From: Trichuris trichiura
Lineage: Eukaryota > Nematoda > Enoplea > Trichinellida > Trichuridae
Length of the DNA: 64,000 nucleotides
Direction of reading: 5' to 3'
NCBI GenBank assembly: GCA_037903355.1
Contig: JBAJFE010000054.1
Coordinates: 186,001 to 250,000, forward strand
The translations under genes were made by a program, and so were the position numbers. Each line of letters starts with the position of its first letter. The stretch's first letter is position 1. Shown piece by piece: positions 1 to 64,000 of this stretch. A model generated the notes under the pieces. It was not told where the DNA came from. It was given only the letters and a program-made list of their open reading frames with translations, and searched no databases.

Positions 1-1
1 T

Positions 2-67
2 TCAGTGGAGGAATTCGAACTTCTTGATAATGAGCTAGACGATGACAAGTCCAAACGCGTAAGGTAG
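2..67 (+). CDS. Possible terminal exon of an upstream gene (partial)
   Basis: The window opens with bases that could be an intron end (ttcag). One frame then stays open for about 21 acidic/basic codons (…DNELDDDKSKRVR) to a TAG at 65-67. The composition resembles a charged C-terminus. An AATAAA-like signal follows near 407. The rest of the gene lies outside the window, so neither the family nor the reality of this exon can be established. Confidence 0.25.
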   Translation, partial: SVEEFELLDNELDDDKSKRVR

Positions 68-770
68 CCGAAACAGCTATGTACAGTTTTTACCAACATA
101 TTTGAAGAACAAGCTTCTGTCTGTAGTAAATTATACACCAGTTTTGACGGTATCCTCAACTGTAGTGTCAATTAATCCCCTGTCGAAGTCCAGAAAATGC
201 GGCGGTAGGGCTCTTCTTCTGTTCTAGGACGTGGAGCGGATGCGAATTCTGAAAGCTTTGCAGTTATATTTATAGTAGACGCTTTCTCGAGCGAATGGAC
301 GATTTACGGTAGTCTAAAACCTAAAACTGCCTCAATACCAAAAATTAACTTTTCAGTCCAAAGAATATGTGCGCTACTATTAATAGAACAAACTTTATGC
401 AGTCGCAATAAACCTGATGGCACTTATTGCGATAAATTTGGATATGCAGTTTTCCATAAGGAAATTTTAAATGTGTGAAGATGAATAATAATGTATTTGA
501 TAAGTGAGCGTTTATTTTTTCTTCTTTACGCCGCCTATTTATAACGTGAAAACAAAAGAGCTCTTAATTCTGCTCCCAATCAACTTTCACAGTTATGATG
601 TCACTGCTGAATATGGGTTTTCTGTGCATTTCTAACGTGACGACATTACCGCGCAGCCTTTACTGTAAACGAAAATAAAATGTACCATTGAATAGTAAGC
701 GCTTTGTAACATCTTCTGAAACAGTGTTACCGTTTTGATGGATTGGATAGTTAAACTAAATTTTTATGCT
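68..770. other. Intergenic, no gene recognised
   Basis: Both strands carry only short ORFs with no recognisable domain. An AATAAA near 407 could be the poly(A) signal of the gene ending at 67. Confidence 0.4.
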
Positions 771-803
771 GAGCTTTCAGGTTCACTCTCGTCCTGTCTT
801 CAG
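640..803 (-). repeat. Decayed PLE-terminal/hammerhead-like repeat
   Basis: On the minus strand 803-775 reads CTGAAGAC, AGGAC, a 6-nt loop, GAACCT, then GAAA. This is the layout of the hammerhead-like motifs at 16.7, 30.5 and 38.5 kb, but only about 3 bp of stem II remain. Downstream on that strand is a loose match to the catccatccgttggta block of the 38-kb copy. It is probably an old member of the same family. Confidence 0.3.
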
Positions 804-873
804 GGGAGATCAAAGGAATTGCAATCGCGCAATAGAAGAGCAAGTTATAAATTCGTGGGACGATTAGCGAGCA

Positions 874-1194
874 TTGGGCACGTTGCTTGCTTTACTTGGC
901 GCAGAAGTGTGCTCTGTTATAAAGAATGCTCTGACTCCACCGGCCCCAGTCGCGCCCTTAACTTATGTTGTCTTTCTGAAATTTTCTGTCGCTGCTGAAG
1001 TGTTTCTGCTTCCTAAAACGCTAGGAAAGATTCAACGCATGCTAAGTCAAAGACCGCGGTTGACTTCAGGCAGTTTACTGCCAGTAATGGCCAACGGTAT
1101 GGTGAAGAGCTTACGGCTTATTACGCCGCACCCTTTTTCAGAACTGATATGTTATTTTTTCGAAAAGTATATGTGTAGAAATGTGGCTGCCTAA
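874..1194 (+). pseudogene. Possible LTR-retrotransposon Gag relic
   Basis: A 106-codon ORF begins LLALLGAEVCSVIKNAL and continues to TPPAP. This resembles the segment of Ty3/gypsy Gag proteins in which a short hydrophobic helix is followed by a P-rich turn and a region leading to a conserved phenylalanine/proline/lysine stretch. No protease, RT or integrase follows, so if the match is real this is an isolated fragment. It could equally be a chance ORF. Confidence 0.2.
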
Positions 1195-2355
1195 TAGCCC
1201 ATCTTAATAAAGCAGCGATACTTTAAAGAATCAGCGTAGTGTTTAACTTTCTTCGTGACGTTTTGCTGTGATAGCTGGGAAGTTCTTTTAACTACACTGG
1301 ACGCGCAGGAATAGAGTGAACCTCTACAGGACCACTGCCCCTCCTAAGCAGCGAGAATTTGCCAATTTCGGTAGTCTGATTGGTAATATCAACATTACGA
1401 TACAGCTTCAAGTTTCTTTAACGGCGCGTTCTCGTCCTTACCACATGGGAGCAACTTATTGGTAGGTGCGAAGTCATTGTGCCATCGCGAGATCATTCAC
1501 TTGTAATTCAAAGAATGAAAATAAAAAATCAGAAGCATGAAATGTACGATTGCTCGTAAACAATTGATAATATTTCACTGAATGCCGCCTTGGTTCAGTG
1601 GAGTGGAACTTTGCACTGCTACATGCCACAGCTAATGATTAATTGACTGGACAGAACACTTTCAGCCCTTCCCCACTGCTTCATGCTGTGCTGATTGCGG
1701 TGTTGACTCAATTAGCCGACAACATTCACACCAAGCTACACCAAAAGTTTTAACGAACGTGATGCTTGTTTCACTATTCCCCTCTTCGGGAAACGCGCGG
1801 TTATTTCTCCGCGGCTATATTTATTTTTGTACGAAGCTTGGTGGCAGTATGCTGAACAATTTTTTCTAAAGTGTTAGAGTATTACTCCTTTGTTACGATT
1901 TTGCAGCTTCTCTTGCAGCTGTGCATGAATCCTTCGTTCAGGAACAGATTAAGCTGGCGGGTTGACGGTCTGCTGCACTTCTAGCTCTACCAAACGAAAA
2001 AATTTTAAAAGCTCATTGCAGCAAAATGACCCCGAGTGCCTCCGCCAACGACGGACTGCCAAGGGTCGTTGCGAACATCAGAAGGACGAAGGAAGGTTGT
2101 CTCATTGGAACAGTCGTGCTTATATTCATTTCGTTGTTATTCCTAAAAGCTTGAACAAGACCTTTGCGTGGTAGTTGCCCTGCGGTGCGTATAAACTGCA
2201 CTCGTTTACTGTAGTGTGACGAACGATAGATTTTCTTTTCATCTGCGTAGTCGTCAATGCAGAGACATGAATTATTTAAATTTTGCATAGGTGTTGGCCT
2301 CCAAAACAAGTAATAAGTACGTTAGTAAAGGATCAATGAAAGTGAAATCATTTCC
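1195..2355. other. Intergenic, no gene recognised
   Basis: The short ORFs here have no recognisable domain and no splice-supported continuation. Nothing further is seen before the tRNA gene. Confidence 0.4.
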
Positions 2356-2427
2356 GCCCGACGTGGGGCTCGAACCCACGACCCTGGGATTAAGAGTCCC
2401 ATGCTCTACCGACTGAGCTAGCCGGGC
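2356..2427 (-). tRNA. tRNA-Lys (anticodon CUU)
   Basis: Read on the minus strand, the 72-nt sequence begins GCCCGGCTAGCTCAGTCGGT and folds as a complete cloverleaf. The acceptor arm GCCCGGC pairs with GTCGGGC (one G-U). The D-arm/A box is TAGCTCAGTCGG. The anticodon loop ACTCTTAAT carries CTT, and the T-arm/B box is GGTTCGAGCCC. It is very close to the usual animal tRNA-Lys(CUU). No intron and no encoded CCA are present, as expected for a eukaryotic nuclear tRNA. It reads AAG codons. Confidence 0.97.
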
Positions 2428-2486
2428 ACTTGACATGCTTGTACTCCATTCAGCTACAGTGAAACCCCTAAAGTTGACCATTCCTA

Positions 2487-4753
2487 TAAGTCGACTGCCT
2501 CCCTAGGTTGACCGAATTTTGGCCAGTTGATTTGTCCGCACGTTAATAAGCGCTAGGACAACTTCTATACATCGCCCTGACCGCTTTAGCCGTTACGTGG
2601 TATATCGACCCAGCGCTAGTTTGCTCTCTGTAAGTTAACCACTTCAATTTGCTCTATGTCAGTCGCTTATAGCTGTTAAGCGTCAGTGCCTGAATGTGCT
2701 ATTACTCAACGTAACGAAATTTTTCGTTACCGTGCATTGGAGATTCCTGATAACAGAACCGATTCCGTCACTTTGCTTTTTTCATGCTTGTGGGCGCCCG
2801 CTTGCTTTCTCGTTTAAACTGCCTCTCACCTATCTGTCGATAGCGTTCTCCCGTAGTGCGAAGTATGACGAATCGAGCCTACTTGTATTCGTTCGCGTCA
2901 AGCTCAATTCTATTCATTCGCTTTGCTGTACCCGTGTGGCAGGTGGCCTTAACGTGTCTTCGCGAGTAAAGATATTTCGGCTCACGCAGTAGTAGATACC
3001 AAGCTGGTTACAGTTTGCACTATGGCCGAACTGAAAAAACTGAGAGAGTTGGCACTGAAGGAAAAAGTGGATCTTATCCACTTTCTCAAAACTAACAGTC
3101 ATAGGAAGACAGCGAAACGGTTTTATGTCAGCAAGACTACCGTTTGCAACATCGGGAGAAGTAAACGTGAGTACTTGGAAAGATTTGAGAAGGAAAGCGG
3201 AGACGCGCGGCGAAAAAGGAGAATCTCCTTTGACCAGGTCAATGAAACAGCGTTAAGTTAGTTTAAGCAAGTGAGAGCAGCTAATGCACGGATCTCTGGC
3301 CCAATGATCCAGGAAGTTGCTAGAAGGTTCGCCGTGGAATTCAGGTTGACAAGTTTCCAAGCATCAGGCAGTTGGCTCAAGGAGTTCAAGCTCTGTCATA
3401 AGATTTCTCAGAAAATCTTACGTGGCGAATCTAACGAAGTTCCTGTCGAGGTCTTGGTAGGCTTAATCTTGAAGTTTCATTATTTCGCCGGTGCCTTCAA
3501 AAAGGAAGACGTTTTCAATGCTGACGAATGCAGTTTGTTCATTAAGCTATGCCTGATAGAAACCTTGTACTAAAAGGCGATAAATGCAAAAGCGGGAAGC
3601 TCTCCAAAGAACGTTTCACTGTTCTTCTTTGCGCTAGCGCAACTGGGGAAACGTCGAAGCCATTGATCATTGGTAAATCAGTGAAACCTTACTCATTTAG
3701 GAACTTGAGGCCTGACGACCTCCCTGTCACTTGGAAATCAAACAAATGCGCCTGGATGACAGCCGCCATATTCAAGGAGTGGGTAAGAAGTGTCGACCGT
3801 CAGATGAAGCAAATGAAACGTTCCATCTTTTTGGTAGTAGACAACTGTCTGAGCCATCCCCACGTGAAACACCTCGCAAACGTCACGTTGAAGTTCCTGC
3901 CTCCAAACGCTTCCTCAAAAACCCAGCCTCTAGATCAAGGAGTAATCAAGACTTAGTAAAGCGAAATACCGAACCTAGCTTCTGCAGTGGGTCATCAACA
4001 AAGCGGCGCAGCTGTGGGTGCGACCTCGGTTGCTGCTCCCATTAATGCTTTGGACGCCATACTTTGGTACAGTTCTTCCTTGAATAAAATTCAACCGGAA
4101 GCAATAAGGAAATGCTTCAGGAGAGATGGATTCGTCAGAAACGAAGAGGATGATGTCGAGCTCCGTCCCGACAGTCTGACTCTTGAAGCAGAGACTGAAG
4201 GAGTAGATTTCGAAGATTTCGTTGCAATAGATGATGAGGTGGCCACTTCTACTGAACCTTACCCACAAGCAATTTTCCAATCTATGCTAGCCGAAGCGGG
4301 AATGGGTGTAGAAGCAAGCAGCGCAGAAGACGACGCAGAAGAGGAGAACGACAATCAGGCAGAAATGGTACAAAAGCTGAAGGAAGAGGACGTCGGGCGC
4401 ATGTTAGCGCAGCTGAAGTGTTTTTCTTTCTAAGAATGCCCAGAGATGCTGAGCAGACTGGCTGGCGCGGAGACCGCCCTTACCGCTTATGTTTGTAGTA
4501 AGAAGAAACACCAGACTAGAATTGACACCTTTTTCAGCAAGCACTGTAGCCCCTAAAAAGCTTATGCTTGATTTTACAATGTTATTTTTATGGATCTCGC
4601 CATTTAATAGATCTCCAATAGATGCTGTGCTACAGAATAAAATGCGTACAGATACTAATCTGCTAAGCCGAGCCACTTATACCCACACTTTCCATTTGTC
4701 GACCAAGTCCCTGTGCTAACCAGTTTTCCTTAGTCTGTTGGGTGGTCGACTTA
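2487..4753 (+). mobile_element. Tigger/pogo-type DNA transposon, decayed
   Basis: A pogo-superfamily transposase relic (3022-4433) sits between taagtcgac at 2487-2495 and gtcgactta at 4745-4753, a 9-bp inverted match that may be part of the terminal repeats. The exact ends and the TA target duplication are not certain. The transposase has at least two in-frame stops and two frame changes, so the copy is inactive. The flanks show no recognisable gene. Confidence 0.7.
3022..4433 (+). pseudogene. Tigger/pogo transposase, multiply disrupted
   Basis: The N-terminal part (frame 1) has a Psq-type helix-turn-helix (AKRFYVSKTTVCNI), then a CENPB-type DNA-binding segment (SWLKEFKLCHKIS). The DDE catalytic domain follows, with FNADE, VVDNCLSHPH and KTQPLDQGVIK supplying the three acidic positions. 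The C-terminal part has the family's LDAI.W...KCF..DGF block and an acidic tail. A TAG at 3259-3261, a frame change near 3545, a TAG at 3954-3956 and a further frame change near 3960-3990 break the reading frame. Such transposases cut and paste at TA dinucleotides; this copy cannot make a full protein. Full-length family members are about 500-600 aa, so the relic covers nearly the whole gene. Confidence 0.85.
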
Positions 4754-7740
4754 AAGGGATTCTAGTTTGATATTCACAATACGTTTCGTATCATCAAAAG
4801 CAAATCTGGTTGAAATCGAATTATAAATTTATTTTGTTCGCTGGGCAAGAGGTTTTACTGTAAAAGAAATCGGTAGCCGTCTGAAAATGAACGCGAGACC
4901 AGACTAATCTGTCAACACGTTAGCCGAATGGGAATAACAAAGCCAACGACATAAAGCTGAACTAGGCGATGCGGCGCAGTATCTTCTTGGGTCAACTCTA
5001 TGAGTGCCTCGCGTTCGATAAGGTTATAGCAGCTGGCCACTGGCCGTGCTTCGGAACACAATGCTACGAGCTTGAGTGATTAAACAAACTTGTAGGCGTA
5101 TAGAAAACAACATAACTGCGATTATTACGTGAATAAAACGGGTTCAGTCGATTTGGTTCAGTCTGCAGCAAAAATGCATCTGATAAAACAAACAAAACCG
5201 TAGTGGTCTAATGAAAGTTAAGTTTGCATTACCTGGTTATTCGCTCTCTCACGCTCTGCGTGGAAGTCCAAACAATGAGATTTATGTTGAGATTAGGAAT
5301 CAGCAGAAGTTCTATGCAAATAATTAAATCCTTTATAAGGGCAGATTTATTTCCGTGGTAGTGCGCGTATACGAGTACAGCAGGTTCCCTCGTTGATGTT
5401 TGCTCTGGTGCGAGCATGGTTAGAGCAGATATGCTGGTAAGTTGAGGGCTACCGCTGTTTTTTACCGATTACTTCTCTGAGTAGCAACTTGCACAGCAAA
5501 GCTTCAGAGACAAAGCGTAGTTGCAAAAGCAAAGCAATTTGTCCAAGAGGATGCAGTTAATTTACTCTTTAGGGACTAATGACCACACTGGCGCACACTT
5601 GCAAGTTACCAACCACTACGTTTTTCTCAGATTTTCGAGACTAAGCGGAAAATTTATTTTCAAAGTCCAGTTGACCTGAAAATTCTCCAAGACCACGCAG
5701 ACACCCCGTGGATACTCAGCTGTAGAACTACCCCTCTATTCGATGAGCTCGTTCATATTCCAACAGCATTTTCACTGGCTGTCTCCTGCTGACAGTGCTT
5801 TCCTAATGTCCCTCGACTTGCTTCTATTTCTACCATCCCGTCTAGCAAGTTTCAGACTGCAGTGTAATCAGAGATGAAGTCCATGTACCACTTTAGGGTA
5901 ATTAGCACGACTGCGGTTACTCAGTGTTCTTTGGTTAATCTACGGATAATTAGATGAGCTGAAAAGATCCGTTGGCTAGCAAACCCCCGATCAGACGCAC
6001 TATGCACATATCCTTAGATCAGTCCAGTATTGTCCTCGAAGTCCTGAATGGCACATTGTCGAGAGTTCATCAAGATTTCTCATGGCACCAACAATGAATC
6101 CTACCATCACTTGCGAATGAACAAGTCCCTTAGTTACCCAGAATTTTTTTCATAAACCGAACTTCAGAAATCAATGTGAATCTTTTCCAAATGCGCCCCA
6201 TAACTATGCCTTCTGCGATCACCTTTACTCCTGGAGCGCAGCTAATTATAAAACTGAGAAACCAAGTGGAGCGACTGGCCATGCAAGGTACCTGATCACC
6301 TGGTGAGGTGATTGAAGTTTCACCAACAGCGTTATCTGCTAAGCCTAAGGCAAACAGTGACTGAAAATACATGTTTTTTTCAGTTTTATGCGAAGCTTAC
6401 GGTTGTTGCGATTCGTGCGTCTATTTTAGTTTTCCGTTTCGATAGAGTATAGTTTCCGTGATGTAGCGACTAGCTTTTTCTTTCAAGTTGTCGGTAACCT
6501 AAGAACTTGACAGCATTGCTAGACAAGGTGGACTTAATCGTTCTCTATTTTTAGTTTAGGCATAGGTGGCACATAGTTACGTGGCTAAAAGCACGAAGCT
6601 GTTTGATGCTGGCCATCCAAAGGTTTATGAGCATTGATGACGAAGTAGAGTTTCCCCGAAAGCTCTCCCGTCAAATGAATGAAACTGTTCAGGAACATTT
6701 CTGTACAGCTTGTTTCTGCTGCTGCCCAAGGTAACCGGGCGCCACTTAACCTCATTTTCTAGGATTGCGACGGCAGGCAAATAGATAACGGGATGGAGGC
6801 CGTCGTTCGCAGGCGCGTAACGCAACACCATGTGAGTCACTGTTTGTGGGACGCATTCAGGAAAGATACGTACATTTGTGTGTTAATTTCAAAAACCTTT
6901 ATAAACCCTGCGATCTCTTCGTTTCCAGCAAGTAATACTCGCCTAAGTTTAAGCCTAACGACATCATCGTGCCACGTCAAGCGCCATACGGCTATTCCCT
7001 GTCGACAGGGGCCGATGCCGACACTGATCCAAAGAAATGAGTACACAGTTGGTATATAGTTAGCAAAATTCCTATGATGGTTAGTGCTGACGAATCCTTG
7101 GGCTTTCAAGCTCTCCGGGGCTAAGTCTTTCTCTGCTTCTTAGGCATTAGGAAAGTAAAGAAAATACGTCGTGAAACGCCCAGCGATTTCATCGCGTATA
7201 AATGTGCTCAGGTAAAAAATTCAGCCTACTGAGGAGTCTACAGTTACAAACCAATAGTCTATGCCACAGTTTTATACTTGACTGTACTTTCGTTCATACG
7301 CAGTTCGCTGAATGGGAAGTACGCTTGACGAATGAAGACCATGGTGCGTATCAGCACGAACAGTATACTACTGCTACAATAAATGCTACTTTGGCAGATG
7401 GAGCTGACGATTGTTAAATAGGCGCCATTGTCGCCATCACAGAAGAGTTGACGGTCGGTTAGTAGTTCATTACTGTTCCCGCATAAGAAGAAGGGGTTCT
7501 ACCGGTGCATCAAATGATGCAACCTTCAAGCAGGTGCTAGCAGAAACGATATTACTAGCGAAAATTTTCTCCTGTCTAAGCTTAGACCCTTCTTTCCTGC
7601 ATCATCCCTCAGCATTTATTTTGGCAGCACATTTTTCAGTCACAAAGAGAACCGACATAACCACGTCTTCACAAGGATATCCCTTCGAAAGATAACACTC
7701 AGAAACTTCCACGGTTCATTTTACCCTACTATGCAGGATT
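4754..7740. other. Intergenic/repeat-derived, nothing recognised
   Basis: Only short ORFs without domain similarity were seen on either strand. Two GCCTAA hexamers near 6941-6960 recall the nematode telomere unit but do not form an array. Confidence 0.4.
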
Positions 7741-7744
7741 ACGG

Positions 7745-8740
7745 GAAAAGATTCTACCTGTAGTCTAGGATTTCGATTTTCACATCTTCGAAGGTTCCCC
7801 GAATTGGCATTCCCTTTTCTCAGTAGCAAAGTCTGAGTCCCTTTAAACAAGCAAACAGGAATAATTCAGACGCCAAAATGTTCCTGTTGAGCAACCTATA
7901 TTGGTGAAACTGGATACGCAGACTTGGCGAGCACATGAAATACCTAACTATTTATAATAATGGGCGTACCGTTCTACAAGGTGGCAAGAGTAACATTTAT
8001 CGTGGATGTCCATCATCATTTAGACCATGTATTGCTACGGAAAGAGTGCTGAAAGGATCAGCCGTAACGGAATGCATAGCTCATAGGCACTATCTTAATC
8101 ATCCAAAAAATTTATCTTGTGAAAGCTGTCTACACATTAAAAGAATTCAAGAAGCCTTAGTCATTAGACAGTCACGCATACAATCGCGACTAAGGAGTGG
8201 AAATCAGTGGAATTTTGACATTACAAACTGTTGCTCTATTTTACTGGAAGTGAAGTTGACAAAAGAACGGATCAACGAATGAACAAATTGAAAAAATGCA
8301 CTTAGACCCTTGAGAGTAATTTAAGCCGACGAAGAAACAAACTTCATTCATAATGGAAACAGTGATAACTCCCTTTAACAATGGAAGACGAAGAAAAATG
8401 AAACATGGATGGAAAACGACGCAGAGAGAATTGTCGAAAATTTCAGTCGTTAGGTGGAAAAACATTCAACGAAAAATGAATTTCAATGAAATTTCAGGCA
8501 TATATTGGGTCTTAGATGGGTTTTACAACAAAGACGATCTTCAATCTGTGGTCAATATAAAAATGCAGTTGACAGATAACAAAAGTTCGATAGATTGTTT
8601 ACCCTCTAAGTTTACGAATGCTGTCGCACTTTAGGCAGGCATACTTTAAAATTATGAAAGAATCAACCTCCATAACATCGCCTTTCTGTCTCCGTCAGTT
8701 TTACTGCTGAAGATGGGTCATGGCTGGAAACGAAAATTCC
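7745..8740 (+). mobile_element. Penelope-like element relic (GIY-YIG end and terminus)
   Basis: Translation in shifting frames recovers the same blocks as the better copy at 14.7-16.8 kb. These are LGFR.F then the endonuclease signature TYIGETGYA near 7900, and the C-terminal segment from VLKGSAVTECIAH to RIQEALVIRQSR and ITNCCSIL ending near 8250. After a short spacer, a decayed CTGAAGAT…GAAA motif occurs at 8707-8735, in the position that carries the hammerhead in the other copies. The reverse transcriptase half is missing. The copy is old and non-coding. Confidence 0.65.
8707..8735 (+). ncRNA. Decayed hammerhead-like motif
   Basis: CTGAAGA, one extra T, GGGTC and a downstream GAAA keep the order seen in the intact motifs. 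The 3' strand of stem II (expected GACCC) has diverged to GGAAAC, so the helix cannot form. It is called mainly from its position after a PLE endonuclease relic. Confidence 0.3.
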
Positions 8741-8789
8741 GCGAGCCAAATTGTCTTTGCAAAACAGGTCTCACTGTGAGCAGAATACA

Positions 8790-10977
8790 TTATGAAAGTT
8801 TATGAACCCTTAAGAAATGCTACTCATTCAAAGCTATCAAACGTTGCTCCCTAAAAGCAGGTGACGGCGGCAAGAGAAATTTTGCCGTAGCTGTTGGTCC
8901 ATTTGTCCATTATTCAATTATACTTCTCTCCAGCGTCCATCGAAGCATGGTTGTACTCCACTTTTGAGTTTATGGAAACTGGCTGCAGTTGAACATGAAA
9001 CTGTCAAGTGAAGTAAAACTACAGCTTTCGGTGGAGTGTTGGTCTTGCATGATATTATGAATATCATTGTCCTTCCTTTGACCCATCGAAATCTTGGTCG
9101 TGATCTTACGAGAAATCCCAAAAGTCTGCACTGAATATACCATTACGTATCAGATGAGGACCAGGCATGCTTGTATTTCAAGGTACACTATGAACATTCA
9201 TTGAGGATTACTGCACGTCAACATTATTTGACTGCATATTTGAGTATACATGCGTTTATTCATGGAAAACTCGTCGAAACTTTAAACGATATGTGTGCAA
9301 CAGTACATGCGGGAAATCCTTTAATTGAATGATACCGTTACCAATTCAAGATAAAAGAGACATTCAGCGTCCTGAACACGTAAAAGTCAGAAGCCGTCAG
9401 TTCAATAAAGGTACGAGTGGCGAAGCTATACCTACGGAAAGGTTCACGCTCAGCTGCAGTTCATGAAGGATGAAAGCCGCAACAGTGAAGACGATGAGAA
9501 CGACGTAATTTGGGGAGAATGCTAATTAGATTGCTTCATCTTTGCGTACATTGCAATGCGATGGACGTAACCCGATGCCTTATAGCTGAACACAAATGTC
9601 TGTTGTTTACAGTAATTGTCCTTGCAACAAAAAATTCAATAAAATATTTCCAAATGCTTGCCTCTTGCAGATGAAGATTATTTATTTTGATTCGTTTTGA
9701 CAATATCTTATTTGGTCCCGCTCATAGATTAACATGCCTACTTCGCTAGGATTCGACTGAAAATTAGTTGAATCACTTACCGTTGCCAGTTGACGGTACA
9801 GCTGTGCAAATTTGAGCAGAAAACATACCTCCTTGTTGCATAACCGATCAAACCGAGTCTTAGCTTGATAATAAGCAAGTCAATGGAAAATCCAACGAAT
9901 TCAACTAAACTTCACATATAAGTTCCAATTTCAACGACATTCACTGCAGTACATCACTGTTGATGAAGCCGACGAGTTTCGACGAGCTCTGAGGTACTTT
10001 GTTCCGTTCTTCACTCATGAAGGACAACTAGCTGTAGTTCAGATTTTTTTATTAGTAATTGCAGAGCCATTGTATAATATAAGCTGTATCTCCAGTCGTT
10101 TAAAAATGACTTTAAAAGATAATTACATTAAATAACTGACATATGTGTTCGGCCATCATGAGACAAGTCATGCATAAATCACAACCGTATGAAACCTGTC
10201 TACAGTGTAGCAGACTTGCTATTATCTGTGCCAAGTTCACTTATGAGCCTTCTTATTTGACTGCGATATTCTTCAGCTTTGCTAATTTAGTAATCAGGCC
10301 TTCTCCAGATCACACTTTACGTCGAGTGCCATAAGAATGGAAGATACCTCCACTCCTATATCATTCCACATTTTGGTGAACTGCACTTAATACATATTGA
10401 TAGTTCTAAGTGACAAGCCGTGTAAGATTGTAGTGAAAAGGTGCATATCTAACTGATATCCGTTGCTTTAAACTTACAACAAGTTCAGAGTCAGATCAAA
10501 GTTGAGAACATTCGTTCAAATTTTACTGATTCTCGCTTTTCAAAATGAAACAGTTTCATCCGTCTTGGCACGAAAAAATTTTTCCCGCTCTACGCCGTAT
10601 TTCCTTCTTCACAGTCCAGTTGTTTTAGAGCTCTGTAACTTACACACTGTTTTGCCCCTTCCAAGTCTCTTTTTAATTGTTTAATGCCAAATCATTCGCC
10701 TTTTACGTTTTCACTTAGAATTTTCCAATTTTCAAACCACAGCATCTTTCCCCTTTTGCGGTTGTCCTAGTTTATGTCTGTACTGGTAAGCAATTAATAT
10801 TGAGGCACACGGAGCTGTAAGCAGAACAAAAAATTGCCCTCCTTACGCGGTACTACTAACTGCTGGTAAAACAAGCAACAGAAACTGCAGTGTTCTCTCT
10901 GAATGCATTAGCTGTTTAAGTTGGGAAAAAAATCATTTAAATATCCTAGCAAAGAAGAAGCGTACCTGCCTGACACA
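8790..10977. other. Intergenic, upstream of chitinase
   Basis: No gene or repeat family was recognised. A poly(A)-signal-like AATAAA lies near 9640 without an identifiable ORF before it. The promoter of the chitinase gene should lie toward the right end; no TATA box could be defended. Confidence 0.4.
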
Positions 10978-13896
10978 ATGCACTTTCAGGTTCTACTTGT
11001 ACTCACCTGTGCTACATTGATGTTACCAGTAGAAGGTACGTCCTCGTTCATACTTCTTTCATTAATGAACAGGTTCCTCTTCACCTTGTATTGGGTAGTG
11101 CCTTATGCTTTCACATGTCAATTATGACAGACTTAATGGGCCTATCAAAGGAATGCATACGGTGAGTGCTTACACAGCTTTAAAATTCACGGTTTCAGGA
11201 GGAAATTATGTGCGTGGCTGCTATTTCACTAACTGGGCACAGTACAGACAAGCTGAAGGGAAATATTTTCCGGAAGACTACGTGGTTGATTTATGCGAAT
11301 ATGTGTTCTATGCTTTCGCAAAACTAAATTCCGACTTTACCGTTACGTAATATGAAAATGCATTCTTCTTTGCATCTACGTTTAGGCGTACGTTTCTTTC
11401 AGGAATTTCGAATGGAACGACATAGACCGGCTTTATCCCGCTTTAATGAAATTCAAAAAATCGCAGCGCGACCTGAAAGTACTACTCTCGATCGGTGGTT
11501 GGAATGCAGGAACATCGTAGGCTTTCCCTTACAAAACAGAGTAAAACCGTATAATCGTATTTAGTGTCTTCAAGCGCCTGGCGCAAAGTTTTGCCGATAG
11601 AAAGAAGTTCATTGATTCAGTAGTCAGCTTCATAAAGCTGCACCACTTTGACGGTTTGGACTTGGACTGGGAATACCCAGATGCAGCGGACAAAGCCAAT
11701 TTTGTGGCCCTGAACAAAGTACGCGTAAACAAATCTGCTGACTGCTTCAGGGTCAACGCTTTTCGCTCAGGAATTGCATGAAAGGTTCATTAAAGAAGAA
11801 AAATTCAATGGAAGCGGGAAACTTTATCTTACTGCAGCCGTAAGCTTAGACAACGCCAAGGTGGACGCCGGATATGACGCAAAAGAACTGTCAAAGTAAG
11901 AGATCATTCAAAACTGTACATGTCAGAGTACCATTTACAACAGGGAGTCAGTGTTAACTGCTTTTCAACATTGGAAGTGATTCTCTAAAAAGTAAAAAGA
12001 ATCAAGGTTGTCTCTTAAGCAAGGGGAGAGAATGCGCGGATTAGCCATAACGTATAAATTCTGCGTATAATTTCTGAATTCCTGAATATCACCTATCAAT
12101 TAGCGCAACTATTTGTATTGCATTGCATCCACTAGCTAGATGCATAATTTGTACGACGTATGTCAATATAATGAGTTTACATATTAATACGCATAGCATG
12201 TTTTGTCATGTATGGTAGTTAACTTAGAACGCGGCATGTCGTTTTCTAATTAGCTTCTTTCAATTGTAGATACTGGGATTTCATGAATCTAATGTCATAC
12301 GACGTCCACGGTGGATGGGAGATGAAAACAGGCGTCAATTCACCCCTTTATCCTCGAAGCACCGACGCTGAGTGGGCAAAGTATTGGAACATTGTAAGCG
12401 CTGTACGAAGTATTGCTAAAAGTTTCACCAGCGGTGATTGCTAACGCAGGCTGGATCTGCAATATACTGGAACTGGAAAGGAATGCCCAAAGAAAAGATT
12501 ATCATCGGATTGGCAACTTACGGCCGTGGTTGGACTCTTGCAAGCATGTGGAATACAGGAATAGATGCCATCGCCCTTGGACCATCTACTACCAGTCCTT
12601 ATCTGGGAGAAGCTGGAGTTATTGCGTACTATGAGGTTACACTTGTGGCGCGCGATGTGGTCAGTTTGATCTTAATTCATTAGATATGTCAAAGACTTGC
12701 TAGCGGTGGCAAACGACATTGGGATCATGAAACTAAAACTCCGTATCTCATCTATGGAAACCAGTGGTTCACGTATGACGATGAGGAAAGCATAAAATAC
12801 AAGGTGGAAGATTTAATCGAATTAGTTTTTGCGTATTGGGAAAATTCTTTCAGCTTCTTTGGTTGATGAAAGAAGGTTATGGAGGTGCGTTTGTATGGAC
12901 GCTCGATTACGACGACTTCAAAGGAACCGCTTGCAAGCACAATAAGGGAAAGAAATATCCTCTCGTTAGCCTAATGAAAGAAGTCCTTGGTACCAGTGAT
13001 CGCGGACATTTACAAGGAAAAAATACCAACGACATTACGGATAGTAATAGTTATTTTGAACCAACAGAGGTAAGCATTAATATTATACTTTCATTTTCAG
13101 TGCGGAAGTTGCGGTGTGCCCGTTTTATTGAAGAAACCAAAGAATTATAGAATTGGAGCTTTCGAGACTTCCAGCTTCCGTCGTCAGCGTAATGGGTCAT
13201 AATAAAAGCTAATCTACTTTGCTTTTACCGGCGTTTTTGCAGGTTTGCTTGTTTAACGCCATTCAAGCTTTCCAAAATAAACTATTCATTTTGACCCACT
13301 ATACTGACAACCTGGCCTGAAAGTTCTGAAAGCTCTGATTTTTTAAATCGTTAGTTTTTTAAGCAAACGGGCACGTCGTAGCCAAATATAATGAAAATGT
13401 ATACTTCTGTTACAACAACCCATTTTCAAATGTTTTTATTTTATTAACGCATGCACAGGAAAGACTAAGCTGTATGCATTCTGATGCAGTTCTTTCGTAG
13501 AAATTTCAACCAGCGTTTTATTGCTCACTATGTGCATGGAAAACATACATCTTTTTAAACCAAAAATATGTATTCATTTAAAATTGTGAATTATGCTTGC
13601 TTTAAAAAGTCCAAACGAGTGCTTCCTTTCGTAACTATGAATTCAACCTTTAGGTCACCACTTCAGAAACACCTGCCCCAGGCGGCAGTCTTACGTTGCA
13701 TACACCCACAGTTTCTTATGGAATGTTTGTATGCCCATTATCGTTTGGATACTTTGAAGATCCAGCTAGTTGCACCAATTTCTATCAGTGCTCCTATGGA
13801 TACCCCTACAAGTTTGCTTGCACGCTAGGCTTAGTATGGAATCCGTCTACCAATACATGCGACTGGCCATTCAATTATTCTTGCGAGAAATCGTGA
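10978..13896 (+). CDS. Secreted GH18 chitinase with CBM14
   Basis: This is an endochitinase that cleaves beta-1,4-GlcNAc chains. I read ten exons: 10978-11035, 11199-11346, 11403-11516, 11565-11718, 11751-11895, 12270-12393, 12450-12635, 12684-12803, 12854-13069 and 13654-13896, about 500 aa. The chosen ATG gives a signal peptide ([20 protein letters not shown]). The GH18 barrel follows: [10 protein letters not shown], then [11 protein letters not shown] (around residue 140), which contains the DxxDxDxE active site with catalytic Glu. Later come [22 protein letters not shown] and [12 protein letters not shown], all family landmarks. The last exon is a cysteine-rich peritrophin-type chitin-binding domain ([20 protein letters not shown]…CDW…C). 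The join 11718/11751 would remove only 32 bp and is one base out of phase, so either a base is missing in the sequence or the gene is damaged there. Expression in a chitin-containing eggshell or pharynx would fit but is inference. Confidence 0.9.
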
Positions 13897-14698
13897 ATGA
13901 TGTTCCCGAGGTTCACATTGGCGCATGACCATATCTCATAACGAAAACTGCATAGCCATTTCTTAACAGTCGTTTGCCCCAGTTGTATGAGGCCATGCCA
14001 AGTTCGCAGCAAAGCTGCACATCATTCCAGATGTTCTCTTAGAAACGACATTTGTTTTATCACCTTGTGATTTCTTTTACAGTAAATGAGTTTTACCCTG
14101 TTTTGGGCAAGTTATACCTGTGATTCGATAGCAGTTGCTTGATTTGCGCACAGACACGTACTTGATCGTATTTAAGTTAAAAACCAACTGCGGCACGTGG
14201 ATTTTTCCACCTCGAACATGTCTTGGAGCCGCTGGTTGAACTTCCCGTACTGCTACAGTGCAATTCCAGTTCTATACGTGTTTGTTCGCTCCATCAATAC
14301 GTGAAAATCCAGTCATTTAACTTATATATATAAGTCGTGACCAAATTTGTATTCTTTTATCATTCATTGTCTGCATTTCTCAGTCGAGTGTGTTTTAGCT
14401 CTTAACTATTCAGTCTTTCCTTTTAAACCTTAGAACCAGCCAAATTATTTTTAACAATGAATTCTAAGAATGCGTGCGCATTTTTGGCTACTATTACGGT
14501 ATCGCATGGAGAAGCTGAATATGGAGAAGTTTCCTTCCCAGTTTTTAAAATATATGGTGTTCTTTCGATATAGCTTGTTTAGCAAAGAGCATGCAGGTTT
14601 TCACGACCGCGTTTACAGCGAACCCATTTTCAGTGCATTAAAAGTACAATAATAAAGCGACGGAGTATCAAGATCCTTCCTGTACTATTTTCAGCGAA
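13897..14698. other. Intergenic between chitinase and PLE
   Basis: AT-rich sequence with a short TATATATA run near 14325. No gene was recognised. Confidence 0.4.
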
Positions 14699-15124
14699 TA
14701 GGTTAATGCCCCTTTACCCACTGACCCTACAGAGGCTTCCCGGAAAAATCTTCGATCTCTCCTCATCACATATGCCGCTGAGACCAAAGAACCTGCTATC
14801 ACCAAAATGACAACATATCTTAAATTTGCATCGAACTTCAGACCCCCTGAGCTCTATGGTCTCCCAAAAGTACACAAACCAGGGATTTCAATGAGACCAA
14901 TAGTCTCCACCATTAATAGCATCACAAGTGAACTCAGTCGATACTTAGGAACGATCATCAAACCGCTTACTGGCAAAGAGCCGTCCTTTATCAAAAATAG
15001 CAAAACTTTTGTCAACGAAATCCGGAGTCACTACCTAGAACCAGATGAGATTCTGGTTAGTTATGACGTAAAAGAATTATTCCCGAGCATCCCCATATCA
15101 GATACACTTGAGATCCTATACAAT

Positions 15125-15197
15125 CTCCTCAATGCAGACACAAGTCTACCCACCAGAACACGTGTCTGGTGGGTAGACTTGTGTCTGCATTGAGGAG
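15125..15197. repeat. Perfect 33-bp inverted repeat inside the RT (snap-back 1)
   Basis: The arms at 15125-15157 and 15165-15197 are exact reverse complements, separated by 7 nt (acacgtg). The left arm is genuine RT coding sequence and the right arm is its mirror copy, so this is an inverted duplication rather than an inserted transposon. Confidence 0.95.
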
Positions 15198-15238
15198 AAT
15201 GCATTGAACGTCTACACCTTGAACGTCTACGCCTTACC

Positions 15239-15351
15239 TGCCTTCTTCCATGCAAAAGGAAACCAATTTGACAATGGGAAAGGTGTAGACGCATTGAACG
15301 TCTACACCTTTCACATTGTCAAATTGGTTTCCTTTTGCATGGAAGAAGGCA
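15239..15351. repeat. 53-bp inverted repeat inside the RT (snap-back 2)
   Basis: The arms at 15239-15291 and 15299-15351 are reverse complements with one mismatch and, as in the first case, a 7-nt spacer (cattgaa). Here the right arm is the genuine RT coding strand and the left arm the copy. Between the two palindromes a short direct duplication of ttgaacgtctac is also visible. Confidence 0.95.
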
Positions 15352-16701
15352 ATCATTTCACTTTTGATAACAAGTACTACAAACAATCTAGCGGAGTACC
15401 TATGGGCAGCCCCTTATCTCCAGTATTAGCAGAAATATTTATGGAAAGCTTTGAAAGACAGATGTTCGCAACGGTAGACAGACACATAGCTCCACGCCTT
15501 TTCAAAAGGTACGTAGACGACATATTCGTAATTATTAAAGCTGGAATGGAAGAGCAATTTTTACAATTCCTCAACAACATCCGCCCGAACCAAATTGTTT
15601 TCACAATGGAAAAAGAAGACAACAACACCCTACCCTTTCTAGACGCTTTAATTATCCGCACAAACGATGGGCTAAAAACCAGAGTATATAGAAAACCCAC
15701 GCACACGGATCAGTACCTCAACTTTTCATCACATCACCCCAGATCAGTAATGCGAGGTATCCTCTCCGGAATGATTGACCGAGCAATCAAATTATGCAGT
15801 CCTGAATATCTTCAACCAGAGTTCAACCACATTCGAAACATTTTCTACAAGAACGGATATCCCAGGTCCTTTATTAGCCAAGTATTCAACTACAAGCTTC
15901 GCAAACGCGAACCTAGTGCAGAAAACGCTTCGCACCAGCCTTGCTTAGTTATTCCCTATGTGGCTAGCTTAGGAGAAAAAATTACCCGACTAGGAAGAAC
16001 GTTAGGTTTCAGAGTCTTCTTCAAGAGCTCCCCTAACCTGAGATCAATTCTTCGCTCGGACAAAACAAAAATCCCAACAAACAAGAAGACAGGATTAGTA
16101 TACGCAGCCGAATGCTCTTGCTCAGGAATTTATATTGGCGAAACGGGGAACACTTTAGAACATCGATTTAATGAACACTTTAAAAAGCTTGCAAGTTACA
16201 ACAATGCGAAGGCCATGCTCAATAGCAGTGGCAATGGAACTACACAAAGAGGAAGACCAATTTTAAACCCGATAATCACCATGGAAAAAACCAAACAAGC
16301 CTCTGCTGTGGCAGAACATGCCACAGAATGTAACCAGACGCTCTACCCAAAAGTCTTATGTTATGAAAAGAACCTACGATTAAGAAAAATCAAAGAAGCC
16401 CTTTGCATAAGACACAACCGCACATATAACCGCAACCAAGGAGCAGATGTAAGTGAAATTTGGACAAATATAGTGACGCGCTACGACTGCTGCTCCATAA
16501 TTGGACATGATACAAGAACACATGGAGCAAGAGAAAGAAGAAATAATCACCGCACATGAAAGAATGCGGAAAAAACGGACAAATTACATATCACACAAAC
16601 AGAAGACCACCAACAAAGAGCTTTAAAACACCCGCTTTAAACCATGAAAACGACAGAAGACTCAAGTCACGCGCACAAGTTACATCCGTAATTCACAACC
16701 G

Positions 16702-16729
16702 CTGAAGACGGGTCTCGGTCGACCCGAAA
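16702..16729 (+). ncRNA. Hammerhead-ribozyme-like motif in PLE 3' terminal region
   Basis: The sequence reads CTGAAGA, C, GGGTC, loop TCGGTC, GACCC, GAAA. This gives the conserved CUGANGA and GAA core strands with a perfect 5-bp stem II. One extra pyrimidine separates A9 from stem II, as in every other copy here. The bases after GAAA (GCTCCGGAG) are palindromic and could form a short stem III within one copy or between two. Stem I could not be resolved by eye. PLEs in many animals are known to carry hammerheads in their terminal repeats, where self-cleavage is thought to process the RNA. Confidence 0.75.
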
Positions 16730-16830
16730 GCTCCGGAGTTATTTAGCACATTAAACGGGAATACTTCCGTAATAAAACTTTTACATTATGAAAACATACG
16801 CTCCCGTACCAAGAAGCCACATTTTCAAGA

Positions 16831-18064
16831 CTGTTTAAGCTTATCCTTTCCGCCTAGCTGCGCAGCAAACCATTAATGTTATTCTTAACATAATACAAAA
16901 CGGAGTACATCACATTAACCATTTACAATAAAGCGGGCTTCATGGCTTGCGTTTAGCTTAATTTACCAAGACCATAAGATGTTAACACCGTGTACTGAAT
17001 GATTTCTTTAATCGGCAAGACAGCCAGTCTCCTATGAGTATCCAACCGACTATACTTGCACTCTTGTATAGTTCTCCACGTGTCACAATTGGCTTGCACA
17101 AATAGACCCCATTAGCCATCTATCTAACTAGGCTACACCAAAGATACGAAAAAACCTAGCTGGCTCAAACGCACGCCAGCAATTAGCATCAGCTTACAAA
17201 ACGAATTGTAGCACTAAAGTTTGACAAAATACTTGACCTGGTAAGGCACGCTTAGTAATGCACTGACAATAGCCAAAGATGGTCATTAAAGCATTCATTT
17301 ATAGAGATCTACTTTCATTTACCCATTCTTTTATAATTTCTACACGTACCAATCGGGATACCATCCACTGTCAGCAGTAATGAGGTAGCTTGTCCCTCAC
17401 AGCACAGTTTTTCCCAGAATAATCTCGCAGAGCACAATTAGTCACTGAGTTTTCAGAACAGGCAAATTCTGAAGCCAGAGTACGGTGAACAAGTAACAAT
17501 TCTTTCTTTCTTACATTCGTCTCATTCTTTACTAATTGTGTGCACTCCAAGGTAAACAAAGATTTACACGGATATGATTTTCTTTACACGATGCAAAACC
17601 CATCCCGTATATAATGCATAACTGACAATTGTTCATTAATAGTGCTGTCTAGATAGTTGATTCTCATACGACTAAGCTTGTTTACACGAAAAACAGAGAG
17701 AACCACCCAAACTAGATCAACTCCACGATTAAAAATGCTACTCTTTCAGTTCAGAAAATCTCCTTGTTTCATTGACAAAGTTAAAACGAGATTTGTACAT
17801 ATTCTTTTTAAGCAGGCAAGTTCTTTATAACATGTCAAGGACTGACGGACGATATTGCTTCCAAAAGTTTCTCAATCATATGACAGTAAAGAATATTTTG
17901 CTTATCTTCGATTGGGATCCTATGAAAAGAACAGAGGCCATAATCAAGTAAACAAAAACAAACGAACAACAATCCCTATAAACGCTATAAATACTACTGA
18001 GCTGCTAAGGGATACTGGATAAGAGTACAACTATGACGACAGCTTGAAAATCACATTACGGAAA
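16831..18064. other. Intergenic, no gene recognised
   Basis: AT-rich sequence with short ORFs only. The right end is the 3' flank of the minus-strand glutaredoxin gene. Confidence 0.4.
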
Positions 18065-18441
18065 TTAAGAAGTCAAACCAAGATCTTCCAACATGCGACC
18101 AAGTTCTCCGCTCTTATGAATCTTGTCCAAGTCTGTAGATCCTCCAATAGACTTCTCGTTGATAAAAACGCGCGGAACCTAAGAAACAAGCAGACGTCAA
18201 TGGCAAGCGCACGATAACCGGTACCCACCGTTCGAGCGCCGGTTAGCTCCTTCAAACTACCCATAATTGCATCATAATCAGGACGATCTTCCAAATCGAT
18301 TACTTCGAAGTTATTCTCGGGCAAATCGTAAAATGAAAGAACTTTGACCACATTAGCACAATAAGGACATGATCTTTTCGTGAAAACTACCACTTTCTTT
18401 GATGAAATCAACTTCTTCACGAATGACATTGCGTCGGACAT
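18065..18441 (-). CDS. Glutaredoxin (dithiol, CPYC)
   Basis: Two exons on the minus strand (18441-18229 and 18178-18065) joined across a 50-bp GT-AG intron give 108 aa. This is the size of a cytosolic class I glutaredoxin, a glutathione-dependent thiol-disulfide reductase. Visible landmarks are KKVVVFTKRSCPYCANVV (active-site CPYC near residue 26), TVPRVFINE (the cis-proline loop that binds glutathione) and GGSTDLDK. I chose the ATG at 18441 because the upstream bases end in tttttag just before it, which suggests a cis- or trans-splice acceptor. An in-frame ATG at 18480 would add 13 residues. No neighbour is close enough to suggest co-transcription. Confidence 0.92.
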
Positions 18442-20030
18442 TTCGACTAAAAAAGTATAATCGATAACCCAGAAAACCAAGTGAAACCGCGGGTTAACAT
18501 AAGACAGAAATTAATTTCCCTACAGTTCTGATGTTTGCACGTTACAGCAAGAACCTTCCCGGCGAAGGAAATGAGTGAATCAATTTTACAAAACCCCATT
18601 CATTTCATAACACACTAAATGGGATAAAACATCTGTCAGTAGAAACCTTGCTGCAAATAAACCTTTTTAAAATATTGTCACAAAGCTCCACGTCGTTAAG
18701 CATAAGCAGTACGACCAGTCGACACAGTGTGCAGACAGCTTTAAGACAATGCATTACATGGGAAGCGTCGACTACGAAGAAACAAATTTCAAATAGGAAC
18801 TAAATCAGATAAGAGAAACCGAGTGATGATCGAGCGGAAACTGAAATTTAGAAAAGAACTATACCCGCGCTTGTCTGAAGTTAACAGCACTAGGTGGATA
18901 GCAACTTTTGGGAAATTAGAATATTGTCTCGTCACAACTGGTCACCGGTCATGCGCATATGTATTACAACGACTCAAGACAGAATGTATCAGTACAATGT
19001 GGTTTTGATCGTGAAATAAACTTTCGCATTAAAATAATGTACTGATATGTTTACTGTATTAGATAGTCAACAATGAACAACAGTGCCAAAATTTAATTTT
19101 GTCTATTGCAGATGTCGTATCTGTCAATGAACGCTCCAGAAAAAAGCTAATCATGAAGTAAGGACTAATTCTTAGTGGGACTACCGTCACTCATTTCAAC
19201 CTGTTATCTGCCTTGTAATGGAATTTCAGTTCCGCTGAACGCAAAAAATGACGACTTAACCGCTTTGGAGACCCAAAGAAAATTTTAAAAAATAAAGATT
19301 TCCGTTTAACAAGGAACTGAGTTGAAGCGAACGGTTTTATGCTGGCAATTCAACAAATAGTATATGCGTAACAAGAAATTCTAAAAAGCATGTGAAATAG
19401 CAATACATAATTTGTTTTGTATCAAAATTACATAGAACAATAAAACAAGGCTTCCTAAGATTGGGCATAGTGCTTCTCGAGCGTAAAGATACGTCATTCA
19501 AACATTGCAGACAGAAGCAAAGAAAACTACGATCCGAGATGAGTAGGTTGGAAAACCGTTTCGATGCATTGGCAAAGTTCGAACGGAATTACGTAAATCA
19601 ACTTAGAGAATTTTGTAAAATACGGAAAAACTGTTGACTCGTCACAATACAAATTAGAATCAAGTGTGTTAATCCAGTTACTGCTTTGGTCCATAACTTT
19701 TGCTTTAACGCCAAACAACAATTTTTAAATCGAGATGTAAATTCCGAATGAATATGTCAGCAGCTCAGCCGTAATTCGCTACTGCTTTTGAATGCAATTT
19801 TTGCTTTGAAAATCTTGCACCAACAAGACTTTTAGTTGGGTAATTGCGACGAACGATTCCCACGCGTAGTTGCGTAATCCTTGTACCTGAATTTATTACT
19901 TTAACTTCTTGATTAGAGAATAAGCGATTGAACTCACCTGGTTTAGTTATATGTTGTGAAATGTGAAATAATTAGTCTTTCGACTAGTGTTAGCATATGC
20001 CGATGGGCATAAACAATAATCTTGTCTTTT
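18442..20030. other. Intergenic, possibly with 5' exons of the Act1-like gene
   Basis: No domain was recognised. The first recognised exon of the Act1-like gene starts behind a splice acceptor and lacks a clear start codon. One or more unrecognised upstream exons may therefore lie here. Confidence 0.35.
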
Positions 20031-23000
20031 CAAGAAGACAGGTTCATACTTTCAAAGCGTTCGAAGTCAGAGGAACTTCTTGAGTTGCGTTTCTCCACCC
20101 TACCGAGAATAATAAACCGTATGCCCATTGAAGTCGATGTTGATGACAGCTTTGACGAGGAAGAACACCCAGAACGAAGCATACCATCAATCTTAAAAAA
20201 TTTTACCTTGAAAGATATCACTCCGGAAGTGGAAAGGCTATTGATAACTCACTTGGATGTTCCAAAGTTGGGTGTTTATTTCAAAAACTGGGAATGGCTC
20301 GCCGATTGCCTGGGATTGCGAAACGAAGAAATTGAGGTAAGCTTCCAGTAGCTTTCCTGTAACTGATGTTGCTGTGAATTTTCTAGTAGGCTTTTTTTAT
20401 TGGCGAATATGCTTTATGCTTGCATCCCATTACCATTTCTTTGCATACTGTTATTAAATAATTTTTTCTTCATAAATCGCAGTCTTTTGAAGCTCAACTT
20501 TCAAGTTGACGTCATCTTGAATCTGACGGCAATTCTCACAAGTGAAAATTACTTCGATGTCAAAAATTTGACGCTCTGAGCGTAGCAGCCGTTGGCCAGT
20601 ACCGATCGCATTTTGTAATATGCGTGCATCATGCGTGTCTCCAGTTTATTTGACCAGCAGAGTTCGTATGAGTCCTCTCACTTTGTTCAGTATCTGTGGA
20701 GTCGCTCTCCCAGATTAGTTGCCTATAGGTAGGACTACACTCTAATAGATGCATTTTGTTTCACTTAACAATAGTGAGCAAATATCATTGGTTCCGATGG
20801 GGACTGTGTCGAACCTGTAAAGTAAAAGCCTTTGCAGCATTAACTCATAGGGTCAAGAGTAAGGGTTACAGGATCTTTGGTTGCTACCGTTTGTACGCGA
20901 GGGTTTGAGTGCTTTCGCTTGAATACTCTTAATGCGTTGATTCAACCGCGATTCCTTGGTAGCATCGGAGTTCTGTATAACTTCAAGCTGAAAGCCTATG
21001 CTTAAAGTCTCGTGTTCGAAAGAGAAGCAATTACTAGTTATCGTTTGACGGATGAGTAAAATGGCGGTTTCGAAACGCCAACCAATTAAGGTGTGACAAG
21101 GCGCTCTTGGTCAAAACAGCGTTAAGTTATCGAAGTCCCTGCTCAGAATGGTCCCCATCTGAGTGTTGACGCATTCTGTTGTGTGTGGGAAGATACTTGA
21201 AAGCATAGCCAAATTCCGTTTTAGGTATTTGCATTCTTTTGAAAGAAACTGTCTTGCGGTGATGATTTCCGCGAGCAAATCTTAAAATGCTGGAAAAGAG
21301 CTGAAGACTTTTTAACGAAAATAATTTAACTTATTCAGCTATTTGAGCTGCTCCATTTCGTACACTTTATGCAAATGGCGATGTCACATGCGAAGAAAAT
21401 TTTAAAAAGTCGGCTGTTATTAGTGCAGCGCTCGTTGGCCGTTTGTTAATAGACGTATAGTTATTCTTTCACTAACCAGGCATGGCAGAGAGGAAAACTT
21501 TTGCTCAAGAGAAGATCAATAGCAATGTCCCTAAGTGATGGATCTAAGTTACCTATCAAAATCTGCAACAGGTTTTCCGGTGCAATAAAAGCTCAAAGTA
21601 GTCTAATCGTTAAGAACAGGAGAAATCGTACGCTGGTTCATTGTTCAGTAATTTATTTTTCAATTTTGTTAAGCGCAGCATTGCTGTCCTTTGCGTGCTG
21701 TTTTTAGAAATGCTTATTCTCTACATCTCCCAATGCATGTCAATGTCAATCCGGTTATTTTATTTGACTAACATTAGACTGCTACGTTAAGAAGTTGCGG
21801 CCTTTACTCCTGCATGGGTTGTCGTATAGTATTGTAAGCGTGCCATGGAAAAGGTTTGCATTGCTTCCAAAATCTCCATCTCCAACGTCGGGACCTCCGC
21901 CAACTTTTTATTTAGAAACTCCAGTTGAACGTTAAATTCCTTTTTAGCTACTTCTAGTTTCGCAGTTAGGTCTTTAACGTATTCTGGCTTCGATCTTTTG
22001 ACCGCGTCGGCTAGTTCGTCGTATTTCACTCGGCAGGTATCCAATTTTGATTTTTCGTTCCGTATATTGACTACGTGAACGTCCATAAAATTTTTAAGTG
22101 CATTTATTCTGTAAAATAAACGAATTGAATCTTTAGCAGAGCAATGCCGGTTTCCTTTAACAAATCAACCTACGTGTAAGCGTCCACTTGACGAAGGAAC
22201 AGACGTTGTTGGCCATCCATATCTTTATACGCGTTGCTGTACTTTGTAAACGTATCTTTTTTCGCCGGATCCGTAAAATTCTCCGCAACTTTGGAAAATG
22301 CCGCAGCTAGTTGTAACGCTTCGCTTTGTTCCTCTTTTGGCAGCATAGCGTTATTGAATCTGTGCCAAAAGCAGGGCTGAGCAACTTCTTTGACCGACTG
22401 CAATGCGTTTTTTAGGCAGCCGTTGAACGTTTCTAGCTTATTTAACAAGTCTAGAAGCTCAGCGCTGTAAGGGGTCGTCTGTCCGTGGAGAACATTCTTT
22501 TCCTTAAGAAAGTGTTTCATTCGAGATAACGTGGCCATACTGCAGTCTGGCATCCGCTGCAGTGCAGTCAATTTTCATACGTTTGTCGCAACTGCGTTGC
22601 AACGTATATATCCCAGTTTAATTTGTTTATAATAATTTGCGGCCATTTAAAGTTGTTTGAAAAGCAGTTTACAGTGCCTGGTCTTACTACGTGATAGAAC
22701 GGATAAAGAATGTAAAGATTCTGTACTTCTGTGCTGCTGAGCCAGTTAAACCCTTTATTTGAAGCGTAGAAAAACAGTTTGCAAAAACCTTGGAAGCTTT
22801 AGGCGCCTACTGTGCTGAGCTTCCAAAGGTGGCAAGTCAAAGACTTTTCAACTTGTGAAGAGGCGACAAATGTTAGAGTGAATCGTTAGATCAGGTCGCA
22901 TTGAAACAGCGTCGAAGAAATAGAAAGCTGAGAGAATGCAAACGTAAGCGGACATGGTCAACTGTTGCCCTTTTTACTCCTAATCCTATGCGCCATTTTA

Positions 23001-25506
23001 CCGCTTTACTAAAGATGACCAGTGGATTGCTATTATCGGCGTTTCCTTCATACCTTGTCGTAGCAATGCCAACAATTTTTTGTTCTCCAAAGCGCTCGTA
23101 GCTAAAAACAAATCCTTTCCATGCAGTGGATCTTGGGCATCAAATTTTCAGTTTGAATTTTTGTCGGTTCCCACTTTTTAAATGAGAGTGAAATTCATAA
23201 AAAGTTTTTCTTCTTTTATTACGGATATCCCGTTATCGCATCAAAAATGTTCTGGCGGACTTTTCGGCCCCCGCCTTGGGCCGTTTTCAGCGCAAACAAC
23301 AAAAAAATTAAAAAATCTCTCTTGGCCTTCACTGGAGTCGGCCTCTGTTCGCTGTCATTTTATGCTGCAGTTTCACTGCCAACGGCGGCAAGAAGGCAGC
23401 TGTCATGTAGCACAGGCCGAGTTGGTGTCAAACTCGATGAGTCAAGGTTCGACTCGACAGCTAACCCCGTTGGCTGGCAATAAGGGAGAGCTCAGCGGCT
23501 GACTCCGGTGAAGGCCAAGAGTGGTTTTAAAATTTTTGTTGTTTGCTGAAGACGGCCCAAGGCTGGGGCCAAAAGCTCCGCAGGAACATTTCTGGTGTGA
23601 TAACAGGATATCCCATTAGAAAAAAGAAGAAAGAACTTTAAACTGTAAACTCGAGCATCAAATATTTACCTTAAACTTGGAAAAAGATAGCATACCGAAG
23701 GGAACAAGGTGCACAATACATTTGCGTGGGGGGAGCATAGGACAGTGTAAAGAAGTTCACGAGGAGCATTGGGAAAGCATAATGGAGGACAAAGGAAGCA
23801 CGGCTGCTTCGGAAAGTTCTGAAAACTTTAAACTATTTTTCTGTGCCTCAAATAAGCGGCTTACCTAGTTTCGTCCTTAAAAAGATACGAAAGAACTTCT
23901 GGTCTTGTCTCGCAGGGCAGTGTCGCACTATCAGTTTGCCGGCTATAACGTTCTGTTTCAACTTAAGCCTAAGCCTAAATGTAAAGTTTATATTCTCACT
24001 TAAAATTATGTACGTTTTGGTATATCTACGACTTTTCCCGTTTTTCCTATTTGTTAAAATCTGTAATTAAACAAAACAATTGCTTTCATAGTAGATCTTC
24101 AGATTCACGGGTTTGGCCTGTTGGATGTATCTGTAAGTAAACTTCAAAATGTCCTACCAACGGATGGATGAGCAAATTGTAAGAGAAAATACAGAACAAT
24201 TTGTATACCGTACGTTTCGGAGCTATAAGTAAATATCCGTAATGACGGTTAAATGTTCGTAAATAACGCCTTCTGTTTGACATGTACTCTCTTCTTCACT
24301 TAGTGGAAGGCCACCAAATCGACATTTCCGTAACTTGCCGGGAAGTAGGCATAAACTGTTTGATAGCTTCGTGATGCGACTAACCGTAGGATGATAAATC
24401 AGAGTAGCAATTCTTTCAATTTTTTATTTCTTGTGCGTGTACACTTATGCAATACGATATCTATTTTTCATGCTTTCTTTTAGTATTTGAGAAGCCGTAC
24501 GCAGAGTCCCACCGTCGAAGTAATCAAACGTTTCCAACACGTCACCCTCTTTGATTTTGTAGCTTTATTGCAAACTGAGCTTCAGCGGTTTGACGTTGTT
24601 GGTCAGATTATGCCTGTCCTAATGGGTAATGCTATTTATTCATTGTGGCTTAGTAATGTGCGCTTTTGTAGCCTGCGTGGTATCAAAGTCACATCATTCG
24701 AACGTTTCGAAATGCCACGCCCAGAAACGAGATTTTGCTCTTCAAGGTATCCAAATCAATTATACATTTACGGCAAGCTCTTTTATCTTTCAGATGCAAA
24801 TATTGGGAAAGTTCTTGACCCTAGCGGTGCTTTTCCTGGAGACTTGCCAACAAAGGTTAGCAATACAGTTTCATCCAGGTAGTTCACCTGTTCTAGTTTA
24901 ATTTTGCATATAACCGTCACTTTAGCAATCTTTCTACGTTATTTTTTCCTTCACATCTGCGTATGTCCAATGGTATGGCACTTTGTGTGTGTCGTTCGAA
25001 GACTATTGTTTCATTTTCAGATAAAGTAGTGTTGATCACAACTTATGGTCACAGTACCTATTTGTTAAAACAGCTATCCTGGCTTTGCAAAAACTTGGTC
25101 TCCTATGGAGCGAAAGTAGTTCGCAGCGATCAGCTTTGTCCCGCTCAATCGGTTGATCTGGACGATTTTCTGGTTACTAGTCTTCGCCAGGTGCACATAA
25201 AATGATTTCACTTGTGCGTACGAACGCATGTTCACTTAGGCAACTTCAGTTGTGGTTGTATGTAGTCCAGAATATCGACAGTGTGTTGAAAATCAAGTCT
25301 GCAATGAACTGTCCAGTCAAGTGGCTAGGTTGCTATTTAAGCTTTTAGTCACCGAGTACCGAAGCATGGGATGCAAAAATTACCGCATTCGACCGGTACT
25401 TTTCGAAAAGCATTCAAGCAAGGATGTACCAACGATTTTTCAAACCATAATTACATATCGTTGGCCTAGACAACACGAACAGTTGATGGATTTGCTTTTC
25501 ACTTGA
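20031..25506 (+). CDS. Act1/CIKS-like adaptor: death domain + SEFIR domain
   Basis: The likely role is an adaptor linking an IL-17-type receptor to NF-kB-type signalling. Exons read: 20031-20336, 24484-24625, 24672-24746, 24794-24855, 25021-25190 and 25240-25506. The first two join in phase and form a death domain: [15 protein letters not shown], then [19 protein letters not shown], then [19 protein letters not shown]. The last two form a SEFIR domain: [51 protein letters not shown]. These match the SEFIR of human TRAF3IP2 (SPKYKQDVE, NFRFIPVLF, VPTWLQ, YSWP). From memory, C. elegans ACTL-1 has the same two-domain plan. The linker exons are less certain, and the join 24855/25021 is one base out of phase. 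The true start was not found; ATG 20121 is a possible internal start. The 4.1-kb intron contains an antisense gene. Confidence 0.75.
21787..22571 (-). CDS. BAR-domain protein, nested antisense in an intron
   Basis: Two exons (22571-22174 and 22108-21787) joined by a 65-bp GT-AG intron give 239 aa. Almost the whole protein is helical with heptad-like spacing. Examples are [75 protein letters not shown] and [19 protein letters not shown]. The RL.Y/LKNF…D…K.KYD…A…E..F pattern and the size fit a stand-alone BAR domain, which dimerises into a curved membrane-binding bundle used in vesicle traffic. It lies wholly inside the 4.1-kb intron of the Act1-like gene on the opposite strand. No SH3 or PX domain is present. 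I do not recognise a specific orthologue. Confidence 0.75.
23262..23290 (-). ncRNA. Hammerhead-like motif, mutated core
   Basis: On the minus strand: CTGAAAA, C, GGCCC, loop, GGGGCC, GAAA. The G8 position of CUGANGA is A, which should impair catalysis. Stem II is intact. Confidence 0.55.
23546..23574 (+). ncRNA. Hammerhead-like motif, mutated core
   Basis: CTGAAGA, C, GGCCC, loop AAGGCT, GGGGCC, then AAAA where GAAA is expected. The 5' core is intact and G12 is lost. It is the mirror partner of the copy at 23262-23290. Confidence 0.55.
24085..24205 (-). repeat. Half-copy of the foldback family
   Basis: Contains ctaccaacggatggatgagc and flanking blocks in the same order as the left arms at 38.4 and 44.7 kb (terminus, tatctgtaa, then this block). 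The hammerhead centre and the second arm are absent. Confidence 0.6.
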
Positions 25507-26111
25507 GTCATTGTATTTACAACATTTTTTATACCGGTGTAGGCAGTATAGACTTGGACAGGTCTGAACGCTGGCGGCAGATCAGGTGAGATCAGAAAGC
25601 TACACGAACTAAATAAACGTCTCTTCATAACGGGCAAAAATCTTCCTTAAATATACAGCGGAAAGCACATTTTTTTCAGAAGTACATTGCCTTAAAGACG
25701 AACGTTCTTTGGTGTCTGTTTTCCAAGGAAAGTTGTGGTTGAAGGTTTGAATACCCCTATTGACGAAAATTCGATTAAGACGACATGAGAATTCGAAAGA
25801 GCACATAGCATGCGTAAGCTAAATGTGCATTGGGACGGAAAAGGGCTAGAATGTGCGACAAGTGGTTACTGCTTCAGTTATGTGAGCATACCCTGACGAA
25901 TAATGTTCAATCCCATTGTATCTGTTTAAAGTGTCCTGCGACGAATTCCTGCTGGCAGTGTAAAGTGCATTCAGTACAACAGCTCGAAAAGAAAAAAATA
26001 TATTTGCGTATACCCGGGACAAGAGAGCCTATCCATAACAAATTGGCTTGGATCCAACCTTCGTAGCAAAGACGTTTTCTTTTGTTTACAGAGAAGCCTT
26101 AAAGGCATAGT
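25507..26111. other. 3' flank of the Act1-like gene, with a possible decayed hammerhead repeat
   Basis: Positions 25571-25598 read CTGGCGGC, AGATC, loop, GATCA, GAAA, then GCT. This has the family's spacing with two A-to-G changes in the core and a stem II of about 4 bp. It is probably another relic of the terminal repeat but too degenerate to be sure. No gene was seen otherwise. No upstream 28S flank could be recognised before the R2 element. Confidence 0.3.
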
Positions 26112-27012
26112 GTGCTAGGAATAACTACAAATGGGTTAGTGCACACGGCACAAGGAAGATCTCCTTCATGTGCAGCAAATGCCATCGAACAGAGGCTATC
26201 ATGGCAATCAGCGTCCACTATAGCCGTTGCGGCCGCACAGGAACAAACAACCCCAAGAAAATCATTCCCTGGCTGCCCAAGAAGGTTTCAATCACTAGCG
26301 GGCATGCGGCTGCATGCCAGGTCTCAACACCTGGCGGAGTTCGCGGTCACGCGCCCTACATCGAAACGCTCGCGCTGGGACAAAAAAGAGCAGCACCTTC
26401 TTGCTCAAGAGGAAGCGATTGCACTGTCCACTAATCACCCGCTGCTAACATCAACGTATCCAGCCATCAGGCATTGCGAACTAAATACGGAATCAATAGA
26501 TCAGTATACAGCATCAAACCACGCCGTAAAATGCAACAACACAAACTAGCAGTACAGAAGCTGCTCACCGTAAGACCTAAAGAGCCGGAATGTGGACAGG
26601 ATTATCACAAAGACCCACCTACCACGGCTGTAGAGGAATCCTCCAAGCTAGCAGAGCTGGCGCGATGCCTCAGACCCTAGCACAAGCAAAGCAACAACTG
26701 CCTTCGTGAAGACTATACTCTCGATCCTAACTGGTGAGATTACCCCAGAAACGAAATCGATGCTTATGGATCTATCAGCGGGGTTCCTTACCTCAATGTA
26801 CGCAAAGAAATCTACCCAAACAAGGAAGAGACCCTTAAACCCGGTTAAAAGCACGGCAAAAAAATTCATTTTTCTACAGCACTTATTCCATAAAGACCAT
26901 AAACGCCTGCTCGACATCATCGATGAAAAGGTCTCCCCATTCGAAGGCAACATGAACATCAAGGAGGTCGCAAACATCTTAAGGACTAGGATGAGCAAAC
27001 CGTCGCTGTCCG

Positions 27013-28065
27013 ATGACGAACCGCCGACAAAGTCCAAGCAGCACATCTGTTCCTCTAATTTCCACTAAAGAAGTACAGGAAGCCCAAACAGATCTTCTCA
27101 AGAACTCAGCAGCTGGTTCTGACTTCATCATAGTGGAGGCTGCGAAAGCAATCCCGCCTACTAGCCGCAATATTCAACCTCTGGCTTTTTTCAGAGACAT
27201 CCCTGAGACCTACAAGCGCAGCAGAACTATCCCAGTTCCCAAAGGCGGGATGAAATCATCACCCGCAGACTCCCGCCCTGTCACAATAAGCAGCAACGTG
27301 TACAGGCTCTTCAGCAAGATCATTCACAAACGGTTAGCCTCCTTGGTAGAGCTATGTGACACACAGACAGGCTTCATTACTAACTTCGACGGCCGCACTC
27401 AGAATTTGGTGACACTCCACACCTGCATTCAGGATGCCAAACTCTCTGGCTCGAACCTGTCGATTGCGTTTCTCGACATTGCGAAAGCTTTCGACACTGT
27501 CTCCCACCACAGTATCATCAGAGCGCTGAAGGGCCAGCAAGCCCCTGAAGAATACATCACACTAGTAACCAATCTCCTAGCAAAGGGCAGTACAGTGCTG
27601 GAACTCAGAGACCGGCGAAGCGATCCGATCCGTATACACAAGGGCGTTAAGCAGGGAGATCCCATATCCCCCCTGCTTTTCAACCTGGTCATCGATGAAC
27701 TCCTCGCTCTGCTCCATGACCAGCCCGACCGGGGGTACACCCTGAAACTCACTAACAACGGACAGAATTCCAATGGAGTAGTCGTCGCTCTTGCATTTGC
27801 AGACGACCTAGCGCTCCTCGCGCACTCCAATACCGTCTTGAATCTCCAACTCGAACTTTGCTCCAACTTCCTCGCAAAACGACACCTCCGCCTCAACCCC
27901 GCTAAATGCGCGGTTCTGCACCTAACGCGACCACCGAAGGCCAAGTATTCTTCGGTGCCCTTAGCACCACAAGAAACAATATTACCACTCGACGGACAAG
28001 CAGTCCGCCTCCGCCCACTATCCCTGAGTAAATGCTACAAGTACCTTGGCATACCAATCAACTGA
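27013..28065 (+). pseudogene. R2 reverse transcriptase domain
   Basis: About 350 codons are open in one frame. Seen: SRPVTISSNVYRLFSKIIHKRL (thumb-side fingers block), then TGFI, SIAFLDIAKAFDTVSHHSII (motif A, catalytic Asp), GVKQGDPISPLLFNLVIDEL (motif B), VVALAFADDLALLAHS (motif C, FADD in place of YADD) and HLRLNPAKC. The frame closes at 28063-28065, just after YLGIPIN, and the protein resumes in another frame, so the enzyme is truncated. There is no internal start that would make a complete protein. FADD is a known variant in this clade. Confidence 0.88.
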
Positions 28066-28257
28066 ACTGCGCCGAAGGCAGATGTCAAGTCGACCTTCTC
28101 AAATACCTTGGAGGAAATTGCCAACGCATGACTACGGCCCCAGCAAAAGATTGCCCTAATCCGAGAAAACCTAATACCAAGGTGCATATACCAGCTAAGC
28201 CACCTCAGCCCTCAAAGTACGCTCGCCAGTCAAGTAGACCAGATTATCCGCCAAACG

Positions 28258-29187
28258 GTGAAGCAAAATTTACATCTCCCGGCAACGGCGATCACTGACC
28301 CGTTCCTCCACCTCCCAACCCGACACGGGGGACTGGGCCTCCCGTCCCTTAGCAACGTAACTCGCATCAAGACACTATGGTCTTTCTTGAAGCTATCATA
28401 CTCCCCAAGACCGCTCATGAGAACGATCTTCGAGCATCCAATATCTCAACGAGCAATCGCAGCGCTAAAGTCGCAACTGGGCGTGCAAGCGCTAACATTC
28501 AAAACTCTAAATGCGGCGAAGCGCAGACAGGCAAAACAGCTGGAAGAGCAGCTACATAAGACCAACCAGGGGAGGCGACTAGCCTTCTTCATAGGCAGCA
28601 AGGAGAGCAATGCCTGCCTCGTAGGAAGACTCATGACCGGCCATGCGTTTATCCGGCTCATACAATTACGCACGAACACGGTACCCACAAGGATGGCGCT
28701 GCTACGAGGGTCTCTCAAACTCGCGAGCGAGCAAACCAAGTGCAGACACTGCGGCAGCGACACAGGGCGTTTCGAAACCCTGGCACACGCTGTACAGCAA
28801 TGCCGGACAACCCATGCACTGCGAGTCATACGCCACAATACCCTTGTAAGTCGCTTCAAGGAAGCAGATCTCATTCTACGTCAACGGCTCACCATCATCG
28901 ACATGGCGGTGCCATGGGACTCGCCAGAACGATTTGCAGCCAGCAGGGCATACAAAAGAAGCAAATATGCCGTTCTCGAGTCCTAACAGAAGAAAATGAA
29001 CCCCGGATGCGCGGTAACCGTCGATGCATTCATCGTCGGCGCAAGAGGGCGCTGGGACCAGAAGAACAACAAGGTATTGAAAATCATCGGCATGAAATTG
29101 TCGGACACACAGCGAGCGTCCATGTGCACGCTATTGGCAAAGTTAACTGGAAAAATCGCAGATCACTTCCTAAATACGGAGTGCTAA
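28258..29187 (+). pseudogene. R2 C-terminus: CCHC knuckle and restriction-like endonuclease
   Basis: After a frame change the C-terminal third continues. HLPTRHGGLGLPSL is the block typical of R2 proteins, then CRHCG…ETLAHAVQQC gives the CCHC zinc knuckle near residue 165 of this ORF. LTIIDMAVPWDS and KRSKYAVLES follow, covering the D…D and K…Y parts of the restriction-like nuclease; the expected PD dipeptide reads AD. A stop at 28984-28986 and another frame change lead into VTVDAFIVGARGRWD…LKIIGM, the usual last conserved block, ending at 29187. Inactive. Confidence 0.82.
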
Positions 29188-29475
29188 GTCTGGTGCGCGG
29201 CTAAACTCACCACCCTCACCCGCCCAAGAACCCCCTCGCTGTACCTCCACTGTTGCGATACTCGTTGCATTATCTTTATTAATACCAGTATGATCACTCC
29301 TACTACCTTCTATATTGTCATCACCAGTATTCTCCGAAATTTGTGTATTCTTTCTCATGTTCGGTCCCTTTATACGCACTACGCTCACCGGTCAACTTGG
29401 CTGAGGCCATCGGCGTAAGCAGGTTAACGACCGCCCGCAATATTAGTGCCGATATTGTGGAACAGTAAATTTTGA

Positions 29476-29537
29476 TAGCCAAATGCCTCGTCATTTGATT
29501 AGTGACGTGCATGAATGGATCAACAAGATTCCTACTG

Positions 29538-29571
<34 letters not shown>

Positions 29572-29790
29572 CAGAATCAGCGGGGAAAGAAGACCCTGTT
29601 CAGCTTGACTCTAGTCTGACTCTGTGAACAGACATTGAAGGTGTAGCACAGGTGGGAGACCGGTGGGCGCTCGCGGTGCCGTGCCAGCAGTGAAATACCA
29701 CTACTTTGATCGTTTCTTTACTTATTCGGTGAAGCGGAAGGAACGGTCGCTCGCGTGGCCGTCTAACGGCGCGCGACGACTGCCACTTTA
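29476..29790 (+). rRNA. 28S rRNA gene fragment (pseudogene) 3' of R2
   Basis: The sequence TAGCCAAATGCCTCGTCAT begins a roughly 300-bp match to the 3' part of eukaryotic 28S. It includes AGCGAAACCACAGCCAAGGG, CAGCGGGGAAAGAAGACCCT, CTTGACTCTAGTCTGACT and TGAAATACCACTACTTTGAT. About 13-15 bp of a near-universal block after ATTCCTACTGTCT are missing, and several conserved positions are changed. It is therefore a non-functional fragment rather than part of a working array. It ends before the PLE arm at 29808. Confidence 0.92.
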
Positions 29791-29807
29791 TACAGCATGT
29801 AGGTTAT

Positions 29808-30628
29808 CATATTGAAAATATCTTTATTACGGATTCTCTCCCGTTGAGAAGTAAAATAAAAAGATTCTAATACATAAACAGGGAATACTTTAGAACACCG
29901 ATTCCAAGAACACATAAGGAAACTAAACAGTTACAACAATGCAAAAAGTAGCCTACACAATATGCACTCCCCAATACCTCGCCGCGGAAGACCAATATTG
30001 GATCCAACAAAAACCATGGAAAAGGCAATTCAAGCTTCCGCAGTGGTAGAACATGCGGTGAATTGCAAACAGCCCCTCCATCCAAGAGCCCTTTGCTATG
30101 AAAAGTAACCTACACCTAAGAAAACTAAAAGAGGCTCTCTATATTAGAAACAACGTGACTTTCAATCGAAGACCAAGGGGCAGACATTAGTGATTTATGG
30201 ACAAATATCATTACACTCCACAATTGTTGTTCCCTTAATAGTTGACACACAAGCTAAAATCAATGGGAACCTGAAACACTGAAGAAAAATCAAATCACTT
30301 TTTTGGAACAAAGGGATAAAAATTGAAAACGAAACTACAAGGTCGGCCCATGCATTAACCAATTTCTACAAGAATACTGGCAGCTGACAGACACAGATGA
30401 AGAACTTTAAAACTCTCGTTTTAAACGTTGATAAGTGACGGAAGACAAATGTCGTCTCAGTAACCACCACAAACTTCATTGGACCGCTGAAGACGGGTCG
30501 CGGCAGACCCGAAAGCTTTGGAAGGAAGAAAAAATCTTTTTATTTTACTTCTCAACGGGAGAGAATCCGTAATAAAGATATTTTCAATATGAAAACACGC
30601 TCCCGTACAAAAGCATCATGTTTTCAAG
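29808..30628 (+). mobile_element. Second Penelope-like element fragment between inverted terminal repeats
   Basis: A perfect 59-bp inverted repeat (29808-29866 and 30533-30591) brackets a GIY-YIG endonuclease remnant: GNTLEHRFQEHIRKL, PRRGRPILDP and ASAVVEHAVNCKQPL, with a stop at 30107. The C-terminal block continues in another frame to about 30245. A hammerhead-like motif lies at 30487-30514 and the PLE terminal block at 30589-30628 (ctcccgtac…gttttcaa). The RT half is absent. The element lies directly beyond the 28S fragment. Confidence 0.85.
30487..30514 (+). ncRNA. Hammerhead-ribozyme-like motif (PLE copy 2)
   Basis: CTGAAGA, C, GGGTC, loop GCGGCA, GACCC, GAAA. The core is intact with a perfect 5-bp stem II. 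The loop differs from the 16.7-kb copy, so the stem is conserved while the loop drifts. Confidence 0.75.
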
Positions 30629-32789
30629 CATGTAGCTTATAAACTATTGCACATCTGGAGAGTGAGAAGAAATACCCAAAACGAGCAAGAGACTGGTTAA
30701 ACTGGAGCATGTCCTTATGTCCAAGCAGAGACAAGCATGCCTTGGTGAGGTCAAAGCAAAAGGCGGCTATGCGTGCTACCAGAGATGGTATTCACCACAC
30801 GTTACTTTGGGCTAACATCTGTTCGGGTCAACGTAAGATTGCTTGCCTGGAAGGCAGGCCCTCGAGATCAATGATGCCAAAGGAATCGATAGGTCGTTTC
30901 TTTATGTCGGAGTCAGAGCGCATCTGTGAACAACCTTGACATTGATTTGCTGCCAGATCGTTGGTAAAAGGATATCAGTCTTCAAGAAAGTTCTTATAAA
31001 TGAACACTGCTGTTGCGACTTTTTCCTACGGGTATTTTTACCAGTGGTAATACACCTTTTTTTGTCTTTTTGACAAGTTCAGCTTTCGTAAAAAACATAA
31101 GTGCGTTTTTCGCCCATACTTTTCCCAAAACCACACAAGTCTTGTCTCCCGCGGTAAAGGAAAACTGAGTGACGCAAATCACTTAAGACGAAACACATGT
31201 GGACGGATAGCTGAAGAAAATAAAACTTCAAATACGCTTAAGCAAGAAAATGATAGCATTGGCTGCCTTCAATGAATGTTATTCTACGCAGTTGCAAAAC
31301 GATTGTGATTGAAAGCCACGTTGCTAAGCCATGCTGTGCATTCTTTTGTCAGCTCTTTTTGAAGCAAGAAAGTACCTTTTCCTATCCCCCAAAAATTACA
31401 GTATCTCTGAGGTAAAAGTAAGTTAATATATGACTAACGACTATTACCTAATAGGTATCGTTGAATGCTCTTTTTAGCGCTGGAATGACCCGCCTTAGAA
31501 AACGAACCGTTTTCTTTTCTTTTCATTTGCGTACAGAACGGTAGAAATCTTTCTGTCACGTTCAAGCTTGAGCTAAATTTTCTGCATTTCCCTAGTCGAA
31601 TGCGATGGACATCCTGTCCTGTCGCTTCATCCGGACACTGCAGACCAGTGATCGCCGGCCACCTGAGCCTAAGACCAAAACCAAAGCCTGTTGTGAGTAA
31701 ACGTACTACCACTGTTTTTTCGTTTTGACCACACAAGCCACAATGAAAGAGAAACCATTCGACACGGCCATTTGCTTGGCGGCTTAGGGTTGAACATCGC
31801 GGTTGTATTGGGTTTAGTCTCACGTTTAAGCTTAGATTTAGGTATAGGCGCCAAACATAAGCTATGGCAAAATAATCTTGCGCATCAAAACTTCCCGGTA
31901 GTTTAATTTCTGGACTTTACTGCTGACAGGAAGAAGACTTGCGGAAGTTCTTAAGAGACATATGCTTAAATGCCTACCATTCTTCAAAGGTCAGTGTTTC
32001 AAAACTTTTTCCGTAACACTTTTTTATTTTTGAAGGAACAAATAGACAAATTTCAGCGTGTTATCAAATTGTGACGAAGCAATTAACTTTTCCGTGTAAC
32101 TGCTGTCCAAAAATTGAGTTTTTCGGTCTCCGTCCGAAGCGAACAATAATTTCTGATTCGCAGGTTACCTTAAGTGAGAGACGAGTAGTGTTTCCTAGTT
32201 ACAGCCTCAATTAAGCGGTGTTACGGTATTCGTTCATCATTAGTCTGTTAGCGCATGCGAGTTATGGGCGAGCATTGTAAGGTGGATACTTAATCAGCGA
32301 CACCCATCTTGCGGTACTCGTTCAGGTGTTTGTTCAGAGTGAGGTAGTTCGCCTTTTCAATATTGTTTTGACGCGCGTGGCACGTTTTCTTCAAATTGTG
32401 CGATTTACTTCCGCGTTATTTGTTTTGCTGGTATTAGCTGACCTTCAATGTGCTCCTGTGCTCACTTTAGTTGCACATAATCAATAGTTTCTTGAGCCAA
32501 CCATTTCGTCGGCATTTCCGAGACTGTTTGGTCGAGTTTAAATAAATTGGGGACAAGCAAAGCCTGTTTCCCGTCTCCGTACTCCGCGCCGTGAATACTC
32601 CCAACGCGGTCCGGTTTGAGAACTTTGTATGCCTATTTTTTATAGATAGAAAGACGGCTTGTAGGTAACAGCTTGTCTCATCGCGATTCCGTTTTGCAGC
32701 AGTATACGAAGGGCTTGTTTTTGGCCCACTAACGCCGACGGATAAAGGGTTTTTGATACGGAAAAGCTAAGCTTCTTGCAACAGTGAAG
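30629..32789. other. Intergenic upstream of the claudin gene
   Basis: Minus-strand ORFs near 31434-31854 are open for up to 129 codons but match nothing I know. No RNA gene was recognised. Confidence 0.4.
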
Positions 32790-33857
32790 ATGCAATTCAC
32801 TGGCGTTCAAATTGTTTCTTTCTTGCTTTTGTTGGCTGGAACTGCTCTAGTTATCACGTCGATAGCGACAAGCCATTGGTCGTATGATTCCAGCGGGCTT
32901 GGCATTGGCAATGTGGAACTTTTGCAAAACTACCGTGGTTTGTGGGAGAAATGCCATCGCATCAACGTGGACTTGGGAAGTGCCGGCGTGAGTAACGGCT
33001 ACCATTGCGTCAACAGATTTAAAGCAGTCTTTGAGCGTGCTTCTCAAGGCGATTTCAGCAGACAGGACCAGGATTTGCAGGGTAAGTTCTTCCTCCGAGC
33101 CTTCTTCCCCTTTCCTATTTGCATTATTTTAGCTTGGGAGATAGCCGTCTTGGCTCTCATGTGCATTTCCGCCCTGGTCAGTGTCATCTCACTTGTGTTC
33201 TCACCCTGCTGCTGCAATCGTTGCGGTTCATGCTTGACCTTTTGGGTTCTCATTGCCGGTAAGTCTTCTCGTTCATTCCGCATTACTCTGTTCCGTCACG
33301 AATGCAACGTCGATTGCAATTCAAAGTAAGCACCAGTTGGGCCGTCAATTACCCATTTCCGTGAAACTGAGTTCACTTAGTTTAATTTTACTCGATTAAT
33401 CATTAGCTTTGCTTTTGCACCCGGACTATCACTCTCGTTTACTGTATAAGTGACTTCATTTGAAGCATGGAAGGAGTCATGTTGAGCTGATAGTGTTCTG
33501 TATTAATAATTAAATCATTGTGCAACAACAAATGTTTTCTGCAGAACTTCTGCCTAACTGTCTGCGTTCCAATAACTTTTCTCTTTTCTAAGCTCTGTGC
33601 ACCGTCGCTGGCGTTGGTACTTATGCTTACGAAGTGTATTCCACCGATCAAAAGGGTCACGAGATTGCATCCATCACCCATGGCACGGTAATATTGTTCG
33701 AATTTTTAATTTTATTATAAAGCTTCTTTTGTATTTGCAGGTAACGTTCGGGTGGTCTTATTGGATAGCGGTAGCGGGAGGTTGCTGCCAGATGCTTTCT
33801 TCCATCGGTTTGGGCATCTCTCGAGCTCGCCATAGCGCGTATTCGCATGTCATCTGA
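32790..33857 (+). CDS. Claudin/PMP22-family four-pass membrane protein
   Basis: Four exons (32790-33081, 33133-33258, 33593-33687, 33741-33857) in consistent phase give 209 aa. The first transmembrane segment is IVSFLLLLAGTALVITSIA. The first extracellular loop contains HWSYDSS, then YRGLWEKC, then YHC, the W-(n)-GLW-C-C claudin signature. Three more hydrophobic segments follow: VLALMCISALVSVISLVF, then FWVLIAGA/LCTVAGVGTYA across the exon 2/3 join, and SYWIAVAGGCCQMLSSIGLG. The C-terminal tail is short (RARHSAYSHVI). Family members form paracellular barriers or act as channel and adhesion subunits. I chose the ATG at 32790 over an upstream GTG. No close neighbour. Confidence 0.88.
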
Positions 33858-34914
33858 ACAGTACGTGAAAAGGAAGATCTGCTTTGCCATTGGACATTCC
33901 GCTTTTATCGATTTTTTCTGATAGTTCGTTTTTATAACATATGTTGGGGTTTCTTCGTTTGCTACTGACGGCTTCTACTTCTATTTAGTCTACGTTGCCT
34001 AGACGTGTAATTATTGTTAAGCCGGCGAGTTATGATTTGAAGCATTGCAATTTGCAATGCGCTTCGCTTCACTGCGGCACTGTTCCACTTTTGTTTATTT
34101 TTTGAGTTGACCGCACCAAATATACGTGAGACACCTCTTTCCGGCTTAGTGATCATTGTGGACGTTGTAATCTCGTTAAAACCTCAGTACCTTTCGACAG
34201 CTTCGTTGCGTTGTTTTTGGACGCGTTTCGCTTTATAGATGAGCTACTTAATGACGCATTCGTTAAACATAACCCTTTCCAGTGCCCTATCTGCAGTTCG
34301 GAATGAGTCTGTTTTCGTGTATCGCTGTTTATTGCTTCAATTAAGCAGTAAATTTGGATTTCAGCCTTCAGAATATGCTCTTAGGCGGTCAAGAGAGAGA
34401 GAGCGGACGCTGAAGCGTCTTGCCCCCGATATATGCGATCGTTTCGTCGTCAACCCTTTTGTTTCCTTAATTGCAGCCAAGATGCAGGAAGCATAGACGG
34501 ATTCTCGTCCCGCTAATCCGGTCCGTTTGCAGTCTATTGATCGTCGGCTAATTCAGTACTTGGCGATTGGTAAAACATTGAATTTCCGACTTCGTTTCTT
34601 CGCACGACGAAGCCCATAGCAAAGCGTTGCGATCACTCGTGCTCAGCAAATTTCGTTAGCGGTGGTGCGGTTGGAAATTTATTCGGGTTTCAGCATTGGC
34701 GAGGCGACGCGACCGTGTTCCACAATGAGAACAAAAACGAATTGCTTATTCTTTCGCCAATGATGAACAGCATGCAGCAAGTTTGGGCTTCGTGATAACG
34801 CCGCTTAAATTTATCTTTCCACTGCGAGTTGACGTAGGTGCTCAAGTTACTCCATTTCATTGACGTAATGATAAATTAACCCGCCAAAGACTGCGTGTTT
34901 TTGAATAATTACAA
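33858..34914. other. Intergenic, no gene recognised
   Basis: Only short unrelated ORFs were seen between the claudin gene and the 35-kb palindrome. Confidence 0.4.
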
Positions 34915-34984
34915 ATGTTTTCATGATGAAGAAATTTATTACTGATGTGTCTCGTTTGTTTTCTATATAAAGAGGCTCCGGAGC

Positions 34985-35012
34985 TTTCGGGTCATTCGAG
35001 ACCCATCATCAG
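34985..35012 (-). ncRNA. Hammerhead-ribozyme-like motif, consensus core
   Basis: On the minus strand: CTGATGA, T, GGGTC, loop TCGAAT, GACCC, GAAA. This is the textbook CUGAUGA core with an intact stem II. Confidence 0.78.
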
Positions 35013-35044
35013 CGGTCTTAAGTGTATATTTACACTTAAGACCG

Positions 35045-35072
35045 CTGATTGTGGGTCTCGAATGACCCGAAA
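35045..35072 (+). ncRNA. Hammerhead-like motif, mutated core
   Basis: CTGATTG, T, GGGTC, loop TCGAAT, GACCC, GAAA. The two core bases G8 and A9 read TG. It is the mirror of the intact motif at 34985-35012. Confidence 0.6.
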
Positions 35073-35172
35073 GCTCCGGAGCCTCTTTATATAGAAAACA
35101 AACGGGACACATCCGTAATAAATTTCTTCATCATGAAAACATATTGTCCCGTACCAAGAAACCACGTTTTCA

Positions 35173-38100
35173 ATTACGAATGTTGTTGAAACAGTGCAAG
35201 GGAGCCATTTCGCACGTCTTGTTGGCTTAAGTAAGATACCGAATTTCCCACTTAAAAAAGATCGTTTGTGATGTAGTGTGACTAAGGCAATAAATGGAGG
35301 ATTGCCATGCTTCACTTAAGAAGCGTTGAAATGATCACTGCAAAGGAATAAGGTAGTTGAAAGCAAAGCCGCTTATGCGCCATTGTTTTCCATTTTTGCT
35401 CTAGGCTTTGGCAACCCACACAAAGCGTGAGGAACATCGGAAGGTTGCCGCATGATAACAAGCGTTCCCTGTCTACTGGATTCGACTGGCACGAACGAAC
35501 CCCCGCGTCAACGCGAGACGCAACTGAGACATTTCTCTATATATTAACTGTAACAACTGTTGTATATACAATCCTGCTTGAATAATTAGCTATTTGCTCC
35601 TCATATAGTTGCCAGCAGTTCATCTCCTTTATGATGCATAGTAATAATGTATCCCAAAGAACGAATTGCCAATTATTTACTCTTCGCTGGTAGTAACAAT
35701 GAATTAGCGCTCACGTGATGTCTTCAGTGTTAGGAGGTTTCGAAGAAACTGTCCTCGAAGAATTTAAGCGTACTGCATGAAGCCCGGTTGGTCCATCGTC
35801 ACAGTGAGCCAATAATTCAACAAAGCATTTGGTGCACCCGCAAATTACGTCAACGTTTTTGTACTTTCCTAGTTGCAGTAAAGCCATTTTTATTAACTTA
35901 GACAGACCGATAAATGGATTGGAAATTCGTTTGCCTATATCTAAGCGAGCTAGGCAAAATGATTGAAATTTCGCGCTCATGTTTTAGATATTTGTTATTT
36001 GAAATCTGCAGAAAATCATTATAGTTTTATTTGAACTCCTTATGTCATCTTACTAAGATGTTGTAACTTTTATGTTGCATTGCGTTATGTTAGACGATGA
36101 GACTTTTCTGTTCGAATTTTTTCTCCCTGTCCGAAGTGAAATATTCGTTTCTCGAAAGGTAGCAGATATGCAAAAATTAAATTTGTTGGAACACAAAAGC
36201 TACAAATGACTATTGTTTTCTATGCCAGTTGGTGGACGAAGTCTTGCGTGCACAGCAACGGCATATCAGCCTGATTTCGTTATTTTGCTTAGTTGCCAAA
36301 AGTACCTCCCGGGTTGCCAATCGCTACGTGCCGGCTTGGGTGCCACATGGAAAGGGTTCGCATAGTGACCTTTGCTTGGTCAGTAAATACTACGCTCCAT
36401 CATGTATTCGACTTCCTTTTTGGCAGCCGCGTACTTTTGTGGCTCTAGCCTTCAGGCTCTGGAGATGACTGAACTTCCGTTGGTTATAATGCTATCGACC
36501 ATACTGTGCTTTGGTTTCTCGGTGGTTCTCAAGGGCTTTGTGATCTTGAAAACTCAAATACGATCCCATGATATCAACTGCTGTCGCTGACAGTTCTCAG
36601 CCAGTTCGCTCTTTAGTTCATCGAGGGTCCCTTGGCGCTTAGCAAAGTAATATTGTCCACCAGTTTCCTGTTCTTTAGGTCTGGAAGTAAGCAAAATTTG
36701 CCGACGCATTAATCTAGTTCTACACGTATGCATATCCGTATTGTTGGCGGCATATAAGTTGTACGATGATAGACAGGGTTTGATATCGGCTAAGGATGGC
36801 TAGATATCCGTTCTGGTATCAGTCATGTACCTAACTTTTTCGGCTGACAGTCTGTTATGAAAAGGCAGGAAAGTCGCTGCATGACCGCTGGCTAGAGAGT
36901 TGCTAAGCCCAGTTTTCTGAAGAGTTGCTGCCTTGAAATTGCGTAGTGGTGAACATTTCCTTGCATTCGCCTGGAACCGATTACGATAGTAATGCCAATT
37001 TGAATTTTGCTCTAATCATGGTGATTGAACGAAGCGACATTGGGTGCTGTTAAAAGACGAACGATGACTCTGAGTTAGATGTCTTCTTTCTACATGACAC
37101 TAGGAAATGATGTGGTCTGGGGCGGTTGATGGTAGGGTTATTGACGAAACGAACACGCTGGTAAATAAGTGGAGTTCATCACCGAGTCGTGCAAGCTTAT
37201 CGAAATCGCCTTCATCGGCCTTGCGGCAAGCGGGTTTGCACGTTGGTTATTTATCGAAATCCAAAGTTGATGAACGATAGCGATGACATTGCCAACGTTA
37301 GTACGTACTTCACTAAGCATCCTTTGCAACAATCGCGACGGTTTATTATCTCTGATTTGCACACCATACAACGACTTAGAGCTGCTTTTGAACGCACTCG
37401 CAGATCGATATAGTATACATCGCTTTAGTGCTTCATATTTTCCTTCGAGAAGTAGATTCTCATCTATATGAAAATATTGCTCCAAAACAGATGTTCAATC
37501 CTCCAATAACAATCCAGTCGAACCTTGATTCGTGAATTTTTATCCAGTAAATTTGGAACTGGGCTCTCAAACTACCAGGCTCCTGAAGAACTCTTGAATA
37601 AGGGAAGTTGGACAGCAGCAGACTCGGTATACAGGTACACAGACCGCTTCACGCATTCTGAGTGTGTGAATGCTTAGTGTTCGAGCAACACAATAGGCTG
37701 TTAATCTTGTTCACAAGTCGTTTCAAAAAACGCTTCATGGCACGTGGCTGTGTCATCTTTTTGTTTTTCCATAATGCATTGACAGCAGCTCATTCCAAAA
37801 CACAGTTGGTGAATCACCATTTCATGAATCCGAATTCAAACTTTCAGTTCAATGAAGAGATGCAAATTTTTTGCATGCGCTCATAACGCTTACTTCTCAT
37901 TTGCCCTTCACTTTGCTTCCTTTTTGGCAACCTAATAATCTTCAGTTAAGCACAATTTCCTGTCTTCGTCACATGCAGGAAAGAAATCAACTTGATTCTT
38001 GCGAAACTTAATTTGCGGTTGCTTCGAAAGGCATTCTGCCCCACCTCCAGCGTGTATGTTAGACGCTGAATTCCCGTTGCGAAGTTGTCCATGCTCGATT

Positions 38101-38334
38101 ATACTAAAGATCGGTAAAAGTGCAACATTCTTTGGATTCTTTTTTCGAAAGCACTGGTTTGCAAATAAAGAAGTCTTTAGCTAATAAGAGAAAATACTCA
38201 TTTCAAATTAATACCGCAAACTATGAAAATCCAATGATAAAAGGTGAGCATCTAACTACGCACAGTGAAGCTAAACAATGACGCTCACCGCAGCAAGGGC
38301 TCTCTGCAGATTAACTTATATAACATATCTGAAG
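35173..38334. other. Intergenic/repeat-derived, no gene recognised
   Basis: Several ORFs of 60-115 codons occur on both strands, without known domains or splice-supported continuation. Confidence 0.4.
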
Positions 38335-38486
38335 TGGTTGTAAGGTCTTCTATGGCTTTTCCCGTTTTTTTCTTTGTGCTGTTATCTGTAATTAAACTAA
38401 AACAACTGCTCTACCAACGGATGGATGAGCCGTTATTAAGAAAATGTACAGATATCAATACACTCAACTTTTTTAATGTTCAAAGC

Positions 38487-38514
38487 TTTCGGAACGCTCT
38501 AGTTCCGTCGTCAG
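38487..38514 (-). ncRNA. Hammerhead-ribozyme-like motif
   Basis: Minus strand: CTGACGA, C, GGAAC, loop TAGAGC, GTTCC, GAAA. Core and stem II are complete. Confidence 0.75.
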
Positions 38515-38531
38515 TGAGCTCCACCGCCTCA

Positions 38532-38559
38532 CTGACGACGGAACTAGAGCGTTCCGAAA
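38532..38559 (+). ncRNA. Hammerhead-ribozyme-like motif
   Basis: Plus strand: CTGACGA, C, GGAAC, loop TAGAGC, GTTCC, GAAA. Identical to its mirror at 38487-38514. Confidence 0.75.
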
Positions 38560-39129
38560 GCTTTGAACATTAAAAAAGTTGAGTGTATTGATATCTGTAC
38601 ATTTTCTTAATAACGGCTCATCCATCCGTTGGTACCGCAGTTGTTTCAGTTTAATTACAGATAACAGCACAACGAAGAAAACAGGAAAAGCCGTAGAAGA
38701 CCTTACAACCATGAAAATACAGCCCGTTACAAAACACCCCGTTTTCAAAAAACATATCTGAAGGTCGTTATCAAGTAACTTTACATGGACGTATGCCCTA
38801 CTCTCCTTCATTACTGCTTTCTTCTGGATAACTTTTCAACGAAAATACACAAAACGATATCGTCACTATTCAATACCTAAACATGCTCAGGGTTGGCTAC
38901 AGTACTCATGAATGATGCGAGACGTCACCCTGTCCAAGCTGCTAGTAGCTTAGGTTTGTACTTGCTGAAATTTTGTTTTTCTTAATCGTAATATCAGTAC
39001 TTTTGTCCATAAAAAATATTTAACTTTCTAAACATTATTTCGTCTTTTTTCTGGTCTTTGTCAGCTATTGAGAAACAAACTCTGTAGAATTCAGTGACTT
39101 TATCGTTCTTCTTTAACGTATTTCTGTAA

Positions 39130-39447
39130 ACCTAGCAAACAAGTGTTGTACTAACAGATGGATGAAGAGTTGTTTGTCAGATCCGGATTATGCGTCATCT
39201 TTTTAAACTAGAGCTTTTGGAAGACTAGTCCGTCGTCTCGAGCGACTTTCTCCAGCTTGCTGACCATAGAACTAGAGAATTCTTAAGTCTTCGATTTTCA
39301 AGTGTTGCTCTGAATTTTTCGTAATAACTATTCATCTATCCTTTGGTAGAAAATTTGTTTCGTTTCGTCGACCACGAACGGGAACTGTTCTCGAGTAAGA
39401 TCAGAAGAAATGAAGAGCAATCCCTGTGCAAACCATCCTGTTTACAG
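39130..39447. repeat. Decayed copy of the GGAAC foldback element
   Basis: Recognisable in order: acagatggatgaagagttg (left arm block), a scrambled centre with ctgaccatagaactagag, attcatctatcctttggtag (the mirror block), and a worn terminus tgaagagcaatccctgtgc…catcctgtttaca. Both hammerhead cores are lost. Confidence 0.6.
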
Positions 39448-39671
39448 ACCTCGCAGGCACATTTTCCCATTCTCATTGCTTTTAGACTTGTTTCTTCCCG
39501 TAACAGACTTAGCTAAGGCAAAATTCCACTTAGTTTTGATCTTTATGCCTACATTAGGTTTTATTTGCTAACCTTTGTGGGGCTAAGTTGGATGGAGGAA
39601 ATGGACGCGTAGTACCTGCTAACTTGTCTGTTTTATATATCTATTTCGTTCTGGAAGTTTCCAGCTGTGAT

Positions 39672-39702
39672 GCAGAGAGGGGGAGAGAGAGAGAGAGAGA
39701 GG
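39672..39702. repeat. (GA)n microsatellite
   Basis: A run of about ten GA dinucleotides inside a purine tract, just upstream of the MetRS gene. Confidence 0.95.
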
Positions 39703-39862
39703 GCCTTCTGCGGCATGACTAAAGGCATTTAACCTAATCTTTTTTTTTAGATTGCCACTAGGAATATGGAAGATAGAAAGAAAGATTGTTCTCCGCGAAA
39801 TAGACTTCATCCAACGTATTTTGTTTTATCGGCTAACCAGGATTCTCATTCCGCTGTTTCAG

Positions 39863-42800
39863 GGTGCCAGAGGCAGGCAAGCGCAACATACTCATCACTT
39901 CGGCCCTTCCTTACGTTAACAACGTGCCGCACCTTGGTACAATAATTGGATGCGTCTTGAGCGCTGATGTGTTTTCTAGGTATGTCTTCACGCGTCACGT
40001 TCAAGTGCAAAATGCTATGGCATACCAGTCATTGTTCGTGGACATATTCTTTCTGAGCAAGCCATTTGCATAACAGACCTTTTCACAAGTTTTCACCTAA
40101 CCTTCTAAAGGCAGCTTAGTCGTTTTGCTTCTACTGAAGCTTCAGCGCTTATGAAATGCGTTTACACCGTACACGAGCAAAGTTATCCCGCAAAGTTGCA
40201 GAAAAGTAAAAGTATTTAGCCATTGTAGTGGCTTGTGTCCTAAGAAAAGCCGGCAAACTAAATGCATGTATGCCACGCGGAAAGGATGGTCCTAGTATGC
40301 ATATGTAATTATGCGTATTAGATTTATCCCTTCCGCGCATGTCTCGCTGTCCACTCTTCTAAAGCGCCAAAAATATTTTTGTGTGCCGTTTGGCATAGGA
40401 AATTAAAAGTATAGGATTTTGGCAAGTTTATGCCCTAGGATGAAATGGGTAATGTTGACAAGAAGTGAATGTGTAGCCGTCTTACGCACTCGGATGTGCG
40501 TTATTGCTAATCAGCGTTATGCACCTGAAAATGGGATCATAAACATTTTTCCTGGAAAATATGTAAATTCAATTCATCCTAAGAAAGTCCTATTTCGACA
40601 AATACTTTTATTATGTTAATAACTGCGCTTCATGCTCGGTACATTTATCGTTAGAAGTCAGAATTTCGCGTTTTTCTATGTTGCACAAAGTCTGCCAAAT
40701 AAGTATGTGGCTAACCAGTAGCACTTAAAACGTTGATGTTATCATTTCTGACTTGTGTTCTTACGCTTAGGTACTGTCGGTTGCGTGGCTTTAATACCTT
40801 GTTTATTTGCGGTACTGATGAGTACGGGACGGCAACAGAGACGAAAGCCATTGAAGAAGGTGTAACACCTTTGGAGATCTGCAATAAATATTACAAACTT
40901 CACAAAGATGTGTACGAATGGTTCAACATCGAATTTGACTATTTCGGGAGAACGTCGACTGAAAAGCAAACTGCGTAAGTGGTTGCTGTTACCTTATATT
41001 AGTCCCTCCTTTCACTCCGTATATAACCTAATTTGGCGTTTCGTAATCATTTTACTTGTATTCAGTTTTTTGCCCGCTTATTTGGAAGTGTTGATAATTC
41101 GCTGAATGTTGTAGCAAAGTGTTTTGTCTTTTAGTGTGGTTCCGTTCGATTGTATTAGTATATTGTGAATCCAAAAGAACTGCCATGTGTTCGTTGTGCC
41201 TGAGCAGTACACCTTCTTTTAGAATCGTCCAGGACATTTTCAACAAACTACATTCAAACGGGTACACTTCGACCAAATGCGTGGACCAGCTGCATTGTTC
41301 TACATGCAATCGGTTAGCTGTTGTTCAATGTCTTCGTCAATCTGTACGTTGCATATGCAGATTTCTCGCCGACCGTTTTGTCGAAGGTGAATGTCCATTT
41401 TGCTCTTACCATGACGCTAGGGGTGACCAGTGCGACTTGTGTGGTCATCTCATAAACGCCCCAGAGTTGAAAAACCCTAAGTGCAAGCTGTGCCATCAAA
41501 CTCCAACTTTACGAAGTTCAGAACATCTGTTTCTGGACTTAGCCAGAGTATACATGTTTTAAGCAGACTAAAATAGATGGTTTTTATTGTTAGCTACAAC
41601 CCAAAGTAGAGGCGTACTTGCAGAAGCTCTGGTCAGACGGAGCCGTTTGGAGTAGCAATGCCATTGCCATAACTAAGGGATGGTTGAACGATGGATTGAA
41701 AGAACGATGCATAACAAGAGACCTGAAATGGGGAACTCCGGTTCCTTTGGAACAATTTGCCGATAAAGTTCACTTCAGATAATAATCAAATCTCTATTTA
41801 ACGCTGTACTATGAAGGTTTTCTACGTGTGGTTCGACGCTACCATCGGTTATATTTCAATAACTGCGAACTATCTTGCCGATAATTGGAAGGATTGGTGG
41901 ATGGGAAAGGAGAAGGTTTTTTCTTTTCACAAGATGTACGCATTTTTAAAGTTTCCTTTCCCAAGGTTGAATTGTATAACTTCGTCGGTAAGGACAATGT
42001 ACTTTTCCACAGCATTGTTTTTCCTGCGACTCTGTTGGCTACTGGTCAGCCTTACACAATGGTCAGCCATATTTCAGCCACAGGTATACGTTAATGGTTA
42101 ATCTTGGTGAACAACAAGTAATTCTTTCGCAGAGTATCTCACCTACGAGGATACAAAGTTTTCGAAAAGCCGCGGTATAGGAGTGTTTGGTACGGATGCT
42201 CAAGAAACCAGTATACCTGCTGACATTTGGCGATTCTATTTGCTTTACATACGACCTGAAACTCAAGATTCCTCTTTCAATTGGACCGACTTTGCGCTTA
42301 AGGTTAACTCTGAACTTTCCAACAATCTTGGCAATTTTATCAACAGGTATACCATACCGCTGCGATTCTGTGTTTGCAAGCATTTTTACTTGTTAAGGAC
42401 ACTGTCGTTCCTATCAAAGAACTTTGATGGCATTGTAGCAAACATTTCCGTTGAGGATCACCGTGAACTTGCCGATTGCATTTCGGAGGAGATCAGGGCG
42501 TATTTAGACAATATGGAAAATTTAAGGCGAGCCAGGGTGACTATTTGGCTGTTATTTTTTTTTACAAACGTCCTTATTAGGTTTCGCGATTCAATTCGTT
42601 GCATATTGAATATCAGCCGCTTGTGCAACCACTTTATCCAGAGCTCTCAGCCGTGGGTCCTAGTTAAAGGTTCCGCCAGTGAAAGGTTTCGAATGAATTG
42701 CATTCTGAAAATTGTCTCACGCTACCGTTTATAGAAGCAAAGCAGCCGGCTTGATCAGTCTGGCCGTTAACGCCATAGCTGTTCTGGAGCCGTTGCTGCA

Positions 42801-45800
42801 ACCATTCATGCCGGAAACTAGCAAAGCCATTAGGTCACAGCTTAACGTGGAGAGCTCGGAACTACATGACAGTTTTAAAGTAGTTTTGAAGCCTGGACAC
42901 GTCATTGGGCAAGTAGGCTACTTAGCTGAGCCTATACATTAGGACAGATGCGAATTCTTTTTAAGGTTTCTCCACTTTTTTCAAAGTTTGAAAATGATCT
43001 TGTGGAAGTGTATCGCGAAAGATTTCGTGGAGATGCACAGGTTGTTGTTGGAGATGGCGGCAAGAACGGCGTAAAGGTATGTCGTTCTATGATCATGTTT
43101 GAAAAATAATTTTGAAATGTAATCTACCTTTCTGCGTTTTATTTTTGTAACCATGCCAATATTATCAAGAAGCATATAATTTATTCACGTTAAAATTGCT
43201 GACGATATTAGACCACTTTTTTTACCTTAAAAGACTCCCAAAATCGTTTTATTTGTTTATTGTCGTCGATTATCTTTTGCTGGGATGTGTGCGGGTAGTT
43301 CAAATCGTACTGTAGTTAATTGAGCTGTTGTTCAAGTACATTAGCTTTTTCGAATTCCCGTTTACTTTGTCGGTGTAAATGGCGTTATATAATTGCTCAT
43401 CTTTTAAAAAATGAATAAGCTATACTGCGTATGACCTACAGTTACTGTGAGATTGCAAAGTTATGGATTGAATAAACATTCTGTTTCCAAACTGCTCGTT
43501 TAATGCTTATTTTTAATGCAGTCCAAGCAAGTCCAGGCAGCTCAGACGATCAAACAGATGAAGACGTTAGAGACGGAAATAAAGAACGCTGGAATGCCGA
43601 GCAGGAAAGGTTTGGAAGCCAATGCGGACGTAAACGGCTCCCTAAGTGATTCAACACTGAACGATGTTATCATTGAAACCACTGGTATGTATATCGCTTT
43701 CGTCATAATTTTTCGGAAATAATAAGCTGCTGCCGTAGAAACTATCGTCCAGTGTAAATAAGAGCATGATCTTCCTGGTAGTCAGTTACCCGTATTTCGT
43801 TCCTTTTTGTCTTAATTACTGTAAACTTAGTTTTCCAAGTGCATCTTTAAGCGCGGAAAGAGCGATTGTATGAACAGTTGCTCTATATTTTAAAAATGCA
43901 TTGAAAAGTTATCATTTGTCTTTGGGCGGCTAAGTCACGAATAATTTTCAGGTGTAAGAGCACTTTGAATTACATTAATTTCTCCTTTCAAAACATTCCA
44001 AGGCAACTTCGAAGCACCTATCGCAAGAAGGGTACTTATATTTTTCAACTTAATAAAGTTCTTCTCTTTCTTCCGGTTCTACTTGCAATTTTGACGGTAA
44101 TTGAATAATTCTAATATCGTTGGACATTTGAAATCAGGGATTTATTTCAAAATAACTACATCCAGATGCAGGAATTGTCATACATACAAGGGTTGTTCGA
44201 AAAGTTCCCGAAAATTGGCAGTAGAGACTAACGGAGTAGCGGTTTTTACTGTAACTACAGTAAAACCTCCCTAATCCGACCCTCCATAATCCGAATCCCT
44301 CTAATCTGCACTCGTGGAAGAGAGCAATAGAACGACCGTATACATTAAAGATAATTATGCTACCTGTGAACGGACAGTCACTTGGCGGCAACGGCTATAA
44401 GGGCAGCAAACAACCAGCTAGCAATCCTTTGGGCGTACGTTAACATAGGCGCAGATCAGCCACAGCTCTACCGAGTCAATCTCGACCAATAAGTTGACCG
44501 CAGCAAGGCACCTCGAGACCTAGGTTCCCCAAATAAACAGAAATTGTGGATCTAAAACTTGATGTTTTTTAGTCGTATAAAACTAAAATCTGTTCTTGAA
44601 CACAGGGTGCTTCGTAACGGGATGGGATTTCATAGTGTATGGTCTTCTACGGCTTTTCCCGTTTATCTGTTGTGCTTGTATCTGTAAATTAGACGAAACA
44701 GTTGCTCTACCAACGGACGGATGAGCCGTCATTAAGAAAAATTGTACAGATGTCAATGCACTCAACTGTTTAATATCACGGAGCTCCACCACCTCACTGA
44801 CGACGGAACTAGAGCGTTCCGAAAGCTCTGATATTAAACAGTTGAGTGCACTGACATCTGTACTATTTTTCTTAATAACGGCTCATCCGTCCGTTGGTAG
44901 AGCAGCTGTTTCGTCTAATTTACAGATACAAGCACAACAGATAAACGGGAAAAGCCGTAGAAGACCATACACTATAAAATCTGTTCTCGTATAACGCAAT
45001 GATCAGCCTCTAACTCAATTCGTTTTTGAGCCAACAGAGCTGGCCAGCAATTACGAATATGGAAAAATAAGTTCATGTGAACTATTTCCCGTGTCGCTTC
45101 ACGGTACAGCGTCCACACCATTTAAGAAACTGGTTTCTGCTAGTCAGTCGTTTTCCTTGATCAGACGGACTTCGCTGCGCTCGTTAAGCTATTCACGGCT
45201 TGCGGAGACTGACATCACGCTGTAGACGCCAGGAACATGCATCTAAAATTGAATTACCTGCTTTTCTGTCGCTTACTGTAAGCCTCCTCCATGATCCGAA
45301 TTTTTCCGTAATCCGAACTACTTTCTTCCCCGACGCGTTCGGATTAGGGAGGTTTTACTGTATTATCTGACTTTCAATGACACTCTAGTCCATTAGTAAC
45401 ATTAGGTGGATGATATTAGCTTGAAAGAATTCACAATGAAAAGTTCACACGTCTGGTCTGTTGAGGCATTCTGCAAATAGGTGCCAGGAACCCTTAGTTA
45501 ACCGCTTTTTAAGATTGTAAACGTTTTGCAAACTTCAAAAATCTTCTCATTCCATGCGATCCAGGAAGTTGAATAGACTGAGATGCCCATGATTGGGACA
45601 ATGGAGGTTCCATGGAGTGGGCTAAGGGAGCACCTCTTTAAAAGTATTTGGCATTTCAGCGTATGACCACTTAGCTGCTATGCTTAAGTCGTTTGAAGAA
45701 TTGGGATTCCAATTGAAGGAGCGAACTAATGAAATGAAGCGGTTGAAATCAAGTATCCAATCAATTGGTAGGATAAACGACGGGTAAATGCCCAAATTGA

Positions 45801-46787
45801 GTGCGGCTTATTTTAGAGACCAAATTGTTTTCCAAGATTGAAAAGCAGTTGGAACAAGACCATGAAATGTTACGAAGGGAACTAGCCAAAAAGCAAGCGG
45901 AATATTTTAACGTCACCGGCAAAAAGAATTTCATCACGGGTAGTCATCATATGTTTGACGTCTATCTAATTTATTTTGTTTGAATTTCAGGGGCTCAAGT
46001 GGGCTCCACAACGGTCAAGGTTGAATCGGGCAAAAAGAATGAATCAACTGAGTTGAGACAACAAGCATTGGCTAGTTCTAAAGCCGAAGTGACCTTGTCC
46101 GAAGAGAAAACCAAGGCCAAGCCAAGTAAAACAAAGCAACATGCGGGCGAGGAAGTTGCTCTGGATTTCAGCCGCTTAGATGTCCGTGTTGGTTTAATTA
46201 AGACAGCTCGCAAACATCCAGATGCCGATTCTTTGTACGTGGAAGAGGTAGATGTCGGCGAAGGTAAACCGCGAACGGTGATTTCTGGTTTGGTCAATTT
46301 TATCCCGGTTGATCAAGTGCGTTGGATAGTGTATTGGCTTAAAGTTTTATTCTTTGTCTGTTAAAGATGCAAAATCGCCCTGCCGTGCTTTTGTGCAATT
46401 TAAAGCCCGTAAAAATGCGCGGCATCGAATCTCAGGCTATGGTCTTGTGCGCTTCAACAAAGGAAGCGGTTGAAATTTTAGAACCACCTGCTGGAAGTGT
46501 ACCTGGTGATCCTGTCATATGTCCTGGATACGAGGGTAACGGATGTGAATATTTACGCATTTCCTTTTTCAAGCTGACCTTGTTTGTCCTTTTACTTCGA
46601 GTATGCAGTAGTTAATTTAGGCATACCAGAAAAACAGTTAAACCCGAAGAAAAAGGTTTGGGAGGCTGTCCAGCCATCATTGCGTGTGGATTCTGATGGG
46701 CGTGCGTGCTTTAAATGCACCCCTTTGCAGGTTGCCGGAAAAGGTGAAATATTGGCCCCCTCTTTGCGAGAAGTGCCAATCAAATAG
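39863..46787 (+). CDS. mars-1: Cytosolic methionyl-tRNA synthetase with C-terminal EMAPII domain
   Basis: Charges tRNA-Met. About 18 short exons give roughly 930 aa; the first recognised exon (39863-39979) begins behind a splice acceptor, so a short 5' exon is missing. The catalytic core has [18 protein letters not shown] (the HIGH motif as HLG), [16 protein letters not shown], zinc-knuckle cysteines ([28 protein letters not shown]), [20 protein letters not shown] and [12 protein letters not shown] (KMSKS motif). The helical anticodon domain includes [16 protein letters not shown]. After a coiled-coil linker (exons 45660-45767 and 45817-45939) comes an EMAPII/Arc1p-like tRNA-binding domain: [44 protein letters not shown]. 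The phases of exons 43522-43684 and 45660-45767 match, so this is one fused gene, as in C. elegans, rather than MetRS plus a separate AIMP1. The join 42536/42581 is one base out of phase. The 43685-45659 intron hosts transposons. Confidence 0.93.
44187..44217 (+). repeat. Solo mariner terminal inverted repeat
   Basis: The sequence ggttgttcgaaaagttccc matches the inverted ends of the mariner at 53850-55104. No transposase or second end is found nearby, so it is a fragment left in the MetRS intron. Confidence 0.7.
44588..44990. repeat. Foldback element with one hammerhead-like motif (subfamily GGAAC), nested
   Basis: Arms of 146 bp (44633-44778 and 44829-44974) surround a 50-nt loop. The complete terminal block is on the left this time (mirror of atgaaatcccatcccgttac…gtgttcaag, 44593-44633). 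The loop holds one plus-strand motif, while its minus-strand partner is absent, so this copy is a deletion relative to the 38-kb palindrome. Confidence 0.9.
44797..44824 (+). ncRNA. Hammerhead-ribozyme-like motif
   Basis: CTGACGA, C, GGAAC, loop TAGAGC, GTTCC, GAAA. Identical to both 38.5-kb motifs although the surrounding arms differ. Confidence 0.75.
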
Positions 46788-49265
46788 GGCAAGAAGTTAA
46801 TAAATACTGTTGAAGGTAGAATTCGTTTTACCGCTTCACTGAATATTGCAGTATTTCAGCAACGCGTTTAAAATTTTTCTGTGCTAACGACTGTGAAATG
46901 CCTATACGAAATGTTTAAACTTACTGTAAAGCTGTAAGCAGGAATTTGCGAAGTCATTTAGGATTAAGTAAACCGTAAACAAGACTAAAAATAATTACCT
47001 GTTAACTTTTTAGCAAAGCTACTTCCGAGCATAGTATGGATATGGTTTTTATGCATTGTATGTTGTTATTTGCAAATGCAGCTACGGCCGCACGGTTACT
47101 TATTCGTACAGGTGGTTTGTCGATCTTACAAAGTTTTGCGACAGACCACAACGGCTTATCTTTGTGCTGTAACTCGTCGTCGCTAATATCATCATTCTGA
47201 GACCTTTCAGCACTTAATGATTATTTGCTCATATTCAAAAGCCGTATTCCTTTCAAGCATGGTTGTGCATATCAGCGGCATTGTCTGCACAAGTGAAATC
47301 GGTTGACTACTCAGATGGATGCAGTAACTACAATTTTACGTGTTTTTGCACGCTGTGTTGATTCCGTCTTATCGCGGCGGCATGTTCTCTGAGAAAGTTA
47401 CTAGAAAAAGGTTTAGGTCTTTTGAAGCTTGCTCGATCAAGTCGTGATCATTAAAAAATGAAAACGTACAAACAGCGAGCGACAGTGGAAATGTTGAAGT
47501 GAGCATTCTGCGGCAACGAAAGATTGTCAACGCGGTAGTGAGATTTTGTCCAACCATATTTAACGTTTTTATCTGTATCCAGACAATAAGTATGTTCTAA
47601 GTAAACGGTAATAAATTTTCAGCGAATGAGAGCGTAATTTCCAAAAAACGTAATAACTCGAACTGCCTTCTGAAAATCTGTGCACCTGATCATCAAAACT
47701 GCAAATGAGCCGCCAATTTTGGATGTTACTGTTTTACTGTAGTTGCACTGCCTGTCATGATAGATTCTCACTTTTTGAGTTATGTAACCAACTGGAAATT
47801 AATAATGGAAAGCAGGTACAATTGACCTTCAGACGAGTGACAGTAATCATGTCAACAGCGGAATTTTTAAAAACGCTATTCGCGGCAAGGTGCGTCTGTT
47901 ACATTCCCAGAAAGTCAAATAGTAACCGTAGAAATGCTTAAAGGATTTCTCTGCCATTATTAAATCTCGGTAACGTCTGCGTACCGCTGTTTGAACTAAT
48001 TGTTTTCTCAACCTTTCCTGTGTCGCTTTTTGCACCTACCGAAACCTACACTTATGCATCGCAGAAACTTGCACGAATAACTATAAATAAGTTATTGTTG
48101 ATGTGATTACTGCAGCTCGTTTTGCTTTTCATAACCTAACGTACCTACTTTCCATTTACTTTGCAGATTACTGTATGTTTGGGGGGCGATAGGAAAAAGG
48201 TCCAATATTTCTATGACCAACTGAAAAAAGGCCACTTTTCAAACATTCCTGTGACATTTTTACATTTAGAAGTTCTATGATATGTTGGTAACCGCGCAGC
48301 TTAAAGAATCGAACATTAACCATGCTGATCCGATGGAACTGTAGGTTTTCCTACGTCGGAGGAATAATTCCGGATCTTGTCGTTTCCGCGCTTACCGTCT
48401 GAAAAATGTAGGCTTCTTTCTTCCAAGCATGCGGCCACACTGTTGTGCGCTCGCTGGCGAGCATGGTAATCATCTTATTCTGCTCTGGCGAGCCCGCCTT
48501 AACTGAAATATAACCTTTATGTTTAGGCTTAAGCTTAGATGACGGTAGAACAGGTTGGCCAGCAAAGTTATAGTGTAATAGTGGGGCGACTAAGAGACAA
48601 AGCCTATAAAGATTAAACAGGTCCAACATTATTAACGTGCTTTGAGTATAAAAACTTTCGTAATAGTTAAGAAAATTTTTATATTCTGTCAACAGGAGAG
48701 TATTATGCATACATTAATCTTTCAATTATATGCGAGTTAAAGTTCAGTTAAACCCTTTTATTGTTAATTTTAAGTCACGCTGTTACATATCCTCGAAACA
48801 AATTAAGACCTGCATTTGGAGAAAAAGCACATAGTGAGCTTCTTACGCGTTTGCTTGCGTATCATTAAGTCTTACTGTGGATAATCGTGGCTGCTTTTCG
48901 GCCTACCTGAAAGGTAGCTTATGTTGTGGTCCGAGAAAGTGCTCGGGTAGATATGATTGCTTTTTCTTCACCTTTGCATTAAGTAGCCGTTTATTTATCT
49001 AACGTAAACTGAATCGAGCTCCAATTTTAGGCGGCATGCTACAAAATTTGTTTATGTTAATGACTTGAAAACGTTTACGTCTGTTGGACTTTTAGTTTCC
49101 GTTTTCATGCAGTAACGATATGTGAAACCCTATTCGTGCGTTTAGACTACCCAAGGACGCCAGGCCGCAGAGCTGTTAGCATAATCCTGACTAATGCTTT
49201 GAGAAGATTATTGTTTGAGCGAATTACCATCAGTAGGTGTTGGGGATTGTTGTGCAGTCGTCACA
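46788..49265. other. Intergenic between MetRS and the DAG lipase
   Basis: An AATAAA at 46798 is a likely MetRS poly(A) signal. A minus-strand stretch at 48400-48510 lies between ttatatttcag and gtaagcgcg and could be an isolated exon, but the translation (SVKAGSPEQNKMITML…) is not recognised. Confidence 0.4.
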
Positions 49266-51311
49266 ATGCCCTCCATACGAATGTTCAACAGAAGATGGGC
49301 TGTTGGATCTGATGATTTTGTGTTCCCAGCCCTGACGGAAGCGTTCGTTCGTTCAATCTGGTTAGCGTTGCTCATTGTTTAACTTGTCTTTTAACGTTCT
49401 CTGTTGCAGGTTCATTGTGATCATTTGCGTTTATGCCATACGGTCCCCAGAGAAATGCGAGTTTGCGCACTCCTTGAGACTTTATGTTGTTTTTATACTG
49501 ATTCACAATGCAGTGCTGATCGCTCATAGCCTTTACACAGCTTATGTGAGTTCCCAGGGGACAATCTTCAATGCTGTACCGCGTCGCCTTGTGCCTAAAC
49601 TACTGTACTTTCGGTGCATTTTTTTTATTTTTGACGTTGTCCTCGCAGTAGTCGGTGCCAGCTTAGCATCGCGAGCTGTTTCGTCCGGTACTTGCAATCA
49701 TTTCTTTTTATTGTCCATTCAAGTCTTAGTTGTCGCGTCATGGCTTGTGGTAGCAGGAACACTGTTGGGAGTATGGCTGATCTTTGATCCTCTCGGTCGA
49801 CTTCACCACGACGACATAAGAATGGCAAATATGGCACCTTCGGTATGGAAGGCTCGTTTGCAAAGAGCACTTTGCTGTTTTAGCAGCAGCGATCGAAGCA
49901 AAATGGCTGTAGAAGAGGCTGCTGAAGTTTTTACCTTTTTGTTTGAAGATGCTGACTTAGTTTTTACAGACATCTTTGCCGGTAAGTTTTCATTTTGACC
50001 TGCGCGTCAAGGAAAATAGTTGTTCTTCCAGGATTGCTGCTTTTGGCTGATAGCAGAGAAAATCAGCTACAACAGTTAGGTGCCAAATGTGAAGATCAAG
50101 ATGCCACTCCATCTTGGATGAACGCGCGATTGGCGGAGCGCTTTATGGAAATCTCTTTAGGCGTTTACGGTTGGCCGTACTACGTTTGCAGTTCTCCGTG
50201 GTTCTGCAGACCTCTGTTCAAATTGCTAAGCCATTCGCGATGCTGCTACCAGTGCCGATGTGATTCTGTTTTGGTCATTCGCGATAACTGTTGCATGTGT
50301 AACTCTGTTGCCTTTATGCTTCACACAAGCCTTGCAGAGGCGGACCTGTTTTACGTTAACTACCACAACGAAATCTGGGAAACCCCATTCATTGCATGCG
50401 TGGATCATTCTACTCGAAATATCGTCGTCGCTATTCGAGGCTCTTTTTCACTGCGTGATGCTTTAACTGATCTTTGCATAAGGGAAGACTGTTTAGAGCT
50501 TATTACTGAAGGAAGCTACCTAAATAATGATATACCGACTAAGTGCTACGTTCACCGTGGTATTCTTAAATCGGCACGATATGTATGCGACAAGTTAAAT
50601 GGAGAGAATGTTCTTGGCGATTTGTTTGTTCTCCATCCAGACTACGGTCTTGTTGTGACGGGTCACAGCTTAGGAGCGAGCGTGGCGTCGGTGGTCAGTC
50701 TCCTGCTTCACTCTACCTATCCATCCGTACGTTGCTTTGCGTTTTCTCCCCTCGGTTGTGTTGCAGACGAGAATACAAGCCATTATATGAAGAAGTTCGT
50801 CTGTACGCTTGTATTAGGAGACGATTTTGCTTGCCGACTATCTTACCATTCGCTCGTACGTCTAAAAGCTTTAATAAGAGAGGCGCTAGAGCGATGCAAC
50901 AGGCCAAAATACGAGTTATTGGTCAGGGGATGCTTTCATTGGCTCTTCACGAGTAGAAACCATCGATACAATGAAATAATAGATGATGAAGAATCTACCT
51001 GCGAGTCTCAGGAAAGCAGTAGGCAGAAGGGTTCCTCCAATCTCACTGATCGTCTTACGGCCAAATCAAAACCGAGCTACAGTGCTAGCGATGCCGTCAG
51101 CAATGGACAGCAGTGTCGTATAAAACTTTGCTGTCCGGGTCGCATCTATCATTTGGTTCGTACCTGTCCTTGGAATGGTAGTTTTACGATCAAGAATTGT
51201 GAAGCTGCAGGTTTTGAAGAAATCCGCTTGAGCAGTTCAATGATCAGCGATCACTTTCCTCAGTCGATGATGAAGGCACTGCGCTCGCTCTCTCTAGTCA
51301 GTCATTTGTAA
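49266..51311 (+). CDS. sn1-specific diacylglycerol lipase (DAGL)
   Basis: Three exons (49266-49360, 49410-49981, 50032-51311) in consistent phase give 648 aa, close to vertebrate DAGL-beta. The N-terminus MPSIRMFNRRWAVGSDDFVF matches the conserved DAGL start and fixes the ATG. Hydrophobic transmembrane segments occupy roughly residues 28-170. The lipase fold follows: IVVAIRGSFSLRDALTDL, YVHRGILKSARYV, then the nucleophile elbow VVTGHSLGASVASVVSLLL with catalytic Ser, CFAFSPLGCV, LGDDFACRLSY with an Asp, and near the end DHFPQSMMKAL with the catalytic His. The enzyme releases the sn1 fatty acid of diacylglycerol to give 2-monoacylglycerols such as 2-AG, at membranes. The regulatory loop typical of DAGL-alpha and its long tail are not present. 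Confidence 0.92.
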
Positions 51312-52534
51312 GAATACTCGCGTCTGTGCCTTCAAAAGAGGCGTTTTATTTCAACTGCTTCACGAACGAGTAAACATTTTCCGTAGACAAAGCGCAACCG
51401 ACAGCCTTTAAGTAACCATTAAAAATGCTTGTAAACAAGCTGAAGTGCTTGATTTCAACTTCAGACTTTCTTTTGCTGTCTTTTGTCAGAATTAGAAGCA
51501 GTCTCACGAATTTACCATTAGATGTCCAGTTCTCTCAATGATTTTTAATTTAGATGCGGTCTGCTGCGTATTTGTGTACTTTTCTCTCACTGCTGCCACA
51601 AGTTCGAATTTGCATGCTAAAATTGTAACTTTGACGAGAGGCTGACTGTATCACCCATATACTGCGTTTACAGAAGGAAACCGTATATCTGAGTTCAGAC
51701 ATGGAAACAGGACTGCCTGCTTCTAGCTGAGTCAATCCGGATATGTCTAGCTGAAGCGTGCCGTAAGCATACTGTTAACTACTCGGATTCAAAATTCAAG
51801 AATAGATCAGCAGCATTTATTGAGCAGTCGAACATGATACGACCTGAATTCGCTTCAACTTGACTTCAGTTCAACTTAGCCTAAAAATGATTGGTCCTGT
51901 TACCATACTTGCAGTCACGTACACAATGTCCCGTATACGTAATACACAGAAGGTATGTACAGTAACTACACAGCTAGCACGTGCGTATGCCATAAACAAA
52001 TGAGTGGCTACATGCTGCTTACATGTAAGACGTTTTCGTCTCTTCAAGGTTTCTACAACATATACGTAATGTAAAGGTAATGTATCGTCGTTAGACATAG
52101 ACATATTTATTGGATGTGCGGCATTCACGCAGGATACTTTGCCTGTAAGCGGAGCATGTGCTATAGCCACGGTTTCTATGGTGCATATGCCGTATGTAAT
52201 GCTATATGTACTTGAGTACGAAACATATTTACGTCATATATGGTATACGTTGCTTACAACTAAGATAATTACGGCATACGTGTAGTATCTGTATTCACAG
52301 GAGTCTATAGGGTCTACAGCCACACATATAGTACTTTTGGCATATAAAATTGCTCACAGGACATAGGTATGCCATATACGGTATGCAAGCGCTACAAATT
52401 GCTTTGAACAGGATACCTGAGATGTCTCGAGTCTCCAGGCACACTCGTACTGCCTGTGGTCTACACTGTTGCGTCAAGTGAGTATTTATGTCGCCTACAG
52501 CGTACATGTGGTACATTACTTATAAAAAAAGATA
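51312..52534. repeat. Intergenic stretch rich in TACGTA/GGCATAYG-like short motifs
   Basis: No gene was recognised. From about 51880 to 52520 short words recur on both strands: gtatacgtaatac, acatatacgtaatg, catatgccgtatg, tggtatacg, cggcatacg, ggtatgccatatacggtatg. They do not form a tandem array with fixed period. Possibly a decayed satellite or a cluster of binding sites. Confidence 0.4.
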
Positions 52535-52590
52535 AACCAAAACCATGAAATATCATCTCGTTACGAAGCACCTCGTGTTCAAAAAAAAGA
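52535..52590 (+). repeat. Solo PLE/foldback terminal block
   Basis: The sequence accatgaaatatcatctcg, ttacgaagcacc and gtgttcaaaa match the outermost 45 bp of the 38- and 44-kb foldback elements. No hammerhead precedes it. The Tigger element begins 2 bp to the right. Confidence 0.65.
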
Positions 52591-52592
52591 TA

Positions 52593-53759
52593 CAGTCGGC
52601 CCTCGTTATCCGCGGTTAATTCGTCCAAAATTTTCAACGTTTTACCACGTTATTAAGATACCCTACGAAAAAGGCCAAATAGCTTATATTCTAGGCGCAT
52701 ATTTCGTCCTGCCCCCCTGAATTCCCTCCGCAACGGTTATCATACCTAATGATCCTTCGAAGCTTGGTACTACAAAACCCAGCTACGAGATGATGACGTC
52801 AATGAGACTGCGCTTGTCCAGTGGGGTTAGCCATCAGGGTTCAGGCCATTAGATACAAGAAAGGATGAAAGTAAGATTCACTTTCTCTAAACTAGTGGGA
52901 ATCGCCAATGAGCTAAGCGATGTACTGGTGCGCGGAATGGGTACAGCGCAGGGGAAATATAAAATACGTAGGCGCACTTAAGCAAAAATAGTGAACACCA
53001 CACAGAACACGTCTGCATAGAGCGAAATGTTTATGGTAGAAACGTTTAGCGCATCAGGAATCAATTTACCCATTTTCTGTACGTGGGCGCAGATTCCCTG
53101 GAGACCGACCAGTCCTGAGGTTTCTTGAACTTGTTGATAGCGAAACTTCTCGTCTTAAAATGTTAAGCTCTGCAGCTGCCGGTGCTTTATCTAAAAACAC
53201 TGTTATACGGAATTGTCTCTCCCTTTTTTTCGCTTCGTCGAATAAATCCTGCAGCGGCTTCAGCGAACTCGTTATTCCTCGTGTAACCATAATGCCACGT
53301 TCCATGGATAGAACGCATTCAGCAATCATAGCTTTCAGGACCTGAGCTTGCCAGAAAATACTGGCAAGCTTTTGCAGCGTCCAATCGGAAGGTGTTTATG
53401 CTCCTATATCTTCCATAACGTAGTCGTCGCTGCCCGTAGGTGACTGCATCAGTTACTCGAGTTCCTCGTTGGTGAACGGTTTTCCACAAACTTCTATGCG
53501 CTCTCTGATATCGTCTTCTATTATGTCGGAGAAACCCTCACCTCCCAACTCCTTGGCAATATTCACTTATGTCCATGACCTCCTCATCGATGGCACCTAA
53601 GTCCGCGCATTCACTGACTGCGTCCTTTCCACAAACGCTTCCAGCAACCACTGACTGTTCTAGGCGTTATCTCGTATACTGGTGTGTAAAAGATGACGTC
53701 ACTATATCACGCCGGACAAGCCGCGTTGTGCAGAACCCGCAGATGACGAGGGCCGACTG
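52593..53759 (-). mobile_element. Tigger/pogo deletion derivative (1.17 kb)
   Basis: The ends CAGTCGGCCCTCGTTATCCG and its near-mirror (CAGTCGGCCCTCGTCATCTG on the minus strand) are flanked by TA on both sides. The interior, read on the minus strand, keeps only the C-terminal part of a Tigger transposase with stops and frame changes: DDIRERIEVCGKPFTNEELE, LMQSPTGSDDY and later AMIAECVLSMERG. The catalytic core is deleted. It is a different Tigger subfamily from that at 2.5 kb, to judge by the termini. Confidence 0.85.
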
Positions 53760-53849
53760 TATTCGTAATATCGAGTTTCTCTACGGCACGCGTGCAGCAT
53801 GCCACAAGGATACTACAGATGGTATAAATACATCCCACGGGCAAGAATA

Positions 53850-55104
53850 CGAGGGATGCTCGGAAATTTCACGGAAATACGGTGCCGTGTCTAACAGGAT
53901 GCCAAACGATGGGCCAAAACATGTTTAATCTTATCTCCGTTATCTTCAGACTTGTACGGAAAGGTAGTCTTATCCGACGTTGCGCCAGTATGGTACAAGC
54001 TGCTGCTAAAGTAATCGTTTCTCTCGTGATATAGAAAATCTTTATTTTCAGATCAGAGCTAAAATTAAATTTCTACCCAAGCTTGGTGGGCAGCCGAAAA
54101 GGATTATTCAATCTTTGCAGCAGGTCTACGGAAGTAGCGCACCATCTAAATCGGTTGTCTATAAGTAGATAAGGCGTTTCAAGGAGAGCAGAGAGGCTAT
54201 CGAAAACGACCAGAGAGCTGGAAGACCAGTAACCGCAACGAGCAAAGGAACCGTGGTCCTTGTCCGGAACCTAACGGAAGGAGGCCGCAAAATTACCATC
54301 AGGAAGAATTGCTAGAATGGCTGGGATCTCCCTTTCATGCGGTATTCCCATTTGGAATACTGCATGAAACCCTTGGTCTAAGGAAGCTTTCAGCTCGGTG
54401 GGTCCCGAAAGCGTTGAGCGAAGAACAGCTGGTTAACCGTTCTCGGGAGCTTTTAACGAAGATTGCAGCAAATGAGACCGGGTTTTTTGACCGTATCGCC
54501 ACAGGAGATGAAAAACGTGGATCTACAATATGAGAGTAAAATCCAATCCAAGCAGTGTTGCCTGGTCCAGTCCAGCAGAGAGCAGCCGGCTAAAAGGTTA
54601 TGGCAAGCATGTTCTGGGACTCGGACGGAGTAATTCTGACTGACTGAGGGAGAATGCGAACAGCACAGCAAGTTAAGGCAGTACGCATAATAAAAAACGC
54701 ACTGGCAAGCAATCTCAGTGGCAAGTTGCAAGTCGGTGTCCTCTTCCATCACGATCACGCGCCGGCTCATTCATCAAGGACTGTGAGGAGTGTTCTTCCT
54801 AAGTTTCGGTGGGAAGCCATTCCACACCCGCCCTACAGTCCAGATGTTGCCCTGTCAGACTTTTTCTTCTTTCCAAAGTTAAAAGAACATTTAAAAAGCA
54901 CGCTGTTCGAGTCAACTGATGACGCGAAACGCGCCGTCTCGAATTGGTGCAATAACCCTCAGGATTCTACAAGGAAGATCTGCGGAGGTGGAGACCGTCT
55001 GCGGAAGTGCCTAGAGGTTGGCAGAAGATACGTTGAGAAATAATTTTGATTACGCAAATAAAACTTTTATTTAATTTTTCCAGGAACTTTTCGAACAACC
55101 CTCG
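53850..55104 (+). mobile_element. Mariner transposon (D34D), inactive
   Basis: A 1255-bp element with TA duplications at both ends (53848-53849, 55105-55106) and diverged inverted ends (cgagggatgctcggaaattt; mirror of aacttttcgaacaaccctcg). The coding remnant runs in several frames. An N-terminal helix-turn-helix region starts near 54050 (LPKLGGQPKRIIQSLQQVYG). The DDE core follows: TGDEK, HHDHAPAHSS and SPDVALSDFFFFPKLKEHL. The last two Asp are separated by 34 residues, which defines mariner. Many stops and frameshifts make it non-functional. Confidence 0.92.
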
Positions 55105-55106
55105 TA

Positions 55107-56107
55107 TACAGTGTGCAGTTAGGGTCCATATCCCGATTGAGCAGAAGACGCAGCTGTGTACAGTGCGAAAAGCGGACGAACTCATGGTGGTTTACATGTT
55201 TACGTCTAAGTTAGGAAACCAAACTCGTCAAACGACAAAATTTTGTCAATATCCATTCTTTTTGAACTTACCTAGAAATCAACATCAAACTTCTGTCTTC
55301 TAACACGGCACGCATTTGATAGCTGTGGCGGGACTTAAAAATATTATTCAAGAAGAATGCGGCGAATAGAGAATCCTTAAATGGGAACACAGCCAACGAA
55401 GTGACTTCTTTCTGATGCGCTCGAGTATTCAAAATTCCCCCCTTTCCCTGTTCAGGATCATCAAAGCGTGCGAGTAGCGACAAGGTAAATTCTGGTGAGT
55501 GTAGTAGAGCCTCCCCATACAAAATTCAATTTAACGTGAAAATAGAGCTTTCCTTCAGTTCTCAAACAAAAGAGACATTGTTCTACTGTAGTACTTCTGG
55601 TCTCTGCGTTTAATTAAACGATTTTCATCTGTCAAACTGTTTTACGTTCTCTAAAGATTATCTCGGGAAATATTACCTCACTTAATTCAAACCAGACAAA
55701 TTATGAAGCCTACAGCGCGGGACAGTGGTAAAATAATAACAAGATGCACAAAGCTGAACTTGTCACAATTAGACACCATATGCATTTAATTACAGTTTCC
55801 TTTTAAGGGAATTAAACGGTTGTTCCAGAGAAACAGCACAGCTTTATACAGGAGCACATTCCATTCTGGACTGTTCACAAATTGCAAACGCTTGAAATTC
55901 ACAGCTATTTTTCTGGTGGTTAAAATAAACGCGAGTGTGGCAGAGATGGTATTACGGGCATTGCAAGTTTTATGATCCAATTCGTTTTTCACAAGAAACA
56001 ACAGTCTCAAACAAAAAAAAGTAGACGGAAGAGTATTTTCAGATGTTCATCTACACGCACAATTATCGGCGAACAACTAAAGTACTTTGAGAAACACCAA
56101 CATCAGC
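55107..56107. other. Intergenic, no gene recognised
   Basis: Short ORFs only. The right end is the 3' flank of the minus-strand BCAS2 gene. Confidence 0.4.
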
Positions 56108-56991
56108 TTAAAGTTCCATTGGAGTTTCTTGTTGATTGAGCGCATTCTCTATTTGTGCCGTTTGATCCGTCAGATCACTGCAGGCCTTTTCAATTTCATA
56201 GTTCTTAGTCACGAGTGCAACCCATCTGTTTAAAGCCGTCTGCTATAGTAAGTAATCAGCAAAACAATGCCTCCTACCTGGCTTCTAACTGCTTTAGCTC
56301 GCCCGCAACCTCCAACTGCTTCGACTTTCTACGGCAGTTGATTTCGTGCGTTTCTTGACGTATCCTTTCCAATCGTTTGCGCGATTGAGCAACCAATTTT
56401 GCCACACGTTCGGAATACTCCCTCCAAACGTCTGGTCCGAAATCAGCCATCAACTCCAAATTAAGAATTCTATTGCAACATACAGGCTCTACATAATGGA
56501 AATATCTTTTTCTATTCATGCGCAACAATGTACCTCAAATCTTGGTGCTCCAACTGAGTCTTAGAGTTTGCCACGGCTTCCTGCCAACTGGTGATGTCAC
56601 TTTGCTTGGCTGCCGGAGGTCCAGGCAGTTCGTAACGTTTCATGTTCAACAGTTCCATAGGTCTTCCACTTTCCACTCGCTCCATTTCGTTTCGAAGAAC
56701 GGGAGTCTGTCAAAAAAGAACTGCAACCGAGCAAACCGATAAATCTTTTTGCTACCAAAAAAATGTCAAGAGAAGTCGACGGCATATCTCGGAGATAGTT
56801 TTTGGATGGCGGATAGCGTTGACATTCTTCCTCAATCAACGCGAGTGCCTGAAAACGTTACTAAAAGCCTATTTAATCGACTCGATATCACTGCTCACCG
56901 CTGCTCGCATGTTTTCATCGTAACCTTGGTCGATGTAAGGAAGAGCATCAACTACTATTCCGTAATCTTCGTGGATATTTTGTGGATGCAT
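56108..56991 (-). CDS. bcas2: BCAS2/SPF27 pre-mRNA splicing factor
   Basis: A core subunit of the Prp19 (NineTeen) complex that activates the spliceosome in the nucleus. Five exons on the minus strand (56991-56899, 56848-56756, 56706-56534, 56469-56278, 56225-56108), all in phase, give 222 aa, matching the roughly 225-aa family size. Landmarks are VVDALPYIDQGYDENM, EEECQRYPPSKNYL, PMELLNMKRYELPGP, QLEHQDLRILNLELM and WVALVTKNYEIEK, each with a direct counterpart in human BCAS2. The C-terminal half is a long coiled coil (from EYSERVAKLVAQSRKRL onward). The ATG at 56991 directly precedes the conserved N-terminus. RPS9 ends only 158 bp upstream on the same strand, so the pair could be transcribed together. 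Confidence 0.95.
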
Positions 56992-57149
56992 TACTGCGTA
57001 AAGCACATTAATAGCAGCGCTATTCAATATTCAATAAGAAACATGTCGAGCTTGAGAACGCATTAGAGCAGCACAAGAAAGCCATCCAAGCAAAGTTTAC
57101 TTCTCTCATAAACGGGAATGGGATGGCAACTAGAGTCCCAACGATGCGT

Positions 57150-57865
57150 TTACTCAGCAGCTTCGGCAGCTTGTTCCGCTCGTTTCATATTTCTTCGCCT
57201 TACTCGACCTGGCTTCCCGGTAACGTATGGAGACGTCAAAGAGAAGTCTACAATGAAAACAGTGTAGATTCCATTGCCGTGAAGTGAAAGTCTTGACTTA
57301 CCAATATGCTTTTCTGAATCCAAACGAACAATAAATGATGGAACATTAACCATTTGCCGTCGAACTCTGAAATATTAACACTTAAAAGCGTTGATTCACA
57401 TGGAGTACACACCTGATGTGACGTTGCAAGATCATTACTCTAGCATGATGGATACTCCTGGCAAGCGCTTTTTTAAACACTTGAGTTTGCAGACGTCGCC
57501 CCAAGAAATCTTCCACCCTCAAACCGAGTACATAGTCGAGCTTCATTCGGTCCTCACTTAGCACGCCAATCAACACTAGCCGACGCAGCAGAGCATTGCC
57601 TTTAACGGATCTTCACGTTAACGCAACTTGCTAAGGACAAACCTTCACCTTCGAACAGACGACGAGGATCCTTCTCATCCAAAGTTAGCAGCTCCCGAGC
57701 CGTCTTGCGAATTCGCGCCAACGTGTACTTGACTCGCCAAACCTCGCGTTTATTCCTCAATCCGTATTCACCAATTAATTTCAATTCTTGGTCCAGACGT
57801 TCCTTCTCGTAAGGTCGGCGTGGAGTGGCGTACACCTTGCTATGCACGGTTTTTATGCGCGGCAT
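57150..57865 (-). CDS. rps-9: 40S ribosomal protein S9 (uS4)
   Basis: A small-subunit protein of the ribosomal body that binds 18S rRNA early in assembly and helps shape the mRNA entry and decoding region. Four exons on the minus strand (57865-57643, 57599-57413, 57366-57302, 57247-57150) give 190 aa (family about 190-195). Seen: [57 protein letters not shown], then the S4 RNA-binding domain ([35 protein letters not shown]), [11 protein letters not shown], and the basic C-terminus [12 protein letters not shown] with an Ala/Glu tail. Introns are 44-54 bp. The downstream neighbour on the same strand is BCAS2. Confidence 0.97.
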
Positions 57866-58886
57866 ATTTATACTTTTCTAAGAGAACCAATCGAAAGACT
57901 ATAAAAAAGTTGATGCTGCAATCTGTTACGCTATAAAAGACCCACAAAACGTCAGCAGAAACAAGCTTTACCTTCACTTGTGGCTTTACGTGTATACAGT
58001 ACACATTTCTACTAGGATAAGTAGGTAACGTTGTGACAATGACGAAGTAAAGCTAAACACCGAAATGCTTTCAGCAGAAGCACTGGGTGAAAAAAGCATT
58101 TTTATGATGTTTAAAATGCGTGCCGTTTGTTGTATATGCAATTTAATTCGAAAAACACCGCTTGGTCGAAATAATTCCCTGAAAATGAACTGAATAACTC
58201 AAGAGGTTACATGTTCTGCTTACATGACTAAAATAAACGGGAAAATTGAAAAATAAAGCCGTTGCTTCTTTAGCATCTGACTTGCTGTCTTGGCAAAACG
58301 TTTTTTGCTCATCTAGACAGTGTAACGGATTTAAAACTAGTTTAGGATGAGTTTTGCGAATATTTTTTATCTGTAAATGTTATACCTTATCTTGCGCACG
58401 ACGGTTCTCCTAAAAAGTTAGCTTAGCAACAACGAAGTAAAGTATCCATAAGACAGCTTGCTCGTACAGCTAACGCCGCTTACTCTTCATAATATAACTT
58501 AACACAGAATTTAGGATTGTACTATAAGCTGGGTGTGGAGGAAAGTTCGATGGAGCGGTTCACTAAATCAGGAAACGGCGGCAAACTTTTTACGCTTTAT
58601 GAGATATGCACACGCGACAGTTCAGTTTTTGTCAGACTATTGCGCTCAACATAATCGTAACTGCAAAAATTGAGCTTTCACATTTATAAAATTCATTTGC
58701 CCCTGGTTGCATCTTTCTACCGCCCAGTCAAGTTGATTTGCAAGTCACCTTTACTTCTGTAATTTGTGAGCGGTGAATGGGCGCCATTGCCGGCTTAGGA
58801 AAAGTTTCATCGTCTATTCATTTGCGTTCTGTTCGGTGATTAGCTGCGTTTTGCCCTCTCTTCTGCAGGAATTCCAAAAAGCTTAA
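57866..58886. promoter_or_regulatory. Divergent upstream region between RPS9 and Nup188
   Basis: RPS9 (minus) and the Nup188 homologue (plus) are head to head across about 1 kb. No TATA box or clear motif was identified; the promoter role is inferred from gene orientation only. Just before the Nup188 ATG, ctcttctgcag could be a cis- or trans-splice acceptor. Confidence 0.4.
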
Positions 58887-61800
58887 ATGCCTACAGCAAA
58901 CGAAAGACCTCTTTATTCTGAGTACATTACCGCAGAGCATGTTTGGTCCATGCTGTCCTCGACAGTAGAGCCACCAGCCGCTGAGAAGGAAACTTTCATT
59001 AGATCTGGGCGGGAGATATTGGAGCTAAGTAGCCGATATTTTGCAACGAGACCGGATTCTTCTGCACCTGTACAATGTCCACCTGATTTCAAGACGGCCA
59101 ATCCTGTATTAAAGGATTTCGTCGAGGAAGCGGCCTCTCTTTTGCAGTTGGATTTCGAAGATGCGTATCAATGCTTTTGCTGCTTTCTATTGTATGAATT
59201 TAGCTGTGATCGTCGAGATATACATGAAGTTCTCCAGGAACGTGCTCAGAGTCGCGAACTCTGTCGCGTATTTGGCTGCTACGTAAAGACGGAGCAGATT
59301 TATCTCGTTCGCTGTTGTACCGAACTTATCAAAGCTGCATATTTTGGCGATCGTAGTTGGCTGGATCATTTAGTCCGAAGTGCCTGCGAATATTTTGCGC
59401 GAGATAAATTCACTCTTAAGCTGGTAACGTATTACGAATTTCTACGTGGTAATCAAGTGCATCGCGAATTGTTGAGCGATCAGATCGTGTCGCTGAACCT
59501 AGCTTTGCAAGCCGAAATCCTTACTTTTTTGGTTTGGACTTTCCACGCTTTTGACATGGAGGCTTCGTGGATCTCACCAACGCTCAATTTATTTCGCGAT
59601 GGTATTTACGACTTGGAAAGTCGCAATTTGACCTCTATGAGCGCTGAGGAGACAAAATGGTGCTTAGGAAATTTGCGTTCTTTAGAGAATCTATTGTTCA
59701 TGAAAATGTGCTCCATCGAAAATCTGGCATTACGCCTGACAAATGAATTGGAAGGTTGTGATAGCTTCAATCATTGGCTCTCCGAGAACTTTTGCCGCCC
59801 TTTTCAAGATGTCATGACTACGCTTTGCCCTTGCAAGCTACATGCAGCTGTGTACATGTTCTGGGCCGTTAATAGAGAAATGTGTTGCCTGATAGCAGAG
59901 TCGTCAGATGGTTCTTGTACCTTAAAGCGAGACAGCTTTTGGAAATTTAGCATCACTGCAAAGGAGTTTGAATGGCTAGTCTCGTGTACACACTGTCTAA
60001 AGCAACTGAAAAGCTTCCTCGACGACGACACTTACGTGATGGCTTGCGGTACCGTATATGTTGCTGTAAACCAGTGTCTTAGCTTGTTCGAATTGGACTC
60101 TTTGGGAAACTACGAATCATTACTTGAGTTGAGCGAGGTTCTTCTTTGCTGTGACAGCATAGCGGCAGATGTTTTTGCGACCGCTTTTAACAGTGGCATT
60201 GGAGAACTATTCAGAGACACTGTCTACCAGTTTCCTTGCTGTTTTAAAGATCCATTGGCACTTCTTTCAGCCATAGCGTCCACATCAGCCGAAAATGCCG
60301 TTGTAGTATTCAACCTATTTTTAAAATTGCCGTGCTGCAGCGAACCTCTTGCCAACATAGATACCAGTACGTTAGTCACTTTGGATGTGCAGGAAGGTGA
60401 TGTGGTGTACCAAGCGAAAAAGAGTCATTATTTCTTCGATTCGTCGTCTAATCTGTGTATCCCGAAAGGTACCCTTGGAACAGTGTGCGATCGATTCAAC
60501 AGTATTCAGTGGAAAATGTTTTACAACGGTTGGCAGTTTTGCATATCGGAAGTTAATAGGCTTCGCGATCGAAATGATCCGGAAGCCGTTGCTCGAAAAA
60601 TTGCCATTTTTCGTCTAGTGCGTCAGGTGCTGCAGAGTGAAGCAAACTTGATTGACTGGATGTACCTCTACTTTTCGTTGTCCGTGTTCACCTTTAGTAG
60701 CTATCATGAACCCAGCTTGGTCTTCTCTACAGAAATGACAAGACTGTTTGCCGCATTTGCTCGTCAGTGTGCTCACCAGGTGTTATCTCATTTAATATTC
60801 AGTGGTTTATTCCGTCTAAGCCCTGAATCTAGCGATATTTACTCCCAACTGATTGCCAAGGCACTTCACGATGAAGAAGGTGAAGAATTCTTAGCAGCCT
60901 ATCTACAACTGTGCGTAAATTTGCTGGATACTCCATTGGAAGCACAATATCATGCTGCCCTTCTTCATTGTGCCTCGTTAGCATTGTTGAAGCTACTTTC
61001 CGGCTCTGAAACTTGGAACGAACCGTTGGGTCGTCGTTGGGTATCCGTTAGTTTCCTGTCCATGCGAGTCATACAACTTTGCCTGCAAACACTGCCTGAA
61101 GTAAGCGTTACGGAAGAGGACCGCTTGCGCAAGTCAGAATTAAGAGCGCTCTGTGAACACACAATGTTGTACACAAACTCGCGCTCTCTGATGCTTCGTA
61201 TAATCGCCACTGGTGAGCCTGCGCTTTCGCGGATATTATCCGCGAACAGGTCCATAGAAGTACGAACTACCGTCGTCGATGCACTGGTCTGCGCTTTTTC
61301 AAACTTAAATTCTCTGGTGAGCAATTTTTTTCTGGACGAGAAAAATACCTTGCCGCCGTTGATGAAAAACCTATTTAACGGCTTGGAAGGTAACCCAACT
61401 CCTCTGCTCACAATTATCGCCAAGTATTTGTACAGTCGATTGTGCGTTAGGGTAACCGTAATGGCAGTCAGCTTGCTGACCACAGTCGCGTCGAAATTTC
61501 CCGGAGCATTGTTGTCCACCTTTGGCCCTTTCGTGGGTGCGTTTTGCGATATATTCACTTTGCGTGTGCAAGCTTCTACAAAGGAACCATCTTTGACTGT
61601 TCATTGCTTGAACTTTCTCTCCGTGGCCATAGAATGCCAGTTTGGTCTGGTAGAACAGCTACTAGCAGAGCCGGAGGCCTCAAGTCGACCACAAGGTGAC
61701 GAAGAAAGTGATAAAGTCTTGGCTGGGGGCATCTTCAATTCTTTGGTAAAAATTGTTCAGGAAGTGGCAATAAGCAATGACATACATACGGCTGTTATGA

Positions 61801-63791
61801 ACGTTTTGGAGAAAGTTTGGATGTTCAATTGTCAATCCATTGTGAACTGCCTAAAACGAGTAGAAAATATTTGGCCAATTCTATGTGCGCCACTCAGCGC
61901 GGACGAGTTTTCCTTTTTTCCACTTTTAGCCGCACCTGTATGGAATATACTTGCCTGCGAACTTTGCGGCGGTAACAAAATTGAAGGTACTTTAAAAACG
62001 CTTCTACTGGACCTCTGCTGTAGCGAACGCATTGAACTAATAACGAAGAAGATATGCGCTATGTGTCACGGTCAGATAGGTTTGTCTGACAAACTTCGCG
62101 TACTTAAGGCCTTTCGGGACTTTTTGCAGGCCAGCTGCGAACATTGTAAGGAATTGTGGACGAACGCTGCTTTGAATCGTATACTGACCTCCTTCCAATC
62201 TTTGCTAGTGAAGCTTATATCGGAATGCGCCAGCGAAAGCGACTTGCCTCTTATTTATATTGTGGGTACTATCACATTCATTGTGATTTCCGAGCCCACC
62301 TTTACTTTTAACGTACCACCAACATTGTCAAAGGTGTCCCATATTCTTGTGTCCGTCGCGGAATCGAGCACTGGATCCAATATGTTGACCACCTTTTGCA
62401 TGGCGGTACTCCCGACGCTCAGTGTTGTTCTTAAGAAATGTGCAATGGACAAGGAAAGCGATCCCAGTGTCAGCCACATTTTCACCCTTATTCTTGATCG
62501 GTGTTGCATGATATACAGTGCAATTCTGACTTCGTCGTTCAAACCAACTGGTGACTATTTGAACTTCGCCGATTGGAATTCCGCTTTTACTGCCGTTGTT
62601 TTGTTGTTCCTATCCGTATTGAACTCTCTGCTGGAGAAAGTGCCCGTTTCAATAACTTCCGATCTGTTGGAACGCTACGATACATGGACTCACACGCTGA
62701 GCCTGTTGTACGAGTTAAATCCCGACCGGTGTTCGGCGCTGATCTGCGCTGTCTGTGGTTTTTTCGGCAACATATTTTTCGACGAGTCTGGATTGACGAA
62801 GATTTGTCTGGGAAAATTGGCAGACTATTTGACGCTAGCCACATACGAAGTTGATGAGGAGTCGTCGTTGACTCGATTTGAAGCGGCAGTATTATTTTTT
62901 TCAAAAGGCGCGTCCACGCTGGGCCAGCGATTCGTATCGGAAATCTCCGCTTTCGTCGCTGCTCATCGCGAGCAATTTTTGGCTGTGTGTTCATCCTTCA
63001 AGGAAAGGCGCAACGCTACATTGCGCGTCATGCATCTCTTTGATACGTTTACCGAATTGGAACCGCGATGCAGCGTTGACGATTTCGATCCGCAGTCGCT
63101 GATGTGCGATTGCTGTTGCAAACTTGCCGTTGTACTTCTTTGGAAACTTGCAAAGCCTGGCTTAACGCCAACCGACGATCATTTGCTTCATTTGTTGTTT
63201 CTGTTGTTCAGCGTGCTGCTACGTTTTACGCCATCTTTAGTCGACTTCGCGCAAGGCATTTGTTGCGTAGACGTGGAGGCCTACAAACTAATGGTGAGGC
63301 CGGACTTTGGTCAGCACTTCACCAGCGACGAGGGATTACAGGCGGAACTAACGTTTGGTCAGTTGTTACATTGCGCTCAACAATTCGCTGCCTCCATACG
63401 ACAGTATGATTCGTCGAAATCTGGCGTTCGGTCTCCTGGCCATCAGTTAGTCGCTTTTATTATCTCCACTCCGGAGCAAAGAGCACTTGCTGAAACAACA
63501 TTGGAATGTTTATTTTGCTTTATTTTGTCTCAGATGTCTTTGTATACGTGTCACCCAAATACAGCGACGTCAGTTGGCTCCGTTGTACGCGTCGAAACTG
63601 CTACCGAAGTGAACCAGCTTGTAGAGTGGTGCTTACGTCCAGTGCGAGCTTCTCCAAAGATGGCTCTGCGGAAGTATCGAGAAGATTCCGTTAAAGTATC
63701 TCCAGCGCTCAATTACATCTGGCAGTACGCGAGCAGCGCTCTTCGCTGCGGCAAAATACCTCTGGGAGGTGTACCTGACAGCACTCGATAA
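58887..63791 (+). CDS. nup188: Nucleoporin Nup188 homologue, intronless
   Basis: A scaffold nucleoporin of the nuclear-pore inner ring. A single uninterrupted ORF encodes 1634 aa (human NUP188 is about 1750). The N-terminal segment LKDFVEEAASLLQLDFEDAY, VLQERAQSRELCRVFG and YLVRCCTELIKA parallels human NUP188. Around residues 500-560 a beta-rich insert (VQEGDVVYQAKKSHYFF…CIPKGTLGTV…FYNGWQFCISEV) corresponds to the SH3-like domain embedded in the family's alpha-solenoid. The remainder is alpha-solenoid, Cys/Leu-rich and without transmembrane features. The ATG follows a candidate splice acceptor, so a non-coding or trans-spliced leader is possible. The absence of any intron in 4.9 kb contrasts with the exon-rich neighbours. 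A Nup205-like identity is less likely because of the SH3-like match. Confidence 0.87.
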   Translation: MPTANERPLYSEYITAEHVWSMLSSTVEPPAAEKETFIRSGREILELSSRYFATRPDSSAPVQCPPDFKTANPVLKDFVEEAASLLQLDFEDAYQCFCCFLLYEFSCDRRDIHEVLQERAQSRELCRVFGCYVKTEQIYLVRCCTELIKAAYFGDRSWLDHLVRSACEYFARDKFTLKLVTYYEFLRGNQVHRELLSDQIVSLNLALQAEILTFLVWTFHAFDMEASWISPTLNLFRDGIYDLESRNLTSMSAEETKWCLGNLRSLENLLFMKMCSIENLALRLTNELEGCDSFNHWLSENFCRPFQDVMTTLCPCKLHAAVYMFWAVNREMCCLIAESSDGSCTLKRDSFWKFSITAKEFEWLVSCTHCLKQLKSFLDDDTYVMACGTVYVAVNQCLSLFELDSLGNYESLLELSEVLLCCDSIAADVFATAFNSGIGELFRDTVYQFPCCFKDPLALLSAIASTSAENAVVVFNLFLKLPCCSEPLANIDTSTLVTLDVQEGDVVYQAKKSHYFFDSSSNLCIPKGTLGTVCDRFNSIQWKMFYNGWQFCISEVNRLRDRNDPEAVARKIAIFRLVRQVLQSEANLIDWMYLYFSLSVFTFSSYHEPSLVFSTEMTRLFAAFARQCAHQVLSHLIFSGLFRLSPESSDIYSQLIAKALHDEEGEEFLAAYLQLCVNLLDTPLEAQYHAALLHCASLALLKLLSGSETWNEPLGRRWVSVSFLSMRVIQLCLQTLPEVSVTEEDRLRKSELRALCEHTMLYTNSRSLMLRIIATGEPALSRILSANRSIEVRTTVVDALVCAFSNLNSLVSNFFLDEKNTLPPLMKNLFNGLEGNPTPLLTIIAKYLYSRLCVRVTVMAVSLLTTVASKFPGALLSTFGPFVGAFCDIFTLRVQASTKEPSLTVHCLNFLSVAIECQFGLVEQLLAEPEASSRPQGDEESDKVLAGGIFNSLVKIVQEVAISNDIHTAVMNVLEKVWMFNCQSIVNCLKRVENIWPILCAPLSADEFSFFPLLAAPVWNILACELCGGNKIEGTLKTLLLDLCCSERIELITKKICAMCHGQIGLSDKLRVLKAFRDFLQASCEHCKELWTNAALNRILTSFQSLLVKLISECASESDLPLIYIVGTITFIVISEPTFTFNVPPTLSKVSHILVSVAESSTGSNMLTTFCMAVLPTLSVVLKKCAMDKESDPSVSHIFTLILDRCCMIYSAILTSSFKPTGDYLNFADWNSAFTAVVLLFLSVLNSLLEKVPVSITSDLLERYDTWTHTLSLLYELNPDRCSALICAVCGFFGNIFFDESGLTKICLGKLADYLTLATYEVDEESSLTRFEAAVLFFSKGASTLGQRFVSEISAFVAAHREQFLAVCSSFKERRNATLRVMHLFDTFTELEPRCSVDDFDPQSLMCDCCCKLAVVLLWKLAKPGLTPTDDHLLHLLFLLFSVLLRFTPSLVDFAQGICCVDVEAYKLMVRPDFGQHFTSDEGLQAELTFGQLLHCAQQFAASIRQYDSSKSGVRSPGHQLVAFIISTPEQRALAETTLECLFCFILSQMSLYTCHPNTATSVGSVVRVETATEVNQLVEWCLRPVRASPKMALRKYREDSVKVSPALNYIWQYASSALRCGKIPLGGVPDSTR

Positions 63792-64000
63792 TTCACGGAA
63801 TGCATAATTTTTATTTTGTTTAACTTTCAGTAAACAAATTCTTGCTACGCGTGCAACCATTACGCCGGCCGGCAAAGTTTAACAACATCCAGATTCCAAA
63901 TTTTTAAAGTTAGCTCAGTGTTGATTAGAGTTTAGACTACGTCATCTTATTGCTTAGTTAAAAGCAGAATTGAAAACCTGCATTTCAACAGTTGCAATAA
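63792..64000. other. 3' flank of Nup188
   Basis: A short AT-rich tail after the stop codon; no gene was seen. Confidence 0.4.

Follow-up and report, generated by a model that had tools for sequence, protein, structure and literature searches.

Head-to-head pseudo-LTR palindromes of a Penelope-like element in Trichuris trichiura and a candidate two-ended mode of insertion

Penelope-like elements (PLEs) are relatives of telomerase with a poorly understood mode of insertion and with puzzling inverted pseudo-LTRs (pLTRs), which bear a tail on one side only. Among other hammerhead-bearing elements, retrozymes are characterized by directly repeated hammerheads and circular RNA. Inverted Penelope pLTRs carry a 31-bp tail on one pLTR and lie between target duplications of 8-10 bp, and solo pLTRs have unrelated sequence between them (PMC3846280, in the part considered here). 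With the PLE of the anole in vitro, both strands were cleaved and extended and two adjacent internal start sites bounded the tail (PMC11167929, in the sections considered here); those sections seem not to deal with inverted pLTRs, the word "inverted" occurring there once, for an inverted dT.

The whipworm palindromes described here share head-to-head pLTRs, a one-sided tail, target duplications, and junction palindromes with Adineta vaga Pen2a and other Penelope elements (PMC3846280, same part). The Penelope elements described there have a low copy number, pairs that enclose an ORF or captured DNA, and 8- to 10-bp duplications, whereas in the whipworm pairs that lack an ORF and join at the mRNA start are frequent and duplications are mostly 12-14 nt. 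As in the Anolis element PAc (PMC11167929, same sections), internal initiation near the ORF start would bound the tail and a hammerhead lies at the pLTR-ORF border, but PAc starts 111-118 bp into the ORF, compared with a whipworm tail of ~36-41 nt. The very short stem III with self-complementary sequence and the association with PLEs recall small dimer-forming hammerheads (Lunse, Weinberg and Breaker, as cited in the part of PMC6466107 considered here), and animal and plant retrozymes are likewise nonautonomous retroelements with hammerheads (PMC7229834 and PMC4918200, both in part). Earlier work has thus described inverted pLTRs, tails on one side, and hammerheads in PLEs, and the head-to-head plan itself, for which the preliminary description of this locus knew of no described ribozyme palindrome family, is an established PLE feature (PMC3846280, same part); ORF-less palindromes in such numbers, together with their insertion footprint, appear to be new.

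Pseudo-LTR pairs in the window

Within the window (i.e., the whole 64,000-nt stretch analyzed), comparison of arms verified the long palindromes reported earlier. The inverted arms measure 184 nt (96% identity) at 38335-38711, 162 nt (94%; 50-nt spacer) at 44617-44990, and 112 nt (96%) at 34915-35142, with a weaker pair (87 nt, 78%) at 23205-23631; a decayed relative at 39130-39447 retains two stretches with 71-76% complementarity to the 38335 arms. The 38335, 44588, and 34915 elements are inserted units between target duplications of 11-13 bp (Table 1), and a duplication was not established for either 23205-23631 or 39130-39447. An exact-match script located the 38335 duplication and overlooked the mismatch-bearing one of 34915; the latter and that of 44588 were recognized by eye and then positioned computationally.

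Table 1. Positions of palindromic elements, their parts, and related PLE copies in the window
Feature	Position	Strand
38335 element: left target duplication (AACATATCTGAAG)	38322-38334	
38335 element: tail-less (N) arm, inverted PLE pLTR (5' UTR and hammerhead)	38335-38518	-
38335 element: hammerhead core	38484-38514	-
38335 element: junction CTCCACCGC, read as start-site end of right arm	38519-38527	
38335 element: tail-bearing (T) arm, hammerhead and PLE 5' UTR	38528-38710	+
38335 element: hammerhead core	38532-38562	+
38335 element: tail, PLE ORF codons 1-13	38711-38749	+
38335 element: right target duplication	38751-38763	
44588 element: left target duplication (AAAATCTGTTC)	44585-44595	
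44588 element: tail, ORF start (12 residues; left side, reversed)	44596-44633	-
44588 element: T arm, without ribozyme core	44634-44778	-
44588 element: N arm, to start site (CTCCACCAC at 44784), inward longer than T arm	44784-44975	+
44588 element: single hammerhead core	44797-44827	+
44588 element: right target duplication	44976-44986	
34915 element: left target duplication (TTACAAATGTT)	34909-34919	
34915 element: N arm, intact core 34982-35012	34920-35026	-
34915 element: T arm, altered core 35045-35075 (CTGATTGT)	35031-35132	+
34915 element: tail, PLE ORF start (MKTYCPVPRNHVF)	35133-35173	+
34915 element: right target duplication (TTACGAATGTT, 1 mismatch)	35174-35184	
Palindrome plan with PLE ORF fragment between arms; duplication GCATGTAG[G/C]TTAT, N arm from ~29808, hammerhead 30487-30517, tail 30589-30627	29795-30640	+
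PLE copy with RT and GIY-YIG ORF (to 16559); hammerhead 16702-16732, 5'-UTR-like stretch, tail 16788-16828	14702-16828	+
Old diverged member, 78% arms, two decayed cores	23205-23631	
Strongly decayed relative of 38335 arms	39130-39447	

The arms contain the 5' end of a PLE mRNA (start site, small hammerhead, and 5' UTR), and the Penelope block seen earlier on one arm of each well-preserved element corresponds to PLE ORF codons 1 to ~13, forming a tail of ~36-41 nt. RVT_1 and GIY-YIG domains were found in the PLE copy at 14702-16828, whose hammerhead and tail are of the same type as those of the palindromes; a target duplication was looked for around this copy and not found. In a genome search for the PLE, 104 matches were scored out of 3138 candidates. 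At one locus (L021), pLTR, tail, and RT ORF are joined, with the tail continuing into RT motifs. An inverted arm lies within ~2.5 kb upstream at 12 of 20 ORF loci, 3 of these 12 with a duplication of at least 10 nt, and the window holds an ORF-carrying fourth example of the palindrome plan. RT and GIY-YIG homology, a one-sided tail, target duplication, and inverted ORF-bearing copies identify these loci as pLTR-type PLE insertions. Each good palindrome is a head-to-head pLTR pair of an abundant PLE; the palindromes are not an independent hairpin family, and their earlier portrayal as nonautonomous, PLE-mobilized, hammerhead-bearing units with a Penelope block on one arm is upheld.

A small hammerhead at the pLTR-ORF border

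The ribozyme core pattern has 2,636 exact matches (1336 and 1300) in the genome (72.7 Mb; assigned to Trichuris by protein matches), compared with 0 for a reversed-pattern control, so the expected abundance of copies was found. Matches to Rfam hammerhead models, also expected, were absent: nothing reached the gathering score across the whole window, nor E<=10 in 34000-46000, and the short hammerhead forms here may fall outside those models. All miRNA and sRNA matches of Rfam in 34000-46000 were below their families' gathering scores and were read as chance matches to hairpins. The hammerhead is small and without a proper stem III, with one additional base separating A9 from stem II (in 24 aligned cores, C 23 times and T once). 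Among 24 sequences selected with the core pattern, itself fixing 3 of the 8 pairs, covariation is seen at the variable pairs in stems I and II: 95.8% of cells are paired (83.3% when shuffled), 22 cells are changed on both sides (4.3 when shuffled; 0/500), and the covariation score is 0.398 (0.140 when shuffled; 0/500); pairs with two-sided change number 4, against 2.9 shuffled (126/500).

Opposed ribozymes, which the preliminary description ascribed to all these elements, hold for 38335, the only one of the three with intact cores on both strands. In 34915, the core on the right has CTGATTGT in place of CTGATGAT, and 44588 has one core only; at 39130-39447, no core was found at up to 3 mismatches. 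If 38335 or 34915 were transcribed into a hairpin RNA (minimum free energy, -314.6 and -197.7 kcal/mol), its ribozyme core would be predicted to lie hidden inside the duplex.

The inverted symmetry of 44588 stops opposite the predicted cleavage site (44828/44829), so that its T arm has no ribozyme core; this is one exact coincidence of an arm end with a cleavage site. Among the 76 inner ends of 38335-family pairs, BLAST placed one at the cleavage site (q36-38; L041, by eye a few bases off). These counts show no excess of template ends fixed by ribozyme cleavage, which suggests that ribozyme-cleaved templates are few. A retrozyme assignment was also rejected, since the units have inverted arms and end at ORF-start positions rather than at direct hammerhead repeats, and the cDNAs seldom end at the cleavage site.

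Duplications, tails, and arm ends across the genome

We examined 61 loci of the 38335 family, chosen not at random but as the best matches to the tailed arm or for their tight centre; 43 have a head-to-head pair, and the other 18 were left uncounted. The window is represented in these statistics by its slice 38000-40000 only, the 44588 and 34915 elements being left out. A direct repeat of at least 10 nt flanks 31 of the 43 pairs (one, L024, in a (TTA)n run), compared with 0 of 2510 shuffled pairings, and 12 pairs have no such repeat; the duplications are 10-16 nt long, mostly 12-14 nt. All 31 duplication-bearing pairs have exactly one tail (17 right, 14 left). Over all 43 pairs, 38 have one tail, 3 have two, and 2 have none, and no direct repeat of at least 10 nt was found around the two-tailed pairs. 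Repeats of at least 12 nt occur in 9 of 19 pairs outside the 38335 family, each one-tailed by offset.

In 34 of the 38 one-tail pairs, the arms do not reach the TATA box of long pLTR copies (exceptions: L005, L010, L015, and L030). Inner ends of both arms peak at q-7 to q-10 (29 of 76), which is ~30 nt downstream of the first T of TATATAA as counted by hand on the reference. The base preceding the start site is G in 69, C in 105, A in 17, and T in 9 cases genome-wide; at the retrieved loci, C precedes it in 14 of 17 rows that keep the promoter and G in 23 of the 38 remaining rows, an extra-G signal partly confounded by GAGC/GCTC overlaps at junctions. These positions place the template 5' end near the TATA-box start site. 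No TATA motif was listed within 75 nt upstream of GGG-type hammerheads, so the argument is limited to the 38335 family. Palindromes without a promoter would be largely dead on arrival.

The N arm is longer by at least 5 nt in 8 of the 38 one-tail pairs (7 without L005, whose arms extend past the reference) and in the 44588 element, and the T arm is longer in 16. Arms within a pair differ by a mean of 2.8% over 32 pairs. An arm's own partner is its nearest relative in only 10 of these 32, and in 8 no other distance is smaller than that between the two arms, so the copies are too alike for each arm to be traced. At the level of source subfamilies, left and right arms of one element usually agree and different elements differ: after omission of four pairs as too diverged (L029, L088, L092, and the 44588 pair; 28 of 32 kept), 9 of 97 comparisons were discordant, compared with 47.8% expected (0/5000 permutations). 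Random pairing of two RNAs is ruled out by this concordance, and most palindromes therefore look newly made at insertion.

Origin of the palindromes

We consider it probable (about 0.7) that the foldbacks are insertions of a GIY-YIG PLE that captured only the mRNA 5' end, through two-ended priming. The element protein would make a break with ~13-nt 3' overhangs, and reverse transcription would begin from both 3' ends at internal sites of the same capped RNA species, namely the tail end for one and the start codon for the other. Synthesis would in each case proceed upstream to the capped 5' end or halt early, and the identical-sense cDNAs would then join head to head via short self-complementary stretches (candidates being hammerhead stem II, AGCT, and palindromic tips) or filler. 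In ORF-bearing copies, a cDNA may have jumped from the mRNA 5' end to another PLE RNA, or a longer transcript may have been read.

Several observations were counted against two-ended priming. Two independent initiations do not predict a strict one-tail rule, the start sites of the anole PLE showed no strand difference (PMC11167929, same sections), the T arm is longer in 16 of 38 pairs, and the junctions of L093, L097, and L101 lie where a self-priming cDNA folds. Source concordance fits snap-back as well as two-ended priming.

Snap-back appears unlikely: one tailed cDNA would fold back at its 3' end (e.g., at the stem-II hairpin), copy itself toward the tail, and halt before it, a scheme close to the self-priming on an antisense template that Arkhipova and colleagues proposed for Penelope palindromes (PMC3846280, same part). 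Source variants mostly common to both arms and the more often longer T arm suit it, as do junctions at the stem-II hairpin (L093, L097, and L101) and at AAGC/GCTT or AGAGC/GCTCT (L094, L096, and L100). However, either arm may be longer, so simple snap-back does not suffice for all pairs, and the self-copy should continue through the tail into target DNA, whereas none of the 31 duplication-bearing pairs has two tails. The arms of L018 and L041 differ at two linked common source sites, and at L008 the N strand was itself extended and then folded, and so possessed a 3' end separate from that of the other strand. In contrast to the self-priming of PMC3846280, the whipworm breakpoints point to two cDNAs. 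Also in favor of two-ended priming are another locus (L033), where both arms have the same non-PLE flank, and the extension of both strands by the anole PLE in vitro (PMC11167929, same sections).

A palindromic master family, transcribed as a hairpin and remobilized as a unit, is improbable, and with it the earlier idea of hairpin transcripts with a working ribozyme per strand. Such a family would account for the centre GTGAGCTCCACCGC common to L006 and the 38335 element, for one centre common to three loci, and for the part of an older palindrome centre that L006 seems to hold; given such centres, whole-unit copying or duplication may account for a few palindromes. But centre strings mostly differ, with 14 distinct among 16 tight centres and, in a second type judged by eye, sharing among 42 limited to one triple and one pair. 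L087 and L091 share a centre with tails on opposite sides, so that centre arose twice. The TATA region of long copies is missing from 34 of 38 pairs, separate palindromes belong to each of several source subfamilies, and the core would be buried in the duplex.

Two further explanations are negligible. Whole-genome amplification or long-read folding can create long mirror repeats, but the arms here are often nonidentical, 31 of 43 pairs lie within a target duplication of their own, and the 16 and 42 tight centres are dispersed across many contigs, which bears out the earlier view that the palindromes are genuine. A foldback or MITE-type DNA transposon with incidental PLE sequence would explain long inverted repeats, target duplications, and the lack of an ORF, but not asymmetric outer ends with a one-sided tail, variable duplication lengths and inner breakpoints, or outer ends that fall inside the PLE, at the start codon and at codon ~13, instead of at terminal repeats.

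Extending two-ended priming to PLEs at large is more tentative, at slightly less than even odds: integration would be symmetric, with a staggered break supplying two 3'-overhang primers for two adjacent internal sites of one mRNA; the ribozyme hairpin would act as DNA homology joining identical cDNAs; inverted pLTRs with one-sided tails would arise by default; and an ORF could be transferred only by a template jump from the mRNA 5' end. The whipworm genome supplies many minimal insertions, each recording one event in its ends, duplication, and junction, and these favor two-ended priming over self-priming. They also call for caution, in that genomic ribozyme palindromes may be by-products of integration rather than hairpin RNAs.

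Composition and pairing of the arms

The inverted arms of the window are present as the preliminary description gave them, and the three good elements are themselves insertions with target-site duplications (see the table). In three genomic loci (L012, L021, and L030), arm and tail continue into an open reading frame (ORF), which in L021 goes on, with stops, through motifs common to the reverse transcriptase (RT) of the window (e.g., PELYGLPKIHK and SYDVKDLF). The arm is thus the 5' untranslated region of a Penelope-like element (PLE), including its hammerhead, and the tail found on one arm corresponds to the first ~13 codons of the PLE ORF. The window PLE copy carries RVT_1 and GIY-YIG domains (Pfam); its protein is best matched in Trichuris suis (68% identity, 75% of the query covered), with a second, short T. 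suis match (85% identity over 29%) and a T. muris match at 51% identity, which marks the source as a whipworm. Across the assembly searched (72.7 Mb, 62 contigs; the window covers bases 186001-250000 of contig C10), 104 of 3138 first-look candidates were scored, and these matched.

Features of the window and of contig C1 (palindromes are named by their start position)
Feature	Position	Observation
38335 element		Insertion; duplication AACATATCTGAAG
44588 element		Insertion; duplication AAAATCTGTTC; within an intron of the methionyl-tRNA synthetase gene, by eye
34915 element		Insertion; duplication TTAC[A/G]AATGTT
Fourth palindrome	29795-30640	Same layout; the arms enclose part of a PLE ORF; insertion at the end of the LSU rRNA fragment
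Foldback in RT part of PLE ORF	15118-15204	Near-perfect; 40-nt arms, 7-nt loop
Foldback in RT part of PLE ORF	15239-15351	Near-perfect; 53-nt arms, 7-nt loop
RVT_1-domain ORF	26103-29204	R2-like, by eye
LSU rRNA fragment	29609-29863	Matches eukaryotic LSU rRNA model; downstream of the RVT_1-domain ORF
Methionyl-tRNA synthetase exons	39900-46400	tRNA-synt_1g at 41098-41559 and 42111-42731 (Pfam)
Transposase-like ORFs	3546-4433, 53509-55043	Resemble pogo-type and mariner-type fragments, by eye
Direct hammerheads, contig C1	2085522, 2085997, 2086472	Three of the same type, 475 nt apart

The two short foldbacks are perhaps template-switch products. For the transposase-like ORFs, a Pfam search of the one piece tested (54648-55040) returned no match.

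Relatives of the 38335 element (the 38335 family) form a head-to-head pair in 43 of 61 loci examined. In 31 of these 43 pairs, a direct repeat of at least 10 nt was found no more than 22 nt from where the arms end, compared with 0 of 2510 shuffled pairings; 22 of the 31 are 12 to 14 nt long, and the count includes L024, which is located in a (TTA)n run. All 31 repeat-bearing pairs have exactly one tail, and the remaining 12 comprise 7 one-tailed, 3 two-tailed, and 2 tail-less pairs (BLAST criterion). Among other kinds of pair, 9 of 19 have a repeat of at least 12 nt, with one tail each. At four common variant sites, the arms of one element were discordant in 9 of 97 comparisons (28 pairs) versus 47.8% expected, a level reached in 0 of 5000 permutations, indicating that both arms derive mostly from one source; L018 and L041 are two-site mixed cases. 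Mean arm divergence was 2.8% within elements versus 4.5% between elements (mean of medians), and the left arm was closest to its own partner in only 10 of 32 pairs.

The putative hammerhead ribozyme

The arm motif represents a putative hammerhead ribozyme with a predicted self-cleavage site. Genome-wide, there were 2,636 exact matches to the core pattern (1336 forward and 1300 reverse; 0 for the reversed-pattern control). Among the matches listed for contig C1 to 1.12 Mb, the part for which both strands seem to be covered, 57 cores were counted, including 10 head-to-head neighbors less than 1 kb apart and 0 tail-to-tail. The Rfam search suggested in the preliminary description found no hammerhead model match (whole window at gathering; 34000-46000 at E ≤ 10). 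We aligned 24 representatives of 46 distinct sequences. Because all were selected by a match to CTGANGANGG..C..G..CCGAAAGCT (the core pattern), their cores and three of the stem-II pairs could not vary, whereas the remaining pairs could. When all eight stem pairs were considered, 95.8% of cells were paired, versus 83.3% in shuffles, and a one-column slide of the pairing partner lowered this to 57.3% or 38.5%. Cells changed on both sides numbered 22 (versus 4.3 in shuffles), and the 4 pairs with any two-sided change were unexceptional (126 of 500 shuffles). An extra C (T in 1 of 24) lies between A9 and stem II (alignment column 13; window position 16709). Stem III is absent apart from a self-complementary AGCU; hammerheads lacking stem III beyond such a short stretch are said (PMC6466107) to act as double hammerheads. 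The three direct hammerheads on contig C1 are a tandem, retrozyme-like arrangement.

A hairpin transcript with a ribozyme on each strand had been envisaged; whole-palindrome transcripts of the 38335 and 34915 elements are predicted to form a single long duplex, in which the core would be hidden. In the 44588 element, the hammerhead lies in the tail-less right arm, and the tailed left arm reaches as far as 44778, facing the predicted cleavage site. Inverted symmetry in the element (44596-44828) stops exactly at that site and looks as if one template was ribozyme-cleaved, although this is a single case that may be due to chance. Only 1 of 76 inner ends (those facing the palindrome center) lies near the cleavage site; thus, cleavage at this site appears to have affected few of the templates.

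Inner ends and formation of the pairs

Transcription usually starts ~30 nt past a TATA box. Inner ends of the 38335 family peak 7 to 10 nt upstream of the first position of the reference arm (q1), in 15 of 38 tailed and 14 of 38 tail-less arms, which places the peak ~30 nt downstream of the T that begins the TATA box. Long copies retain CTATATAACACC upstream (102 matches at ≤3 mismatches). The base preceding CTCCACCACCTCACTGACG is G in 69, C in 105, A in 17, and T in 9 cases genome-wide; in the fetched loci, it is C in 14, T in 2, and G in 1 of the promoter-keeping rows (the sole G, L003, is probably misclassed) and G in 23, C in 11, T in 2, and A in 2 of the other 38 rows. A cap copied into cDNA is expected to add a G, and some of the extra Gs may have come from junction overlap rather than from a cap.

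The palindromes fit two cDNAs made from both 3' ends of one staggered break. Each 3' end would prime one cDNA internally on RNA, one from the tail end and the other from the start codon; each cDNA would extend to the mRNA 5' end or halt early, and the two would then be joined. The one-tail rule is left unexplained by this reading; our guess is that one RNA would be used sequentially, with the tail already in hybrid. According to PMC11167929, an anole PLE cleaves and extends both strands, and the two neighboring internal sites at which it initiates delimit the tail. Self-priming has been proposed earlier as the origin of inverted PLE pairs (PMC3846280). It does not easily explain tail-less arms that are the longer ones, and among the 38 pairs with one tail, the tail-less arm extends farther inward by at least 5 nt in 8 (L007, L024, L041, L085, L089, L091, L102, and L005, which extends past the reference); the tailed arm is the longer in 16 of 38.

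Junctions lie at the start site, stem II, AAGC/GCTT, or palindromic tips, and perfect palindromes account for 6 of 42 tight centers in the 34915-type families. In L008, extension of the tail-less strand was followed by folding at stem II and copying from q24 through q57; next come a purine run and the tailed arm. In L033 (1193-1531), (TAA)n and a non-PLE flank are the same in both arms, which suggests that each was copied from a read-through RNA. Upstream of CACCAC, L002 and L020 depart from the promoter type; in L020 this stretch resembles PLE coding sequence by eye, and we interpret it as the result of template switching at the 5' end of the mRNA.

Within open-access titles and abstracts, a scope that leaves out key PLE-hammerhead papers, we found neither ORF-less hammerhead-bearing PLE palindromes nor two-ended priming deduced from genomic footprints. 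ORF-bearing copies follow the same plan in part: of 20 such copies, 12 have an upstream inverted arm, and 3 have a duplication of at least 10 nt.
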